Assembly: GCF_000025345.1 (NCBI RefSeq)
Contig: NC_013757.1
Location: forward strand, 4,526,001-4,590,000
Direction of reading: 5' to 3'
DNA from: Geodermatophilus obscurus DSM 43160
Lineage (GTDB): Bacteria; Actinomycetota; Actinomycetes; Mycobacteriales; Geodermatophilaceae
DNA length: 64,000 bases
This document shows, one piece after another, positions 1 through 64,000 of this stretch. How positions within the stretch are numbered: position 1 is the first letter of the stretch; each line of letters opens with the position of its first letter. A model generated the notes under the pieces. It was given only the letters and a program-made list of their open reading frames with translations, ran no database searches and was not told where the DNA came from. Position numbers and translations under genes: made by a program.

Positions 1-2
1 AG

Positions 3-146
3 GGGCTCAAGATCGGCTGCATCGAGGAGGTCGCCTGGCGGCAGGGCTGGTTGGACGACGACGGCCTGCGCCGCGCTGCCGAGCCGCTGGGCAAGAGCGG
101 CTACGGCGACTACCTGATCCGCCTGCTCGACGACCCCGTCCTGTGA
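3..146 (+). CDS. rmlA: Glucose-1-phosphate thymidylyltransferase, 3' end only
   Basis: Only the last 47 codons are inside the window, ending in TGA. The fragment reads [16 protein letters not shown], then a leucine-rich stretch with [17 protein letters not shown], which matches the conserved carboxy terminus of RmlA. RmlA joins glucose-1-phosphate to dTTP, giving dTDP-glucose for the dTDP-L-rhamnose pathway. The next two steps of that pathway (RmlB, RmlD) are encoded about 30 kb away; no rmlC is visible in the window. The following gene lies on the opposite strand and converges on this one across about 55 bp. Confidence 0.9.
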
Positions 147-202
147 GCGCGCTCGCCCGCTGATCACCGGCAGCCGGCTGCGGGATGGCCCGGCGCGGTG
201 GC

Positions 203-619
203 TCAGGCCGCCGCTGCGGCCACCGTCCCGGCGGGCCGGCGGTCCGGCCGCTCCGCCATGGCCCACCCGGTGAGCAGGAAGGCCGCGGGCATCGTGACGG
301 CGACCGCCACCGGCGGGGCGAGCTGCTCGTCGAGGGACAGCAGCGCGACGAGCACCCAGACGACCGCCGTCCGCAGGAGGACCGTCGTCCCGTTGGCGAC
401 GAGGTACCGCAGCAGCCGCCTCCGTGACGGAGCGACGCCGAAGGCGTAGCGGACGTTGGCCAGGTAGGCCACCAGCACGGCGACGACCAGCGCCAGCGTG
501 TTGGCGACCAGGTACGGGGTGACCAGCAGCAGGAGCAGGTAGAGCCCCCAGTACAGGCCCGTGTTGAGGACGTTGACCAGCACGAACCGACCGAAGACGG
601 CGACCCGCGCGCGGCTCAC
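203..619 (-). CDS. GtrA-family small membrane protein
   Basis: This 138-residue protein has four hydrophobic segments and the GtrA layout, beginning with FGRFVLVNVLNTGLYW and ending in a short alanine-rich tail. GtrA proteins are thought to help move polyprenyl-phosphate-linked sugars across the membrane. I chose the GTG at 619 because it overlaps the TGA of the upstream GT2 gene as GTGA; upstream extension would only read through that gene. Placement directly after a DPM1-like glycosyltransferase is the classic GT2-GtrA pairing, so the two probably make and flip one lipid-linked sugar donor. It is the last gene of a tightly coupled minus-strand operon. Confidence 0.85.
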   Translation of the reverse strand: MSRARVAVFGRFVLVNVLNTGLYWGLYLLLLLVTPYLVANTLALVVAVLVAYLANVRYAFGVAPSRRRLLRYLVANGTTVLLRTAVVWVLVALLSLDEQLAPPVAVAVTMPAAFLLTGWAMAERPDRRPAGTVAAAAA

Positions 620-1437
620 CCCTGCCGCCGCGGTGCGTCGTACCGCCCGAGCGCGGCCCGCAGCAGGATTTCCACCAGCGCGAACTGGGCGCGCCGGCCG
701 TGGATCTTCGTGGGGACGTCGCCGGCGTCCGGGTAGGCGCGGGTGACCGGCACCTCGGTGCACCGGTAGCCCAGCCGTGCGGCCCGGATCGGCAGGTAGG
801 CCAGCAGCTCGTAGGTGTCGAAGACCTCCCGCATCGGCGCGACCCGCGGGTCCAGCAGCAGCGCCCGCGAGTGGCCGCGGAACCCGTTCGTCGTGTCGGT
901 GTACCGCGTCCGGGCGGCCAGCGACGTCACCGGGGCGTGCAGGAACTTGATGGCCAGGTGCCGCTCGCGCGGGGTGTTGACCGCCTCGCCGCCGGGGACG
1001 TAGCGGGAGCCCTGGACGAAGCCTGCGCCCGCGTCGAGCGCGGCGACGAACCGGGGCAGCGCCGAGACGTCGTCCTTGCCGTTGCCGTCGACGGTGATGA
1101 CGCCCTCGTACCCCTCGGTGAGCGCGAAGGCGAAGCCCATCCGCAGCTGGGCGCTGAGCTTCCCGCTGTCGCGCTTCACCAGCACCGCCCGGACGCCGAG
1201 GCCGTCCAGCAGCTCCGGGTCGTTCGAGCCGTCGGTGCTGCCGCCGTCGGCGACGACCACGTCGAGGTCCAGCCCGAGGTCGCGCAGCCGGCGCAGCTGG
1301 CCCAGGACGCGCTCGCCCTCGTTGATCACCGGGATCACGACGCAGTAGCGGCTGGCGCGCGGGCGCAGCACGTGCACGTCGCCGCGGGGCACCGCCCAGC
1401 CGGTGGTGTCGGGGGTGGCCCGCAGGTCGCTGCTCAC
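616..1437 (-). CDS. Family 2 glycosyltransferase, dolichol-phosphate-mannose-synthase-like
   Basis: The 273-residue product has a GT-A fold start (YCVVIPVINEGERV), a DGGSTDGS segment and a VDGNGKDD metal/nucleotide region where other enzymes have DxD. There is no long transmembrane segment, so it is probably a soluble or peripheral membrane enzyme. The family transfers a sugar from a nucleotide donor to polyprenyl phosphate or to a glycan. The GTG start at 1437 overlaps the upstream isomerase stop (GTGA), and its own stop overlaps the GtrA start, so the three are likely translationally coupled. The transferred sugar cannot be read from sequence. Confidence 0.85.
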   Translation of the reverse strand: MSSDLRATPDTTGWAVPRGDVHVLRPRASRYCVVIPVINEGERVLGQLRRLRDLGLDLDVVVADGGSTDGSNDPELLDGLGVRAVLVKRDSGKLSAQLRMGFAFALTEGYEGVITVDGNGKDDVSALPRFVAALDAGAGFVQGSRYVPGGEAVNTPRERHLAIKFLHAPVTSLAARTRYTDTTNGFRGHSRALLLDPRVAPMREVFDTYELLAYLPIRAARLGYRCTEVPVTRAYPDAGDVPTKIHGRRAQFALVEILLRAALGRYDAPRRQG

Positions 1438-2249
1438 GAGTAGGTCTTCCTCACGAACTCGGCGGTGCGCCAGACGGCGCCGGTCAGGTCGTCCTCGCTG
1501 GGCGGCAGCATCTCCACGGAGACGTGCCCGCCGTAGTCCGCGGCCCGCAGCGCCGCGGCGACCGCCTCGTGGTCGACCGGGCCCTCCGGCCCGACCGGGC
1601 CGAGCTGCGGCGCGCTGGCGTGCACGTGCGCCAGCACGTCGGCCCCCGCGCGGACGCGCTCGACGGCGTCGTCCCCCGCCAGCGCCATGCAGGCGGTGTC
1701 CAGGTGCAGCCGGACGCCGGGCGAGTCGACGGCGCGCACGAAGGCGGTCGAGGCGACCGCGTCGGTCAGCCAGTCGCACCGGTAGACGGTCGGGTTGGCC
1801 TCGATGCAGAAGCACACGCCGAGGTCCGCGGCACGCGCTCCGAGGCCGGCGAAGACCTCGGCGGCGATCTCGTCGGCGCGCGCCACGGGCAGGTCCCCGC
1901 GACGCCGGTTGCCCGGCGAGCCGAACACCAGGCGGGTCGCGCCCAGGCCCGAGGCCAGCCGGGCCATCCCGAGGAGGTGCTCGGTGAGGCCCGCGCGCGC
2001 CTCAGCGTCCCCGAACAGCTGGAACTGCGGGCGGCCGAAGAGCAGCGACTGCAGGGCGACGACGCGCAGCCCGGTCGCCTCGACCGCCGCACGGGCCGCG
2101 GCCACCTCGTCGGTGTCCTGGGCCAGCGGGTCGGTCCACAGCCGGGTGGGCGCCACCTCGAGGGAGCCGAAGCCCCGCTCGGCGAGCTCGGGCAGCACCG
2201 CCGCGTCGAGGTCGGCCGGCCAGGCGAGGTTGGAGAACGCCAGCCTCAT
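1434..2249 (-). CDS. Sugar phosphate isomerase/epimerase (xylose isomerase-like TIM barrel)
   Basis: The 271-residue protein begins MRLAFSNLAWPADLDAA and has the features of the AP endonuclease 2 superfamily: an early GFGSLEVAPTRLW strand, an acidic metal-site region with CFCIEANPTVYRCDW, a conserved LHLDTACM segment and a late VSVEMLPP strand. Such enzymes isomerise or epimerise sugars using a divalent metal. The ATG at 2249 overlaps the TGA of the preceding epimerase-like gene (ATGA). Its position among glycosyltransferases suggests it prepares an unusual sugar for the glycan made by this operon. The substrate is unknown. Confidence 0.8.
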   Translation of the reverse strand: MRLAFSNLAWPADLDAAVLPELAERGFGSLEVAPTRLWTDPLAQDTDEVAAARAAVEATGLRVVALQSLLFGRPQFQLFGDAEARAGLTEHLLGMARLASGLGATRLVFGSPGNRRRGDLPVARADEIAAEVFAGLGARAADLGVCFCIEANPTVYRCDWLTDAVASTAFVRAVDSPGVRLHLDTACMALAGDDAVERVRAGADVLAHVHASAPQLGPVGPEGPVDHEAVAAALRAADYGGHVSVEMLPPSEDDLTGAVWRTAEFVRKTYS

Positions 2250-3031
2250 GCCCGTCCCGCCGGCAGCCGGGCGCCCCAGGTGCGGATGCCGGTGAGCACC
2301 TCGTCCGCGGAGCGCAGGTACGGGCCCTCGCGTCCGGCGAGCTCGGCGGCGTGGGCGGTGTGCAGGTCGTAGGCGACCCACGGCCGGTCGTCGCAGCGGT
2401 AGTCCACGCCGAAGCACTCGCGGGCGACCTGGGCCGAGGTGACGGGCTCGGTCGCGAGGTTCACCACGGACAGCCCGGCGTCCCGGGCGAGCAGCACGTG
2501 CCCCCACAGGTCGCGCACGTCGTAGAACTGGAAGCCGGAGTCCTCGTGGGCGAAGCGCGCCTCGGGCTGGTGGACCAGGTCGTACACGAGGTTCTTCTTC
2601 AGCCCGGGGCCGTACATGCCGGGCAGCCGGACGACCAGCACGTCGTCGAACCGCTCGCGGACGAACTCCTCGAGCAGCGCCCGGTGCCGGCCGTAGGCCT
2701 GCTCCTGCGTGGTGTCGGCCGGGGTCGTCTCGTCCACGCCGCGGGAGTCGGCGAAGACGTCCACCGTCGACACCAGCACGCAGGACGTCGCACGGCTGCC
2801 GTCGAGGGCGTCGATCAGCCGGCGGATCCCCGCCCAGTCGGCGTCCGGCTCGGCGTTGGCGCGCCACTTCTCCGCGGGCGCGCCGGCGCAGACGACCTCG
2901 TCGACGTCGGCGGCGGGCAGCTGGTCGACGTCGGTGCTGCGAAACCGGGCGACCGGGGTGATCCGGGCGTCGAGGGAGCCCCCGACGAACCCGCTCCAGC
3001 CGACCAGCGCCCGGCGGGCGCGGCCGGTCAC
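2246..3031 (-). CDS. NAD-dependent epimerase/dehydratase-like protein
   Basis: The 261-residue protein starts with a Rossmann motif close to the amino terminus (VGWSGFVGGSL, a GxxGxxG pattern) and contains the VSTVDVF strand and the VVRLPGMYGPG segment typical of extended SDR nucleotide-sugar enzymes. The catalytic YxxxK position reads YGRHR, so lysine seems replaced by arginine; the enzyme may be altered in activity or the pair may sit elsewhere. It is shorter than usual for the family (about 310 residues). GTG at 3031 overlaps the upstream GT2 stop and its own stop overlaps the isomerase start. It probably modifies an NDP-sugar for this glycan operon. Confidence 0.75.
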   Translation of the reverse strand: MTGRARRALVGWSGFVGGSLDARITPVARFRSTDVDQLPAADVDEVVCAGAPAEKWRANAEPDADWAGIRRLIDALDGSRATSCVLVSTVDVFADSRGVDETTPADTTQEQAYGRHRALLEEFVRERFDDVLVVRLPGMYGPGLKKNLVYDLVHQPEARFAHEDSGFQFYDVRDLWGHVLLARDAGLSVVNLATEPVTSAQVARECFGVDYRCDDRPWVAYDLHTAHAAELAGREGPYLRSADEVLTGIRTWGARLPAGRA

Positions 3032-4101
3032 GGCCGGACCCTGTCGTCGGCGTCCTGCACCGCGGCGGCCTCGGCGTCGACGTTGAGCGCGTCCCGCGCC
3101 GCCAGCACCGAGCTGGTGGCCTCGAACGCGACCCGGTAGATGGGGCGCTCGTTGGCCGTCTCGTTCGACTGGAACATGAACTCGGCCATGATCGCGATGA
3201 CCACGCTGAGCATGAAGAACATGAAGCTCATCTGCAGGCTCATCGACGTCCAGCCCTCGACGGCCCCCCGGAACAGCCCGACGGCCACCACGTAGAGCGC
3301 GTACAGCATGTTGACCAGGCTGGTCACCAGCGCGATGCCGACGGCGACCCGCAGCGGCCGGCCGCTGGCGTAGAAGATCGACCGCACCACCTGCCGGAAG
3401 CTGCTGGCCTGCCGCGGGTGCTGCCGGTCCCCCGACTCGTAGGGCAGGACGGCCCACGGGTAGCCCGAGATCGACGGCAGCATGCGCAGCACCCGGTCCC
3501 GGTCCCGGCGGGGCAGCCACGCGTCGAGCGCCGGACGGCTGTAGCCGCGCAGCCCCAGGCTGACGGTGGCGATCTCCTCGCCCATGCTGCGGCTGGCCAG
3601 CGCCCGGCTCAGCCGCAGGGCGAGCCGGCGGCCGGCCGGGGCGCGGCGGTCGACCCCCACGACGACGGCGGTCTCGTCGGTGACCATGCCCGCGCAGCGG
3701 ACCACGTCCTCGGGCGCGTCCACCCCGAGGCGCGCGGTCACCACGACGTCGCCGAGGGCGCCGTCGAGACCGGCGGTGAAGGCGACCTCGTCCCGGACCG
3801 GCTGCACCAGGCCGAGCACCTGGAGGTTCGGCTGCCGCTCGGCGAGTGCGCGGGCCCAGGCCAGCCGGCTGCGGGACCCGGAGAGGACCAGCACGATCTC
3901 GTGCACGGGGTACGCCCGGGCGACGGCGGCGTCGAGGGCGGTGAGGTCCCGCTCGATCCCGTCCGTCGCCCCGTCGGCGACCACGACGACGCTGAGGAAG
4001 GTGCCGGACCGGGCCGACGACGCGGGCGTGCGGACGACGACGTCGGGCCGGGGCCTCCCCGTCTCGCTCCCCCCGGGGCCGTGGGTCTCAAACAGCGTCA
4101 C
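3028..4101 (-). CDS. Membrane-anchored family 2 glycosyltransferase
   Basis: The 357-residue protein has a GT-A domain (LSVVVVADGATDG near the start, later GVDRRAPAGRR) followed by two clear transmembrane segments near residues 255-315 and a charged tail. This is the topology of undecaprenyl-phosphate glycosyltransferases such as ArnC/GtrB. I prefer the GTG at 4101, which has GAGGAG eight bases upstream and overlaps the oxidoreductase stop by 14 bp; an ATG at 4134 is possible. The motifs are weaker than in standard GT2 enzymes, so the donor and acceptor are uncertain. Confidence 0.75.
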   Translation of the reverse strand: MTLFETHGPGGSETGRPRPDVVVRTPASSARSGTFLSVVVVADGATDGIERDLTALDAAVARAYPVHEIVLVLSGSRSRLAWARALAERQPNLQVLGLVQPVRDEVAFTAGLDGALGDVVVTARLGVDAPEDVVRCAGMVTDETAVVVGVDRRAPAGRRLALRLSRALASRSMGEEIATVSLGLRGYSRPALDAWLPRRDRDRVLRMLPSISGYPWAVLPYESGDRQHPRQASSFRQVVRSIFYASGRPLRVAVGIALVTSLVNMLYALYVVAVGLFRGAVEGWTSMSLQMSFMFFMLSVVIAIMAEFMFQSNETANERPIYRVAFEATSSVLAARDALNVDAEAAAVQDADDRVRP

Positions 4102-5215
4102 GGAGGTGCTCCTCAGCCACTCGGATTGCGTCACCGATGTTGTCGATCTTGCTGCCCAGCAGGGACAGCACGCGGCCGCCGTCGGACCGGCGGAGGACGA
4201 TCGGCCGGGCGTCGTCGCCGTCGCGACGGGCCGGCACGGTCTTCACGCCCCACAGGGACTCCCGGTGGACGGCGCCGGCCAGCGCGGGCACGTAGCGCGC
4301 CGCGTCCCGGATCATCCAGTCCGCCCGGGTGGTCAGCCCCGCGCGCAGCGCCGCCGCGGCCTGCTCGTAGGTCGGGTGGGCGCCGTGCGGTGTGTACCGG
4401 ACGTGGCTGAGCGTGGAGAAGGGCGTGGACGGGAACGGCATGAGCGAGAAGTAGGGGCCGTCCATCACGGTGACGCCCTTCCCGCGCAGCGGCTCCGGCA
4501 GGTCCACCAGCGCCATCTCGCACGGCTCGCAGTGCAGGCCGGCGTACCCGACGCCCCGCGGCAGGATGTCGATCCCCTCGCCGTACGTGCACACCAGCAC
4601 CCGGTCCCCGGCCAGGACCTCGCCCGTCTCCAGGGTGACGAGGGCACCCGACGCGGTCTCCGCCACGCCCGCCACCGGGGTGCCCAGCCGCACGGCCACC
4701 CCGGCGTCGGCCATCTCCTCGCGGACCAGCTCGCGCAGCCGCACCGCGTCGAACACCGCCTCCCGGGTCACCCAGGACGCCTCGACCGTGGCCGGGTTGA
4801 ACAGCCGGCGCACCGAGGCGGGCGCGTCCATCAGCGGCGCGCCGATGTGGTCGCAGACGCGGCGGAACTTGCGGGCGTTGGTCAGCGACCCGCGGGCCAC
4901 CGCGTAGACGCACAGGAAGTCGTCGACGACGCAGGAGGCGTAGCGGGCCGTGAAGGACTCGTAGGAGGCCTGGCTGCGGCCGGCCGTCCGCAGCGAGCGC
5001 GGGTAGTGGTAGCCGCCGTGCACCCGGGCCTGGTTGAAGTAGCTGGCCCCGCCGAGCAGGTCGGCCCGCGCCTCCAGCACGGTCACCCGCGCGCCCTGGC
5101 GGGCCAGGTGCGTCGCCAGCGAGCAGCCGTAGAAGCCACCGCCCACCACCAGGACGACGCCGTGCGGAGTGCCGTCGCGGCCGGCCGTGCGGTCCGCGCG
5201 GGACGATCGGGACAC
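4088..5215 (-). CDS. FAD-dependent oxidoreductase (DAO superfamily)
   Basis: The 375-residue product has an FAD dinucleotide-binding motif near residues 22-32 (VVGGGFYGCSLA) followed by the acidic strand end VTVLEAR and the LLGGASYFNQARVHGGYHYP region. The fold resembles D-amino-acid oxidase/glycine oxidase proteins. Members occur in surface-polysaccharide loci, where they may oxidise a sugar or sugar-amine. The GTG start at 5215 has AGGAAG upstream. It is the first gene of the coupled block running down to position 203. Substrate and product are not predictable from sequence. Confidence 0.8.
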   Translation of the reverse strand: MSRSSRADRTAGRDGTPHGVVLVVGGGFYGCSLATHLARQGARVTVLEARADLLGGASYFNQARVHGGYHYPRSLRTAGRSQASYESFTARYASCVVDDFLCVYAVARGSLTNARKFRRVCDHIGAPLMDAPASVRRLFNPATVEASWVTREAVFDAVRLRELVREEMADAGVAVRLGTPVAGVAETASGALVTLETGEVLAGDRVLVCTYGEGIDILPRGVGYAGLHCEPCEMALVDLPEPLRGKGVTVMDGPYFSLMPFPSTPFSTLSHVRYTPHGAHPTYEQAAAALRAGLTTRADWMIRDAARYVPALAGAVHRESLWGVKTVPARRDGDDARPIVLRRSDGGRVLSLLGSKIDNIGDAIRVAEEHLRDAV

Positions 5216-5373
5216 TCGGCGTCTTCCTGCTCGGGGAGGCGCCCGCGCGCACCGCGGGCCTCTTGGAGCGTACGTGCACCGCCACGTTGCGTCACGTCGA
5301 CGTGTCGACACGGCGCCGCACCCGGCTCCTGCGGTCACACCCGTCACGCGGCTCACACCGGGACGCTGCGCGC

Positions 5374-7449
5374 TCAGCCGCCCTCGGCCGGCGGGGGCGG
5401 AGCGAGCAGCCGACCGTAGAGCGCCGCCGTGTCGGCTCCCTCCGGGTAGGTGATCGACGACGCCGTGCACGACTCGAGAGTCGTCAGCGGGCCGCCGTCC
5501 CCCGGGACGTCGCGGGTCGCGAGCACGGTCGTGCCCGACCCGGGGTCGCGCACCGCCACCGGGAAGCGCTGCTCGCGGGCGCCGGGGTCGAGCGCGACGT
5601 AGCCGTCGGCATCCACGGCGACGTTGATGTCGTTCCGGACCATCGTGAAGGCACGGGCACCCTGCCCGGGGCCCCGGTAGCGCAGCGCGACCTCGTACAG
5701 GCCGGCTGTGGGCGCCTCGACGACGACCTCCGACCCCTCCGTGCGGCACGGGACCTCCGCCCAGGTCGCCGGCTCGGCCGGCGTCCAGCCGAGGGTCAGC
5801 GGCGAGGCCGGGACCGGGGCGTACCCCTGGAACAGGTCCCGGTAGAACCACCAGTTGGCGCTGAGGTTCCAGGTCACCCACTCGTTCGTCCCAGGCGCGG
5901 TCGTCACCACCAGGCCCGGCCGGTCGGCCAGGCGCGCACCGAACGCCTCCCGCTGCCGGCCGAGGGCGGCGATCACCGAGTCCACCGAGGCGGACGGCGG
6001 GCCGTCGACCACGCCGGACAGACCGAGGTACTCCTCGACGACCGGCGCCTCGCGCTCCCGCGCCGCCTGCACCTGCGGCACGAAGGCGGCGTCGAGGTAG
6101 CCACCCAGCCCTGCGTCGTACCCGAACCGGGGGTCCGCGGCGAACAGCCCGCCCCTGTGCCGCGCGTCCTGCACGGCGGCCGTCCCGGCCACGGCCAGGA
6201 CCGCGACCGTCGCGGCGGCGCCGGTCAGCCGGAGCGCCGTGCCCGGGGTGCGCAGCGCCGGGAGGCGCCCGAGCGCGAGGGCGGCGAGCCGCACCGCGCC
6301 CACGGCGGTGACCGCGTACCCCCAGAGCGCGAAGGCCCAGAAGTAGTCCGCGACGTGCCCGCCGACGGTCCCGATCAGCCCGCCGAGGAAGGTCGCCGTC
6401 CCGAGGTAGGTGACCAGCAGCGAACCCAGGCCGCGGCGCACCAGGGCGTGGACCGCCACCCCCGCGAGGAGGGCGAGCGGGTACAGCGACAGCTCGTCGG
6501 CCATGATCCGCAGCAGGTCGCCGACCGAGAAGACGCGGAACGGCTCGGTCCAGGGGCCGAAGTACCAGAACTGGTCGTTGCGGACGTCGGAGAAGTTGTA
6601 GGCCAGCAGCGACGGCAGGTGGCCGGCGGTCGCGACGAGACCGGCGACCAGGTACCCGACGGCGGCCGCGCCCCACAGCGCGGCCAGTCCGGGGAGCCGC
6701 GGGACCCACCCCCGGCGCAGCACCTGGTAGGTCACGACCGCGAGCAGCAGGCCGCCCGACACCGGCCCGTAGTCGTTCGACCACAGCGCCGCCACCACGC
6801 CGGCGCTCGCGCCGACCACCGCGGCCCGCCGGACCGTCCAGCCCCGGCGCAGCAGGACGTAGGCGACCGCGGCCAGCAGGTACGGGGCGAACCCCCGGAT
6901 CGGGCGCAGGCTGTTCCCGGGGAGGGCGGCGGCGCCCAGCAGGCCGTTCCAGGCACCCCAGAGCCCCGGTGCCACGAGCTCGGCGACCACCACGAGCAGC
7001 GCGGCGGCGGCCGCCCCCCACGCCAGCGCGCGCAGCGGACGGCGCCCGGCGACGAGCACCGCCAGGAGCCCGATGACGGCCTCGAACGTCAGCACGGCCA
7101 CGAGGCGCGCGGCGAAGACGGTGTCGGTGAGCTCGCCGCCGAGGAGGGCGAACACCGGGTAGAGGACGAGCACCGGCGCGATGCCGAGGTAGGGGAAGAA
7201 GTCCCGCCCCGGCCACTGCCCGTCGGCCAGCCGGTAGAGCCCGCTGGCCGTCTGGAAGGCCCCGTCCATGTGGAACGTCGGCACCTCGTGCCACCAGCGC
7301 CACGCCTGCGTGACCGCGACCACGAGGGCGAACAGCAGCAGGGTGGCGGGCAGCGCGGCGAGCAGCCGCGACGGGCGTCCGGCGTCGTCCCCGCGGGGGT
7401 CGGTGTCGAGCAGCTCGGGCGCGGACCTGGTGGAGGTGGAGGAGGCCAT
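5374..7449 (-). CDS. Large polytopic membrane protein, possible GT-C glycosyltransferase
   Basis: The 691-residue protein begins MASSTSTRSAPELL and has about ten to twelve hydrophobic helices up to roughly residue 440. A soluble carboxy-terminal domain of about 230 residues, rich in tryptophan and tyrosine, follows (for example LSANWWFYRDLFQGY). The first extracytoplasmic loop carries an aspartate right after helix 1 (TFHMDGAFQTASG) and a GRDFF motif, as in GT-C lipid-linked sugar transferases. I do not recognise a named family. It lies 2 bp downstream of the DNA glycosylase gene and upstream of the FAD oxidoreductase block, so a role in glycan assembly is inferred from context. Confidence 0.7.
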   Translation of the reverse strand: MASSTSTRSAPELLDTDPRGDDAGRPSRLLAALPATLLLFALVVAVTQAWRWWHEVPTFHMDGAFQTASGLYRLADGQWPGRDFFPYLGIAPVLVLYPVFALLGGELTDTVFAARLVAVLTFEAVIGLLAVLVAGRRPLRALAWGAAAAALLVVVAELVAPGLWGAWNGLLGAAALPGNSLRPIRGFAPYLLAAVAYVLLRRGWTVRRAAVVGASAGVVAALWSNDYGPVSGGLLLAVVTYQVLRRGWVPRLPGLAALWGAAAVGYLVAGLVATAGHLPSLLAYNFSDVRNDQFWYFGPWTEPFRVFSVGDLLRIMADELSLYPLALLAGVAVHALVRRGLGSLLVTYLGTATFLGGLIGTVGGHVADYFWAFALWGYAVTAVGAVRLAALALGRLPALRTPGTALRLTGAAATVAVLAVAGTAAVQDARHRGGLFAADPRFGYDAGLGGYLDAAFVPQVQAAREREAPVVEEYLGLSGVVDGPPSASVDSVIAALGRQREAFGARLADRPGLVVTTAPGTNEWVTWNLSANWWFYRDLFQGYAPVPASPLTLGWTPAEPATWAEVPCRTEGSEVVVEAPTAGLYEVALRYRGPGQGARAFTMVRNDINVAVDADGYVALDPGAREQRFPVAVRDPGSGTTVLATRDVPGDGGPLTTLESCTASSITYPEGADTAALYGRLLAPPPPAEGG

Positions 7450-7451
7450 CC

Positions 7452-8381
7452 TCAGATCCGGCGGTAGTTCGTCGGCGCGACCCGCGGGCCGCGTCTGGGC
7501 GGGCGGCTGCCGCCGATGCCGAGCAGCCGGACCACGCGCTGCCGCTGTCCGCGCCAGGGTTCGAGCAATTCCATCATCCCGTCGTCGTCGGTCCGGCGGC
7601 CGGCCAGCGACCAGCCGACCAGGTTCTTCAGGTGGTAGTCGCCGTAGCTGACCGTGTCCGGGCAGCCGAACGCCCGCTGCACGACCTCGGCCGCCGTCCA
7701 GACGCCGATGCCGGGCACCGTCTGCAGCCGACGCTGCAGGTCCGCGCAGTCCACGGCTTCCTCCGGCTCCAGCCGGGCCGCCACGCTCGCCACCGCCCGC
7801 AGCGCCCGGCGCCGGGCGCCGTCGAGGCCGCACCGGTGCCACTCCCAGTCCGGAACCGCGAGCACCCGCTGGGGGGTGGGCACCACGCGCATGCCCGCGG
7901 GCGCCGGGCCCGGCGCCGGCTCGCCGGCCAGCCGCAGCAGCGCCCGCCACACGCGGTGGGCCTCGATGACGGTCACCTTCTGCTCGAGGACGGCGGGCAC
8001 CAGCGCGTCCCAGGTCCGCCCGGTGCGGCCCAGCCGCAGCCACGGTGAGGCGCGGTGGACGCGGGCGAGCAGCGGGTGCCCGCCCGGCTCGAACTCCTCC
8101 GGGCGGTCCTCGGCGCCCAGCCACGCGGGCACCGCTGCCCCGGCCCGCTCGGCGCCGGGCCCCCACGCCGACACCCGCACCTCGCCGCCGCGGACGGTGA
8201 GGTGCACGGTCGCCGGGCCGTCGGGCGTGCTGACCGTGCGCCAGCAGTCGTCGTCGACGTAGCGCAGGGCCGGGTCGCCGGCGCTGCGCTGGTGCGGGAA
8301 GAGGGTGCGCCGGAGGTCCAGCGGCCAGTCCGGCCGCCAGGCGCCCTGGAACGGTGGTGCCTCGAGGGTGGTGCTGGTCAG
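7452..8381 (-). CDS. DNA-3-methyladenine glycosylase II (AlkA-like, HhH-GPD)
   Basis: The 309-residue protein has the helix-hairpin-helix VPGIGVWTAAEVV followed by the catalytic-aspartate region VSYGDYHLKN, features of the HhH-GPD base-excision glycosylases that remove alkylated purines. No ATG or GTG fits the expected amino terminus (TSTTLEAPPFQGAW). A CTG at 8381 overlaps the TGA of the upstream gene as CTGA, exactly like the GTGA and ATGA junctions around it, so I propose a CTG start. The next in-frame GTG would remove about 47 conserved residues. Its function is unrelated to the neighbouring glycan genes, so it is a passenger in this operon. Confidence 0.85.
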   Translation of the reverse strand: MTSTTLEAPPFQGAWRPDWPLDLRRTLFPHQRSAGDPALRYVDDDCWRTVSTPDGPATVHLTVRGGEVRVSAWGPGAERAGAAVPAWLGAEDRPEEFEPGGHPLLARVHRASPWLRLGRTGRTWDALVPAVLEQKVTVIEAHRVWRALLRLAGEPAPGPAPAGMRVVPTPQRVLAVPDWEWHRCGLDGARRRALRAVASVAARLEPEEAVDCADLQRRLQTVPGIGVWTAAEVVQRAFGCPDTVSYGDYHLKNLVGWSLAGRRTDDDGMMELLEPWRGQRQRVVRLLGIGGSRPPRRGPRVAPTNYRRI

Positions 8382-10015
8382 GACGTGCTCCCCGGGGAAG
8401 AGGGCTGCGCGGGCGCCACCCGCGCTGGGGGGAGCGTAGGCCCGGCGCCTGCCCCCGCCCGTGCCGTGGGAGCGCGGGGCGGGGACACCGGCTGCCCGAC
8501 CGGGCGGAGGTCCATCGGCGCGGTCGCGTCGCGCACCGGCAGCCCGCCGGCGACGTCCGCCGGCCCGGGGTCCGCGCCCGCCTCCGCCGTCCGCCGGTCC
8601 AGCAGCAGGAGCACCGCGGCCACGCTCACGGCGATGGCCGGCCAGTAGACGTACCGGTAGTCGTAGCCGATGACCATCGGCAGGTAGGTCATGACGTAGA
8701 GGACCGAGGACGCTGCTAGGGCGAGCACGACGTCGGCGTGCTCCGCCGACGCCCGCCGCAGCCAGCCCAGCCCGAGCACGACGAGCGCCGCCAGCAGCCA
8801 GGTCCAGGGCATGAAGACGAAGCCGAAGTCCCGCGCCGTGATCGCCACGTAGGTCTCCAGCGCGCGGGACGCCGGGTTGGGTTCGAACACGAACCCGTAC
8901 GGGTTCTCGCCGATCGTGGACCAGGAGACGAAGACCTCGTCCGGCGGCGTGTGCAGGAACTCGCCGAAGACGCGGACGCGGAAGGCGGCGTAGTCCAGCG
9001 GGTGCCCGGCGATGCCGCGCAGGTAGAGGCCCTGCAGCTCGTCGGCGTGCGTCAGGAAGACCGCGGGGATGGTCCCCGTCGTGTTCGCGCACCGCCACGT
9101 GTAGTTGACGTCGCGGGTCTCCGGCGGGCACGTGGTGGCGAGGGTGACCAGGTAGTCCCGCAGCGGCGGGCTGACCTCGGCCGACCGCAGCTCCTCTAGG
9201 GAGTACAGGTGCAGGACGTCGTCGAGCATGACGCTCGCCGCCGGGTGCGTCTCCTGCACCGGGCGGACGGCGTCGATGACGGGCGTGGCCACGAGCGCGC
9301 CGACGACGGCGGCGGCGGCGAGCGCGACCCGGTACCGCCGGGCCTGCCGCGCCCCGGGCCAGGTCAGGAGGACCAGCAGCGGGACGATCGCCGGGAGCGC
9401 GTTGTAGCGGACCGCGCCGGCGTAGGCCAGCAGCAGGACGGCGACGGCCACCGCGCTCCAGCGCAGCCAGGCGCGGTCGAGCCCGCGGCGGACGAACAGC
9501 AGGAGGACGACCGCGCCGAGCAGCGCGAAGGCGAGCTGGCCGTCCTTCCAGATGACCGCGGACGTGCTGGCGACGTGCGGCAGCACCCCGAGCAGCAGCG
9601 GCAGCAGGGACAGCAGCCTGCGCCCGCTGCGCCGGAAGACGTGCACCGCCAGGAGCGTGAGCCCCGTCCAGAGCAGACCCAGCTGCGCGACCAGCATGCT
9701 GCCGACGCTGCCCCCGGTCAGCGCCATGAGCAGCCACCACAGGGCCGTCATGACCGGCGGGTGCCAGTCGGCCAGCGTCGACGGGTCGAGCGCCTGGCCC
9801 AGCTGCATGACCGAGTCGAAGGACATGAAGCCCGGGTAGAGCGGCAGCACGTTGCCGACCAAGAGGGCCGCGCCCAGGACGACCAGGGTGGGCGTCCAGT
9901 GCCGGGCGGGCCAGGAGCGCTCGGCCCGGGCCCGCGCCCTCGACAGCACGGCGCGACGTCCGGTGGACGCCTCACCGGGCGTCGGCCCGGTGGCCGTGGT
10001 GGTCGTCTTCGCCAT
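8378..10015 (-). CDS. Polytopic membrane protein, GT-C-like
   Basis: The 545-residue protein begins MAKTTTTATGPTPGEAS and has about ten transmembrane helices. After helix 1 comes FMSFDSVMQLGQALDP with a downstream DWHPP, a pattern seen in actinobacterial GT-C-type glycosyltransferases and related membrane proteins. The carboxy terminus is a proline/alanine-rich cytosolic tail that overlaps the glycosylase start by 4 bp. The upstream region to 10190 has no gene. It may be the first gene of the minus-strand glycan block. The substrate is unknown. Confidence 0.7.
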   Translation of the reverse strand: MAKTTTTATGPTPGEASTGRRAVLSRARARAERSWPARHWTPTLVVLGAALLVGNVLPLYPGFMSFDSVMQLGQALDPSTLADWHPPVMTALWWLLMALTGGSVGSMLVAQLGLLWTGLTLLAVHVFRRSGRRLLSLLPLLLGVLPHVASTSAVIWKDGQLAFALLGAVVLLLFVRRGLDRAWLRWSAVAVAVLLLAYAGAVRYNALPAIVPLLVLLTWPGARQARRYRVALAAAAVVGALVATPVIDAVRPVQETHPAASVMLDDVLHLYSLEELRSAEVSPPLRDYLVTLATTCPPETRDVNYTWRCANTTGTIPAVFLTHADELQGLYLRGIAGHPLDYAAFRVRVFGEFLHTPPDEVFVSWSTIGENPYGFVFEPNPASRALETYVAITARDFGFVFMPWTWLLAALVVLGLGWLRRASAEHADVVLALAASSVLYVMTYLPMVIGYDYRYVYWPAIAVSVAAVLLLLDRRTAEAGADPGPADVAGGLPVRDATAPMDLRPVGQPVSPPRAPTARAGAGAGPTLPPARVAPAQPSSPGSTS

Positions 10016-10190
10016 GCGTCTAGAACCGCTCCCTGTGGTGGACGGCACCGCCGGCCACCACCCTCGGGCGCCGCCCCTCAGCGGCCCCGTCGAGCGACTG
10101 TAGGTGCGGCTCCCGGCGCCGCGCCCGGTCCGCCGGCGTGTCCGCACCACCCGTCCCACGGTGCTCGTGCGTCCACTCCCGGCGGACGGG

Positions 10191-10961
10191 TCAGCGCGGC
10201 GCCATCCGCAGCGCGCCGTCCATCCGGACCACCTCGCCGTTGAGGTAGCCGTGCTCGACGAGGTCGACGGCCAGCTGGGCGAAGTCCTCCGGGCGGCCGA
10301 GGCGCTTGGGGAACGGGATGCCGGCCGCCAGGCTCTGCCGCGCCTCCTCCGGCAGGCTGCCCAGCAGCGGGGTGTCCACCAGCCCGGGGGCGATGGTGCA
10401 GACCCGGATGCCGACGCTCGACAGGTCGCGCGCCGCCGGCAGCGTCATGCCGACGATGCCGCCCTTGGACGCCGCGTAGGCGACCTGCCCGATCTGCCCG
10501 TCGTAGGCGGCGATCGAGGCAGTGTTCACGACGACGCCGCGCTCGCCGTCCTCCCCCGGCTCGGTGGCGGCCATCGCGGCGGCCGCCAGCCGCAGCACGT
10601 TGAACGTGCCGACCAGGTTCACCATCACGGTGCGGACGAACGGGTCGAGGTCGTGCGGGACGTTGCCCCTGCCGACGGTCCGCTGCGCCCAGCCGATGCC
10701 GGCGCAGTTGACCGCGATCCGCAGCGGCCGGTCCTTCCCCGTGGCCTCCTCGACGGCCGCCTGCACCGAGTCGGCGTCGGTGACGTCGGTGCGCACGAAG
10801 GTGGTGTGCCCGCCCAGCTCGGCGGCGAGCTCCTTCCCCTTCTCCTCCTGCAGGTCGAGGACCGTCACGGCGGCCCCTCGGGCGGCCAGCGCCCGGACGG
10901 TGGCCGCGCCGAGGCCGGAGGCCCCACCGGAGACGACAGCGGCGACGTCGAAGTTCTTCAC
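10191..10961 (-). CDS. Short-chain dehydrogenase, 3-hydroxyacyl-CoA dehydrogenase type
   Basis: The 256-residue classical SDR has the cofactor motif SGGASGLGAAT near residue 10, NCAG, a catalytic serine in NTASIAAYDG and the YAASK active site, then PGLVDTPLL. It resembles HSD17B10/type II 3-hydroxyacyl-CoA dehydrogenases, which oxidise 3-hydroxyacyl-CoA with NAD in beta-oxidation. I chose GTG at 10961 rather than TTG at 10970: the family starts a few residues before the glycine motif, and TAACTT sits 7 nt upstream as a leaderless -10 box. It is not obviously linked to the glycan genes beside it. Confidence 0.85.
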   Translation of the reverse strand: MKNFDVAAVVSGGASGLGAATVRALAARGAAVTVLDLQEEKGKELAAELGGHTTFVRTDVTDADSVQAAVEEATGKDRPLRIAVNCAGIGWAQRTVGRGNVPHDLDPFVRTVMVNLVGTFNVLRLAAAAMAATEPGEDGERGVVVNTASIAAYDGQIGQVAYAASKGGIVGMTLPAARDLSSVGIRVCTIAPGLVDTPLLGSLPEEARQSLAAGIPFPKRLGRPEDFAQLAVDLVEHGYLNGEVVRMDGALRMAPR

Positions 10962-10968
10962 GTCCCGC

Positions 10969-10974
10969 AAGTTA
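10969..10974 (-). promoter_or_regulatory. Candidate -10 box of a leaderless SDR transcript
   Basis: TAACTT on the minus strand ends 7 nt before the GTG start at 10961, with no Shine-Dalgarno sequence between. The spacing equals that of several other genes in the window. Confidence 0.5.
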
Positions 10975-10980
10975 TCCCGG

Positions 10981-11086
10981 AGGCCGGCCTCCCTGCAGGC
11001 AGGAGGACCCCGTCCTCACCGCTCGCAGGCTCGCGGCGAACCTCTGGACGGGGCCGCGGTGCGGCGGGGGGCAGGGAGGTCCTCCG
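10981..11086. repeat. Intergenic palindromic repeat, shared with 35.8-36.0 kb
   Basis: This gap holds hairpin-forming sequence including CACCGCTCGCAGGCTCGCGG at 11017-11036, identical to 35892-35911 in another intergenic region. Both copies are flanked by GGACC/GGTCC and GGGGAGG-like blocks. It may be a dispersed REP-type element or part of a bidirectional terminator between minus-strand genes. Confidence 0.55.
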
Positions 11087-12184
11087 TCAGCTGAACCGCG
11101 AGCCGTGTCTCTCCTCGACGGCGGTCAGCAGCTGCTTGACCCGCTCGGCGTCGGCCACCGGGCAGACCATCGTCACGTCGGCGGTGTGCACCACGACGCT
11201 GTCGCGGACGCCGACCAGCGCCACCAGGTGGTCGGGGTCGTCGCTGAAGACGATGTTGCCGGCGCTGTCGAGGGTGAACGCCAGCCCGGAGACGGCGTCC
11301 TCCCCCACCCGCTCCAGCGTCTGGGCCAGCGCGGGCCACGAGCCGACGTCGAGCCAGTCGACGTCGAGGTCGGCGACCAGCACCCGCCCCGGCTCGGTGG
11401 CCGCGGGCTCCAGGACGGCGTAGTCGACGCTGATCTTCGGCAGCGTCAGGAAGACCTCGGCCAGCACGGCGTCGCGCTGCGGCCCGGCCGGGACGGCGAC
11501 GACCCGCGCCAGGCCCTCGGCGCTCGCGGGCAGGTGGTCGGCCAGCGCCTCCAGCACGGTGGACGCCCGCCAGACGAACATGCCCGAGTTCCACAGGTAC
11601 TCCCCCGAGGCGAGGTAGGCCTCGGCGGTGGCGCGGTCGGGCTTCTCGCGGAAGGACGCCGCCTCGGCGACGCCGGGCACCCCGGTCGCCGCGCCGCGCT
11701 GCACGTAGCCGAAGCCGGTGGCCGGTGCGGTGGGCCGGATGCCCAGGGTCACCAGCGAGCGGGGCCGCGCGGCGAGGGCGTCGTAGGCGGTGGTCAGCGC
11801 CGCGGCGAACCGCTCGACCGGCCGGATGACGTGGTCGGCGCTGACCACGGCCAGCTCGGCGTCGGGGTCGACGTCGGCGACCAGGGCCGCGGCCAGGCCG
11901 ACGGCGTTGGCGGTGTCCCGGGCGACCGGCTCGAGGACCAGCCGGTCCGGGTGCAGCCGCGGCAGGGCGGCGCGCACCTGCTCGCCGTAGCGGGCGGCGG
12001 TGCAGACCCAGATGCGGTCGGCGGGCAGCACCGTCTCCAGCCGGGCGAAGGCCTCGGCGAGCAGGCTGTGCGCCCCGCCGTCCCCGCCGGCGACGACGTC
12101 GAGCAACTGCTTGGGGCGGCCACCCCGGGACAGCGGCCACAGCCGCGTCCCCGAGCCGCCGGCCATGATCACCGCGTGCCGCAC
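11087..12184 (-). CDS. manC: Mannose-1-phosphate guanylyltransferase
   Basis: The 365-residue enzyme begins VRHAVIMAGGSGTRLWPLSR, the pyrophosphorylase signature that binds the nucleotide triphosphate, and contains VEPVARDTANA-like and FREKPD motifs typical of GDP-mannose pyrophosphorylases. It makes GDP-mannose for mannosylated glycans and lipids. It lacks the fused phosphomannose isomerase domain of longer homologues. The GTG at 12184 follows the wbbL stop by 1 bp and has GGGAGGAG within the upstream gene, so the two are coupled. The pairing with a WbbL-like rhamnosyltransferase matches the mycobacterial Rv3264c-Rv3265c arrangement as I recall it. Confidence 0.9.
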   Translation of the reverse strand: MRHAVIMAGGSGTRLWPLSRGGRPKQLLDVVAGGDGGAHSLLAEAFARLETVLPADRIWVCTAARYGEQVRAALPRLHPDRLVLEPVARDTANAVGLAAALVADVDPDAELAVVSADHVIRPVERFAAALTTAYDALAARPRSLVTLGIRPTAPATGFGYVQRGAATGVPGVAEAASFREKPDRATAEAYLASGEYLWNSGMFVWRASTVLEALADHLPASAEGLARVVAVPAGPQRDAVLAEVFLTLPKISVDYAVLEPAATEPGRVLVADLDVDWLDVGSWPALAQTLERVGEDAVSGLAFTLDSAGNIVFSDDPDHLVALVGVRDSVVVHTADVTMVCPVADAERVKQLLTAVEERHGSRFS

Positions 12185-12185
12185 C

Positions 12186-14475
<2,290 letters not shown>

Positions 14476-14480
14476 ACCCG

Positions 14481-16400
14481 ATGACGACCACTGCGGTGTC
14501 CCCCGACGTGGTGGCCGACCTGGCCGCCGAGGACCTGGCCCCCGGCCGGGCCGTGACCCTCCTCCAGCGGGTCCTCATGCCGCGCGGCGCCGACCCGCGC
14601 AAGGTCCGCGCCCTCTACCTCGACGAGGTCCGGTCCGAGAAGGTGCACGTCGCCTCCCGGTCGACCGGGCACCTCTCGGCCGGTGACGAGGTCTCCTTCG
14701 CCACGTACTTCAACGCCTTCCCGGCGGGTTACTGGCGGCGGTGGACCTCCCTGACCAGCGTGACGCTGCAGCTGCGCATCTCAGGCACCTGCCGCATCGA
14801 CGTGTACCGCTCCAAGGGCAACGGCGACGTGCTGCACGCCCTGGGCACCACCGTCGAGGGGCAGGGCCGGACGGTCGAGCTCGACCTGGACCTCACCCCC
14901 TTCGTCGAGGGCGGCTGGTACTGGTTCGACGTCACCGCCGACGACGACACGATCATCGAGGACGCCGGCTGGTACGCCGACCGGGAGCCGCTGCGCCCGG
15001 GGCGGCTGGCCGTCGGCATCTGCACCTTCAACCGTCCGGTCGACTGCGTCGCCGCGCTGCAGACGGTCGCCTCCGACCCGGTGCTCGACGCCGAGCTCGC
15101 CGCGGTGGTCGTCGCCGACCAGGGCAACCTCAAGGTGTGCGACGAGGCCTCGTTCCCCGAGGTGGCCGACCAGCTCGGCGACCGCCTGCACCTGGTGGAG
15201 CAGGGCAACCTCGGCGGCAGCGGCGGCTTCGCCCGTGCCATGCACGAGACGCTGACGACCACCGACGCCACGCACCTGGTCTTCCTCGACGACGACGTCC
15301 AGCTCGAGGCCGACAGCCTGCACCGGGCGCTGACCTTCGCCCGGTTCACCGACGAGCCCACCCTCGTCGGTGGGCAGATGCTCACCCTGCAGGATCGCTC
15401 GGTGCTGCACTCCATGGGCGAGAGCATCGACCGCCGGCTCATGAGGTGGCGTCCGGCCCCCTATGCCGCGGCGGGCCACGACTTCGCGCACTGGTCGCTG
15501 CGCGACGCCCGGCACCTGCACCGTCGCGTGGACGTCGACTTCAACGGGTGGTGGATGTGCCTGATCCCCCGCGAGGTGGCCGAGCACATCGGGCTGCCGC
15601 TCCCGCTGTTCATCAAGTGGGACGACGCCGAGTACGGCCTGCGGGCCGGCGCTGCCGGATACCGCACGGTGACCCTCCCGGGCGCGGCGATCTGGCACCT
15701 GTCCTGGACCGACAAGGACGACGTCAGCGACTGGCAAGCGTACTTCCACGCCCGCAACCAGCTCATCGTGGCCGCCCTGCACAGCCCGCTGAAGCGGGCC
15801 GAGGACATCGTCCGCGAGAACGTCCGGGCCGACATCCGGCACCTGTTCCGGCTGGAGTACTCCGCGGTCGCGCTGCACCTGAAGGCCTACCGCGACTTCC
15901 TCGCCGGCCCGCAGGAACTCTTCCGGCAGCTGCCCGGCGTGCTGGCCGAGGTGCGTGCCGAGCGGGCGCGGTACTCCGACGGTCAGGTCATCACCGAGCG
16001 GGCCCGCATCCCGCTGCCGCAGATGGGCCAGGACGCGACCGAGGGCATGGTGCACCCGCCGGTGGCCAAGCGCGCGATCGCCCGCGCCGCGCTGCAGGCG
16101 CTGCGCAACAACGTGCGGCCGGTCCAGGACGCCGACGGCCGGCCCCAGGTGGAGCTGCCGGCCCGCGACGCCCAGTGGTTCGTGCTGGCGCAGCTGGACA
16201 GCGCCTCGGTCGCCACGGCCGACGGCCGGGGCGTCACGGTGCGCCGCCGCGACCCCGCGACGTTCTGGCGGCTGGCCCGGGAGTCGGTGCGGCTCAACCT
16301 GGAGATCGCCCGGCGCTTCCCCCGCGCCAAGCAGCAGTACCGCGACTCCTACGGTGACCTGACCTCGGCGGAGAACTGGGTGAGCGTCTTCCAGGCGTGA
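14481..16400 (+). CDS. glfT2: Galactofuranosyltransferase, GlfT2-like (copy 1)
   Basis: The 639-residue protein has the GlfT2 architecture: an amino-terminal beta-sandwich domain (about 1-170), a GT-A domain with CTFNRP (181-186), QGNLGGSGGFARAM (241-254), the metal-binding LDDDV (269-273), WDDAEYGLR (380-388) and WHLSW (405-409), then a helical carboxy-terminal domain. GlfT2 is the processive enzyme that builds alternating beta-1,5/1,6 galactofuranan on a decaprenyl-linked acceptor at the cytoplasmic face. It follows glf by 5 bp. A second paralogue is encoded at 19096-20958. Confidence 0.9.
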   Translation: MTTTAVSPDVVADLAAEDLAPGRAVTLLQRVLMPRGADPRKVRALYLDEVRSEKVHVASRSTGHLSAGDEVSFATYFNAFPAGYWRRWTSLTSVTLQLRISGTCRIDVYRSKGNGDVLHALGTTVEGQGRTVELDLDLTPFVEGGWYWFDVTADDDTIIEDAGWYADREPLRPGRLAVGICTFNRPVDCVAALQTVASDPVLDAELAAVVVADQGNLKVCDEASFPEVADQLGDRLHLVEQGNLGGSGGFARAMHETLTTTDATHLVFLDDDVQLEADSLHRALTFARFTDEPTLVGGQMLTLQDRSVLHSMGESIDRRLMRWRPAPYAAAGHDFAHWSLRDARHLHRRVDVDFNGWWMCLIPREVAEHIGLPLPLFIKWDDAEYGLRAGAAGYRTVTLPGAAIWHLSWTDKDDVSDWQAYFHARNQLIVAALHSPLKRAEDIVRENVRADIRHLFRLEYSAVALHLKAYRDFLAGPQELFRQLPGVLAEVRAERARYSDGQVITERARIPLPQMGQDATEGMVHPPVAKRAIARAALQALRNNVRPVQDADGRPQVELPARDAQWFVLAQLDSASVATADGRGVTVRRRDPATFWRLARESVRLNLEIARRFPRAKQQYRDSYGDLTSAENWVSVFQA

Positions 16401-16414
16401 CCCACCCGCTCCGA

Positions 16415-16457
16415 CGGACGGCCCGGCCCCCTCTCGCGAGGGGTGCCGGGCCGTCCG
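16415..16457. terminator. Strong hairpin between convergent galactan genes
   Basis: A perfect 13-bp outer stem (16415-16427 with 16445-16457) encloses a second stem of CCCCTC and GAGGGG around TCGC. It sits just after the glfT2 stop and before the convergent GlfT1-like gene. There is no U-tract, as is common in high-GC actinobacteria. It probably stops transcription from both sides. Confidence 0.7.
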
Positions 16458-16519
16458 GCGTCCGGGAGGGGCCCCGCCAGGGGCACGCACGGCACGACGA
16501 CGGCGGGGTGCGGTGGCCG

Positions 16520-17443
16520 TCAGGCCGCGGGGGTGAACCGCTCGCGGCGGCCGGCCCGCAGCAGGCGGAGCCACTCGCGGTACCCGGCGACGTCGCGCCG
16601 GGTCACCAGGAAGAACCAGGAGAAGCGGACCAGCTCCAGCGGGAAGAGCCAGCGCATCCCGGGCTGGCGCATCAGGTACCCGCGGTTGCGGTAGGTGTAG
16701 TAGCGCTTCCAGTCGGCATCGGGGTACTGCGCGGACAGCCGCCCGCCGAGGATCGGCTTGAACTCGTCCCGGCCGTTGGGGTGCAGGTAGGTCGCGTGCA
16801 GCGCGGTCCCGAAGGGCAGCCCCGCGCGCACCAGCCGGCGGTGGATCTCGGTCTCGTCGCCGCGGGCGAACAGCCGCAGGTCCGGCACGCCGGTCTGGGC
16901 GAGGGTCGCGGCGGCGAACAGGGCGCCGTTGAAGAGCGACGCGTAGCCGGGCAGGAAGTCGCCGCCGAGGCGGTCGCGCTCCCCCTTCCAGCGCAGCCCG
17001 GAGCGCATCGGGAAGGCGAAGCTGCCGGGTGCGTCGATGTCGGCGACGGCGGGCGAGACCTCGGCCAGCCCGCGCTCCCGGGCCACCGACAGCAGGGTGG
17101 CGAGCACGTGCTCGTCGGCGGGCCGGCCGTCGTCGTCGGCGCACCACACCCAGTCCGCGCCCTCGGCCAGGGCGGTGAGCATCCCCAGGGCGAAGCCCCC
17201 GGCACCGCCGAGGTTGGCCTGCGACAGCAGGTAGGTGTGCGGCAGCCCGCTGGCCCGCACGACCTCCTCGGCCGGCTGGTCGGGTCCGTTGTCGACCACG
17301 ACGACCGAGTCGACCGGCCGGGTCTGCACCGCCAGCGCCTTGAGCGCCTGTGCGAGGGACTCCGGCCGGTGCCGGGTGACGATGACCGCGACGACGCGCT
17401 CGTCGTCGGGACGAGTGGGCGTCTGCTGAGCCGCCTCGGACAC
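16520..17443 (-). CDS. glfT1: Galactofuranosyltransferase, GlfT1-like (GT2)
   Basis: The 307-residue GT2 enzyme has VIVTRHRPESLAQAL, VVVDNGPDQPA, the galactofuranosyltransferase-type motif QANLGGAGGFALGM and the metal site CADDDGRP. The motif set and length match mycobacterial GlfT1 (Rv3782), which adds the first galactofuranose units to the rhamnose-GlcNAc linker. GTG at 17443 directly abuts the wzt stop with no gap. Its operon partners are the Wzm/Wzt exporter and a second GlfT2-like protein, so it most likely starts the chain that copy 1 or 2 of GlfT2 extends. Confidence 0.85.
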   Translation of the reverse strand: MSEAAQQTPTRPDDERVVAVIVTRHRPESLAQALKALAVQTRPVDSVVVVDNGPDQPAEEVVRASGLPHTYLLSQANLGGAGGFALGMLTALAEGADWVWCADDDGRPADEHVLATLLSVARERGLAEVSPAVADIDAPGSFAFPMRSGLRWKGERDRLGGDFLPGYASLFNGALFAAATLAQTGVPDLRLFARGDETEIHRRLVRAGLPFGTALHATYLHPNGRDEFKPILGGRLSAQYPDADWKRYYTYRNRGYLMRQPGMRWLFPLELVRFSWFFLVTRRDVAGYREWLRLLRAGRRERFTPAA

Positions 17444-18205
17444 TCAGCCCCCCGAGGGCGCGTGCTCGCGGCCCTTGTACGCGTCGAGGACCTCCTCGAG
17501 CGGCCCCTGCTGCCGGATGGTGCCGTGCTCCATCCAGAGGGCCGAGGTGCACAGCTGCTTGAGCAGGTCGTTGGAGTGCGAGGCGAAGACCAGCAGGCCG
17601 GCGCGGTCCACGAGGTCCTTGAGCCGCCCCTTGGCCCGCTCGAGGAACGCGGCGTCGACCGCGCCGATGCCCTCGTCGAGCAGCAGAATCTCCGGGTCGA
17701 TGCTGGTGACGACGCCCAGCGCCAGCCGCACCCGCATGCCGGTCGAGTAGGTGCGCAGCGGCATGTGCAGGAAGTTGCCGAGCTCGGTGAACTCGGCGAT
17801 GTCGTCGACCCGGGCCTCCATCTGCTTGCGGCTCATCCCGAGGAACAGACCGCGCACGAGGATGTTCTCCAGGCCGGAGATCTCCGGGTCCATGCCGACG
17901 CCGAGGTCGAAGACCGGTGCCACGCGCCCGTGCACCAGGGCCTGGCCGCTGGTGGGCTCGTAGATGCCCGACAGCAGCCGCAACAGGGTCGACTTGCCGG
18001 CGCCGTTGTGACCGACCAGCGCCAGCCGGTCGCCCTCGGACACGTGCAGGTTGATGTTGTGCAGCGCCTCGATGACGACGACCTTGCGCTCGTTGGCCGC
18101 GACGTTGCCGCCGACCACACCGAGGACGGTGTGCTTCAGGGAGCGCGACTTGGCATCGAAGATGGGGAAGTCCACGCTCGCGTCGCGGACGTCGATGCTC
18201 ACCAT
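17444..18205 (-). CDS. wzt: ABC transporter ATPase for polysaccharide export
   Basis: The 253-residue ATPase has Walker A GHNGAGKST, the ABC signature as YSTGMRVRLAL, Walker B ILLLDEGIG and switch ASHSNDLL. It belongs to the TagH/Wzt polysaccharide-export group without the carboxy-terminal carbohydrate-binding domain found in some O-antigen exporters. The close mycobacterial counterpart is Rv3781, part of the galactan flippase. Two start codons (ATG then GTG) follow GAGGAG; I use the ATG. It lies 13 bp after wzm and abuts glfT1, so export and chain initiation are coupled. Confidence 0.93.
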   Translation of the reverse strand: MVSIDVRDASVDFPIFDAKSRSLKHTVLGVVGGNVAANERKVVVIEALHNINLHVSEGDRLALVGHNGAGKSTLLRLLSGIYEPTSGQALVHGRVAPVFDLGVGMDPEISGLENILVRGLFLGMSRKQMEARVDDIAEFTELGNFLHMPLRTYSTGMRVRLALGVVTSIDPEILLLDEGIGAVDAAFLERAKGRLKDLVDRAGLLVFASHSNDLLKQLCTSALWMEHGTIRQQGPLEEVLDAYKGREHAPSGG

Positions 18206-18218
18206 GGTGATGCTCTCC

Positions 18219-19088
18219 TCAGACCCAGTACGCGACGCGGCTGCGGTAGCGCCGCATGACCAGCAGGGTCATCGCCCAGCCGACCACGGCGATCCCGATC
18301 ACGATGAACCAGGTGTGCCACTCCTGGTCCTGACCCAGCATGGGCCGGCGGATGAGCTCCACGAAGTGGAACAGCGGGTTGATCTCGACCCACCGTGCCC
18401 GCTCGGCGACGGCCGGGTTCGCCTGCAGGACGTCGTACATCCAGACGATCGGCGTGAGGAAGAACAGCAGCTGCACGATGCTCTGGGTCACCGGCGGCAG
18501 GTCGCGGAACCGGGTGCTCACGATGCCGATCAGCAGCGCCACCCACGTGCCGTTGACGACGAGCAGGCCGAATGCCAGGAAGGCCGACAGGTCGGTCCAC
18601 CACAGCGGCTGCGGGAAGACGACGAGCATGACGGCGTAGACGATCAGGTTGTGCGCGAAGAACAGCGTCTGGCGCCACACCAGCCGGTACACGTGGATGC
18701 TGATCGGGGCCGGGAGGTGGGTGATCAGCCCCGAGTTGGCGACGAACACCTCCGACCCCTCGGAGATGCACCCGGCGATGAACGTCCACACGATCATCCC
18801 GACGAGGACGTGCGGCAGCAGCTCCGCCAGCTCGAGGCCGAACAGCGCGGAGTAGAGGATCCCGAGCGCGATGGCGGTGACCGCCATGCTGATCGTGATC
18901 CAGATGGGGCCGAGGACCGAGCGCCGGTAGCGCTGGCGGATGTCCTGCCAGCCCAGCTGCAGCCACAGCTCGCGCTGCTCCCAGCCGCGCGCGAGGTCAC
19001 GGAACGCGGACCGGAAGTCGCGGCCGGGGGGTCGCACGTGCGGCGGGATGTCCGGCGTGGTGGTCGCGGTGGTGCCGCTCGTTGACAT
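18219..19088 (-). CDS. wzm: ABC transporter permease for polysaccharide export
   Basis: The 289-residue protein has six predicted transmembrane helices and the ABC-2 layout: a cytosolic start with WQDIRQRYRRSVLGPIW, the LPHVLVGMIVWTFI helix and a late ARWVEINPLFHFVELIR segment. Wzm permeases form the channel that flips polyprenyl-linked polysaccharide. With the adjacent Wzt ATPase it should export lipid-linked galactan. The ATG at 19088 follows the second GlfT2-like gene by 7 bp. Confidence 0.93.
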   Translation of the reverse strand: MSTSGTTATTTPDIPPHVRPPGRDFRSAFRDLARGWEQRELWLQLGWQDIRQRYRRSVLGPIWITISMAVTAIALGILYSALFGLELAELLPHVLVGMIVWTFIAGCISEGSEVFVANSGLITHLPAPISIHVYRLVWRQTLFFAHNLIVYAVMLVVFPQPLWWTDLSAFLAFGLLVVNGTWVALLIGIVSTRFRDLPPVTQSIVQLLFFLTPIVWMYDVLQANPAVAERARWVEINPLFHFVELIRRPMLGQDQEWHTWFIVIGIAVVGWAMTLLVMRRYRSRVAYWV

Positions 19089-19095
19089 GCCGGAC

Positions 19096-20958
19096 CTACT
19101 CGGCGTCGGCGCCGAAGAGGCGCCGCCAGTTCTCGCGGCTGGTCAGCTGCGGCAGCGCGTCACGGTACTGCTGCGCGGCGGCCGGGCCCTGCCGGGCAAG
19201 CCGGTAGCAGGCCGCGGCGCTCTCGCGCAGCAGCGCGGCGGCCCGGTCGCGGTCCAGGTCGCGCACGCGCACGCCCTCCTGCGAGGCGTCGGTGACGATC
19301 ACCCGGCGGTACCGGGAGACGTGCCACCACTGGGCGTCGTCCGCGGTGATGGCCGCCGAGCCGGCGGTGCGCCCGGTCAGCTGCCACAGCAGGCGCTTGG
19401 CCAGCACCGCGCGGAACGCCGACGGGTCGGGCAGGGCCCGCGCGATGGGCTCGCCGCGCAACGGCACGCCGGGGACCTGCGCGGCGTCGTGCCGCACGGT
19501 CTCGGGGTGGGCCTTGCGCAGCTCACGGACCTCACCGAGGACCCGCTGCCCGCCGTCGGTCAGGATCTCCGGGCCGGCGAGGAAGTCGTCGATGCCCTTG
19601 ATGACGGTGGCGGCCAGGCCGTACTGCAGCCCGGCGACGTAGGCCACCAGGCGACCGAACAGCGTGACGGCGATCGACCGGCTGTCGAACCCGGTGTGCA
19701 GCGCCGAGGTGATCAGGCTGTTGCGGATGCTGAAGTACCGCGACCAGTCGTCCTGGTCCTTCCAGGTGAAGTCGGCGTGCCAGACCCCGGCCCCCGGGAG
19801 GGTGACGGTGGTGAAGCCGTTCTCGCGGGCGCGGTAGCCGTACTCGATGTCGTCCCACTGGAAGAACACCGGCAGCGGGTAGCCGGTCGCCGAGACGATC
19901 TCCGAGGGCAGCAGTGCGCTCCACCAGGCGTTGTAGTCGGCGTCGACCCGGACCTCCTGGTTCTCCTCGGTGAGGTCGGCGTTCCACAGCGCACCGGGGA
20001 CGACCTTGCCCGCCTGCAGCGTGACCAGGTCGGCGAACTCCGCACCGGTGTGCAGCCGCTTCGGGTGCAGCGCGTACAGCATCTGCGCGCCCACGATCAC
20101 CGGCTCACGCGCCGAGTTGGCGAACGCGGTCATCCGGATGATCGACTCCGGCTCGAGGACGATGTCGTCGTCCATGAACAGGATGTTGGCGTGCTGCTCG
20201 GACCCGCCCCGGGTGATCTCGTACATGCCGCGGGTGAAGCCGCCGGCGCCGCCGAGGTTGGCCTGGGTGATGTAGCGGAGCCGGCCGGCGAGGGCGGCGG
20301 AGACCTGCTCGAAGTCGGGGTGCGCGGAGACCCGCCTGTCCCCCTGGTCGACGACGTAGACGGTGTCGAGCGCGTCGAGCGCCGGGAGGTCGGCGGCGAG
20401 CGTCTGCAGGGTCTTCACGCAGTCCGCGGGACGGTTGTGCGTGCAGATCACCACGGCGGTCTCCCGCGACCGCGGCGGGTGCGGGATCGTCCACCGGCCC
20501 GAAGACACGCGGAGCTCCGCGTCGCCGCTGGAGAAGTCCGCCCACACGGCACCGCCGTCGACGAACCGGTCGAGCGCGACGGTCATCGAGACCCGGTCCT
20601 CGCCCGACACCGTGGTCCCGGTGAGGAAGCGCTCCTCCCCGGTGGGGTCGCTGGCGTACAGCTCGACGCGCCCCTCCCCCGAGGTCTCCGCCTGGAAGGT
20701 CATCTCCCGGACGGCGGTCCAGCGCTGCCAGTAGGAGGCGGGGACGCGACCGGAGTAGGTGTTGGTCGACAGCACCGTGTGCGGGGCGAGCCGGAACGAG
20801 GTGCGCTCCAGGTCCACGTGGCCGCGGAGGCGCTTGGCGTACAGCTCGACCGGGAGACCTGGTGCCGGCGGCAGCGTCAGGAGGCGCTGCGCCAGCCCGG
20901 CGACGCCTGGCGTCGACTCGGTCTCGGCGACGGGCGGCTCGGCGGAGGTGGTGGTCAT
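19096..20958 (-). CDS. Galactofuranosyltransferase, GlfT2-like (copy 2)
   Basis: The 620-residue protein has the same domain order as copy 1 but is strongly diverged: an amino-terminal beta domain, then VVICTHNRPADC (169-180), QANLGGAGGFTRGM (232-245), the metal motif MDDDI (262-266), WDDIEYGYRAREN and GAGVWHADFTWK, and a helical tail ending RENWRRLFGADAE. It heads the exporter operon (copy 2, wzm, wzt, glfT1). It could be a second polymerase with another linkage, a branching or capping enzyme, or the true GlfT2 of this pathway. The two copies cannot be ranked from motifs alone. Confidence 0.87.
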   Translation of the reverse strand: MTTTSAEPPVAETESTPGVAGLAQRLLTLPPAPGLPVELYAKRLRGHVDLERTSFRLAPHTVLSTNTYSGRVPASYWQRWTAVREMTFQAETSGEGRVELYASDPTGEERFLTGTTVSGEDRVSMTVALDRFVDGGAVWADFSSGDAELRVSSGRWTIPHPPRSRETAVVICTHNRPADCVKTLQTLAADLPALDALDTVYVVDQGDRRVSAHPDFEQVSAALAGRLRYITQANLGGAGGFTRGMYEITRGGSEQHANILFMDDDIVLEPESIIRMTAFANSAREPVIVGAQMLYALHPKRLHTGAEFADLVTLQAGKVVPGALWNADLTEENQEVRVDADYNAWWSALLPSEIVSATGYPLPVFFQWDDIEYGYRARENGFTTVTLPGAGVWHADFTWKDQDDWSRYFSIRNSLITSALHTGFDSRSIAVTLFGRLVAYVAGLQYGLAATVIKGIDDFLAGPEILTDGGQRVLGEVRELRKAHPETVRHDAAQVPGVPLRGEPIARALPDPSAFRAVLAKRLLWQLTGRTAGSAAITADDAQWWHVSRYRRVIVTDASQEGVRVRDLDRDRAAALLRESAAACYRLARQGPAAAQQYRDALPQLTSRENWRRLFGADAE

Positions 20959-21197
20959 AGGCTTGTGCAGTCCTCAGGACGACGGCATGACGGGTCCAGG
21001 TGGCGCGGCGGTCGACCGGGCGTGGACCACCCACCGGTCACGGCGACACGCGTCGCTCGACCGGCTTCGATGACCGCAGCATAACCGCGCCGCCTCCCGA
21101 CGGCCGGAGGGCCGGCAGAACGGGACCCCATCCGTCACAACCCTCCCAGGAGGGCCGCTGCACCCCGGCGGAACCAGTCCGTCCCACGCGCGGTTGC
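20959..21197. other. Divergent control region of the galactan exporter operon and the GT29-like gene
   Basis: About 250 bp without a gene. It separates the GlfT2 copy 2 start from the GT29-like start and should hold both promoters. GAGGA lies about 12 nt before the ATG at 20958. No operator was recognised. Confidence 0.5.
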
Positions 21198-21203
21198 TAC
21201 CGT
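21198..21203 (+). promoter_or_regulatory. Candidate leaderless -10 box for the GT29-like gene
   Basis: TACCGT ends 7 nt before the ATG at 21211, with no Shine-Dalgarno sequence. Confidence 0.5.
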
Positions 21204-21210
21204 CGCCGCG

Positions 21211-21897
21211 ATGGCAGTCGCAGACCCACAGGTCGGGGCGCCGACCCCGGTGACGAGCGGGCTGGAGGTCGTCGCCCGGCTGGTCGACGCCTACGCCGGC
21301 CGCACTCCCGTCGGGACCGTCGCGGTCGTCGGCAACGCCCCGGTGTCCCCCGACCCCGAGCGGGCCGCGACGATCGACGCGGCCGACCTGGTGTTCCGCG
21401 TGAACGGCTTCGCCCTGGACGGACCGCGGCACCCCCGGGGGCTGGGCACCCGCGCCGACGTCGTCGTCACGCAGTGGGCCCTGGAGGCCACGCCGTGGGT
21501 CTTCGCCGACTACCGCTCCCGGCTCTACCTCTACAACGAGCCGGGGATGATGTACGCCGACGTCGAGCGGCTGCCCGCCTGGTGGCCTCCGGACCTCGGC
21601 CTGGTGCCGATCCCGAACCGCGAGGTCCACCAGCCGCTGTCCCGCGCGCTCGGCTTCGACCCGGCCCAGCCGCGCTGGGCGACGACCGGCACGGTCGCGG
21701 CCTGGCTGGCGCGCCTGCTCTACCCGGACGCGCGGCTGCTGCTCGCCGGGTTCTCCTTCATCTGGACCCCGGTGCAGTCGACCTGGGACCACGCCTACGG
21801 CGGGGCCTCGGTCCTGACCGGGGACCACGAGCTCATCGCGGAGGCCACCATGCTGCGCAGCTGGGTCGAGGACGGCACCGCGGAGTACCTCCGGTGA
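21211..21897 (+). CDS. Sialyltransferase-like glycosyltransferase (GT29-type fold)
   Basis: The 228-residue protein carries segments that resemble the GT29 sialylmotifs. VAVVGNAPVS (37-46) followed by TIDAADLVFRVNGF (54-67) corresponds to motif L. WATTGTVAAWLARLL (156-170) with LLAGFSF (177-183) and WDHAYGG (192-198) resembles motif S and the conserved histidine that follows. GT29 enzymes transfer sialic acid from CMP-sialate. There is no signal peptide, so it would act in the cytoplasm. CMP-sialic acid genes lie 10 kb downstream, which supports but does not prove the assignment. Its stop overlaps the next start (GTGA). It could instead use another nucleotide sugar. Confidence 0.6.
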   Translation: MAVADPQVGAPTPVTSGLEVVARLVDAYAGRTPVGTVAVVGNAPVSPDPERAATIDAADLVFRVNGFALDGPRHPRGLGTRADVVVTQWALEATPWVFADYRSRLYLYNEPGMMYADVERLPAWWPPDLGLVPIPNREVHQPLSRALGFDPAQPRWATTGTVAAWLARLLYPDARLLLAGFSFIWTPVQSTWDHAYGGASVLTGDHELIAEATMLRSWVEDGTAEYLR

Positions 21898-22463
21898 GCG
21901 GCCCCCTGCGCCGGCTCGCGGTCGCGGCCCGGATCAACCCGCTGTGGGCGCGCGTGCAGCACAAGCTCGACACCGTCGTCGCCGTCCGCACCGACCCGGC
22001 GCTGCAGGGCGTGCGCGACCGCGTGGAGCACGTGGACGCCGGGCTGCGTGCGGAGCTGCAGGCCGGCCTCGACGCGCTGCGCCGCACCGTCGACGAGCGC
22101 TGCGACGCCCTCGCCGACGACGTGCGCCGGCTCGAGGACGAGGTGCGCCGGGTGTCCGACGAACTGGCCGGGCTGCGCGAGCAGCACGGCCGGGTCTCCT
22201 TCGACGTCGACCGGATCGGGCCGCACGTGGCCGCCCTCGAGGTGCGGATCGCCGACCGGGAGCGTGCGGAGACGCCGGTCGAGGTCGGCAGCCCCGGGAA
22301 CCTGACCGAGGCGCGCCGCCTGCTCGACGACGTGGTGCGCGAGCACGAGCGGATCCGGGTCCGCTTCAGCGGCATCGCGCTCTACGAGGAGCGGCTGCGC
22401 AAGCTGGAGGCCGCCCGCTGGCCCGGCCCCGCCACGGGCGCCGACGGCGCCGGCACCGCCTGA
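21894..22463 (+). CDS. Coiled-coil protein of unknown function
   Basis: The 189-residue protein has no signal peptide or membrane segment. Residues about 30-130 form heptad-rich helices dense in Arg, Glu, Asp and Leu (for example RRLEDEVRRVSDELAGLRE), predicted to be a coiled coil. A helical carboxy-terminal part with RVRFSGIALYEERLRKLE follows. The GTG start overlaps the GT29-like stop by 4 bp, so the two are translated together. It may scaffold or regulate the transferase, or measure chain length, but nothing in the sequence names a family. Confidence 0.75.
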   Translation: MSGPLRRLAVAARINPLWARVQHKLDTVVAVRTDPALQGVRDRVEHVDAGLRAELQAGLDALRRTVDERCDALADDVRRLEDEVRRVSDELAGLREQHGRVSFDVDRIGPHVAALEVRIADRERAETPVEVGSPGNLTEARRLLDDVVREHERIRVRFSGIALYEERLRKLEAARWPGPATGADGAGTA

Positions 22464-22476
22464 CCCCGCCTGGAAC

Positions 22477-22529
22477 ACGACGGCGGCCGCCGGTCCCCTC
22501 CAGCGGGGGGCCGGCGGCCGCCGTCGTCG
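22477..22529. terminator. Long GC hairpin between convergent genes
   Basis: Left arm 22477-22498 (ACGACGGCGGCCGCCGG then TCCCC) pairs with right arm 22505-22529 around a short loop. It separates the plus-strand coiled-coil gene from the minus-strand LGFP gene and probably works in both directions. Confidence 0.7.
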
Positions 22530-22535
22530 TGCGGG

Positions 22536-25439
22536 TCAGCGCCGGTGGGCGCTGGCCACCCCGTTCTGCACCTCGATGACGCCACCCTGGAACTCGGTGC
22601 GCGCCACACCATCGGTCTCCACCGTGTCGGAGGTGGGGAACCCGAGGTAGGACGTCGTCTCCCCCATCTGGACGAAGGCCACCGCGGAGTCGCCCAGCAC
22701 CAGGTGCGCGCCGGTCGCCGCCGACCAGTAGATCGCCCCACCCTCCAGCGCCACCTTGGCGCCACCGTCGCCGGGCGCAGGCCCGTCGTCGGCCGTCGGG
22801 TAGCCCACGGCGGCCGGGCCGCCCACGGCCAGGTAGTGCTCGAGGATGGCGCCGCGCACCACCTTCGCCCCGGTGGGGGCCGACCAGTAGACGGTGCCGC
22901 CGCGGAAGGTGGTCAGGTACCCGCCGTCCGGGGCGGCCGTGTCGTCACCGGTCGGGTAGCCCAGCGCACCGGTCTCCGCGCCCCACTGCCGCCACTTGAC
23001 CAGGATGTCCCCGCGCACGACGCGCGCCCCGGTCGCCGAGGACCAGTAGACCGCCCCGCCCTGCAGGTCGACCTTGGCGCCACCGCCGGCCCCGGCGACG
23101 TCGTCCGTCGTCGGGTAGCCCAGCGCCTGCGGACCGCCGGCGGCCAGGTAGCGCTGCAGGATCGCGCCGCGCACCACCTTCGCCCCGGTGGGGGCCGACC
23201 AGTAGACGGTGCCGCCGCGGAAGGTGGTCAGGTACCCGCCGTTCGGGGCGGCCGTGTCGTCACCGGTCGGGTAGCCCAGCGCACCGGTCTCCGCGCCCCA
23301 CTGCCGCCACCTGGCCAGGATGTCCCCGCGCACGACGTGTGCGCCGGTCGCCGAGGACCAGTAGACCGCCCCGCCCTGCAGGTCGGCCTTGGCACCGCCG
23401 TTCGCCGCGGCGACGTCGTCCGTCGTCGGGTAGCCGAGGACCCGGGGCCCGCCCTGCGCCACGTAGCGCTCGAGGATCGCGCCGCGCAGCACCTTCGCCC
23501 CGGTCGGCTGGGACCACCACACCGTTCCGCCGCGGAAGGTGGTCAGGTACCCGCCGTTCGGGGCGGCCGCGTCGTCACCGGTCGGGTAGCCCAGCGCACC
23601 GGACTCCGCGCCCCACTCCCGCCACCTGGCCAGGATGTCCCCGCGCACGACGTGTGCGCCGGTCGCCGAGGACCAGTAGACCGCCCCGCCCTGCAGGTCG
23701 GCCTTGGCACCGCCGTTCGCCGCGGCGACGTCGTCCGTCGTCGGGAAGCCGAGCACCGGCGCGCCGCCGTGGGCGAGGTAGCGGTCGAGGATGGCCCCGC
23801 GCAGCACGTGCGCCCCGGTCGGCGCCGACCAGTACACGTGCCCGCCCTGGAAGGTGGTCCGGAAGCCGGAGGCGTGGGCCTGGTCGTCGCCGGTCGGGTA
23901 GCCGAGGACGCCCGCCTCCGCGCCCCACCGCCGGTAGGTGGCCAGGATGTCGCCGCGGACGACGCGCGCGCCGGTCGCCGAGCTCCAGTAGACGGCCCCG
24001 CCGGTGAGGTCGACGGCCGCGCCGCTGCGCGCCGTGGGCCGCTCGTCGGCCACCGGGAAGCCGATCACCCGGGGGCCGCCGGCGGCCTCGTACCGGGCGA
24101 GCAGCGCGCCGCGGACCATCCGGGCGCCGGTGGCCGGCGACCAGTACAGCGTCCCGCCCTGGAAGCGGGAGCGGAATCCACCGGGGACCGCCTCGTCCCC
24201 GCCGACCGGGTAACCCAGCACGCCGGCCTGGGCACCCTTGGCGCGCCACGCGTCGAGCAGGTTGCCGCGCACCTCGCGCGCCCCGGTGGCCTGCGACCAG
24301 TAGATCGCCCCGCCCTGGAAGTCGGTGAAGTACCCGTGGTTCACCGGCGCCACGGTGTCGTCGCCGGTCGGGTAGCCGAGGAAGGGCACCCCGCCGAGGG
24401 CGAGGAAGTGCTGGAGGATCGCGCCGCGGACCACGTGGGGCCCGGTGTACTGCGACCAGAAGATGGTGCCGTGCTGCCAGCTGCGCCAGCAGCCGCCGTT
24501 GGGCAGGTTGCACACCACCTCGGAGGTGGGGGCGCCCAGGTCCACCCCGGAGGCCATGAGCAGGCGGTGCTTCTCGGCGATCGACGAGTCGCCCGACTGG
24601 GTGCTGCCGAACCAGTCGACGTAGTAGTGGAAGAAGTTCCGGTTGCCGTAGGTGGAGCAGCGGTCGCCGGTTCCGTAACCGGCGTCCAGCGCGGCCTGGT
24701 TGGGCACGTAGGGCGTGTAGTTGTACAGCCCCGCGGTGGCCTGGTTGCGGATGTAGACCGAGACCTTGCCGCAGTCCCTGCTCTGGTAGTTGAACTTGTC
24801 CGGCGTGGTCCCCTCCGGGAAGTACCGGATCTGGACGGTGATCCCCGGGCGGTGCGCGTAGCTCGTCGGGTTCTTCGCGTAGACCTGGTACCGGCGGGCG
24901 GCGCTGTAGACCTGGTTGGCGAAGCCGTTGTAGGCCGGGTCGCAGCCGGCGCTGTCCGGGCAGGCGTACCCCATCGCCTCGCGGTAGCGCTTGACGGACC
25001 CGGTGCCGGTGACCAGGGACTGCTCCTTCTGCAGCATCACCAGCAGCACCCGCTGGCTGACCCCGCAGGCCGCGCCGGCCTTGGTGATGATGTCGGCCGC
25101 GCTCTCGTCGGGGCGGCCGGCGTACCCCCGGCAGTACTGGTCCGCCGGCCGGTCGCCGGTGGTCTGCCGGTAGTGCTTCAGGCAGGGGCTCCCGTCGGCC
25201 GCCGGCCGGCAGTTGACGCCCTTCGAGTCCAGGAACGCCTGGACCTCGCTGCCGCTCATCGCCGCGCCGTTGAAGAACAGGTCGTCGCTGATGATGCTGC
25301 CCGGGTCGAACAGCCTCAGGTCGGCCGCCTCGTGCAGGTCGGCCTGCTGCGGTGAGGAGCCGGCGACCCCGGCGACGAAGGCGAACGCCAGCCCGAGGCC
25401 GACAAGGGCGGTGGCGACCAGCCGGAGGCGCGACCTCAC
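22536..25439 (-). CDS. Secreted LGFP-repeat protein with a lysozyme-like amino-terminal domain
   Basis: The 967-residue protein has a signal peptide (RLVATALVGLGLAFAFVAGV). An amino-terminal domain of about 250 residues contains six or more cysteines and LLVMLQKEQSLV, where E139 sits as a catalytic glutamate would in lytic transglycosylase-like folds; that role is inference. From about residue 300 onward there are 12-13 LGFP repeats (LGYPTGDD, LGFPTTDD variants), a cell-wall-binding repeat known from corynebacterial envelope proteins. Several repeats are nearly identical at the DNA level with a 315-bp period. GTG at 25439 overlaps the upstream stop (GTGA). It likely works at the cell wall. 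Confidence 0.85.
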   Translation of the reverse strand: MRSRLRLVATALVGLGLAFAFVAGVAGSSPQQADLHEAADLRLFDPGSIISDDLFFNGAAMSGSEVQAFLDSKGVNCRPAADGSPCLKHYRQTTGDRPADQYCRGYAGRPDESAADIITKAGAACGVSQRVLLVMLQKEQSLVTGTGSVKRYREAMGYACPDSAGCDPAYNGFANQVYSAARRYQVYAKNPTSYAHRPGITVQIRYFPEGTTPDKFNYQSRDCGKVSVYIRNQATAGLYNYTPYVPNQAALDAGYGTGDRCSTYGNRNFFHYYVDWFGSTQSGDSSIAEKHRLLMASGVDLGAPTSEVVCNLPNGGCWRSWQHGTIFWSQYTGPHVVRGAILQHFLALGGVPFLGYPTGDDTVAPVNHGYFTDFQGGAIYWSQATGAREVRGNLLDAWRAKGAQAGVLGYPVGGDEAVPGGFRSRFQGGTLYWSPATGARMVRGALLARYEAAGGPRVIGFPVADERPTARSGAAVDLTGGAVYWSSATGARVVRGDILATYRRWGAEAGVLGYPTGDDQAHASGFRTTFQGGHVYWSAPTGAHVLRGAILDRYLAHGGAPVLGFPTTDDVAAANGGAKADLQGGAVYWSSATGAHVVRGDILARWREWGAESGALGYPTGDDAAAPNGGYLTTFRGGTVWWSQPTGAKVLRGAILERYVAQGGPRVLGYPTTDDVAAANGGAKADLQGGAVYWSSATGAHVVRGDILARWRQWGAETGALGYPTGDDTAAPNGGYLTTFRGGTVYWSAPTGAKVVRGAILQRYLAAGGPQALGYPTTDDVAGAGGGAKVDLQGGAVYWSSATGARVVRGDILVKWRQWGAETGALGYPTGDDTAAPDGGYLTTFRGGTVYWSAPTGAKVVRGAILEHYLAVGGPAAVGYPTADDGPAPGDGGAKVALEGGAIYWSAATGAHLVLGDSAVAFVQMGETTSYLGFPTSDTVETDGVARTEFQGGVIEVQNGVASAHRR
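22860..23760. repeat. Tandem 315-bp coding repeats (LGFP pairs)
   Basis: Near-identical blocks recur every 315 bp (105 codons, two LGFP units); for instance the CTCCGCGCCCCACT segment starts at 22974, 23289 and 23604. Such repeats can expand or contract by recombination and may be collapsed in assemblies. Confidence 0.85.
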
Positions 25440-26026
25440 GGGACCACCACCTCGCCGGCCGCGGACTCCCCGACCGACGTGTCCGACGTGTAGCTGAGCA
25501 CCGCCTCCCACGTCCCGGAGGTCAGCGCGGCGCCACCCACCCGGACCTCGCCGCAGTCGGTCGTGGTCACGTTCGCCGTGCCGAGCGACTCACCGCGCAG
25601 CTCGACGCCCTCCCGGCGGAGGACCAGCGTGCAGGTGGCGTCCTCCTCCACGACGCCGGCGGCGTACCCGCCGGCGACCACGGCCGCGGCGGCGGCGTCG
25701 TAGCCGGTGTAGGTCAGCGAGACGGCGACCGCGGTGAGCTCGCCGTCGTCCTCCTCGGGCTGCGGCGCGGAGGTGGTGGCGGTGGGCCGGGACGGCGGTT
25801 CCTCGTCGGCCTCCTGCTCCGTGCCGGCGTCGGGGTCCGCCGCCGGCGCCTCCGACGACGGCACGGCCGCGGACGGCACGGCCGCCGACGGCGGAGGCGT
25901 GCGGGTCCCGGCCGCGGCCGGTGCGGTGTCCCCGGACCGGGTCCAGAGCACGAACGCCCCGGCCGCCAGGAGCAGGGTCACCAGGACCAGGAGGGGACGG
26001 CGGCTACGACGGGTCCTGCGGGACAT
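25436..26026 (-). CDS. Secreted or membrane-anchored protein of unknown function
   Basis: The 196-residue protein begins MSRRTRRSRRP, then a hydrophobic helix (LLVLVTLLLAAGAFVLW), then a disordered Pro/Ala/Glu linker of about 70 residues. A small extracytoplasmic domain (about 100-196) has two cysteines (ATCTLVL and TTDCGEV) that could form a disulfide. The ATG at 26026 has GGGAG 6 nt upstream; a GTG 6 bases earlier would crowd that site. It is translated with the LGFP protein (4-bp overlap) and is probably its envelope partner. I do not recognise the family. Confidence 0.75.
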   Translation of the reverse strand: MSRRTRRSRRPLLVLVTLLLAAGAFVLWTRSGDTAPAAAGTRTPPPSAAVPSAAVPSSEAPAADPDAGTEQEADEEPPSRPTATTSAPQPEEDDGELTAVAVSLTYTGYDAAAAAVVAGGYAAGVVEEDATCTLVLRREGVELRGESLGTANVTTTDCGEVRVGGAALTSGTWEAVLSYTSDTSVGESAAGEVVVP

Positions 26027-26196
26027 GGGCACTCCCAGGTCGACCCACGACGGGGGTCGGTCATCGGCGTCCGGGCGGGGGACGGCGCTGTCCGCTCGCG
26101 CGGTGGTCGCGGTCGCAGGTCGGCGACCGTGTTGGAGACGCTACTGGTGGTGACGACCCGCAGGGTGGAGCGACGCGGGTCCGGCGTCCCCTGTGC
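26027..26196. other. 170-bp gap between LGFP genes
   Basis: No gene is seen. The end of the LGFP-amidase gene and the promoter of the 196-residue protein gene must lie here. Confidence 0.5.
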
Positions 26197-28983
26197 TCAC
26201 TGCGACACGGCGACGGCCCCGCTGGTGGCGTTCCAGGTCATCGAGCCGCGCTCGAAGTCGGTGCGCATGCCGCCGGAGACCGGGTAGCTCGACCGCGTCG
26301 GGAAGCCCAGCGCCGAGGAGCTGCCGCCCCGCTGCCAGTAGGTCTTCGCCATCGCGCCCGCGACCACCTGGGTGCCGGTCGCCGGCGACCAGTACACGTC
26401 GCCGTGCTGGAAGCGGACGACGTAGCCGCGGCCGTCGGCGGTCTTCGCGTCGCTCGTGGTCGGGAAGCCCAGCGGGCCGGTCGCACCACCGCCGGCGAGC
26501 CAGGTGGACAGGATCGACCCCCGCACCACCTGCGTCCCGGTCGTGGGCGACCAGTACACGTCGCCGCCCTGGAACCGCACGAAGGCACCGCGGCCGTCGG
26601 CGGTCGGCGCGTCGCTGGTCGTGGGGAAGCCCAGCGAGCCGGTCGTGCCGCCGGTCGCGAGCCAGGCGGCCAGGATGCCGCCCCGCACGATGCGGGGGCC
26701 GGTCGCGGCCGACCAGTAGACGTCGCCGCCCTGGAAGCGCACGAAGTAGCCGCCGCCCCCCGGCGTCGGCGCGTCGCTGGTTGTCGGGAAACCGAGGTAG
26801 CCGGTCGCGCCGCCGGCGGCCAGCCAGGCGTTCAGGATCTCGCCCCGGACGATCCGGGTCCCGGTCGTGGGCGACCAGTAGACGTCGCCGCCCTGGAAGC
26901 GGACGTACGCGCCCTTGCCCGGGACGGGGGTGTCGCTGGTGGTGGGGAAGCCGAGGAAGCCCGTCGGCCCGCCGGCCGCCAGCCAGGTGTCCCGGATCGA
27001 GCCGACGACCACGCGGGCCCCGGTGGCCTGCGACCAGTAGACGTCGCCGCGCTGGAAGCGCACGAAGTAGCCGCCGCCCCCCGGCGTCGGCGCGTCGCTG
27101 GTCGTCGGGAAACCGAGCGAGCCGGTCGGCCCGCCGGCGGCCCGGTAGGCGTCGAGGATGTTGCCGCGGACGATGCGGGTGCCGGTCGTCGGCGACCACA
27201 GCACCTCACCGCCCTGGAAGCGGACGTGGGCGCCCGTGCCGGCGGGGGTGTCGCTGGTGGTGGGGAAGCCGAGGAAGCCCGTCGGCCCGCCGGCGGCCAG
27301 CCAGGTGTCCCGGATCGAGCCGACGACCACGCGGGCCCCGGTCGGCTGCGACCAGTAGACGTCGCCGCGCTGGAAGCGCACGAAGTAGCCGCCGCCCCCC
27401 GGCGTCGGCGCGTCGCTCGTGGTCGGGAAGCCCAGGCCGCCGGTGGCGCCGCCGGTGGCCAGCCACGCGGCCAGGATGTCGCCGCGCACGAGCTGCGAGC
27501 CGGTCGCCGGGGACCAGTAGACGTCGCCGTGCTGGAAGCGGACGAAGGCGCCCTGGCCCCCGGGCGTGGGCGCGTCGTCGGAGACGGGCGGCCCGAGCAC
27601 GGCCGGCCCGCCGGCCGCGAGGTACCGCTCGAGGATGCCGCCGAGCACCAGCCGGACGCCGCCGTTCGGCGAGGAGTACAGCCGGGCGCCGTTGGCGTAG
27701 ACCTGCCAGGTGACGCCGGCCGCCGACTGCTCGCCGCCCACCGGCGCGCCGAGCCACGCCCGCAGGCCGGCGTCGGAGTCGTAACGGGTGGCGATCGGGG
27801 ACTTGGTGTTCGCCATCCGGGCGGCGGCCTTGTCGCGGATCTCGCCCAGCCGCGCGTAGCCGTACCTCCCCGGGCACGCGGTGCTCTTGGTGTCGATGTG
27901 CCCGAAGACCGTCGGCAGCCTGACCCGGGCACCGGCGGCGTGCTTGTCGGTGCCGCCCGAGGTGAGCGTCGTCGTCCCCTTGGGGTTGACGCCGTACAGC
28001 GAGAACTTCCAGCCGATGATCGCCGCGACCGAGTCGATCATCGGCTGGGGCGTGCCGACGACGTCGTAGTTGCCCATCATCGACACCCCGAAGGTCGAGG
28101 TGTTGAAGCCGCCGGCGTGCGCGCCGACCACCGTGCTGGCCAGGCCGCCGGAGCGGCCCTCCCAGATCCGGCCGAACTTGTCGACGAGGACGTTGTAGCC
28201 GATGTCGCCCCAGCCCAGGCTCTGCGCGTGGTACGTGTACGTCGAGCGCAGGATCGCCGGGACCTGGTCGGCGGTGTAGTTGTTCGAACCGGCGGTGTGG
28301 TGCAGCGTCGCGGCCTTGATCGTGCTGGCGTACTGCGGGGTCCACCTCATGAGGCGCTCGTCGGCGCCCCACTGCGCCCGCGAGAACACCGGCGGCATCG
28401 CCACGGCGGCGTCGGCGGTCTCGGTGATGTCGGGGTCGGCGAGCGAGGCGTCGGCCGCGCTCTCGCCCGGGTCGACCAGGTCCAGCTGCACGTCGGTGGG
28501 CTGGGCGCCCGACCGGGTCACCAGCTCGGCCTCCACCGCGGTCGCCGGCCCGGTCCACAGCGGCGCCGTCCCGCCCCGGACGGGGGTGCCGGTGTCGGTC
28601 CCGGTCTCCTGCTCGGCCGCCTCCGCGCTGACCTCCGTCCACGGCCCCCAGACCCCGGCGAGGTCGCGCACCCGCACCTGCACGACGGTGTCGGTCACCG
28701 CCGGGTCGAAGGCCCACGTGACGCCGACGAGCGAGAACTCCGCCACGTCGGTGGCGCTCGCCGAGAGCGTCGGGACGGCGTCGGGCACCCCGGCCACCGG
28801 GTCGGTGGTGCCCGCCTGCACCTCGGCCGCGGGCGCGGGGTCGCTGAACGACCCCATCGCCACCTCCTCGACCGACGTCTCGACGGGCACGGCCTCGGGG
28901 GCCGGCTCGGAGTAGACGGGCAGCACCAGGACGACGCCGGTCAGGGCGACGAAGGCGGTGGTTCCGGCGAGCAGGCGACGCAC
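26197..28983 (-). CDS. N-acetylmuramoyl-L-alanine amidase with LGFP repeats
   Basis: The 928-residue protein has a signal peptide (RRLLAGTTAFVALTGVVLVL), a spacer domain with WGPWTEVSAEA, a PGRP/amidase_2-type domain at about 200-385 and nine LGFP repeats from about 405 to the end. Zn-site residues are visible: H228 in TLHHTAGSNNY, H362 in FGHIDTKSTACPG and the downstream Cys370. GYNVLVDKFGRIWEGR is the usual core strand. It should cleave the amide between MurNAc and the stem peptide while the LGFP units hold it to the wall. GTG at 28983 has GGAGG 8 nt upstream. Confidence 0.92.
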   Translation of the reverse strand: MRRLLAGTTAFVALTGVVLVLPVYSEPAPEAVPVETSVEEVAMGSFSDPAPAAEVQAGTTDPVAGVPDAVPTLSASATDVAEFSLVGVTWAFDPAVTDTVVQVRVRDLAGVWGPWTEVSAEAAEQETGTDTGTPVRGGTAPLWTGPATAVEAELVTRSGAQPTDVQLDLVDPGESAADASLADPDITETADAAVAMPPVFSRAQWGADERLMRWTPQYASTIKAATLHHTAGSNNYTADQVPAILRSTYTYHAQSLGWGDIGYNVLVDKFGRIWEGRSGGLASTVVGAHAGGFNTSTFGVSMMGNYDVVGTPQPMIDSVAAIIGWKFSLYGVNPKGTTTLTSGGTDKHAAGARVRLPTVFGHIDTKSTACPGRYGYARLGEIRDKAAARMANTKSPIATRYDSDAGLRAWLGAPVGGEQSAAGVTWQVYANGARLYSSPNGGVRLVLGGILERYLAAGGPAVLGPPVSDDAPTPGGQGAFVRFQHGDVYWSPATGSQLVRGDILAAWLATGGATGGLGFPTTSDAPTPGGGGYFVRFQRGDVYWSQPTGARVVVGSIRDTWLAAGGPTGFLGFPTTSDTPAGTGAHVRFQGGEVLWSPTTGTRIVRGNILDAYRAAGGPTGSLGFPTTSDAPTPGGGGYFVRFQRGDVYWSQATGARVVVGSIRDTWLAAGGPTGFLGFPTTSDTPVPGKGAYVRFQGGDVYWSPTTGTRIVRGEILNAWLAAGGATGYLGFPTTSDAPTPGGGGYFVRFQGGDVYWSAATGPRIVRGGILAAWLATGGTTGSLGFPTTSDAPTADGRGAFVRFQGGDVYWSPTTGTQVVRGSILSTWLAGGGATGPLGFPTTSDAKTADGRGYVVRFQHGDVYWSPATGTQVVAGAMAKTYWQRGGSSSALGFPTRSSYPVSGGMRTDFERGSMTWNATSGAVAVSQ
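26200..27620. repeat. Tandem LGFP-coding repeats
   Basis: Nine consecutive units of about 50-53 codons encode LGFPTTSD-type sequence; units around 26730-27110 and 27050-27430 are nearly identical at DNA level. Confidence 0.8.
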
Positions 28984-29152
28984 GGGCTGGTCCTCCGGTG
29001 GAGCGTGGCGGCTGCACCCCTGCAGTGGGCGCATCTGTCCACGGAGAGCTTCGACGCGTACACCGGCGGTCTTGAGCCGAAACGGCCGCGACATGCGGGA
29101 GGACCCGTTCGCACCGACCCGCCGACCACTCGGGTCCCACCGACCACCGAGG
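28984..29152. other. 170-bp intergenic region upstream of the LGFP amidase
   Basis: No gene is seen. It separates rmlD from the amidase on the same strand and should contain the amidase promoter. GGAGG lies just before the GTG at 28983. Confidence 0.5.
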
Positions 29153-30049
29153 TCAGCGGGCCGGCCACCCCTGCAGCGCGAGGTGCAGCGCGGTCCGCCA
29201 CGGCTGCGGGGCCGGCAGGCCGGCGGCCAGCCACGCGCTGCCGTCGAGCACCGACCACGCCGGGCGCGGTGCGGGGCGCGGGAACGCCGCGGTCGTCGTC
29301 GGTGCCACCAGGGCCGGGTCGGCGCCGACCTCCTCGTAGACGGCGCGGGCCAGGCCGTACCAGCTGACCGCGCCGGCGTCGGTGCGGTGCAGCACCGGTG
29401 GCACCGGCTCCGGGCGGGCGCCGAGCGCCACCAGGCCGGCGGCCAGGTCGGCGGCCCACGTCGGCGAGCCGACCTGGTCGTCGACGACCGAGACCGGGGC
29501 GCCGTCGAGGGCGCGGCCGGCCATGGTGCGCACGAAGTTGCCGCCGTGCCGGCCGTACACCCACGCGGTGCGGACGACGGTGGCATCACCCCCGGCGGCC
29601 GCGACCGCGCGCTCCCCCGCCGCCTTGGTCCGGCCGTAGGCCGAGCGCGGCGCCACCGGCGCGTCCACCGGGTACGGCTGGTCGGCCTCGCCGTCGAAGA
29701 CGTAGTCGGTGGAGACGTGCACCAGCCGCCCGCGCCCGGCGAGCTCCTCGGCCAGCCAGCCGGGGGCGCGGCCGTTGACCAGCAGCGCGGTGTCCTCGTC
29801 GGTCTCCGCGGCGTCCACGGCGGTGTAGGCGGCGGCGTTGAGGACGACGGGACGCGCCCCGCGGACACCGTCGAGCCAGCCGCGGACGACCTCGCGCACC
29901 CGCCGCTCGTCGGTCAGGTCGAGTTCGGCGCGGCCGAGCGCCGTGACCGGGTCGCCGGGCCGGCCGGCCAGGACGGCGAGCAGGTCGCCGCCCAGCTGGC
30001 CGCGGGCGCCGGTGACCAGCCAGGCGGTCGGGTGGCCGGGCTCGGTCAT
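29153..30049 (-). CDS. rmlD: dTDP-4-dehydrorhamnose reductase
   Basis: The 298-residue enzyme performs the last step of dTDP-L-rhamnose synthesis. It has the Rossmann motif VTGARGQLGGDLL, NAAAYTAVDAAE, the STDYVFDG strand and the YGRTKAAGE active-site tyrosine and lysine. Length is normal. ATG at 30049 overlaps the rmlB stop (ATGA), so the two are translationally coupled. Its product supplies the WbbL-like rhamnosyltransferase at 12.2 kb. Confidence 0.95.
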   Translation of the reverse strand: MTEPGHPTAWLVTGARGQLGGDLLAVLAGRPGDPVTALGRAELDLTDERRVREVVRGWLDGVRGARPVVLNAAAYTAVDAAETDEDTALLVNGRAPGWLAEELAGRGRLVHVSTDYVFDGEADQPYPVDAPVAPRSAYGRTKAAGERAVAAAGGDATVVRTAWVYGRHGGNFVRTMAGRALDGAPVSVVDDQVGSPTWAADLAAGLVALGARPEPVPPVLHRTDAGAVSWYGLARAVYEEVGADPALVAPTTTAAFPRPAPRPAWSVLDGSAWLAAGLPAPQPWRTALHLALQGWPAR

Positions 30050-31041
30050 GCCCGGGCGGTGGCCGCCGCGACCTTGAGCGGCTCCCACCAGGCCCGGTTG
30101 TCCCGGTACCACTGCACGGTGAGGGCGAGCCCGTCCTCGAAGCCCGTCCGCGGCGCGTAGCCGAGCGCGGCGGTCTTCGAGAAGTCCACCGAGTAGCGCA
30201 GGTCGTGACCGCCGCCGCGCGGGTCGACGATGTTCTCGACGTAGCTCCAGTCGCGGCCGGTGGCCTCGAGCAGCTTTTCGGTCAGCTCCCGGTTGGACAG
30301 CTCGCGGCCGCCGCCGATGTTGTAGAACTCGCCGGGCCGCCCCTGCTCCAGCACCAGCTGGATGCCACGGCAGTGGTCGTCGACGAACAACCAGTCGCGC
30401 ACGTTGGCGCCCTCGCCGTACAGCGGCACCTTGTGCCCGTCGAGCAGGTTGGTGACGAACAGCGGGATGACCTTCTCGGGGAAGTGGTACGGCCCGTAGT
30501 TGTTGCTGCACCGGGTGATCGAGATGTCCAGCCCGTAGGTCTTGGCGTACGCGCGGGCGACCAGGTCCCCGCCGGCCTTGGCCGCCGAGTACGGCGAGTT
30601 CGGCTCGAGGAGGTGGTCCTCGGTCCACGAGCCCTCGTCGATGGAGCCGTAGACCTCGTCGGTGGAGACGTGCACGACCCGGCGGACGCCGTGCCGCAGG
30701 CAGGCCTCGAAGACCTGCTGGGCGCCGAGCACGTTGGTCAGCACGAACTCCGAGGCGCCGGTGATCGAGCGGTCGACGTGGGACTCGGCGGCGAAGTTGA
30801 CGACGACGTCGTGGCCGGGCAGCGCGGCGTCGAGGTCGGCGGCGCTGCAGATGTCCCCCTGCACGAAGCGGTACCGGGGGGAGTCGGCCACCGGGACCAG
30901 GTTGGCGAGGTTGCCGGCGTAGGTGAGCTTGTCGAAGACGGTCACCTCGGCGTCCTCGAACCCGGGGTAGCCGCCGGTGAGCAGAGTCCGGACGTAGTGC
31001 GAGCCGATGAAGCCCGCTCCCCCGGTGACGAGCACGCGCAT
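30046..31041 (-). CDS. rmlB: dTDP-glucose 4,6-dehydratase
   Basis: The 331-residue extended SDR has VTGGAGFIGSHYVRTLL at the start, NFAAESHVDRSI, VSTDEVYG and YSAAKAGGD, which contains the active-site Tyr and Lys. It makes dTDP-4-keto-6-deoxyglucose, the second rhamnose-pathway step. The ATG has GGGAGGA eight bases upstream. It is divergent from neuA across about 83 bp. Confidence 0.96.
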   Translation of the reverse strand: MRVLVTGGAGFIGSHYVRTLLTGGYPGFEDAEVTVFDKLTYAGNLANLVPVADSPRYRFVQGDICSAADLDAALPGHDVVVNFAAESHVDRSITGASEFVLTNVLGAQQVFEACLRHGVRRVVHVSTDEVYGSIDEGSWTEDHLLEPNSPYSAAKAGGDLVARAYAKTYGLDISITRCSNNYGPYHFPEKVIPLFVTNLLDGHKVPLYGEGANVRDWLFVDDHCRGIQLVLEQGRPGEFYNIGGGRELSNRELTEKLLEATGRDWSYVENIVDPRGGGHDLRYSVDFSKTAALGYAPRTGFEDGLALTVQWYRDNRAWWEPLKVAAATARA

Positions 31042-31111
31042 GCGCCGATCCTCCCGCCCGGGTGCGCCCGGAGCATCCTCCCGCGGGGTGAGGCGTGTCG
31101 CGGAGCGCTGT

Positions 31112-31117
31112 TAGCGT
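31112..31117 (+). promoter_or_regulatory. Candidate leaderless -10 box for neuA
   Basis: TAGCGT ends 7 nt before the GTG at 31125, with no Shine-Dalgarno sequence. Confidence 0.5.
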
Positions 31118-31124
31118 CGCCCGC

Positions 31125-31817
31125 GTGCCGGCTCCCGGGAACGCACCGCGGGTGGTCGCCGTCGTCCCGGCCCGCGCCGGCTCGCAGGGCCTGCCCGGCA
31201 AGAACCTCGCCCGGATCGGCGGGCTCTCCCTCGTCGGCCACGCGGTCCGCGCGGCGCGGGACGCCGGCGTCGACGAGGTCGTCGTCACCACCGACGGCGC
31301 CGGCATCGCGGCCGAGGCCCGGAAGCTCGGGTGCACCGTGGTCGACCGGCCGGCCGAGCTGGCCACCGGGGACAGCCGCACGGTCGACGCCGTCCTGCAC
31401 GCCGTCCGCGCGCTGGCGCTGCCCGGCGACACCCTCGTGCTGCTGCTGCAGCCCACCTCGCCGCTGCGCACCGGGGACGACGTGCGCGCCGTCCTGGACC
31501 GGCACGCCGCCGGCGACGTGGGCAGCACGCTGACCGGCTGCGCGGTGGGCCACCACCCGCTCAAGCAGTTGCTGGTGGACGACGCGGGGACGGCGTCCCC
31601 GGTGCGCACCTGGGCCGACCTCGAGGCGCCGCGCCAGCAGCTGCCCCGGGCGCTGCGCCCGAACGGCGCGGTCTACGTCACCGCCGCCGGCGCCATGGCG
31701 GCGGCCGGGGCGGTCCTGGTCCCGCCGCTGGCGGTGGTCGAGATGCCCGAGGAGCGCAGCCTCGACGTCGACACCGCCGCGGACCTCGCCGCCGCGCGCG
31801 CCCTGCTGGAGGGCTAG
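31125..31817 (+). CDS. neuA: CMP-N-acetylneuraminate (acylneuraminate) cytidylyltransferase
   Basis: The 230-residue enzyme has the nucleotidyltransferase motif VVPARAGSQGLPGKNLARI and LLLQPTSPLRTGDD, hallmarks of the NeuA/KdsB cytidylyltransferases. It should activate a nonulosonic acid with CTP. The related legionaminate and pseudaminate enzymes share these motifs; Neu5Ac is preferred because neuB and neuC are adjacent and no legionaminate or pseudaminate dehydratase or aminotransferase is present. The stop (TAG, 31815-31817) overlaps the convergent neuC stop in one CTAG palindrome. Confidence 0.88.
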   Translation: MPAPGNAPRVVAVVPARAGSQGLPGKNLARIGGLSLVGHAVRAARDAGVDEVVVTTDGAGIAAEARKLGCTVVDRPAELATGDSRTVDAVLHAVRALALPGDTLVLLLQPTSPLRTGDDVRAVLDRHAAGDVGSTLTGCAVGHHPLKQLLVDDAGTASPVRTWADLEAPRQQLPRALRPNGAVYVTAAGAMAAAGAVLVPPLAVVEMPEERSLDVDTAADLAAARALLEG

Positions 31818-32971
31818 ACGCCCTCGGCCAGCGGCCGGTCGACGAAGCGCTTCTGCAACCCCAGGGCCCACACGTCGTCCCCGCAGACCGCCTCGACGAT
31901 CCGCCCGGCGGCGCCGACGGAGCCGAAGTGCTCCTCCGGCCGGCTGCGGCCCGCGGCCCGCGCGGCCCCGATCGCGCGGGCCACCTCCTCCGCCACGGCC
32001 GGCACGTGATGCACCGAGGCGGCCGGGGAGCGGTCGGTCTGCCGCGACCCGACGTCGACCGACGGCGTGCCGAGCACCGGCGCCTCCCGGACGCCGCTGC
32101 TGGAGTTGCCGACGACGACCTCGGCGTGGCGGACCAGCGAGAGGTAGGCCCGGAAGCGCATGGACGGCAGCCGGACGACGTCCGGGCGGCCGTCGAGCCG
32201 CTCGAGCGCGGCCCGGACGTCGTGGGTGCCCTCGTCGTTGTTGGGGTCGATGACCACCCAGGAGCCGCCGGCGGCGAGGACGCCGTCGACGACCGCCTCG
32301 GCGTGCCGCCGGTTGAGCTCCAGCTCGGTGGTCACCGGGTGCAGGGCCAGCACGCCGTAGGGCGGGGCCGGGGTGCCGTAGTGCTCGCGCACCGGGCCCA
32401 GGTCCGAGTCCGCCGCCACCGCCAGCGCGTCGGCCTCCGGGCTGCCGACGACCAGCACCCGGTCGACCTCCTCGCCCAGCTGCAGCAGCCGGGCGCGGGC
32501 GTGGTCGTTGGCGACGAAGTGCACGTGGGCGTGCTTGCTCAGCGAGTGCCGGATGGCGTCGTCGATGGTCCCGGAGACCTCGCCGCCCTCGACGTGCGCG
32601 ACGCGGGTGTTGGTGAGGCTGCCGGCCAGCGCGCCGGCCAGCGCCTCGACCCGGTCCCCGTGCACGAGCACCATGTCCGCGGACTCGGCGAGCAGCAGCC
32701 GGGCGATCGAGTTGATGCTGTTGGCCAGCACCAGCGCCATCGGCTCGTCCTCGACCTGGTTCGGCACGTGGTGCAGGTGCCGCAGCCCCGCTCGCTCGAT
32801 CTCGCGCAGCGTGTACCCGTAGCGGTGCAGCAGGTGCATGCCGGTGACGACGAGGGAGAACTCGATGCCCGGGGCCTCCTGCAGCCCCAGGTAGACGTCG
32901 CGCATCTTGCCGAAGTCCGCGCGCGTGCCGGTGAGGCCGACGACGCGCCGGGGCCGTCCCGGAGCCGTCAC
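31814..32971 (-). CDS. neuC: UDP-N-acetylglucosamine 2-epimerase, hydrolysing
   Basis: The 385-residue protein has GLTGTRADFGKMRDVY at the start, VLVHGDRVEALAGAL, VAHVEGGEVSGTIDDAIRH and VVGNSSSGVREAPVLG, all characteristic of NeuC-type hydrolysing epimerases that make ManNAc from UDP-GlcNAc. The GTG at 32971 overlaps the neuB stop. LegG, the GDP-GlcNAc version in legionaminic acid synthesis, has the same fold, so donor preference needs a biochemical test. Confidence 0.92.
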   Translation of the reverse strand: MTAPGRPRRVVGLTGTRADFGKMRDVYLGLQEAPGIEFSLVVTGMHLLHRYGYTLREIERAGLRHLHHVPNQVEDEPMALVLANSINSIARLLLAESADMVLVHGDRVEALAGALAGSLTNTRVAHVEGGEVSGTIDDAIRHSLSKHAHVHFVANDHARARLLQLGEEVDRVLVVGSPEADALAVAADSDLGPVREHYGTPAPPYGVLALHPVTTELELNRRHAEAVVDGVLAAGGSWVVIDPNNDEGTHDVRAALERLDGRPDVVRLPSMRFRAYLSLVRHAEVVVGNSSSGVREAPVLGTPSVDVGSRQTDRSPAASVHHVPAVAEEVARAIGAARAAGRSRPEEHFGSVGAAGRIVEAVCGDDVWALGLQKRFVDRPLAEGV

Positions 32972-34017
32972 GCCGGAGTGAGGTCGGACCACGCCACCTG
33001 CACGTCGGCGGGCAGGTCGCGGCTCGCCCGCCGGCCGAGCAGCTCGTCGTAGTGCTTGGCCACGACCTCGCCGGTGCCGGGGCGCTTGACCCACAGGTTG
33101 TCGACGGTGAACTCCTCACCGGCGCCGACCGGCTTGGTCGTCACGACGCAGGCGTAGGCGAAGTCGATGGTGGGCTGCTCCTCCGGGAGGATCTCCTTGC
33201 GGCCGCCGCGGGCCAGGCCGAGCAGGTCGGCGCCCTCGATGAGCCGCGCGAACTCCTCCGGGGTGCTGGAGATCGGGATGTCCGGCCCGCTCCAGGACAG
33301 GTCCGAGGTGAAGTGCCGCTCGAGCACCGCCGCACCGACGGCGACCGCGCCGAGGCAGGCGTAGATCGAGGTGGTGTGGTCCGACAGGCCCAGGACGGCG
33401 TCCGGGAAGGCCTCCCCCAGCTCGGTGATCCCGCCGAGGCGGACCTTCTCCGGCGGGGTCGGGTACATGCTCGTGCAGTGCATCAGCGCGAACGGCACCC
33501 CGCTGGCGCGCAGCAGCTCCACGGACGGGCGGATGGTGCTGACGTCGTTCATCCCGGTGCTCAGCAGCACCGGCTTGCCGAACGAGGCGATGTGCCGGAC
33601 CAGCGGGTAGTTGTTGCACTCCCCCGAGCCGATCTTGAACGCCGGGACGTCGAGCCCGGCCAGCCGGTCGGCCGCGGCCCGGCTGAACGGCGTCGACAGC
33701 GCGAGCATCCCGCGCTCGTGCGCGTGGGCGAACACCTCGCGCTCCTCGGTCGCCGAGAGCGCGCAGCGCTGCATCATCCCGTAGATCGACTCCTCGGCGT
33801 TCCCGGGCACGACGTCGTTGGGGATCATCTCGTCCTCGACCACGTGCGACTGGAACTTGACGCACTCGACCCCGGCGTCGGCCGCGTCGTCGATCATGCG
33901 GTGCATCCGCTCGAGGTCGCCGTCGTGGTTGATGCCGAGCTCGGCGATCACGAGCGGACGCTCGCCGGGACCGACCCGGCGGGTGCCGACGGACAGGGTC
34001 CCCGGGGTGTTCGTCAT
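32968..34017 (-). CDS. neuB: N-acetylneuraminate synthase
   Basis: The 349-residue enzyme has a TIM-barrel NeuB domain (PLVIAELGINHDGDL, VKFQSHVVEDEMI, FKIGSGECNNYPL, LLSTGMNDVSTI, LMHCTSMYPTP) and a carboxy-terminal antifreeze-like SAF domain from about 290 (VGAGEEFTVDNLWVKRPG). It condenses ManNAc with phosphoenolpyruvate. The ATG at 34017 has TACCGT 6 nt upstream. It is divergent from the LCP gene across 237 bp. Confidence 0.94.
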   Translation of the reverse strand: MTNTPGTLSVGTRRVGPGERPLVIAELGINHDGDLERMHRMIDDAADAGVECVKFQSHVVEDEMIPNDVVPGNAEESIYGMMQRCALSATEEREVFAHAHERGMLALSTPFSRAAADRLAGLDVPAFKIGSGECNNYPLVRHIASFGKPVLLSTGMNDVSTIRPSVELLRASGVPFALMHCTSMYPTPPEKVRLGGITELGEAFPDAVLGLSDHTTSIYACLGAVAVGAAVLERHFTSDLSWSGPDIPISSTPEEFARLIEGADLLGLARGGRKEILPEEQPTIDFAYACVVTTKPVGAGEEFTVDNLWVKRPGTGEVVAKHYDELLGRRASRDLPADVQVAWSDLTPA

Positions 34018-34023
34018 GCCGCC

Positions 34024-34029
34024 ACGGTA
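34024..34029 (-). promoter_or_regulatory. Candidate leaderless -10 box for neuB-neuC
   Basis: TACCGT (minus strand) ends 6 nt before the ATG at 34017. Confidence 0.5.
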
Positions 34030-34134
34030 CGAGTCCACCCCCCGTCGTCCGCGACCACGGCGTCGCCCCAGCACCGCTCGTCACACGTGTCCCGTTTCGC
34101 CACGTGACGCGAGCCGCGCGCGGCCGCGGGCACC

Positions 34135-34140
34135 TAGCAT
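34135..34140 (+). promoter_or_regulatory. Candidate -10 box for the LCP gene
   Basis: TAGCAT fits a sigma-70-type -10. It lies about 115 nt before the GTG at 34255, which has GAAGGA nearby, so this gene would carry a normal leader. Confidence 0.35.
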
Positions 34141-34254
34141 CGCCTCAGCCTCCGGGTCGACGCCCGCCGCCACCGCGGCTGACCGAGGCCGGCCCCGGTC
34201 ACGACGGACTGGCGTCGTGTCCGCGCGGACGAGCACGAGGGAAGGACGCCCCCT

Positions 34255-35820
34255 GTGAGACGACAGAACCCCGGATCCCCCGCAGGAGGCGGCGACCGGC
34301 AGCTCCCGGCGCGCCTCGACCCGCGGGCCGGCCGCGCCGGCTCGGGGCGGGCCCGCTCCCGGCACCAGGCCACCGACGCGGTCGACGCGGAGGACCCGGC
34401 CCCCCGCCGGCGCACGGGCCGCGCGGCCACCGCGGCCCGCGCCGTCGCCGGGGTCCTCTCGGTCGTCCTGCTCGCCGGGTCCGGCTGGGGCTGGTACCTG
34501 GGTCAGGTCGCCGAGGCCACGGTCAACCGCACCGACGCCATCCCGACCGACGGCAACGAGGGCACCGGCGACGCGCCCGAGGCGATGAACCTGCTGCTGG
34601 TCGGCAACGACAGCCGCGCCAACCTCACCGAGGACCAGCTGGCCAGCCTCAACGCGGGCACCGACTCCGGCATCAACACCGACACGATGATCCTGGTGCA
34701 CGTCCCGGCCGACGGGTCGCGCGCCTCCTTCGTCTCCTTCCCCCGCGACTCCTACGTGCAGATCCCCGGCTACGGGAAGGACAAGCTCAACGCCGCCTAC
34801 GCCTACGGCTACGCCGAGACCCCGGCGAGCGCGTCCGACGAGGTCCGGCAGGCCGGCGGCGCCCAGCTGCTGGTGCAGACGATCAGCGGGCTGACCGGCC
34901 TGCAGATCGACCACTACGCCGAGGTCGACCTGCTCGGCTTCTTCAACCTCAGCTCCGTCGTCGGCGGGGTCGAGGTCAACCTGTGCGAGGCCGTCGACGA
35001 CTCCGAGTGGTCCGGCGCGGTGTTCGACGCCGGGGTCCAGACGATCAGCGGCGCCGATGCGCTGAAGTTCGTCCGCCAGCGCCACGGCCTGCCCCGCGGC
35101 GACTTCGACCGGATCGTCCGCCAGCAGGTCTTCATCGCCGGCGTGCTGCGCAAGATGCTCTCCGACGACGTGCTCCTCGACCTCGGCAAGCAGCGCCAGC
35201 TGACCGAGGCGGCGTCCCAGTCGCTCACCATCGACCAGGGTCTGGACCTGTTCCGGCTGGCCGAGCAGATGCAGTCGGTGACCGCCGGCAGCATCGAGTT
35301 CCAGACGATCCCCAACGTCGGGACCGACCGGGACGAGCAGGACCGCTCGATCATCCGGCTGGAGGACGAGGACACCCTCCACCGGTTCTTCGCCGAGCTG
35401 TCGGCCGAGCGTGAGGCGCCTGCCGATGCCGCGCCGGCCGCGCCGTCGACCGTCGCCCCCTCCGCGGTGACCGTCGACGTCCTCAACGGCTCGGGCACCT
35501 CCGGGCTGGCGGCCAAGGCCGCCGCGTCGCTGCAGACCGCCGGCTTCGCCGTCGGCACCACCGGCAACGCCGACTCCTCCGACCACGACACCACCCTGGT
35601 CCGGCACGCCGCCGGCGACGAGGCCCTGGCCGCGACGCTGGCCGCCGCCGTCCCCGGCGCGGTGGTGGAGGAGAGGGAGGACGCGACCTCCGGCACGGTG
35701 CAGCTGGTGCTCGGCTCGGACTTCAACGCGGTCGGCCAGGCCGTCGACCCGGCCGCCCCCGCGGCCGAGGTCGAGGGCGAGGACGCCCGCACCGCGGCGG
35801 ACACCAGCTGCATCTACTGA
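34255..35820 (+). CDS. LytR-CpsA-Psr family cell-wall glycopolymer ligase
   Basis: The 521-residue protein has a basic, disordered cytosolic start, one transmembrane helix at about 65-82, an LCP domain (NLLLVGNDSRAN, FVSFPRDSYVQIPGYGKDKL, NAAYAYG, QHG-type RQRHGLPRGDFDRIVRQQ) and a LytR_C domain near 400-500 (VTVDVLNGSGTSGLAAKAA). LCP enzymes move lipid-linked glycopolymers onto peptidoglycan; in mycobacteria one joins arabinogalactan to the wall. The GTG start has GAAGGA upstream. It is placed to attach the galactan made by the cassette at 13-21 kb. Confidence 0.93.
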   Translation: MRRQNPGSPAGGGDRQLPARLDPRAGRAGSGRARSRHQATDAVDAEDPAPRRRTGRAATAARAVAGVLSVVLLAGSGWGWYLGQVAEATVNRTDAIPTDGNEGTGDAPEAMNLLLVGNDSRANLTEDQLASLNAGTDSGINTDTMILVHVPADGSRASFVSFPRDSYVQIPGYGKDKLNAAYAYGYAETPASASDEVRQAGGAQLLVQTISGLTGLQIDHYAEVDLLGFFNLSSVVGGVEVNLCEAVDDSEWSGAVFDAGVQTISGADALKFVRQRHGLPRGDFDRIVRQQVFIAGVLRKMLSDDVLLDLGKQRQLTEAASQSLTIDQGLDLFRLAEQMQSVTAGSIEFQTIPNVGTDRDEQDRSIIRLEDEDTLHRFFAELSAEREAPADAAPAAPSTVAPSAVTVDVLNGSGTSGLAAKAAASLQTAGFAVGTTGNADSSDHDTTLVRHAAGDEALAATLAAAVPGAVVEEREDATSGTVQLVLGSDFNAVGQAVDPAAPAAEVEGEDARTAADTSCIY

Positions 35821-35977
35821 AGAAGGGCCCTCCTGCCCCCCACCGTGGAAGGACCTCCCCGCCCCGCACCGTGAAAGGACCTCCCCGCCCCCACCGCTCG
35901 CAGGCTCGCGGTGGGACCCTGCGGGGAGGCCGGCGACCGGCCCCTGCAGGAGGGCCACCACCTGGGAGGCTCGGGGC
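35821..35977. repeat. Intergenic repeat cluster
   Basis: Two tandem copies of GGACCTCCCCGCCC-type units precede an inverted pair around CACCGCTCGCAGGCTCGCGG (35892-35911), identical to 11017-11036. The 3' end carries GGGAGG, the Shine-Dalgarno of the next gene. Confidence 0.6.
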
Positions 35978-36778
35978 ATGCTCGACTCCCCGCGGACCCC
36001 TGCGGACCTGCTGACCGCGACGCTGCGCCGCGCACCGGCGGCGCCGCTGCTGACCTCCTACGACGACCTCGGTGGGGGGCGGGTCGAGCTGTCGGCCGCC
36101 ACCCTGGCCAACTGGGTCGCCAAGACGGCCAACCTGCTGCAGGACGAGTTCGACGTCACCGGCGGCAGCACGGTCGCCGTCGCGCTGCCGGTGCACTGGC
36201 AGACCGCGGCGGTGCTGCTGGGGGTGTGGAGCTGCGGGGCCACGGTGCTCGACACCGCGGCCGAGGACGACGGCCGGCTCGACGAGGCCGACGTCGTGCT
36301 GGCCGCGCAGGACCGGCTCCCGCCGCTCGAGGAGCAGGGGCTGCCCGAGCTGCTCGGCCTCTCCCTGCACCCGCTCGGGATGGGGATGACCGGGTACGCC
36401 GGCCCGGCGCGCGACTTCGCCCTCGAGGTCCGCGGGCACGGCGACGTCTTCACCCCGTGGCAGCGACCCGACCCCGGCGCCCCCGGCCTGCTGCTGGGCG
36501 GGCTGGAGCTGACCCTCGGCGGTCTGGTCGACACCGCTCGCGAGCTCGCGGGGCGGTTGGGCCTGGTCGAGGGCGACCGGGTGCTGGTCGACGACCGCAC
36601 CGCTGCGGAGGCCGGGCCGGTGGCCTGGCTGCTCGCTCCGCTGGCCGCCGGTGCGTCGATCGTGCTGGCCCGCTCCCCCGACCCCTCGCTGCTACCGGGC
36701 CGCGCCTCCGCCGAGAAGGTCACCGCTACGCTCGGCCGGACGATCGACGGCATCCGCGAGCTGGGCCGTCCTGCCTGA
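35978..36778 (+). CDS. TIGR03089-type acyl-adenylate-enzyme-like protein
   Basis: The 266-residue protein resembles the amino-terminal half of AMP-binding acyl-CoA synthetases but is far shorter and lacks the P-loop-like TSGTTG and the carboxy-terminal domain. Features include LLTSYDDLGGGRVELS, VALPVHWQTAAVLLGVW and LVEGDRVLVDD. This actinobacterial family is regularly next to LCP genes, as in mycobacterial Rv3267-Rv3268 as I recall. Catalysis is doubtful; its role is unknown. ATG has GGGAGG 8 nt upstream. Confidence 0.8.
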   Translation: MLDSPRTPADLLTATLRRAPAAPLLTSYDDLGGGRVELSAATLANWVAKTANLLQDEFDVTGGSTVAVALPVHWQTAAVLLGVWSCGATVLDTAAEDDGRLDEADVVLAAQDRLPPLEEQGLPELLGLSLHPLGMGMTGYAGPARDFALEVRGHGDVFTPWQRPDPGAPGLLLGGLELTLGGLVDTARELAGRLGLVEGDRVLVDDRTAAEAGPVAWLLAPLAAGASIVLARSPDPSLLPGRASAEKVTATLGRTIDGIRELGRPA

Positions 36779-36820
36779 CGCAGCCGCCCAGCCGCCCGGA
36801 CGGACGGACGGTGTTCCGGC

Positions 36821-37630
36821 ATGGACAAGGTGGTGGGCAGCGCCGCTGAGGCGGTCGCCGACATCGGGGACGGCGCGACCCTGGCCGTCGGCGGTTTCGG
36901 GTTGTGCGGTGTGCCGATCAAGCTGATCGACGCGCTGCTGGAGCAGGGCGCGTCGGGGCTGACGACGATCAGCAACAACTGCGGCGTGGACGACCAGGCC
37001 CTGGGCGTGCTGCTGTACGCCGGGCGGATCACCCGCACGATCAGCTCGTTCGTCGGCGGCAACAAGGAGCTGGCCCGGCTGTACCTGTCCGGCCAGCTGT
37101 CGGTCGAGCTCACCCCGCAGGGCACGCTGGCCGAGCGGCTGCGCGCCGGCGGCACCGGCATCCCGGCCTTCTACACCCCCACCGGGGTGGGCACGATGGT
37201 CGCCGACGGCGGCATCCCGGTGCACTACGACGCCGACGGCAACGTCGTGGAGACGTCCACCCCCAAGGAGATCCGGGAGTTCGACGGCCGGCAGTACGTG
37301 CTGGAGACCGCGCTGACCGCCGACTTCGGCCTGGTCCGCGCCGCGGTCGGCGACCGGCACGGCAACCTGGTGTTCTCCGAGTCCGCGCGCAACTTCAACC
37401 CGCTGGCCGGCATGGCCGGGCGGATCACCATCGCCGAGATCGAGCAGCTCGTCGAGCCCGGCGAGATCCGGCCCGAGGACGTGCACCTGCCCGGGGTCTT
37501 CGTCAACCGGGTGGTCATCGTCGGCCCGGAGGGCAAGGGGATCGAGAACCGCACCACCCGCCCGCGCACCGACCGCTCCGCCGCGCCGGCCGCCGCCGGT
37601 GACGAGGCCACCGAAGGGGATGCCCGATGA
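36821..37630 (+). CDS. scoA: 3-oxoacid CoA-transferase, subunit A
   Basis: The 269-residue alpha subunit begins [18 protein letters not shown] and contains [18 protein letters not shown], the CoA-transferase I glycine motif, and [13 protein letters not shown]. It pairs with the beta subunit to transfer CoA between succinyl-CoA and acetoacetate or a related acid. Overlap with scoB is 4 bp (ATGA). The carboxy-terminal extension of about 25 residues is rich in Arg, Thr and Ala and is probably disordered. Confidence 0.92.
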
Positions 37631-38295
37631 GCCTGACCCGCGACCAGCTCGCCGCCCGGGTCGCCCTCGAGCTCGAGGACGGTCAGTACGTCAACCTCGG
37701 CATCGGCATGCCGACCCTGGTGCCGAACTTCGTCCCCGACGACGTGCACGTGGTGCTGCACTCGGAGAACGGCATCCTCGGCGTGGGCCCCTACCCCTTC
37801 GAGGGCGAGGAGGACCCGGACCTGATCAACGCCGGCAAGGAGACGGTGACGATCCTGCCGGGCGCGTCGTTCTTCGACTCGTCGCTGAGCTTCGGCATGA
37901 TCCGCGGCCAGCACCTCGACGTGGCCGTGCTCGGCGCGATGCAGGTCAACCCCCGCGGCGACCTGGCCAACTGGCTGATCCCCGGCAAGATGGTCAACGG
38001 CATGGGCGGCGCGATGGACCTCGTGCACGGCGCCCGCACGGTGATCATCATGATGGAGCACGTCGCCCGCGACGGGTCCCCGAAGCTGGTCCAGGAGTGC
38101 ACCCTGCCGCTCACCGGGAAGGCCTGCGTGGACCGGGTGGTCACCGACCTGGCCGTCGTCGACGTCACCCCCGGCGGCTTCGTGCTCCGCGAGACCGCGC
38201 CGGGCGTCAGTGTCGAGGAGGTCCAGAACGCCACCGGAGCCCCGCTCACCGTCGCCGACGACGTCCGCGAGATGCCGCTCCCGGCAGCTGTGTGA
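37627..38295 (+). CDS. scoB: 3-oxoacid CoA-transferase, subunit B
   Basis: The 222-residue beta subunit has [15 protein letters not shown], the catalytic glutamate in [14 protein letters not shown] and the [19 protein letters not shown] segment. It is translationally coupled to subunit A. The donor and acceptor acids are inferred only at family level. Confidence 0.93.
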
Positions 38296-38356
38296 GGTTC
38301 CCCGGGGACACAGCACGTCCCGTTCGGGGGTCGACGAGCGCCGGTGAGGCGGTGCC

Positions 38357-39178
38357 GTGACGTTCAGCGTCATCGCGCGCGACCCGGCGACGGGTGAGCT
38401 GGGCATCGCGGTGTCGTCGTGCATCCTCGCCGTCGGCCGGGCGGTGCCCAGCGCCCGGCCGGGCGTCGGGGTGGTCGCCGTCCAGGCGCGCAGCCGGCGC
38501 GGGCTGGGCCAGTCGCTGCTGGCCGGCCTCGCCGACGGTGGCGACCCGGCCGACCTGGTGCGGGCGGCGGCGCACGCGGCCGAGGACGTCGACCGGCAGA
38601 TCGCCGTCCTCGACGCCACCGGCCGGGTGGCCGCCGACACCGGGCGCGGCTCGTTCCCGGTCAGCGGCCACCTGCTCGGCGAGCAGCTGAGCGTGCAGGG
38701 CAACATGCTCGCCTCACCCGAGGTGTTGCCGGCGATGGTGCAGGCCTTCAGCGCCGCCCGCGGCGACCTGCCCGACCGGCTCCTGGCCGCGCTGACCGCC
38801 GGCCAGGACGCCGGAGGCGACGTCCGCGGGCGGCAGTCCGCGGCCCTGCTGGTGGTCAGCGGGACGCCGGCCAGCGACGAGGACGACGGCGTGGGGATGG
38901 ACCTGCGGGTCGACGACTCCGGCGACCCGGTGGCGCAGCTGCGGATGCTGCGCAACCTGCAGCGCGCCTACGACGAGCGCGACTACGAGACCCTCGCGCT
39001 GTTCGCCCCCGAGGGCGCCCGCGACCTCTACGCCGCGCTGGCCGCCTCGCAGCGGGGCGACCGGACCGCGGTCCGGGCCGCGCTGGAGGAGATGCGGACC
39101 CGGCCCGGCTGGTCGGCGTGGCTGGCCGCGATGGCCGGCGACGCGCGGCTGGCGGGGGTCTCCCGCCTGCTGGAGTGA
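38357..39178 (+). CDS. DUF1028 protein (Ntn-hydrolase-like)
   Basis: The 273-residue protein begins MTFSVIARDPATGELGIAVSS, the DUF1028 signature, continues with VGVVAVQARSRRGLGQSLL and ends with a helical carboxy-terminal domain. DUF1028 proteins have an Ntn-hydrolase fold and are suspected amidohydrolases or peptidases; activity is unproven. The start is a GTG. It may be the last gene of the CoA-transferase unit; a hairpin follows. Confidence 0.85.
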   Translation: MTFSVIARDPATGELGIAVSSCILAVGRAVPSARPGVGVVAVQARSRRGLGQSLLAGLADGGDPADLVRAAAHAAEDVDRQIAVLDATGRVAADTGRGSFPVSGHLLGEQLSVQGNMLASPEVLPAMVQAFSAARGDLPDRLLAALTAGQDAGGDVRGRQSAALLVVSGTPASDEDDGVGMDLRVDDSGDPVAQLRMLRNLQRAYDERDYETLALFAPEGARDLYAALAASQRGDRTAVRAALEEMRTRPGWSAWLAAMAGDARLAGVSRLLE

Positions 39179-39180
39179 CC

Positions 39181-39213
39181 CGCGGGAGCCGCCCGGTCCG
39201 GGCGGCTCCCGCG
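39181..39213. terminator. Perfect 15-bp hairpin terminator
   Basis: 39181-39195 pairs with 39199-39213 around a 3-nt loop, directly after the DUF1028 stop and before the convergent lyase gene. It is likely bidirectional. Confidence 0.8.
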
Positions 39214-39216
39214 GCG

Positions 39217-40050
39217 TCAGGCGGGCTCGACGCCGAAGGTCTGCGCCAGCCGCTCGATCTTGCGGGCGCGGCCGAGGCGGGGCTTGTCGCTGCCGTCGCG
39301 GATGACCCGGCCGCGGGCCTCGAAGTCGGCGAGGAAGTCCCGCGCCCACGCGACGTCGGACGGCGTCGGGCTGATGACCTCGTTGATCACCGGCGTCTGC
39401 TCCGGGTCCAGGCAGAGCTTGCCGGTCAGACCGAGGGAGACGGTGACGGCGGTCTGCTCGCGCAGCACCGGGTGGCTGCTGCTCACCGTGGGCCCGTCGA
39501 TGGGCCCCGGGAGCCCACCGATCCGGCTGGCCAGGACCAGCCGGGAGCGCGGGTAGGCCATGGCCAGGTCGTCGGCGCTGGTGCCGGTGTCGCGGCGGTA
39601 GTCGCCACTGCCGAAGGCCAGCCGGAAGGCGCCGCGGGCCCGGGCGATGGAGACCGCCTCCTCGATGCCGAGCGCCGACTCGACCAGCGCCAGGACCGGG
39701 GTCGAGCCACCGAGCCGGTCGAAGGTCTCGGTGACCTGCTCGGCGGCCTCGGTCTTGGCCAGCATGACGCCGAGCAGGCCGGGCACCCCGGCGAGCTTGG
39801 CGACGTCGTCGTCCCAGGACTCCGTCGAGCGGTCGTTGATCCGCACCCAGGCCGAACGGTCCCCGCGCGACAGCCACTCGACGACGCCGGCGCGGGCCTC
39901 GGCCTTGTGCGCCGGGTCGACGGCGTCCTCGATGTCCAGGACGACCTGGTCGGCCCGCGAGTCGCGGGCCGTGTCGAACAGGTCGGTGCGCGCTCCGTTG
40001 ACCAGCAACCAGGAGCGCGCGTCCTCGGGACCGACCTTGCGTTGTCTCAC
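39217..40050 (-). CDS. HpcH/HpaI-type CoA-ester lyase (citrate lyase beta-like)
   Basis: The 277-residue TIM-barrel protein has SWLLVNGARTDLF, the metal-binding VVLDIEDAVDP motif with Glu and Asp, VRINDRST, ALVESALGIEEAV and GSGDYRRDTG. Such enzymes cleave or condense 3-hydroxyacyl-CoA compounds such as malyl-CoA or citramalyl-CoA. Two consecutive GTG codons follow GGAGGT; I use the second (40050), though spacing is short. Its proximity to a CoA-transferase suggests a shared acyl-CoA pathway. Confidence 0.85.
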   Translation of the reverse strand: MRQRKVGPEDARSWLLVNGARTDLFDTARDSRADQVVLDIEDAVDPAHKAEARAGVVEWLSRGDRSAWVRINDRSTESWDDDVAKLAGVPGLLGVMLAKTEAAEQVTETFDRLGGSTPVLALVESALGIEEAVSIARARGAFRLAFGSGDYRRDTGTSADDLAMAYPRSRLVLASRIGGLPGPIDGPTVSSSHPVLREQTAVTVSLGLTGKLCLDPEQTPVINEVISPTPSDVAWARDFLADFEARGRVIRDGSDKPRLGRARKIERLAQTFGVEPA

Positions 40051-40063
40051 CACACCTCCATCC

Positions 40064-40319
40064 TCGTATGCGCGCCGGAGCCGCCTGCGACCGGGCGGGG
40101 TCACGGGCGGCCGGTTCATCTCCCGAGTACGCGGACAGGGATCAGGGCGACCGCTGCGGCCGGGTGCCGGACCGCCGGCGCCGCCGCCCTGCGGGAGCTC
40201 GTGGACAGCCAGCCGCTCCCGCGGCCCTGGCCGGGGAGCAGCCCGCCGGCCCGGTGGCCGGCACGACGGTCGTTGCGACGGCGGCCGGCCACGTCGGAGC
40301 CCGACACCGCCCGCCTTGC
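40064..40319. other. Gap of about 255 bp without a supported gene
   Basis: High-GC sequence between the lyase promoter side and the decayed DUF4396 gene. Open frames here are short and match nothing recognised. Confidence 0.5.
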
Positions 40320-40850
40320 TCAGTGGTGCACGTGCTCGACGGTCGTCGGCCGGTCGGAGCCCTCGTGCCCGCGGCCGTGGTAGGCGTGCACGACGGCATG
40401 GCCCCTCCCGCGGCTGATCAGCCAGCGGTTGACCGGCAAGGTCACGACGAAGGCGACGGCGAACGCGAACGCGAGCGCGCCCCAGAACAGTCAGCTGTCC
40501 AGGTGGGCCTCCATCGCGCCGGGGACCAGCAGCAGGACCGCGTTGTCGACGATCTCCATGACGGTGATGGAGAGGGTGTCGGCGGCCAGCGCGACCGGGA
40601 TCGCGGCGCGCAGCGGCAGGCCGGAGCGCATGACCGGGCCGATGGTGAACGAGTAGCCGAACACGAACACGAACGCGAGGGCGACGGCGACGGCGACGGC
40701 GAGCACGATGGTGTGCACGTCCGACCAGCCCAGCGCGGTGCCGATGACCATGCCGAGGACCTCGCCGATGGGGCAGCCGGTGAGGCGGTGCAGGGTGGCC
40801 GAGATGGCCATCCGGGTCAGCGCCGTGCCGGTGGGGCGCTGGGTGTGCAT
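40320..40850 (-). pseudogene. DUF4396 membrane protein interrupted by an in-frame stop
   Basis: One frame of 177 codons encodes a DUF4396-type protein, but TGA at 40491-40493 splits it. The first 119 residues (MHTQRPTG ... GAMEAHLDS) contain LAADTLSITVMEIVDNAV and three helices. After the stop the same frame continues LFWGALAFAFAVAFVVTLPV, then NRWLISRGRGHAVVHAYHG and a His-rich tail to a normal stop. Both halves match one family with nothing missing, so this is a single nonsense change or a sequencing error. Confidence 0.8.
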
Positions 40851-40943
40851 CGTGTGGTCCCCGGGTGCTTCTCGGTCGGTCGATCAGGGGGGGCGGGCGA
40901 GAGCGTCGTCGCAGACAGCTGGTGTCCCCGGTTGGGGGGGTGG

Positions 40944-41432
40944 TCAGGGTGCCGGGATCGCGGCTGGCCGCGGGCGGCTGGCGCGGCGGACGGCGGCGAG
41001 GGTCAGCGGCCAGCCCAGCAGCAGCTTGCCCACGGCGAGCAGTCCCGGGAGGTCCACCCGGGACAGGAACGCCTGTAACCCGGCCCGGACGGCGAACACC
41101 GCCGACCAGCCGAAGGTGGCCAGCACGAACAGCCGACGCAGGCGCGCGTCGGCGCGCCAGTCGCTCCGCCGGTAGAGCAGGCCGTAGATCATGCCCACCA
41201 GCGGATAGCCGACCAGGGCGGAGCCGGCGAAGGCGAGCCCGTAGGCGGCGTCGACGAGGATGCCGGGCAGGAAGAAGCCGCGAGCCTCGCCGGAGGCGGC
41301 GGCGAAGAGGACGGCGACGGTGAGGCCGACCAGGCCGGCGAGGGCCTGCCGCAGCGGCTCCTGGCGGATCAGCCGCAGCGCGACGATGCCCAGGCCGGCC
41401 GTGGCGGCGGCCCCGATCGCTGCGACGAGGGC
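40944..41432 (-). pseudogene. DUF3159 membrane protein, 5' end missing
   Basis: An uninterrupted minus-strand frame encodes ALRLIRQEPLRQALAG, FFLPGILVDAAYGLAFAG, LLYRRSDWRADARLRRLF and LGWPLTLAAVRRASRPRP, matching the last three quarters of DUF3159 proteins. The first transmembrane segment and start are absent: upstream of about 41432 the sequence becomes the ArsR fragment on the other strand. A GTG at 41198 could still start a short 84-residue product. Confidence 0.75.
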
Positions 41433-41435
41433 GGT

Positions 41436-41670
41436 CGACGTCGCCGAGGAACTGTGCGTCGGCGACCTGGCGCTGGCCCTGGAGGTGACCGAGGACCAGG
41501 CCGGCTACGGGCTGCGGGTTCTGCGCAGCGCCGGTCTGGTGTCCCGGCGCAAGGCTGGACGCGTGGCCTACTACCGCTTGGCCGACGGATTCCCGGACCC
41601 GTTGCGCGAGCACTGCCTGCGCCGGCTCATCGAGCTCAGCCGCACCCCGCCAACCGACGACGACGTCTGA
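41436..41670 (+). pseudogene. ArsR/SmtB-family regulator, 3' part only
   Basis: The plus-strand frame reads VAEELCVGDLALALEVTEDQ, then GYGLRVLRSAGLVSRRKAGRV and YYRLADGFPDPLREHCLRRL: helices 3-5 of a winged-helix metal-sensing repressor, with the CVG metal-site cysteine. The first about 40 residues are missing, replaced by DUF3159 sequence on the opposite strand. Confidence 0.75.
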
Positions 41671-41679
41671 GCTCATCGA

Positions 41680-41907
41680 TCAGTGCGTCGAGCGGAGCCC
41701 GGTGAGAACGACGATGGTCAGCCGCTCGCGAGCGGCGTCGTCCGGCAGGCCTGCAGCAGCCGACAGTGCCGCCAGGACGTAGTCGGTGAGCTCGTCGGCG
41801 GGAACATCGTCGGGAAGCTGCCCGCTGCGGGCACCGTCTGCCAGCAGATCGCCGACGAGAGCGCGCAGCTGGGCCTGCGCCCGACCGACGTGCTCACCGC
41901 GGTGCAC
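41680..41907 (-). pseudogene. TetR-family regulator, carboxy-terminal fragment
   Basis: About 75-85 residues remain (RAQAQLRALVGDLLADGARS, then DDVPADELTDYVLAALSAAA) resembling the ligand-binding carboxy terminus of TetR/AcrR repressors. No helix-turn-helix domain is encoded upstream, so this is a 5'-truncated remnant. Confidence 0.6.
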
Positions 41908-42386
41908 CCGTTTCGGCGACGGCGCCGCTCGACCGGCGTGGTCGGGCTCGAGGCCAGGCCGGTGCTCGGCGGCAGGGGGCGAGCCCGGCGTCGATGAGGT
42001 CGCCGATGTCCACCTTGAGGCCGGGCTGGCCCGGGTCGGCCCAGACGGCGTCGATGTCGGGCCAGGGCGTGTGCGTCATGGCGGTGCCGTTGTCCGCGCA
42101 TCTGTCACCGTCGTCATCGGTGGACACGACGCTGCGGACTGCGTCGCAGGTCAGCGTGTCGGCGTCTACCGTCAGCGGCCGGTCCCGGTCGCTGCCCATG
42201 AACTGGGTCAGCAGCGACGAGTCGGCCGGTCCGAGGCACAGCACGGACGTGTTCCGCGGCGGCGAAGCGCGGAACGCATGTGCGCGGGGACTGCCGCCCA
42301 GCCGGCAACCCGCCCTGCCGGGTTCGTTGTCGGTGAGCAGGCCGGTGTGCGCGTCGCGAGGTGGTTCGACGCGCGCAACAGCACGG
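41908..42386. other. Unassigned 480-bp stretch between remnants
   Basis: A minus-strand open frame (41894-42244) encodes an Asp/Thr-rich sequence, for example SSLLTQFMGSDRDRPLTVD and TPWPDIDAVWADPGQPGL. Its composition is less alanine/arginine-rich than shadow frames, so it may be the relic of a real gene. I do not recognise it. Confidence 0.35.
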
Positions 42387-42911
42387 TCACTGCCGCCTCT
42401 CGGTGGCTCCGGTGACGCCTTCGAGCGCCGATCGGTCGCCCGCCTGTTGGGCGGGGATGACGCTCAGGGACCCGTCGGTCTCCAGGACGACGGCGGCCAC
42501 CGAGGACAGGTCGCCGGAGCCGGTGGCGCGGATCGCCTGGCGCAGCTCGCTCATGGTGACCCGTTGGCGGCCGAGCGCTTCGGGGATGGGCCGACCGTCT
42601 TCCAGGAGGAGGGTCGGCCGGGCGGTGACCACGCTGCGGCCGCCGGGCAGCCAGGTCGTCGTGCGGGCGACGACGAACTGCAGGGCGGCCAGCAGAACGA
42701 GCGCGACGGCGCCTTCGCTCCAGGAGACGTCGCTGCTGAGGAGGATGGTGGCCAGGGTGGAGCCGAGTGCCACGCTGACCACCCAGTCGAAGGCGTTGAG
42801 CTTGGCCAGCGTCCGTTTGCCGGACACACGCAGCAGGACCACGAGGGTGAGGTAGGCCGCCGCTCCGACAGCGAGGATCCGGGCGATGTCGGACCAGGAG
42901 TCGAACCACAT
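42387..42911 (-). CDS. DUF421 (YetF-like) membrane protein
   Basis: The 174-residue protein begins MWFDSWSDIARIL, has three amino-terminal helices, the family motif LLRVSGKRTLAKLNAFDWVV and a small cytosolic domain with ARPTLLLEDGRPIPEALG. DUF421 proteins are widespread; some act in spore or stress physiology, but the function is unsettled. It has GGGAG 7 nt before its ATG and seems intact, unlike its neighbours. Confidence 0.85.
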   Translation of the reverse strand: MWFDSWSDIARILAVGAAAYLTLVVLLRVSGKRTLAKLNAFDWVVSVALGSTLATILLSSDVSWSEGAVALVLLAALQFVVARTTTWLPGGRSVVTARPTLLLEDGRPIPEALGRQRVTMSELRQAIRATGSGDLSSVAAVVLETDGSLSVIPAQQAGDRSALEGVTGATERRQ

Positions 42912-42960
42912 GTCGTACTCCCTACCCGCGTCGCGCTCCTCCCCCTGGCACGCTCGACGG

Positions 42961-43858
42961 GTGACGGGTGTCCTGGCGTGGCTCGTGACCGCGGGCGGTG
43001 CGGTGGTGGTGCTCGTGGCACTGCGGGACATCTTCCACACGATCTGGCACCCCACCGGCCGCGGTGGGCTCAGTCGCCGGCTCATGGGCGCGGTCTGGCG
43101 CCTGGGCCGCCGGCGTCGAGGCTCCAACCGCTCACCGGGCCGCTCGCGATGGTCGTCGTCGTGCTGGCCTGGGAGCTGCTGATCCTGCTGGGTTGGGCCC
43201 TGGTGTACTGGCCGCACCTGCCGGACGGGTTCCTGTTCGGCAGCAGCCTCGACCCGACGTCCCGTGCCGGTCCGCTGGACGCCGTCTACCTGTCCACCGC
43301 GACCCTGGCGACCCTGGGGTTCGGTGACATCGTCCCAGCAGCGGGCTGGCTGCGGATCGCGGTGCCGGTCCAGGCGCTCATCGGCTTCGCGCTCATCACC
43401 GCCGCGGTTTCGTGGGTCCTGCAGGTGTACCCGGCGCTGACCCGGCGCCGCGCGCTGGCGGTGCGCCTGTCGCTGCTGCGCCGGGTCGACACCCTCGGGC
43501 GGGTGGCCGATCCGCAGTCGGACGTCGCGGCGCACTCCTCCAGGACCTGGCGGTGGGGCTCCTGCAGCTGCGGGTCGACCTGACGCAGTACGCGGAGACC
43601 TACTACTTCCGGGACGGGGACGCCGACGCCTCGCTGCCGGCGATGCTCGGGGTGGTGCTGGACCTGAGCGAGCAGGCCCGGCGCGCACCGGGCGCGGACA
43701 CCCGCTACGCCGGGGAGTTGTTGGCCACCGCGGTCGGGGACTACCTGCACGTGGTGAACGAGCACTTCTTGCGCATCGGCGGTTGCATCAGGGCCATCCC
43801 CTCCGCCTACGCGCACGACCACGGGCAGGAGGTCGCCGGGCGCGCGTTGACCTCGAGG
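42961..43858 (+). pseudogene. Potassium-channel-type protein with two frameshifts
   Basis: Three frames carry consecutive parts of one protein. From the GTG at 42961: LVALRDIFHTIWHPTGRGGL. After a shift near 43115-43128: PLTGPLAMVVVVLAWELLIL and the pore STATLATLGFGDIVPAAGWL, then WVLQVYPALTRRRALAVRLS. After a second shift near 43540: LLQDLAVGLLQLRVDLTQYA, ETYYFRDGD and YLHVVNEHFLRIG. Each shift equals one lost base or two gained. The end is uncertain and runs against the antiporter gene. Confidence 0.8.
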
Positions 43859-43859
43859 G

Positions 43860-45101
43860 TCATCCCCGCCGGTCGGCTCGGCCGGGGGTGGCGGAGGTCT
43901 CGGCCTGGTCCCCGTGCCGGGTCACCGACCGGTAGGTCGCCCGGCCGGGTGCGGCGGTCGCCCCGTGGAAGACGACGCTCGCCACCACGACGAGGCTGCC
44001 CGCGGCGAGCACGGTCGGCTCGGCGCCCAGCCGCTCGGCCTCCATCGCGAGGTAGAACAGCGCCGAGACCCCGATCGGGCCGAACCACCCCAGGTAGAGC
44101 GCGTCCGGCCAGCCCAGCCGCAGCGGGCGGCGCAACGCCAGCAGCACGGGCAGCCGACGCAGCAGGAGCACGGCTCCGGCCAGGAGCAGTCCGCGCCAGC
44201 CGAGGTCGGCCCAGTCCGCCCACGGCAGGGCGGCACCGACGCCGATGAACAGCGGCAGGACGAGGAACCGGTTGACCGCCTCGTCGATCGGCACGTCGGC
44301 GGCACGCTCGGAGCCGGTGCTCACGCCGTTGAACGCCAGCCCGCAGACGAACACCGCCAGCACGCCGTCCACGTGGATGAGCCCGGAGAGCCCCAGCACC
44401 GTGAGGGCCAGGACGGCGGTGAACAACGCCAGGGGACCGGGGTCGGTGGACCCGTGCGCCTCCCCGGCCCGGAGTGCCCGCCCACCCAGCCATCCGGTTG
44501 CCAGCCCGACGACGACGGCTCCGGCCACCTGCCAGAGGGACTCCAACGCGGCCTCCCCTGCGGTCAGGGGACCGGCGATCGCCACGGCGGCGAGCACGAG
44601 CGGCAGAGCCAGGCCGTCGTTCGCGCCGGACTCCAGGGAGAGCACCTGCCGGTCCCGGGCGGGGAGGTCCTCCTCCGCCGGGCCCCCTGTGACCACGCTG
44701 GACGCCAGCACGGGGTCCGTCGGGCACAGCGCCGCGCCCTGCAGGACCGCAGCACCCACCCCCACCCCGAGCACCCACGCCGACAGGCCGGCGGTGATGA
44801 CCGCCATGAGCGGCATGGCGATGGCGAGCAGGAGCACCACCGGCCGGACCTGCGCCCGGACCGCACCGAGCGGGTAGCGCAGGGCCACCGCCATCACCGA
44901 GATGGCCAGCAGGATCCGGGTCGCGGTGTGCAGCCAAGCGTGGTCCTCGGTCAGCGGCCGGACGTCGAGGAGGCCGGCGACGGCCGGGCCCAGGACGATC
45001 CCGGCGAGCAGACCGAGCAGCGGCTCGGAGATCGGCAGCCGGCGGATCCGGTCCGACAACGCCGCCACCACGAGCGCGACCAGCCCCCCGGCGAGCAGCA
45101 C
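43860..45101 (-). CDS. Na+/H+ antiporter-type (CPA1/NhaP) membrane protein
   Basis: The 413-residue protein has about 12 helices, including LLGLLAGIVLGPAVAGLL, the CPTDPVLASSVV motif of helix 5 and SLESGANDGLALPLVLAAV, the paired-acidic ion site of cation/proton antiporters. The start is uncertain: I use GTG at 45101, 11 bp after the upstream stop, because no ATG fits. It would exchange Na+ or K+ for protons. Confidence 0.88.
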   Translation of the reverse strand: MLLAGGLVALVVAALSDRIRRLPISEPLLGLLAGIVLGPAVAGLLDVRPLTEDHAWLHTATRILLAISVMAVALRYPLGAVRAQVRPVVLLLAIAMPLMAVITAGLSAWVLGVGVGAAVLQGAALCPTDPVLASSVVTGGPAEEDLPARDRQVLSLESGANDGLALPLVLAAVAIAGPLTAGEAALESLWQVAGAVVVGLATGWLGGRALRAGEAHGSTDPGPLALFTAVLALTVLGLSGLIHVDGVLAVFVCGLAFNGVSTGSERAADVPIDEAVNRFLVLPLFIGVGAALPWADWADLGWRGLLLAGAVLLLRRLPVLLALRRPLRLGWPDALYLGWFGPIGVSALFYLAMEAERLGAEPTVLAAGSLVVVASVVFHGATAAPGRATYRSVTRHGDQAETSATPGRADRRG

Positions 45102-45112
45102 GAGGTCAGTCT

Positions 45113-45823
45113 TTACGCCTTCCCCGTGCCCGCCGCTGGGCGGTTCGATGCGGTAGCGGGCGCCTCCGCGAACGCAGCGGCCTGGCGCCGGTCGTCGAGG
45201 AAGTAGGCGCCCAGGGCTCCGGCGAGCGTGGCGAAGACCGCCACCGAGTACACGGCGAGCACGACCTCGAGGACCCGGGCCAGGCCCGCCTCCGCGGTCA
45301 GCGGCTGGCCGGTGATGGTGGCGAGGGCGGTCTCGTGCAGGGCCGGCGCGTAGTCCGTGTAGGCGCCACCGACGTAGAGGAGCTGACTGCCTGCCAGCAC
45401 CACCACCCCGGTCACCGCGGCCAGCCACCCGATGCGGCTGGAGAGCAGCCGGCCGGCCGACCTCGATCCCCGGACCGCGGCAGAGACCACCCCACCCAGC
45501 CGCGCGGTCCGGAGCAGGGCCAGGGCTCGGGCGAAGCGCAGGAACGGCAGGGCCAGGAAGAGCACCTGCCACCAGTTGCGGACCCAGAACCGACGCCGAT
45601 CGCGGGCTCGCCACGCGCGATGGACGAACTCGGCGACGAAGATCCCCCAGCACAGCCACCCCGCCACGGTCAGCACGGAGACCAACCACGGCTCTCGGGC
45701 CAGCGACTGCCCCAGGACGACGAGGACGAACACCAGCCCGAGGACACCCATCGGCTTGTCCAGTCGCCGGGCCAGCCCCTCCGTCTCCGGTGAGCCCGCG
45801 TCGGCCGGGATCTCGTTGCGCAT
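45113..45823 (-). CDS. Voltage-gated-ion-channel-like protein with unusual pore
   Basis: The 236-residue protein resembles a shortened VIC-superfamily channel: four or more helices, an arginine-spaced S4-like stretch (FARALALLRTARLGGVV, 97-113, with more Arg to 125) and a two-helix pore module near 130-210. The selectivity filter expected as TVGYG instead reads TALATITGQPLT (165-176), so potassium selectivity is doubtful. It lies 11 bp upstream of the antiporter gene and they are probably co-transcribed. Confidence 0.75.
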   Translation of the reverse strand: MRNEIPADAGSPETEGLARRLDKPMGVLGLVFVLVVLGQSLAREPWLVSVLTVAGWLCWGIFVAEFVHRAWRARDRRRFWVRNWWQVLFLALPFLRFARALALLRTARLGGVVSAAVRGSRSAGRLLSSRIGWLAAVTGVVVLAGSQLLYVGGAYTDYAPALHETALATITGQPLTAEAGLARVLEVVLAVYSVAVFATLAGALGAYFLDDRRQAAAFAEAPATASNRPAAGTGKA

Positions 45824-45835
45824 GCGCGGCGCCTA

Positions 45836-46792
45836 CCCACTTCCGCGGTCAGGCCGGCCGGCCACCTGTCGACCAGGGCCGAGTGGAGCGACTCCTCCCG
45901 GCTGCGGCGTTCCGACGCCGTGATCCGCGTCGACTCGGCGGCCACGTCGACGACGTCCCGGAGCCGATCGCGGAGGACGTCGTCCAGCACGCCACGGGGT
46001 GCCCGCCAGGCCACCTCCCGCAGCAGGGCGGCCATCCGGCGCAGCACGGTCGGCTGCCCCGAGGCGTAGTGCAGGGGCTCCTCCAGGACGAGGTCGACCA
46101 GATCGACAGGCGGCCACTGCGGCACGACCAGGCGCACGACGCCGTCGTCGTCGGCACGACGGTCCGGCAAGAGCCGTCGGGAGACCAGGTCGCCCAGCAG
46201 GGTCGAGGCGTGGGACAACGCGTGCACTGCGGTCGTCGGGTCGTTGATCCCCGAGGACAGGGCGCGGACGGCGACGTCGACGACCTTGCGCGAGCTGTGG
46301 GCGACGTCGCGTGCGGGGCTGCGCTCGAAGCCCGATCGCACCGACTGCCCGAGGGCCTCCTGCAACGCCGCACGGTTCGGTTCCCGACGCCCGCCCCGTG
46401 GCCAGGCGTGCGCGACCGGGGTGCCGGTCACCACCGAGTCACCGATCCGCGCGGCCAGCAGGACGACGACGTCGGAGGTCACAGCAGAGGAGACGAGGCG
46501 TTCCTCGTCCACGTCGACGACGAATCCCGCATGAGGCGGAGGTGAGCGGGATCCCGGCCCGAAGGGCAGTCGCACCGGCCCCGGGTCCTCGCGGTCGCCA
46601 GGCAGTTCCCAGGCGAGGGTGGTCCCGGCCTCCTCGTGGACGTCGCGGAGCATCGTCTCGACCCGTAGCGAGCGAGCCAGGTGTCCGAGGAACAGAACCG
46701 GTGCCAGCACGCTGCCCGCGCCAGCGCGTAGGCCACCGTGATCGACAGGCGCGGGACGAACGCGGTCTCCCTGCTGACCTGGGCGTTCTCGT
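45836..46792 (-). pseudogene. DUF2254 membrane protein, 5'-truncated and frameshifted
   Basis: The main frame gives LARSLRVETMLRDVHEEAGT, FVVDVDEERL, RALSSGINDPTTAVHALSH and EESLHSALVDRWPAG, the cytosolic half of DUF2254 proteins. Upstream, ETAFVPRLSITVAYALA is in another frame, joined by a shift near 46715-46730, and the first transmembrane half is missing. The normal stop is also not evident, as the frame runs into the next gene. Confidence 0.75.
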
Positions 46793-46854
46793 CGAGCCGT
46801 CACACAGGCGTCACGTACGGCGTGCCGGTCGAGGCCGTTCACCGATCGTCCGCG

Positions 46855-46963
46855 GGCGATTGACCAGCGGATCCACCTCGACGAGTGCCCGACGGCGGCC
46901 GACGTCGACGAGTACGCGGCGGCGTTCGAGGAGGAGTACCCGTACGGCTGTCAGCCGGTGTGA
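46855..46963 (+). pseudogene. 3' fragment of an unidentified gene
   Basis: The plus strand ends a frame with RIHLDECPTAADVDEYAA, FEEEYPYGCQPV and TGA. The Glu/Asp/Tyr-rich composition is unlike shadow frames. No start or 5' portion exists upstream. I do not recognise the family. Confidence 0.4.
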
Positions 46964-47346
46964 GGCAGGTGCTCGGCCAGCGTGGCAGCGAAGCCCTCAG
47001 CGACAGCAAGCTGCTCGCGCAGCGCGGTGACCCGAGCGGTGGCGGCCTCGTGGAACATCTGCAGTCGGTCGGTGAGCGCGTCCCGGTTGTCCGCGCCGGC
47101 GGCAGCCAGGTCAGCGAGGAGGATGAGCAGCTGCTGCATCTCCTCGAGGGTGAAGCCCAGGGGCTTCATCCGCTTGATGACCTCGAGGCGGGCGACGTCG
47201 TCGTCGCTGTAGAGCCGGAAGCCGCCCTCGGAACGGGCGGTCGGGGCCACCAGGCCGTTCTCCTCGTAGAACCGGATGGTGCGCAGACTCAGCCCGGTCC
47301 GCTCGGCCACCTGCCCGATCTGCAGGAGCCCGGTACGGGGCGTCAT
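46951..47346 (-). CDS. MerR-family transcriptional regulator
   Basis: The 131-residue protein has a MerR winged helix-turn-helix (LQIGQVAERTGLSLRTIRFY, then EENGLVAP and GGFRLYSDDDVARL), a dimerisation helix and the LKPLGF-like MKPLGFTLEEMQQLL. It lacks a cysteine-rich effector site, so a metal sensor role is unlikely. Its ATG shares one base with the SulP stop (TGATG), so the two are co-expressed and MerR probably controls the transporter. Confidence 0.9.
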   Translation of the reverse strand: MTPRTGLLQIGQVAERTGLSLRTIRFYEENGLVAPTARSEGGFRLYSDDDVARLEVIKRMKPLGFTLEEMQQLLILLADLAAAGADNRDALTDRLQMFHEAATARVTALREQLAVAEGFAATLAEHLPHTG

Positions 47347-48836
47347 CAGTGCCCCGCCCCCAGCTGCCCGGTGTGCCGCTCGAAGCGGGCCGTGGAGTGC
47401 TCGTCGAGGCCGACGAACTCCACCCGCTTGCCGCGGGTCGCGTACTTGTGGGTGATGGCGTCCATGACGGCGACGGTCGAGGCGTCCCACACCTGCGCGC
47501 CGGTGAGGTCGACGACGACCTCGTCGGGGTCGTCGGCGTACTCGAACTGGGTGTAGAGGTCGTTGCTGGACGCGAAGAACAGCGCACCGGTGACCGTGTA
47601 CCGGACGCTTCCGTCGGCCGTGAGGGCGCGGCTGACATCGACGAGGTGGGCGATCCGCTGGGCGAACAGCACGCAGGCGACCAGCACGCCGACGCCCACG
47701 CCGATCGCCAGGTTGTGGGTGAACAGGGTGACGGCGACGGTGGAGAGCATTACCGTGGTCTCGCTCTTGGGCATCCGATGGATGGTCTGCAGGCTGTGCC
47801 AGTCAAAGGTCGCGATGGACACGAAGATCATGACGGCGACCAGCGCGGCCATCGGGATGACGCTGACGACATCGCCAAGTGCCACGACCAGGACGAGCAG
47901 CAACGCCCCGGACAGGAACGTCGACAGCCGGGTGCGGGCGCCCGAGGCCTTCACGTTGATCATCGTCTGGCCGATCATGGCGCAGCCGCCCATGCCTCCG
48001 AAGAAGCCCGACGCCATGTTCGCCACTCCCTGGCCCCACGACTCGCGGGTCTTGTCCGAGTGCGTGTCGGTGATGTCGTCGACGAGCTTGGCCGTCATGA
48101 GCGACTCCATCAGCCCGACGAAGGCGATGCCGAGGGCGTAGGGAGCGATGATGCCCAGCGTCTCGAGCGAGAAGGGCACGTCGGGCAGGAGGAAGAACGG
48201 CAGACTGTCGGGCAGCTCACCCTCGCCGCCCACGTCCGGGAGCTCCCAGCCGGCGGCCACCACGAGAGTCGTCAGCACGACGATCGCGACCAGTGGCGCA
48301 GGGACGGCGGTCGTGAGCCGGGGCAGCAGGAAGATGATCGCCAACCCGGCGGCGACCATCGGGTAGACCAGGAACGGGACATCGGTCAGCTGCGGCAGCT
48401 GCGCGGTGAAGATCAGGATCGCCAGGGCGTTGACGAAGCCGACCATGACGCTGCGCGGGATGAATCGCATCAGGCGTGCCACACCGGCGGCGGCCAGCAG
48501 GATCTGGAAGACGCCGCCGAGGATGACCGCGGCGAACAGGTACTGGACGCCGTGATCGAGCGCCAGCGGGGCGACGACCAGGGCGATCGCGCCGGTGGCG
48601 GCAGTGATCATCGCCGGCCGGCCGCCGGTGAACGCGATGACCACCGCCATGACGAAGGAGGAGAACAGGCCCACCTGCGGGTCGACGCCGGCGAGGATGG
48701 AGAAGCTGATGGCCTCGGGGATGAGCGCCAGGGCCACGACCAGGCCGGCGAGGACCTCGGTGCGGGCGACGCTGGGCGACAGCCAGGCAGGGCGCGTCAG
48801 GCGCGGCCTGGGCAGCGTGGGCAGAGCAGAAGACAT
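47346..48836 (-). CDS. SulP-family anion transporter with STAS domain
   Basis: The 496-residue protein has 10-12 helices with [20 protein letters not shown] (the SulP signature), [11 protein letters not shown], then a cytosolic STAS domain from about 410 ([20 protein letters not shown]). Substrates in the family include sulfate, bicarbonate and other anions. The ATG at 48836 starts [13 protein letters not shown]. In mycobacteria the syntenic Rv3273 is, as I recall, a SulP-carbonic anhydrase fusion, which makes bicarbonate a plausible substrate; no carbonic anhydrase domain is present here. Confidence 0.92.
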
Positions 48837-49064
48837 GTCACCGGTTCCGGGTTGAGCGCCTCGGAAGGCGCGGCGGTGCAGCACCGGGTCGGTGCCAAGA
48901 TCCGGCGCGAGTGCGACGTCGGATCAGCAGGAGCGGCGACTGGCTGCGCCGGACAGACGTAGTTGCCGGCCGGCGTCCCGTGGCCGACGCCTGGTTCCAT
49001 GATGCTCAAGGATTCCGTGACACAACCTAACCCTCACGTCAGGGGAAGGTGGACATGTCCTTGG
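48837..49064. other. 228-bp region upstream of SulP
   Basis: No gene is seen. It contains the SulP-MerR promoter region and borders the insertion-sequence remnant. Confidence 0.45.
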
Positions 49065-49720
49065 TCACAGGTCAGCCCTGGCGACTCGGGCCCCGCGAGC
49101 ACTGAAGCCACTGAGCGGGACGGCGGCCGCGCGCCAGCCGCCGTCGGGGATGGACGCCGGCTTCTTGACGTCCATGTGCACCAGCACGCCAGGCCGGGAC
49201 CGCTCGTAGCGGACCGCGGTCACCTCGGAGGCACGGATCACCGCACCGGTCATCGGGTCCAGCGCGGCCAGCGGCGGTTCCCCGCGACGGATCAGGACGC
49301 GGGAGACCGTGCGGGCCGCACGCCCAGCTCGGCGCTGATCCAGGCCGGGCCCCGACGCTCCCGGCGGCGCAACTCCACGATGCGGTCCTCCAGCTGGACT
49401 GACGTGCGCCGCGGGCTGGTGTGCGGGCGGCTGGCTCGCACACCAGCCCGGCCTCGCCCTCGGCTTGGTAGCGGGTGATCCAGGTGCGCACGCACCTACG
49501 CGAGATCCCCATCGCTGCGGCGATGTGCGCGTGCCGCCAGCCTGCCATATACCTGGCGACGATCAGCTTCTGGCCATGAACGGTCGTGCGGGCGTCAGCG
49601 TGGGCCACGAGGACCTCCGGGTGGATGTGGGCCTTCGACGAGCCATGCCCACTCGGAGGTCCTCCCTCGCTCAACCCCTCACGCCGCTACCAACGTCCTG
49701 GCTCGGTACACCCAGGAGGG
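49065..49720 (-). mobile_element. IS481-type transposase remnant
   Basis: Three frames carry parts of an IS481-family transposase: AHIAAAMGISRRCVRTWITR (helix-turn-helix) then QAEGEAGL; RPHTSPRRTSVQLEDRIVEL with RRRERRGPAWI; and RYERSRPGVLVHMDVKKPAS with IPDGGW, near the catalytic core. Frameshifts and internal deletions separate them and the carboxy-terminal half is gone. ACCAACGTCCTGG near 49690 resembles an IS481-type terminal repeat. The element is dead. Confidence 0.75.
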
Positions 49721-49761
49721 TCCTGTCATGGTCGTGACCTGCGGCAACGTAGGTCGACGCC

Positions 49762-50919
49762 CTATCGCAGGAGGCTCCGTGCGATCACCATGCGCTGGAT
49801 CTGGTTGGTGCCCTCGTAGATCTGGGTGATCTTGGCGTCGCGCATCATCCGCTCCACCGGGAAGTCCTGCGTGTACCCCGCGCCGCCGAAGAGCTGGACG
49901 GCGTCGGTGGTGACCTGCATGGCGACGTCGGAGGCGAACGCCTTGGCCGAGGCCGAGACCCGGGTCACGTCGGGGTGGCCCTGCTCGCCGGCGGCCGCAG
50001 CGACGTAGACCAGGTGGCGGGCCGCCTCGATCCGCATCTCCATGTCGGCGAGCATGAACTGCACGCCCTGGAACTCCGCGACGGCCTTGCCGAACTGCTT
50101 CCGCTCCCTGACGTAGGCGACCGCGGCGTCGAGGGCGCCCTGCGCGATGCCCACGGCCTGCGCACCGATCGTCGGTCGGGTGAAGTCCAGCGTCCGCAGC
50201 GCGGTCTTGAAGCCGGTGCCGGGCTCGCCGACGATCCGGTCGGCCGGGATGGTGCAGTCCGTGAAGTAGAGCTCGCAGGTGGGCGAGCCCTTGATGCCCA
50301 TCTTGCGTTCCTTGGGGCCGACCGCGAAACCGGGGTCGTCCCGGTGGACGGCGAAGGCTGAGATGCCGTTGGCACCCTTCTCCGGGTCGGTGACGGCCAT
50401 GACGGTGTACCACTCGGAGATGCCGGAGTTGGTGATCCAGGCCTTGGTGCCGTTGAGCACCCAGCTGTCGCCGTCGAGCCGGGCGCGGGTCCGCATCGCG
50501 GCGGCGTCGGAGCCCGCCTCGCGCTCGGAGAGCCCGTAGCTGATCATCGCCTCGCCTGCGGCGATCGGCCGCAGCACCCGCTGCTTGAGGTCCTCGCTGC
50601 CGGCCAGGATCACCGGCATCGAGCCGAGCTTGTTGACCGCGGGGATCAGCGAGGCACTGGCGTCGACCCGGGCGACCTCCTCGATGACGATGCAGGTCGC
50701 GATCGCGTCCGCGCCCTCGCCGCCGTATGCCTCGGGGATGTGGGTGGCGTGGAAGCCGGCCGCGGTGAGCGCCTTCTGCGCCTCGACCGGGAAGCGCGAG
50801 TCGGCGTCGACCTCGGCGGCGTAGGGGGCGATCTCCCGCTCCGCGATGTCGCGGACCGCCTCGCGGATCGCCTCGTGCTCCTCGGTCAGGGCGTACAGCC
50901 CCGCAGCGTTGTTACCCAC
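49762..50919 (-). CDS. fadE: Acyl-CoA dehydrogenase
   Basis: The 385-residue flavoenzyme has ALTEEHEAIREAVRDIAERE, YGLSEREAGSDAAAMRTRA, the KAWITNSG segment, RKQFGKAVAEFQGVQFMLAD and the catalytic glutamate in QIYEGTNQIQRM. It oxidises acyl-CoA to enoyl-CoA in beta-oxidation. GTG at 50919 has TACGAT 6 nt upstream, which supports this start over the longer frame. Its place next to purE-purK matches mycobacterial fadE25 (Rv3274c), as recalled. Confidence 0.93.
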   Translation of the reverse strand: MGNNAAGLYALTEEHEAIREAVRDIAEREIAPYAAEVDADSRFPVEAQKALTAAGFHATHIPEAYGGEGADAIATCIVIEEVARVDASASLIPAVNKLGSMPVILAGSEDLKQRVLRPIAAGEAMISYGLSEREAGSDAAAMRTRARLDGDSWVLNGTKAWITNSGISEWYTVMAVTDPEKGANGISAFAVHRDDPGFAVGPKERKMGIKGSPTCELYFTDCTIPADRIVGEPGTGFKTALRTLDFTRPTIGAQAVGIAQGALDAAVAYVRERKQFGKAVAEFQGVQFMLADMEMRIEAARHLVYVAAAAGEQGHPDVTRVSASAKAFASDVAMQVTTDAVQLFGGAGYTQDFPVERMMRDAKITQIYEGTNQIQRMVIARSLLR

Positions 50920-50925
50920 GGGTAG

Positions 50926-50931
50926 ATCGTA
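50926..50931 (-). promoter_or_regulatory. Candidate leaderless -10 box for the acyl-CoA dehydrogenase
   Basis: TACGAT (minus strand) ends 6 nt before the GTG at 50919; it lies just outside the purE 3' end. Confidence 0.5.
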
Positions 50932-50944
50932 GGACGCCCTCGTA

Positions 50945-51445
50945 TCAGGAGGAAGCAAGCCGCTCCTGCAGCGTGGCGTCACGTGCTCCCACGGACTCGG
51001 CGAGGTCGGCCTGGAAGCGCTCGACGGCGGCCCGCAGCTCCGGGTCGGCGGCGGCGAGGATGCGCACCGCGAGCAGCCCGGCGTTGCGTCCCCCGCCTAT
51101 GGAGACCGTCGCGACCGGCACCCCGGCCGGCATCTGCACGATCGACAGCAGGCTGTCCAGCCCGTCGAGGCGGTCCAGCGGCCGGGGGACGCCGATCACC
51201 GGCAGCGGCGTGGCCGCGGCGACCATCCCGGGCAGGTGGGCGGCTCCCCCGGCGCCGGCGATGACGACCCGCAGCCCCCGGCCGGCGGCGGTCTCGGCGT
51301 ACTCGAGCATCCGGCGGGGCGTGCGGTGCGCGGAGACCACGTGCGCCTCGTACGGGACGCCGAACTCGGCCAGCGCGGCTGCGGCGGGCTCCATCACCGG
51401 CCAGTCGGAGTCGCTGCCCATGACGATGCCGACGATCGGGTCCAC
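50945..51445 (-). CDS. purE: N5-carboxyaminoimidazole ribonucleotide mutase
   Basis: The 166-residue PurE has [38 protein letters not shown] and [15 protein letters not shown], the active-site motifs of class I PurE. It moves the carboxyl group of N5-CAIR to C4 in purine synthesis. GTG at 51445 has GAGGAG 6-7 nt upstream. It lies 26 bp after purK, forming the usual purKE operon. Confidence 0.95.
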
Positions 51446-51471
51446 GCGGGCTCCTCGCTGCTCGGTCGGTC

Positions 51472-52677
51472 TCAGTGCTCGGTCGGGAAGGCGAACGCCG
51501 GGTCGACCTCGCCGTCGGCCAGGTAGCGGGCGGCCGCGGTGGCGCGGGCGCGGACCTCGTCGAGGTCGGCACCCAGGGCCGTGACGTGGCCGAGCTTGCG
51601 CCCGGGGCGCTGCCCCTTGCCGTACCAGTGCAGCTTGACGTCGGGCCAGTGCGCCATGAGGTGGTGGACCCGCTCGTCGAGCGACGGGCCGGTCCAGCCC
51701 TCCTCGGCCGCGCGCCCGCCGAGCACGTTGGCCATCACGACGACCGGCGCGGCCATCCCGGTGGCGCCCAGCGGGTAGTCGAGGACGGCGCGCAGGTGCT
51801 GCTCGAACTGGCTGGTGCGCGAGCCCTCGATGGTCCAGTGCCCGGAGTTGTGCGGCCGCATCGCGAGCTCGTTGACCAGGACGCCGTCCGCCGTCTGGAA
51901 GAGCTCGACGGCCATGACCCCGACGACGCCGACCCGGTCGGCCACCCGCACCGCGAGCTCCTGGGCGGCGGTCGCGGTGTCCTCGTCCAGCCCGGGCGCC
52001 GGCGCGAGCACCTCGGTGTTGATGCCGTCGCGCTGCACGGTCTCGACCACCGGCCAGACGGCGACCTGGCCGAAGGGTGAGCGGGCGACCAGCGCGGAGA
52101 GCTCCCTGACCATGGGGACCCGCTGCTCGGCCAGCAGGACGTCGTACCCGGTGAAGAGTTCCGCGACGTCGTCCGCGCCGTCGACGACGAACACCCCGCG
52201 CCCGTCGTAGCCGCCGCGCGGCGTCTTGACGACCACCGGCCAGCCGTGCCGGTCGCCGAAGGCGGCGACCTCGTCGACGGAGGCGACCTCGGCCCAGACC
52301 GGCTGCGGCTCGCCGGCGGCGGCCAGCGCCCGGCGCAGCACCAGCTTGTCCTGCGCGTGCACCAGCGCGTCGGAGCCGGGTGCGACCCGGTGCCCGGCCG
52401 CCTCGAGGGCGCGCAGGTGCTCGGTCGGGACGTGCTCGTGGTCGAAGGTGACCACGGTGGCCCCGTCGGCGACGGCGAGCAGGGCGTCGAGGTCGCGGTG
52501 GTCGCCGAGCCGGACGTCGGCAGCCACCAGCGCGGCCGACTCGTCCGGGCCGGTGGAGAGCACCCGCAGCGACTGGCCGAGCGCGATCGCCGCCTGGTGG
52601 GTCATCCGGGCGAGCTGGCCGCCGCCGACCATCGCGACGACGGGGAGTCCGGTGCGCGGGTCGACGGGGGTGGCCAC
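51472..52677 (-). CDS. purK: N5-carboxyaminoimidazole ribonucleotide synthase
   Basis: The 401-residue ATP-grasp enzyme has [38 protein letters not shown] (ATP-binding), [20 protein letters not shown] and [10 protein letters not shown]. It makes N5-CAIR from AIR, ATP and bicarbonate. The GTG at 52677 has TACGCT 8 nt upstream. A few alternative starts exist but this one fits the family's amino terminus. Confidence 0.95.
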
Positions 52678-52685
52678 GGGGGCCC

Positions 52686-52691
52686 AGCGTA
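52686..52691 (-). promoter_or_regulatory. Candidate leaderless -10 box for purK-purE
   Basis: TACGCT (minus strand) ends 8 nt before the GTG at 52677. Confidence 0.45.
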
Positions 52692-52709
52692 GAGGGGGCC
52701 GCCCGGGGC

Positions 52710-53429
52710 TCAGTCGAGCGCGGCCAGCGACCGGCCGATGCGGCTGCCCACGTCGGCGGCCACGGCAGGGGTCGGGTGGACGCCGTCCGGCGACGCGCCG
52801 GGGGCGAACGAACCGCCGGCGTCGACCTCACCCCACGGGTCCAGGTACGTCCAGCCGTTGCCGCCCGCCAGCCCCGCGAGCGCGGCGTTGTAGCCGTTGC
52901 GGGCCGCGGGGCGGGGGTCGCTGGGCGCGATGGCGACGACCACGGTGGTCGGTGCGCCGCCGGCCGCGACGATGCCCTCGAGGTGCGCCGCCGACTCCTC
53001 CCACGGCAGCCCCCGGGCCAGGTCGTTGGTGCCGGCCATCACGACCAGCACGTCGGCCGTCCAGTCGGTGGGCTCCACCCCGGCCAGCATGTCGGCGGTG
53101 GTGGCCCCCGGGACCGCCCAGCCGTCCACGAGGTTCCAGCCGCTCTCCTGCTCCGCGGCGGGCAACCAGGAGGCACCCCCCTGCACCCGGTCCCCGACGA
53201 GCGGCTGGGCCACGTCCGTGGCGCCCGCGGTGATCGAGTCGCCGACGGCGAGGAAGGTGCGCGGCGTCGCGGGGTCGGACGTCGCGGGCACCGGACCGCT
53301 GGGCAGCGCGGACGTCGGGGCGGCCGGCGCGGCGTCGTCCGCCGCCGGGCTGCAGCCGGCCACGGCGGCCAGCAGGAAGGCGGTCACCGCCGTCCGCACC
53401 AGTGCCCGTCGAGGGAGGAACCGCGCCAT
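52710..53429 (-). CDS. SGNH/GDSL-hydrolase-type lipoprotein
   Basis: The 239-residue protein begins [11 protein letters not shown] and has a lipoprotein signal with the lipobox VAGC followed by a Ser/Pro/Ala-rich linker. The SGNH domain shows [12 protein letters not shown] (catalytic Ser), [11 protein letters not shown] (block III Asn) and DGVHPT (catalytic Asp and His). Such enzymes hydrolyse or transfer ester groups on lipids or glycans at the outer face. Its neighbour is an acyltransferase-3 membrane protein, so O-acyl turnover on a surface glycan is plausible. Confidence 0.87.
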
Positions 53430-53484
53430 GACGCGAGTCTCGGTCACCGGACGTGAGGTCCGGAGCGGCGGCTCGCCCGCACGG

Positions 53485-54831
53485 TCAGGCGCTGCGCGGC
53501 CGCTGCGCCGGCACGGGGACGGCCTCCACCCGCGGGACGCCGGCGCTGCGCCCGGCCAGCAGGGCCGCGGTGGCCGGCGTCAGCGGCCGCCCGGCCCGGA
53601 CGGCGACCCGCGGCTGCGCCGCCGGCGCCGCATCCGCGGCCGGACGGCGCGCCGGGACGGCCCGACGCAGCCGCTCGCGCGCCGGCTCCTCGACGAACCG
53701 GTGGGCCAGGTGCGCGAGGACGAACGTCGAGAGGAGCACGGGGGCGAGCAGCAGGGCCCACAGCGAGGTGCCGACGGCGATCCGGGGCCACCAGTCCATG
53801 AGGGTCCAAAAGACCTCGAACACCGGGATGTGGACCAGGTACAGGCCGAAGGAGATCCGGCCGCCGTGCACCACCGGCTCCCGGGACAGCAGGGCGCTCA
53901 GGCCGGTGCGGGAGAGGGCGAGCGCACCGACGAGCACCGGGAAGAAGACGACGACGATGCCGCCGAACGCCGAGTGGTCGTTGTCGATCCCCCGCCAGTC
54001 GCCCCACCACAGGCCGACGGCGACGGCGCCGACGCTGGCCAGGGCCCAGGTGGCGGCCGCTTGCTCCACGCGCGGCGTCCGGCGCACCCGCCGGACCACC
54101 AGACAGGTCAGGGCGCCGGCCAGGAACGCCGCGCCGATGCGCAGCAGCCAGGACCAGGCGATGACCGGCCCGCCGTGGACGTAGGTGGTGTAGCCCAGCG
54201 GCACCATCAGCAGGACGGCGGTGGCGCCGAGCAGCACCAGCGGCGCGTTGCGGATGCGCCAGAGCAACAGCGCGACCAGGGGGAACGCGACGTAGGCCAG
54301 CCACTCGGCGCTGATCGACCAGGCCGAGCCCATCCAGGACTCGCCGCCGGAGGCCGGGTGCCACCACAGCTGGACCATCGTGAACTGGAGCAGGAAGTTC
54401 CAGACGTCGAGCACCGGCTGCTGCACCTGGTAGGCGACGACCCCGTCGGTCACCCGGGCGGCCTTGACCAGCAACCACCCGCCGTAGACGACGGTGACCA
54501 GCGCGTACACCGGCCAGATCCGGCACACCCGCGCCCACAGGAAGCTCCCCGCCTCGCGCACCGAGGGCGTGCGGCCGACGCGCTCGAGGTAGGTCAGCGT
54601 GATCACGAAGCCGCTGAGGACGAAGAACAGGTCCACGCCGGTGGCACCGGCCCGGATGACCGGCCGGAGCGGTTCCCAGTAGCCGTCGTAGCCGACCCCC
54701 GGCGTGAACTGGAAGTGGTAGACGACCACCCAGACGGCCGCGACCGCCCGCAGCCCGGTCAGCGACCGGATCTCCCCCGACCCGGCCGACTGCCCGCCGT
54801 CGGTCCCGGTTCCCTGGGCTCGTGTGGACAC
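53485..54831 (-). CDS. Acyltransferase-3 membrane protein (OafA/YrhL type)
   Basis: The 448-residue protein has the acyltransferase-3 opening (IRSLTGLRAVAAVWVVVYHF with catalytic His), FFVLSGFVIT and about ten helices, with the conserved GSAWSISAEWLAYVAFPL block. These enzymes O-acylate cell-wall sugars or lipids. The carboxy-terminal tail after about residue 390 is disordered. GTG at 54831 has GGGAGGG 5 nt upstream. A diverged paralogue lies at 55580-57016. Confidence 0.9.
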   Translation of the reverse strand: MSTRAQGTGTDGGQSAGSGEIRSLTGLRAVAAVWVVVYHFQFTPGVGYDGYWEPLRPVIRAGATGVDLFFVLSGFVITLTYLERVGRTPSVREAGSFLWARVCRIWPVYALVTVVYGGWLLVKAARVTDGVVAYQVQQPVLDVWNFLLQFTMVQLWWHPASGGESWMGSAWSISAEWLAYVAFPLVALLLWRIRNAPLVLLGATAVLLMVPLGYTTYVHGGPVIAWSWLLRIGAAFLAGALTCLVVRRVRRTPRVEQAAATWALASVGAVAVGLWWGDWRGIDNDHSAFGGIVVVFFPVLVGALALSRTGLSALLSREPVVHGGRISFGLYLVHIPVFEVFWTLMDWWPRIAVGTSLWALLLAPVLLSTFVLAHLAHRFVEEPARERLRRAVPARRPAADAAPAAQPRVAVRAGRPLTPATAALLAGRSAGVPRVEAVPVPAQRPRSA

Positions 54832-55061
54832 GCGGCCCTCCCCTGCTTGGATCACGAAGCGATTGCGTCTCGTGACAGAACGTAACTCGCGAGCGAGACG
54901 GTCTTGAGTCGACGACGCACCAGAGTCCCCGGGCCGATCTGGCAACACCTGACGAGTCGCTCCCGCTCCGCGTGCCTGCTGGGCACCGGTCGGGGCGTGC
55001 TGCGGTCCGCTTTGCACGGGGGTCGGCGGTCGTCGCCCGGTGGGGGGGTGCCGCCGACGCG
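54832..55061. other. Divergent region between acyltransferase and GtrA
   Basis: About 230 bp without a gene. It holds the promoters of the minus-strand acyltransferase and, at its end, of gtrA. Confidence 0.45.
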
Positions 55062-55067
55062 TACCCT
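55062..55067 (+). promoter_or_regulatory. Candidate leaderless -10 box for the second GtrA gene
   Basis: TACCCT ends 8 nt before the GTG at 55076. Confidence 0.45.
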
Positions 55068-55075
55068 GGCCCTTC

Positions 55076-55531
55076 GTGACTGCCGTCCCCGCGCCCACGC
55101 AGCCCCGCAGCCGTTCCCTGTGGTCCGTCGTCCGGCACCTCGGGGCGTTCGGGGTCGTCGGCGGGATCGGCTTCGTGATCGAGGTCGGGCTGTTCCAGCT
55201 GCTCTACGGGCATCTGGGCAGCGGCGCAGTCATGGCCAAGGCGGTGGCGACCGTCGTGGCGATGACCGTGGCCTTCTTCGGCCACCGTCACTGGTCGTTC
55301 GCGCACCGGGCCCGCACCGGGTTCAAGCGCGAGTACCCGATGTTCCTGGCCATCAACGGCCTGACGCTGCTGCTGGGGCTGGGGATCGTCGCGTTCGCCC
55401 GGTACGGCCTCGACCTGACCAGCGCGTGGGCCCTGCAGGGCGCCAACCTGGTGTCCATCGCCGTCGGCACCGTCGTGCGCTACCTGATGTACCGGCGCTG
55501 GGTCTTCCCCGCCACCGACGCCGCCGCCTGA
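55076..55531 (+). CDS. GtrA-family small membrane protein
   Basis: The 151-residue protein has four hydrophobic segments starting at FGVVGGIGFVIEVGLFQLL and the HRHWSFAHRARTGFKREY cytosolic loop, ending VRYLMYRRWVFPATDAAA. It matches GtrA and is a counterpart of mycobacterial Rv3277, which sits beside purK there. It may help carry a lipid-linked sugar across the membrane. Confidence 0.88.
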   Translation: MTAVPAPTQPRSRSLWSVVRHLGAFGVVGGIGFVIEVGLFQLLYGHLGSGAVMAKAVATVVAMTVAFFGHRHWSFAHRARTGFKREYPMFLAINGLTLLLGLGIVAFARYGLDLTSAWALQGANLVSIAVGTVVRYLMYRRWVFPATDAAA

Positions 55532-55579
55532 TCCCTCGCCGGACCTGTCGTCGCCGGGACCCGGCGGTGCGGCCGGGTC

Positions 55580-57016
55580 TCAGCCGCGCGGGCGGGGGCC
55601 CCGCCCGTCCCCGGCGGCCAGGACAGCGTCCGCGGGCAGGCCGCGTGAGGCCTCCGTCCGCGACTGCGGAGGCGCGGTCAGCGGCCACGGCCGGCCGGAC
55701 GCGGTGAGCGGCGGTGTCAGCCGGCGTGCGGTCGCCTCCCCAGTGGGGGCTGCGCCGGTCGGCGACTGTGGCGACACCGCCGCGGGAGCGGTCTCGACAG
55801 CACGGCGGCCGCCCCAGAGGCGGACCAGCCGACGACGGGCCGGCTCCTCGACCCCGTGGTAGAGCCCAGCGGCCAGCACGAGGCACACGACGACGAGGAC
55901 GGGCACGACCAGTGCACCTCCCGGCGTGTACGCCCCTCGGCCGGGGGCGTCCGGGTCTCGACCCAGCACGGACATGCCGACGTCCCGCACGACCCAGTGC
56001 ACGAGGTAGAGGCAGTAGGAGATGCGGCCGCCGTAGACCATGGCGTCTCGCGACAGGAACCGCGCCGGGCCACCGTCGGTCAGGGCCAGCCCGGCGATGA
56101 GCACCGGCCAGCACAGCACCGCCACGGCGGCGTACTTGCCGGCCTCACCGCCTCCCGCGAGGTCCTGACCGTGCCGCCAGTTGGCCCACAGCAGGACGAC
56201 CGCCGTGGTCACGAGGCCGGCGGCGGTCAGTCGCTGCCCCCACCGCTCGGCGCGCTCGGTGCCCTCCAGGTCGGCGACGGCGCACGAGGCGAGGATGCCG
56301 GCGACGAAACTGCAGGAGATGCGCAGCACCCAGTTCATCTCGATGTCGTCGGTGCCGTGCAGGAAGGAGGTCAGGGCCAGCGGGGACATCGTCGCGGACG
56401 CGAGGACGAGGTTGACCGCTGCGGGCGCGCGCAGGAAGGAGCGCATCGCCAGGGCCATCAGCGGGAAGGCGAGGTAGGCCAGCCACTCGGCGCTGATCGA
56501 CCAGCCGGGCGCGACGTAGCTGACGTCGATGAGCGAGGACTCGCCCCACATCTGCGTCATGGTCACCTGGCGGAGCAGGGTCGTGAGCTCCAGCGGCGGG
56601 TGCCCGCTGACGATGTTGGGGTTCAACCCCAACCGCGGACAGACGACGAGCCACGCACAGGCGACCACCGTCACCGCCATCCAGGCCGGCCACACCCGGG
56701 CGAACCGGTTGGCGACGAACCGGGCCGCACCCGCGGTCGACCAGCGCCGCCCGCACTCGTCCAGGTAGCTGCGAGCGATGACGAAGCCGCTGAGCACGAA
56801 GAACAGTTCCACGCCGATCCAGCCGGCACCGAGGACCGCGTGCGCGCCGGGCAACTGCTCGACGTAGGGGAGGAGCTGGCCCTCGAAGTGGAAGAGGACC
56901 ACCCACATCGCCGCGACGATGCGCAGCCCGGTCAGCGCCCGGATCTCGGACCGGGACCGGCGCACGGCACCCGTCGCCTGCGGACTGGTGGCGACCGTGC
57001 GTGCTGCGACAGACAT
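55580..57016 (-). CDS. Acyltransferase-3 membrane protein, second copy
   Basis: The 478-residue protein has IRALTGLRIVAAMWVVLFHF, FFVLSGFVIARSYL and PGWSISAEWLAYLAFPLMAL, the same family blocks as the gene at 53485. Overall it is diverged, with a different middle loop containing MTQMWGESSLIDV. ATG at 57016 has GGGAG about 7 nt upstream. The disordered tail is about 75 residues. Both copies flank the second GtrA gene and probably act on one envelope glycan. Confidence 0.9.
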   Translation of the reverse strand: MSVAARTVATSPQATGAVRRSRSEIRALTGLRIVAAMWVVLFHFEGQLLPYVEQLPGAHAVLGAGWIGVELFFVLSGFVIARSYLDECGRRWSTAGAARFVANRFARVWPAWMAVTVVACAWLVVCPRLGLNPNIVSGHPPLELTTLLRQVTMTQMWGESSLIDVSYVAPGWSISAEWLAYLAFPLMALAMRSFLRAPAAVNLVLASATMSPLALTSFLHGTDDIEMNWVLRISCSFVAGILASCAVADLEGTERAERWGQRLTAAGLVTTAVVLLWANWRHGQDLAGGGEAGKYAAVAVLCWPVLIAGLALTDGGPARFLSRDAMVYGGRISYCLYLVHWVVRDVGMSVLGRDPDAPGRGAYTPGGALVVPVLVVVCLVLAAGLYHGVEEPARRRLVRLWGGRRAVETAPAAVSPQSPTGAAPTGEATARRLTPPLTASGRPWPLTAPPQSRTEASRGLPADAVLAAGDGRGPRPRG

Positions 57017-57208
57017 CGGCGTCTCCCGGAAAGGCGTGGAGGCGTGCTCCGGACCTGTGGACTCCCTGGACGCTAGTGACGCTCCGCGCACGGGTGTTGA
57101 CTCGAAAGGCACCGAAACCTGCAGCCGTTGGGGCAACACCTGCCAGGAGTCGTGCCCCTCCGTCACACCGACCCCGACAGCACCACCCGGCCCGCCGGCG
57201 TGGGCGGC

Positions 57209-60169
57209 TCAGCCGGCCAGACGGGACCCGTGCCGCCCGGCGACGACCTCCAACCGGGTGGGGATCCGGGTGCGCAGCTCCTCCAGGTGGCTGATGACGC
57301 CGACCGTCCGGCCGCCGCGGCGCAGCTCGTCGAGCACGTTCATCACCGCGTCGAGGGCCAGCGCGTCGAGGGTGCCGAACCCCTCGTCGACGAAGAGCGT
57401 GTCCATCTGGATGCCGCCGGCCTCGGCGGTGACGACGTCGGCGAGTCCGAGTGCCAGCGCCAGCGACGCCATGAAGCTCTCCCCGCCGGAGAGCGTCTTG
57501 GTGGGACGCCGTGTGCCGGTGTACTCGTCGAAGACGTCCAGGCCCAGGCCGCCGCGGGCGCCGTGCCGGGCCTGGGCGTCGCTGTGCAGGAAGGTGTAGC
57601 GGCCGCCGGACATCTCCTGCAGCCGCCGGCTGGCGACCTCGGCGACCTGCTCGAGCCGGGCGGCCAGCACGAAGGACTGCAACCGCATCCGCAGCGTGTT
57701 GGCGCCGCGGCCGTTGACCAGGTCGGCCAGGCCCGCGACCCGCCCGGCCCACGCGCGGCGCTCGGCGAGCTCGACCTCCGCGGAGACGACCTCGCCGGCC
57801 AGCGCGTCCAGGGCCCCGGCGCAGCGCCGGGCCTGCTCCAGCCGGGCGACCGCCTCCTCCCGGTGGGCGGTGAGCTGCGCGCAGCGCTGCTGGAGGGCCG
57901 GGACGTCCGGCCGGGCGGGCAGGTCGGTCAGCTCCGGGTCGGCGAGCGTGGCCGCGGCGACCGACCTGGCCTCGTCGTGCTGCCGCAGCCGCCGCTCGAG
58001 GCGGGCCAGCTCCCCCGCGTCGAGCAGCGCGTCCGCGGCGTCGACCAGGTCGGCGAAACCGGCGGCGGTGGCGCGCCGGGCCGCGGCCTCCCGCGCGGCG
58101 TCGGCGGCAGCGCGGGCCCGCAGCTCCTCGGCCTCGGCGGACAGCGCGGCCTCGCAGCGCTCCGCGGTCCGGGTCAGCCGCCGGACCCGCGCGGGCAGGT
58201 CGGTGTCCGCCCCGCGGGCGGCGTCGAGCCGCGCGGTGAGCTCGGTGAGGGCGTCTGCGCGGCCGTCCCGCTCCGCGGTGCGCCGCTGCAGCTCCTCGCG
58301 GTCGGCGGCCAGCCTCGTCGTCGCGGCGTCCCGGCCGGCCTCCCGGTCGGCAAGCTCGCGCCGGGCGGCGTCGACGTCCCCGGCGAGCGCGGCGACCTCG
58401 GCGCGCTCGGCGCGGGCCTGCTCGGCGCATGCGGCGAGCTCCGCGGCCGGCAGCTCCCCGGCCCGCTCGCGCAGGACGGCGAGCTCCCGCTCCCGCTCCT
58501 CGACCGTGCGGCGGGCGGCGGCGGTGCGTTCCTCGGCCGTGTCGACGACCGCCCGCGCCCGCTCCTCGTCGTCGGCGGAGACGCGCGGGCCGGTGTGCTC
58601 GGCCGGCCGCGGGTGCTCGGTGGCGCCGCAGACGGGGCAGTCGGCGCCGGGCGCCAGACCCGCCGCGAGCTCGGCGGCCATGCCGTCGAGGCGTGCCGCG
58701 CGCAGCTCGACGAGGGCCTCGCGGGCGTCGACCCACGCGGTGCGCGCGGCCTCCGCGGTCTCCCGGGCGGCGGCCAGGTGGGCGGCGACCCGCTCGGCGC
58801 GGTGCGCGGCGTCGAGCGCCGTGCGGGCGGCGTCGGCGGCCGCGGTGAGGCCCGGCAGCCGCACGGCGGCGGCCGAGGCGGCGTCGAGCCGGCGCTGCGC
58901 CTCGGCGACGCGTCCGGGCCAGCTCGCCGCGGTGCGCACCCCCTCCTCGCAGCGGGCGGTGAGCGCCTCGACAACCCGGCCCAGCCGGCCGAGCTCGCGG
59001 GCCAGCCCGGCCGCGCGGTCGGCCTCGGGCGCCAGCGCCCGAGCCGCGGCGGCCTCGTCGCGCAGCTCCCGGGCGGTGAGCGCGTCGGCGTCGCGGCCGT
59101 CGGCGACCTCGGCCCAGGCAGCGCGCGCGGCCGCCAGGGCGGTGGCGGCGGCCTCTGCGGCCAGCGCGGTGCGGCCGGCGGACTCCAGGACGTCGCGCAG
59201 CGCCTCCGCCCGGCGTCCGGCGTCGGCGCGGGCCCGCAGCAGGCCCAGCTGCTCCTCCTCGACGGTCAGCTCGGCCAGCTCCTGGCGGGCGCGGTCGCGC
59301 CGGGCGTGCCGGTCGGCGAGCCCGCGCGCCTCGGCCAGCTCGCCGTCCAGGCGGGCGCTGGCCGCGGCTGCGGCCTCGGCCGCAGCGGTGGCAGCGGTGA
59401 GGTCCCCGGCGGCCCGGCTGCGCACGGCGGCGACCCAGGCGTTCACCGACGCGCCGGGCCGGGCGCCGACCAGCTCGGGCGCCAGCTCCTCGGGCACCGC
59501 GACGTCGGCTGCATGGGCGACCCGGTCGAGCAGCCGTCCCAGCCGCTCTCGATCGGTGCGCAGCGTCTCCTCGGCGGCCCGGCGCTCGGCGGCCAGCCAG
59601 TCCTCCGCCCGCGCGAAGCGGCCCACGTCGAAGAGGGTGCGCAGCAGCCTGGCGCGGTCCTCGGGCTCGGCGCGCAGGAAGCGGGCGAAGTCGCCCTGGG
59701 GCAGCAGCACCACCTGGCAGAACTGCTCGGCGGACAGGCCCAGCCGCACCCGCAGGTACTCCGAGCCCTCGTCGATGCGGGTGCTCACCGGCTCCCAGGC
59801 GGCGCCGTCCCACCGCTGCACGGTGAGCTTGGCCTGCTCGGTGGTCTCGCCGGCGCCGCGCTTCTTCGGCCGGGTCTGCTCGGGCCGGCGGACGACGAGC
59901 AGCCGCTCGCCGGCGAGGGTCAGCTCGCAGGCGACCTCGGTGCGGGTGGCGGCGTCGGCGTGGTCGCTGCGCAGCCGCTTCTCCTCGCCGCGCGCTCCCG
60001 GCACGGTGCCGTACAGGGCGTAGACGACGGCGTCCAGCAGCGTCGTCTTGCCCGCGCCGGTGGGGCCCCACAGCAGGAAGAGCCCGTCGCGGGCGACCGC
60101 GTCGACGTCGACGGTCTCCGTGCCGGCGAACGGCCCGAAGGCGGTGATCGAGAGGGAGTGCAGCCTCAC
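57209..60169 (-). CDS. sbcC: Exonuclease subunit SbcC (Rad50-like)
   Basis: The 986-residue SMC-like ATPase has an amino-terminal Walker A (LLWGPTGAGKTTLLDAVVYA), long coiled coils, a zinc hook DCPVCGATEHPRP near residue 511 and a carboxy-terminal signature LSGGESFMASLALALGLADV, then Walker B TLFVDEGFGTLDALAL. With SbcD it cleaves hairpins and processes double-strand breaks. GTG at 60169 overlaps the sbcD stop. The heptads are rich in Ala and Arg because of high GC. Confidence 0.95.
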   Translation of the reverse strand: MRLHSLSITAFGPFAGTETVDVDAVARDGLFLLWGPTGAGKTTLLDAVVYALYGTVPGARGEEKRLRSDHADAATRTEVACELTLAGERLLVVRRPEQTRPKKRGAGETTEQAKLTVQRWDGAAWEPVSTRIDEGSEYLRVRLGLSAEQFCQVVLLPQGDFARFLRAEPEDRARLLRTLFDVGRFARAEDWLAAERRAAEETLRTDRERLGRLLDRVAHAADVAVPEELAPELVGARPGASVNAWVAAVRSRAAGDLTAATAAAEAAAAASARLDGELAEARGLADRHARRDRARQELAELTVEEEQLGLLRARADAGRRAEALRDVLESAGRTALAAEAAATALAAARAAWAEVADGRDADALTARELRDEAAAARALAPEADRAAGLARELGRLGRVVEALTARCEEGVRTAASWPGRVAEAQRRLDAASAAAVRLPGLTAAADAARTALDAAHRAERVAAHLAAARETAEAARTAWVDAREALVELRAARLDGMAAELAAGLAPGADCPVCGATEHPRPAEHTGPRVSADDEERARAVVDTAEERTAAARRTVEERERELAVLRERAGELPAAELAACAEQARAERAEVAALAGDVDAARRELADREAGRDAATTRLAADREELQRRTAERDGRADALTELTARLDAARGADTDLPARVRRLTRTAERCEAALSAEAEELRARAAADAAREAAARRATAAGFADLVDAADALLDAGELARLERRLRQHDEARSVAAATLADPELTDLPARPDVPALQQRCAQLTAHREEAVARLEQARRCAGALDALAGEVVSAEVELAERRAWAGRVAGLADLVNGRGANTLRMRLQSFVLAARLEQVAEVASRRLQEMSGGRYTFLHSDAQARHGARGGLGLDVFDEYTGTRRPTKTLSGGESFMASLALALGLADVVTAEAGGIQMDTLFVDEGFGTLDALALDAVMNVLDELRRGGRTVGVISHLEELRTRIPTRLEVVAGRHGSRLAG

Positions 60170-61317
60170 CGGGCAAGCTCCTCACGGGCCGCCGCGCCGA
60201 GCGCCCGGACCAGCAGCTCGCGCTCGGCATCGCTGACGCCGACCCCGTCGCGCACGTGGGTGACGAACTCCCCGGCCACCTCCAGGTCGCTGCGGCCGCG
60301 CAGTCGCTCCTGGTAGCTGCGCCCGTCTCCCCCGCCGGCGCCGCCGGTCCACTCCAGGTGCACGCAGTGCGGGAAGCGGGCCTGCAGCTGGCGCATGGGG
60401 TCCGACGGTCGCACGTCGTCGGTCAGCCGCGCCGAGACGAAGTGGTCCTCGACCGGCGCGTGGGCCGGATCGGCGAGCAGCTCGTCGAGGGTGCCGGTGA
60501 GCACGGTGAGCGGGCGGGGGGTGGGCAGGGCCAGCGCACAGACGCCGGCCAGCCCGGTGGCGTCGAGGTCGACCAGCCACACCTGCTTCCCCTGCCCGGC
60601 CTCGCCGAAGGAGTAAGCCAGCGGAGAGCCGCTGTAGCGCAGCCGCGGGGTGATCGTCTGCGGCCGGTGCAGGTGGCCCAGCGCGACGTAGTCGACCCCG
60701 TCGAACACCGGCGCGGGCACCAGGTCGACGCCGCCAACGCAGATGTCGCGCTCGCTGTCGCTGGGCACCCCGCCGCCGACGAAGGCGTGCGCCAGCACGA
60801 CCGAGCGGGCGCCGGGGCGCAGGAACAGGTCGCGGCGCACCCGCTCCATCGCCTCGGTGAGCACCGCCTCGTGCGACCGCGCACCCGGCACCCCGAGCTC
60901 GTGGCGGGCGAGCTCCGGCTCGAGGTAGGGCAGCCCGTAGACGGCGACCTCACCGTGCTCGTCGCGCAGCAGCACCGGCTCGTCGAGACCGGCCGTCGTG
61001 GCGCGCACGTGCAGGCCTGCGGCCGACAGCAGGCCGGAGAAGGTGCCCAGGCGGCGCGCGGAGTCGTGGTTGCCCGGCGTGAGGACGACGGCCGCGCCGG
61101 CCCGCAGCAGCCGGCCGACCACCCGGTCGAGCACGCCGGTCGCGTCGGCGGAGGGCACCGCGCGGTCGTAGACGTCGCCGGCGACGACCACCACGTCGAC
61201 CGACTCGGCGACGACGACGTCGGCCAGCCCGGAGAGCACCGCCTCCTGCTCGCGCAGCAGGTCGGCCCCGTGCAGGGTGCGGCCGATGTGCCAGTCGGAG
61301 GTGTGCAGCAGCCGCAT
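60166..61317 (-). CDS. sbcD: Exonuclease subunit SbcD (Mre11-like)
   Basis: The 383-residue metallophosphoesterase has MRLLHTSDWHIGRTLHG, VVVAGDVYDRAVPSAD, VLTPGNHDSARRLG, VLAHAFVGGG and YVALGHLHRPQ, the five phosphoesterase motifs. It is the nuclease partner of SbcC. The ATG at 61317 has TACCTT 8 nt upstream and fits the family start exactly. Confidence 0.95.
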   Translation of the reverse strand: MRLLHTSDWHIGRTLHGADLLREQEAVLSGLADVVVAESVDVVVVAGDVYDRAVPSADATGVLDRVVGRLLRAGAAVVLTPGNHDSARRLGTFSGLLSAAGLHVRATTAGLDEPVLLRDEHGEVAVYGLPYLEPELARHELGVPGARSHEAVLTEAMERVRRDLFLRPGARSVVLAHAFVGGGVPSDSERDICVGGVDLVPAPVFDGVDYVALGHLHRPQTITPRLRYSGSPLAYSFGEAGQGKQVWLVDLDATGLAGVCALALPTPRPLTVLTGTLDELLADPAHAPVEDHFVSARLTDDVRPSDPMRQLQARFPHCVHLEWTGGAGGGDGRSYQERLRGRSDLEVAGEFVTHVRDGVGVSDAERELLVRALGAAAREELAR

Positions 61318-61325
61318 GGGCGCAG

Positions 61326-61331
61326 AAGGTA
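61326..61331 (-). promoter_or_regulatory. Candidate leaderless -10 box for sbcDC
   Basis: TACCTT (minus strand) ends 8 nt before the ATG at 61317. Confidence 0.45.
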
Positions 61332-61391
61332 GGTCGGGGTACCGACAGGAACGTCCAGCCACGCCGTGCGCGGCCCGTCACACCCCCGCGG

Positions 61392-62021
61392 TCAGAGGCG
61401 GGCCGTGCGCTGCCCGGTCGACCAGCCGGCGGGGGTCCAGCCGTCGTCGCCCCAGCCGTCGTCGTCCCAGCCGGCCCGGTCCCGGCGGTCCCCCGCCCGG
61501 CCGACCGCACCGGAGGGGTGCGCGCCGCGCCGGTCGGCGTCCTCCTCCACGAGCTGGACGAGCAGCTGCTGGACGCCGTCGCTGTCGGGCACCCGCTCGA
61601 GCACGGTGGCTCCGCCGTCGCCGACCGTCTCGATGGTGAGCCTGCCGGAGCTGACCAGCCGCTGGCCCAGCGTCTGCCGGTAGGAGACGTCGGCGATCCG
61701 GGACAGCGCGATGTCGCGGCCCCGGCGGGCCAGGACGCCCTCGCGCAGCAGCACACGGTGGGTGGTGACCACGTAGTGCGTGGTGCGCCAGCGCAGCAGC
61801 GGCCGCAGGACGGCAACGACGAGGACCACGAGCGCCAGCCCGGCGAGCACCGTCCGCGCCGTGCCCTGGGACGGGCCGGCGGGCACCAGGGCCGCGCCGA
61901 AGGAGGTGCCGCCCACCACGAGCAGCAGGACGAGCACCGGCCTGGCGAGGGTCAGCCAGTGCGGGTGCAGGTGCCGGACGACCTCTTCGTCCTCGGCGAG
62001 CAGCTTGTCAGGGTAGGGCAC
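61392..62021 (-). CDS. PH-domain (YdbS-like) membrane protein
   Basis: The 209-residue protein begins VPYPDKLLAEDEEVVRHLHP, has two transmembrane helices (about 28-75), then a bacterial PH domain (HYVVTTHRVLLREGVLARRG and DVSYRQTLGQRLVSSGRLTI). An acidic Trp/Gly-rich carboxy-terminal tail (DDDGWGDDGWTPAGW) follows. The family is common and its role is unclear. It is a counterpart of mycobacterial Rv3278c beside birA. The tail is probably disordered. Confidence 0.85.
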   Translation of the reverse strand: MPYPDKLLAEDEEVVRHLHPHWLTLARPVLVLLLVVGGTSFGAALVPAGPSQGTARTVLAGLALVVLVVAVLRPLLRWRTTHYVVTTHRVLLREGVLARRGRDIALSRIADVSYRQTLGQRLVSSGRLTIETVGDGGATVLERVPDSDGVQQLLVQLVEEDADRRGAHPSGAVGRAGDRRDRAGWDDDGWGDDGWTPAGWSTGQRTARL

Positions 62022-62052
62022 GCGGACAGGATGACGGAGGGTGACCCTCGTA

Positions 62053-62892
62053 TCACGCTTCCCGCGCCGGTGCGCGCACGTGTCGCACGTCCCCACTGGC
62101 CAGCTCAGCCACGCCCTGCGCCGTCCGGACGACGAGGCGGCCGTCCCAGTCGACCGACTCGGCGACCCCCTCGAGCGTGGAGCCGTCGGGCAGCGTGACG
62201 ACGACGTCGACCCCCACCGTCGAGCACCACGCCAGGTAGTCGCGGGCCAGCCCGCTGGAGACCGGGTCGCCGAGGGCCTGGGCCCAGAGGTGGTAGCGGC
62301 GCTCGAAGCCGCGGAGGAACTGCAGCAGCACCGCCGCGCGGTCGACCGGCCGCCCCGCCTCCAGGGCGAGGGAGGTACCGGTCTCCGGCAGCTCGTCGGC
62401 GCGGGTGGAGACGTTGAGGCCCACGCCCACGACCACCGCCCCGTTGCCGACCTCGGCCAGGATGCCGGCCAGCTTGGCGCCGCCGGCGGCGAGCAGGTCG
62501 TTGGGCCACTTGAGAGAGGCGCGCACCCCGGGCACCTCGCCCACGGCCTCGGCGAGGGCGACGCCGGTGAGCAGCGGCAGCCACCCCCGGCGGGCGCTCG
62601 GCACGTCGGGGCGCAGCAGGAACGAGACGGTGAGGCCCGCGCCCGGTGGAGAGGTCCAGACGCGGTCGAGCCGGCCCCGGCCGGCGGCCTGGTGCTCGGC
62701 CGCCAGGACCGTGCCCTCGGGCGCGTCCTCGGCCGCGGCTGCGAGGAGGGCGGCGTTCGTGGAGCCGATCTCGGGTACCACCTCCAGCGAGCGCCACAGG
62801 GCGCTCCCGGCAGTGAGCGCGGCCGCCAGCGACCGGCCGTCGAGCGGGGCCCGGGAGGGGTCGGCGGAGGTGGACGGCAGCGTCTCGGGCAC
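62053..62892 (-). CDS. birA: Biotin-[acetyl-CoA-carboxylase] ligase
   Basis: The 279-residue class I (no DNA-binding domain) biotin ligase has [33 protein letters not shown] (biotinoyl-AMP binding), [19 protein letters not shown] and [17 protein letters not shown]. It attaches biotin to carboxylase carrier subunits, which fits the acyl-CoA carboxylase gene beginning next to it. GTG at 62892 has TAGCGT 6 nt upstream. Confidence 0.95.
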
Positions 62893-62898
62893 TCTTCT

Positions 62899-62904
62899 AC
62901 GCTA
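62899..62904 (-). promoter_or_regulatory. Candidate leaderless -10 box for birA
   Basis: TAGCGT (minus strand) ends 6 nt before the GTG at 62892. Confidence 0.5.
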
Positions 62905-62912
62905 CGGAACCC

Positions 62913-63058
62913 GTGAGCGAGGGAGCTCACTCCCGGGCACGGCGCGCGGGGACGCCGTCGGCCAGCCCCAGCGAGGAGAGATGCGTGAGCGAGCTTGCGA
63001 GCTCACCAATGGACGCAGCAGCGCGGCGCGAACGCGCCGACGAGCGCAGCGAGGAGAG
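62913..63058. repeat. REP-like palindromes and a repeated leader upstream of accD
   Basis: Two GTGAGC...GCTCAC palindromes (62913-62930 and 62985-63006) and a direct repeat AGCGAGGAGAG (62970-62980 and 63048-63058) fill the birA-accD gap. The second direct repeat also serves as the accD Shine-Dalgarno. Confidence 0.7.
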
Positions 63059-63061
63059 CAC

Positions 63062-64000
63062 GTGAGCGCGGCTGAACTGGAGAGCGCCGGGGACTCCGTC
63101 CCGGGCGACGTCGACATCCACACGACCGCCGGCAAGCTGGCGGACTTCGAGCGTCGCGTGCAGGAGGCCACGCACGCGGGGTCCGAGCGCGCCGTGGAGA
63201 AGCAGCACGCCGCGGGGAAGATGACCGCCCGCGAGCGGATCGAGGCACTGCTGGACCCGGGGTCGTTCACCGAGCTCGACGAGTTCGCCCGCCACCGCTC
63301 GACCACCTTCGGCATGGAGTCCAAGCGGCCCTTCGGGGACGGCGTCGTCACCGGCTACGGGACCGTCGACGGGCGCCCGGTCTGCGTCTTCTCCCAGGAC
63401 GTCACCGTCTTCGGCGGCAGCCTCGGCGAGGTCTACGGCGAGAAGATCGTGAAGGTCCTCGACCTGGCCATGCGCAACGGCTGCCCGATCATCGGGATCA
63501 ACGAGGGCGGCGGCGCACGGATCCAGGAGGGCGTGGTGGCCCTCGGGCTCTACGCCGAGATCTTCCGGCGCAACGTGCACGCCTCCGGCGTCATCCCGCA
63601 GATCTCGCTGGTGATGGGTGCCGCGGCCGGTGGGCACGTCTACTCCCCCGCGCTCACCGACTTCGTCGTGATGGTCGACCAGACCAGCCAGATGTTCATC
63701 ACCGGCCCCGACGTGGTGAAGACGGTGACCGGCGAGGACGTCACGCTCGAGGAGCTGGGCGGCGCCCGCACGCACAACACCAAGTCCGGCGTCGCGCACT
63801 ACCTCGCCGAGGACGAGGCGGACGCGCTGGACTACGTCAAGGCGCTGCTGTCCTACCTGCCGAGCAACAACCTCGACCCGCTGCCGGCCCTCGAGGTCGA
63901 CCCGGCCGACACCACGCACGCCGGTGTGACCGACGAGGACCGCGAGCTCGACACCTTCATCCCCGACTCGGCCAACACCCCTTACGACATGCACACCGTC
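63062..64000 (+). CDS. accD: Acyl-CoA (propionyl-CoA) carboxylase beta subunit, 5' part
   Basis: The first 313 codons are in the window; the full protein is usually about 520-550 residues. It begins [16 protein letters not shown] and shows the biotin-carboxylase carboxyltransferase fold: [58 protein letters not shown] and [19 protein letters not shown] at 63062 has GAGGAGAG 4-11 nt upstream. Divergent birA and the mycobacterial birA-accD5 order support an AccD5-type propionyl/acyl-CoA carboxylase. Confidence 0.93.

What the first reader, a model, noticed from the sequence alone, without database searches (positions are those of the whole stretch)
31125..34017. Nonulosonic acid (sialic-type) biosynthesis genes in an actinobacterium
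NeuC, NeuB and NeuA are all present with intact motifs, which is enough to make CMP-Neu5Ac from UDP-GlcNAc. No legionaminate or pseudaminate dehydratase, aminotransferase or acetyltransferase is in the window. Sialic acid on the actinobacterial surface is little described.
Basis: partly seen in the sequence, partly recalled or inferred. Interest (0 to 1): 0.75.

Follow-up and report, generated by a model that had tools for sequence, protein, structure and literature searches.

The report
Sialic acid genes plus unannotated sialyltransferase
A desert-rock soil bacterium carries a full gene set to make activated sialic acid together with a previously unlabelled enzyme built like animal sialyltransferases, and related bacteria appear to keep that enzyme while swapping which sialic-acid-like sugar it is fed.

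Summary
neuA, neuC and neuB are real and intact, in a 5,322,497-bp genome of the length published for Geodermatophilus obscurus G-20T. Similarity to solved enzymes, and no complete legionaminate or pseudaminate set found genome-wide, favour CMP-Neu5Ac. The trio sits between rmlB and an LCP gene in 5 of 26 genus genomes.

An unannotated 228-aa gene 9 kb away (21211-21897) is a good candidate: its AlphaFold model matches GT29 sialyltransferases (Foldseek ranks 1-30), and key motif residues, including H-x4-E, are invariant in 60 of 60 aligned relatives. All 10 genomes known to hold this NeuB carry it; in a 397-genome order sample, all 37 genomes with it have a NeuB-family synthase. Of 80 actinobacterial loci, 56 pair it with a pseudaminic acid cluster, 8 with neu genes; one is Kdn-like. 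The transferase tree needs four changes of the Neu label. A coiled-coil gene follows it in 67 of 80; the galactan exporter faces it in 41 of 80.

Best reading: a GT29-type nonulosonic acid transferase decorating a surface glycan, perhaps galactan, whose donor pathway is exchanged as a cassette. No sugar or activity was measured.

The parts
31125..31817 (+). neuA, CMP-N-acetylneuraminate synthetase
   Evidence: PF02348; best solved match Neisseria CMP-Neu5Ac synthetase, 174 bits. An upstream GTG at 31095 is also possible.
31814..32971 (-). neuC, hydrolysing UDP-GlcNAc 2-epimerase
   Evidence: TIGR03568 333.9 bits, cut-off 235.9; best solved match human GNE; GTGA overlap with the neuB stop
32968..34017 (-). 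neuB, N-acetylneuraminate synthase with SAF domain
   Evidence: PF03102 + PF08666; Neisseria Neu5Ac synthase 403 bits
21211..21897 (+). GT29-type nonulosonic acid (sialyl) transferase candidate; no Pfam match over gathering score and no NCBIfam match at E<=0.1
   Evidence: fold search; conserved motif positions; PF00777 at 16.5 bits (cut-off 23) in the window protein, E<=0.1 in 46 of 60 members, best 3.9e-9; NCBIfam none; co-occurrence with neu genes
21894..22463 (+). coiled-coil partner gene (coiled coil judged by eye), GTGA overlap with the transferase stop
   Evidence: overlap; homologue directly downstream of the transferase in 67 of 80 loci
19096..20958 (-). second GlfT2-like glycosyltransferase, divergent from the transferase
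   Evidence: PF19320 + PF17994; in all 5 genus carriers but also in non-carriers G008 and G012 at 74-76%
18219..19088 (-). galactan export ABC transporter permease (Wzm/RfbD)
   Evidence: NF050109 425.9 bits, cut-off 380
17444..18205 (-). galactan export ABC transporter ATPase (Wzt/RfbE)
   Evidence: NF050108 457.3 bits, cut-off 400
16520..17443 (-). GlfT1 galactofuranosyltransferase
   Evidence: NF050113 484.8 bits, cut-off 330
14481..16400 (+). GlfT2-family galactofuranosyltransferase
   Evidence: PF19320, PF17994
12907..14475 (+). glf, UDP-galactopyranose mutase (longest frame; domains begin at residue 137, so the true start is probably near 13300)
   Evidence: PF03275
30046..31041 (-). rmlB, one flank of the neu insertion site
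   Evidence: TIGR01181 405.1 bits, cut-off 365.1
34255..35820 (+). LytR-CpsA-Psr glycopolymer transferase gene, other flank of the insertion site
   Evidence: PF03816 + PF13399

Best explanation
The bacterium makes CMP-N-acetylneuraminate in three steps (NeuC: UDP-GlcNAc to ManNAc; NeuB: ManNAc + PEP to Neu5Ac; NeuA: CTP + Neu5Ac to CMP-Neu5Ac). A GT29-type inverting transferase (21211-21897), probably working with the coiled-coil protein translated right after it, moves the sialic acid onto a cell-surface glycan; the most likely acceptor is the galactofuran chain built by GlfT1/GlfT2 and exported by the neighbouring ABC transporter. The transferase belongs to an actinobacterial family whose usual donor would be CMP-pseudaminic acid; in a few lineages, Geodermatophilus among them, neu genes stand where relatives have pseudaminic acid genes while the transferase stayed. 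Shown by computation: gene identities, fold, motif conservation, co-occurrence, cassette difference between relatives. Inferred: catalysis, donor choice, acceptor, role of the coiled-coil protein, direction of the exchange.
Confidence: 0.7

Rival explanations
1. The trio makes a legionaminate-type acid with enzymes encoded elsewhere.
For: NeuB scores below the NCBIfam Neu5Ac synthase cut-off and NeuC homologues include hydrolysing diacetylbacillosamine 2-epimerases. Some 50 kb away lie a DegT aminotransferase (271 bits PseC, 201 bits LegC, both under cut-off) and an acetyltransferase whose best family is NeuD/PglB/VioB (97 vs 160.8 bits).
Against: No LegB over cut-off; those two genes are followed by a dehydrogenase whose best family is UDP-GlcNAc 3-dehydrogenase (194 vs 450 bits), which points to a 3-amino sugar (Wbp reading recalled); NeuB, NeuC and NeuA each lie closer to Neu5Ac-pathway enzymes of solved structure.
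Confidence: 0.08
2. The trio makes sialic acid, but the transferase acts on another acceptor (lipid, protein or another polysaccharide) and galactan is only a neighbour.
For: 22 of 80 loci lack both galactan exporter with GlfT1 and close glf; rml and LCP genes flank the trio.
Against: 46 of 80 loci show the galactan exporter and GlfT1; in 41 of 80 the permease is divergent within 1.5 kb.
Confidence: 0.4
3. The 228-aa protein is not a transferase for nonulosonic acids but another nucleotide-binding enzyme with a similar fold.
Against: The top 30 Foldseek hits are all GT29, the motif residues are conserved, and in the order sample it occurs only in genomes with a NeuB-family synthase, 37 of 37.
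Confidence: 0.08
4. The neu genes are a recently acquired remnant with no product.
For: Patchy: 5 of 26 genus genomes.
Against: Intact frames and 94-98% identity in five genus genomes, the genes kept together in other genera and a second family, and the transferase in all 10 genomes.
Confidence: 0.05

Closest known systems
Neu5Ac/polysialic acid biosynthesis genes of Neisseria
   Same: NeuB and NeuA are closest to the solved Neisseria enzymes
   Different: Soil actinobacterium; the genes sit in a galactan/rhamnose cell-wall region and come with a GT29-type transferase
Mammalian GT29 sialyltransferases (ST6GALNAC2, ST3GAL1, ST8SIA3, ST6GAL1)
   Same: Fold and order of the residues I assign to the L, S, III and VS motifs
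   Different: 228 aa, no cysteine, so no L-S disulphide; 14-19% identity over the aligned parts
Bacterial GT29 sequences of Petit et al. 2018 (PMC5811610)
   Same: Bacterial GT29; the paper says the conserved cysteines are absent there too (section 6)
   Different: That set holds 23 sequences, 19 alpha-proteobacterial (section 7); words beginning actinobacter, Streptomyces and Gram-positive occur 0 times in its main text (its supplement was not seen)
Teichulosonic acids of Streptomyces and Kribbella
   Same: A nonulosonic acid (Kdn in S. coelicolor) with galactose in an actinobacterial wall polymer (passages)
   Different: Different sugar; whether a GT29-type enzyme takes part there was not examined

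Membership tests
NeuC, hydrolysing UDP-GlcNAc 2-epimerase | Score over NCBIfam TIGR03568 cut-off | tested here: met
   333.9 vs 235.9 bits
NeuC, hydrolysing UDP-GlcNAc 2-epimerase | Releases ManNAc from UDP-GlcNAc | not testable with these tools
   needs enzyme assay
NeuB, N-acetylneuraminate synthase | NeuB barrel plus SAF domain | tested here: met
   PF03102 and PF08666 over gathering scores
NeuB, N-acetylneuraminate synthase | Score over NCBIfam TIGR03569 cut-off | tested here: not met
   336.4 vs 399.65 bits; still the best family, PseI 215.7. So filed as working like a Neu5Ac synthase (closest to the Neisseria enzyme), not as a certified member
NeuA, CMP-Neu5Ac synthetase | Cytidylyltransferase domain | tested here: met
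   PF02348 69 bits, cut-off 22.6
NeuA, CMP-Neu5Ac synthetase | Neu5Ac as substrate | not testable with these tools
   only by similarity: Neisseria NeuA best of solved proteins
GT29 sialyltransferases | Fold of the family | tested here: met
GT29 sialyltransferases | Sialylmotifs L, S, III, VS with the catalytic His in VS | tested here: met
   conserved residues in the right order: 60 of 60 for the positions assigned to L, S and VS (H206-x4-E211), 55 of 60 for H194 assigned to III. That the motifs exist and that the VS His is the base is from PMC10225777 passages; the exact consensus, incl. H-x4-E, and my assignment of residues to motifs are recalled. A profile alignment to rat ST6GAL1 pairs the VS His and Glu only at -3.0 bits
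GT29 sialyltransferases | Score over Pfam PF00777 gathering score | tested here: not met
   window member 16.5 vs 23 bits; 46 of 60 members match at E<=0.1, best 3.9e-9
GT29 sialyltransferases | Transfers sialic acid from CMP-sialic acid | not testable with these tools
   needs assay
Legionaminic acid pathway | LegB dehydratase over NCBIfam cut-off | tested here: not met
   15 matches in the genome, none over cut-off; best is RmlB
Pseudaminic acid pathway | PseI synthase and PseC aminotransferase | tested here: not met
   the single NeuB-family gene scores 215.7 vs 340.25 for PseI; the single strong DegT scores 271 vs 423.5 for PseC

The most novel reading that the evidence does not exclude
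Actinobacteria hold a large, unannotated branch of the GT29 family that works as a general nonulosonic acid transferase on cell-wall galactan or a related glycan; its donor is reprogrammed in evolution by whole-cassette exchange (pseudaminic acid, Neu5Ac, Kdn-like), possibly with a small change in the VS motif (Ile to Leu two residues after the presumed catalytic His in three of four Neu lineages, Ile in 40 of 41 Pse-linked rows). The galactan-containing wall of Geodermatophilus would then be sialylated.
Probability: 0.4. Interest if true: 0.82.

Novelty: new variant of a known kind. Interest (0 to 1): 0.66.

Why it matters
It would put GT29, the family that sialylates animal glycoconjugates, into a common actinobacterial cell-surface setting, give a name to an unlabelled gene in many sequenced species, and offer compact enzymes whose relatives appear to use Neu5Ac, pseudaminic acid or a Kdn-like acid, a natural experiment in donor specificity. 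It also bears on where eukaryotic GT29 came from, argued in 2018 from 23 bacterial sequences, 19 of them alpha-proteobacterial (PMC5811610).

Tried and rejected
Legionaminate route: thought unlikely after genome-wide LegB and DegT searches. The DegT gene 50 kb away was first suspected as LegC, then set aside: its neighbours are a dehydrogenase best matched by UDP-GlcNAc 3-dehydrogenase and an acetyltransferase best matched by NeuD/PglB/VioB, all under cut-off. I read the three as a WbpB/WbpE/WbpD-like UDP-GlcNAc3NAc set; that naming is recalled, no Wbp model was hit, and the NeuD-family match counts somewhat against it, which is why the legionaminate rival stands at 0.08. The second GlfT2-like gene (19096-20958) was tested as the trio's partner and rejected: it also occurs in non-carriers G008 and G012 (74-76%) and more weakly in G010, G023 and others, and carrier G207 has only a 34% match. 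A GT42 (PF06002) search of the genome found nothing, but no control genome rang either, so it says nothing; the GT29 Pfam model in the genome search finds only this gene, below cut-off (E 0.106), and it also rings below cut-off in 2 of 14 control genomes. GT38, GT52 and GT80 were not searched. Columns separating Neu- from Pse-linked transferases: one passed the filter (position 208); A. arida (Neu) and Naasia L165 (Pse) break it and the Kdn-like L136 also has Leu, so it is a lead only. Best family hits of the coiled-coil genes (SMC-like and others, weak) are uninformative. Absence from the VIA list shows nothing either way.

Rows dropped before counts: the scan looked for two short exact peptide patterns, found 176 stretches, 85 relatives, and kept 80, so relatives without those peptides are missed; 59 of the 80 loci plus the window went into A2, the motif counts and the tree; the second Neu/Pse change count used only rows labelled Neu, Pse, PseI_only or pseB_only. 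For G352 neuA was not seen: its contig ends soon after neuC. That searches drew the same 397 genomes is inferred from the matching handles.

Full report
Observation. neuC starts at a GTG that overlaps the neuB stop as GTGA, and neuA and neuC converge with overlapping stops. The genome is one contig of 5,322,497 bp, the length published for Geodermatophilus obscurus G-20T (PMC3035280, passages).

Which acid. Against all solved proteins NeuB is best to Neisseria Neu5Ac synthase (403 bits, against 129 for a pseudaminic acid synthase), NeuA to Neisseria CMP-Neu5Ac synthetase (174 bits), NeuC to human GNE (184 bits, against 146 for a hydrolysing diacetylbacillosamine epimerase). NeuC passes its NCBIfam cut-off; NeuB does not, though TIGR03569 is its best family. 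The genome has one NeuB-family gene, no LegB over cut-off and one strong DegT aminotransferase. That gene stands with a dehydrogenase best matched by UDP-GlcNAc 3-dehydrogenase and an acetyltransferase best matched by NeuD/PglB/VioB, all under cut-off. I read this as a 3-amino-sugar set; it is the one loose end for a legionaminate reading. CMP-Neu5Ac is the most likely product. This is inference from sequence.

Where it sits. Five of 26 genus genomes carry this NeuB, in all five with neuA and neuC between rmlB and an LCP gene; of nine non-carriers read, five have rmlB beside LCP and four have another arrangement. In 397 genomes of the order, nine have this NeuB at 72-100% identity and the next best matches are at 36-37%.

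How general is it. A scan of the species-genome collection with two short peptide patterns found 85 relatives; 80 were kept, all from actinobacteria by record title. Within 10 kb, 56 of 80 have a pseudaminic acid cluster (PseI plus PseB), 8 have neu genes, 2 PseI alone, 2 PseB/PseC without a synthase, 4 something else, 8 none. PseB and PseI proteins from three loci pass NCBIfam cut-offs; two PseC proteins come close (406-412 vs 423.5 bits). The 13 genomes behind the 8 'none', 2 'pseB only' and three of the four 'other' loci all have a NeuB-family synthase of at least 211 bits; the fourth 'other', L203, has a PseI fragment at a contig end. In the order sample the transferase is in 37 of 397 genomes and each has a NeuB-family synthase (29, 8, one of these as two contig-end pieces); among the other 360 at least 46 have one, a lower bound. 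Relatedness was not corrected for. Many genomes of another family (f16) have a synthase without this transferase, so it is not the only user of nonulosonic acids.

Cassette exchange. On the transferase tree (60 rows) the Neu label needs four changes: Geodermatophilus, two Blastococcus, one Modestobacter, and Amycolatopsis arida. Modestobacter L198 (neu genes) and L203 (PseI fragment) have transferases 86% identical. The transferase nearest to Geodermatophilus, in Blastococcus atacamensis (77%), stands beside a different synthase and a CMP-sugar synthetase fused to a phosphatase domain whose best family is Kdn-9-phosphate phosphatase, below its cut-off (116 vs 180 bits), hence 'Kdn-like'. The tree method was the quick one, without bootstrap, and counts of change do not tell direction.

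Acceptor. The transferase is followed by a coiled-coil gene in 67 of 80 loci. In Geodermatophilus and many Pseudonocardiaceae the pair stands by the galactan export ABC transporter and GlfT1, which pass their NCBIfam cut-offs in the window; in the window a GlfT2-like gene lies between. Exporter plus GlfT1, or a close glf, are present in 58 of 80 loci. This suggests galactofuran as acceptor but does not show it; 22 loci lack both.

Novelty. Bacterial GT29 proteins were reported in 2018: 23 sequences, 19 alpha-proteobacterial (PMC5811610; abstract, sections 6, 7, 9 and passages), with no mention of actinobacteria in the main text. Searches for GT29 with sialyltransferase and Actinobacteria (1 paper), for sialyltransferase with galactan and Actinobacteria (1), for GT29 with pseudaminic (4 papers, 3 listed) and for pseudaminic acid with Amycolatopsis (1) listed no paper on this family by title and start of abstract; PMC9686282 on Geodermatophilaceae holds no word beginning sialic, nonulosonic or pseudaminic. 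The library lacks most subscription journals. Teichulosonic acids in actinobacterial walls are known. So the sialic acid genes alone are a new member of a known kind; the transferase family with exchangeable donor cassettes is a new variant.

Noticed in passing
L033:2000-4934 (own genome 4508000-4510934, outside the window): Acetyltransferase (best NeuD/PglB/VioB), DegT aminotransferase and Gfo/Idh dehydrogenase (best UDP-GlcNAc 3-dehydrogenase) in a row, all under cut-off; possibly a UDP-GlcNAc3NAc-type set.
   Followed up: partly
22536-25511 and 26197-28833: Two large proteins with 12 and 8 LGFP repeats, the second with an Amidase_2 domain, between the transferase pair and rmlD.
   Followed up: no
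L136:11311-13484: Blastococcus atacamensis: synthase plus CMP-sugar synthetase fused to a Kdn-9-phosphate-phosphatase-like domain next to the same transferase.
   Followed up: partly
L210:10001-10642 and 18822-19478: Nocardioides insulae has two copies of the transferase, each followed by a coiled-coil gene.
   Followed up: no
21832-21834 (residue 208 of the transferase): Residue two after the VS histidine is Leu in three of four Neu lineages and Ile in 40 of 41 Pse-linked rows.
   Followed up: partly
8378-10159: 593-aa frame without Pfam match, present at 83-86% in the four other genus carriers and not found in the neighbourhoods read of five non-carriers and five other-genus carriers.
   Followed up: no
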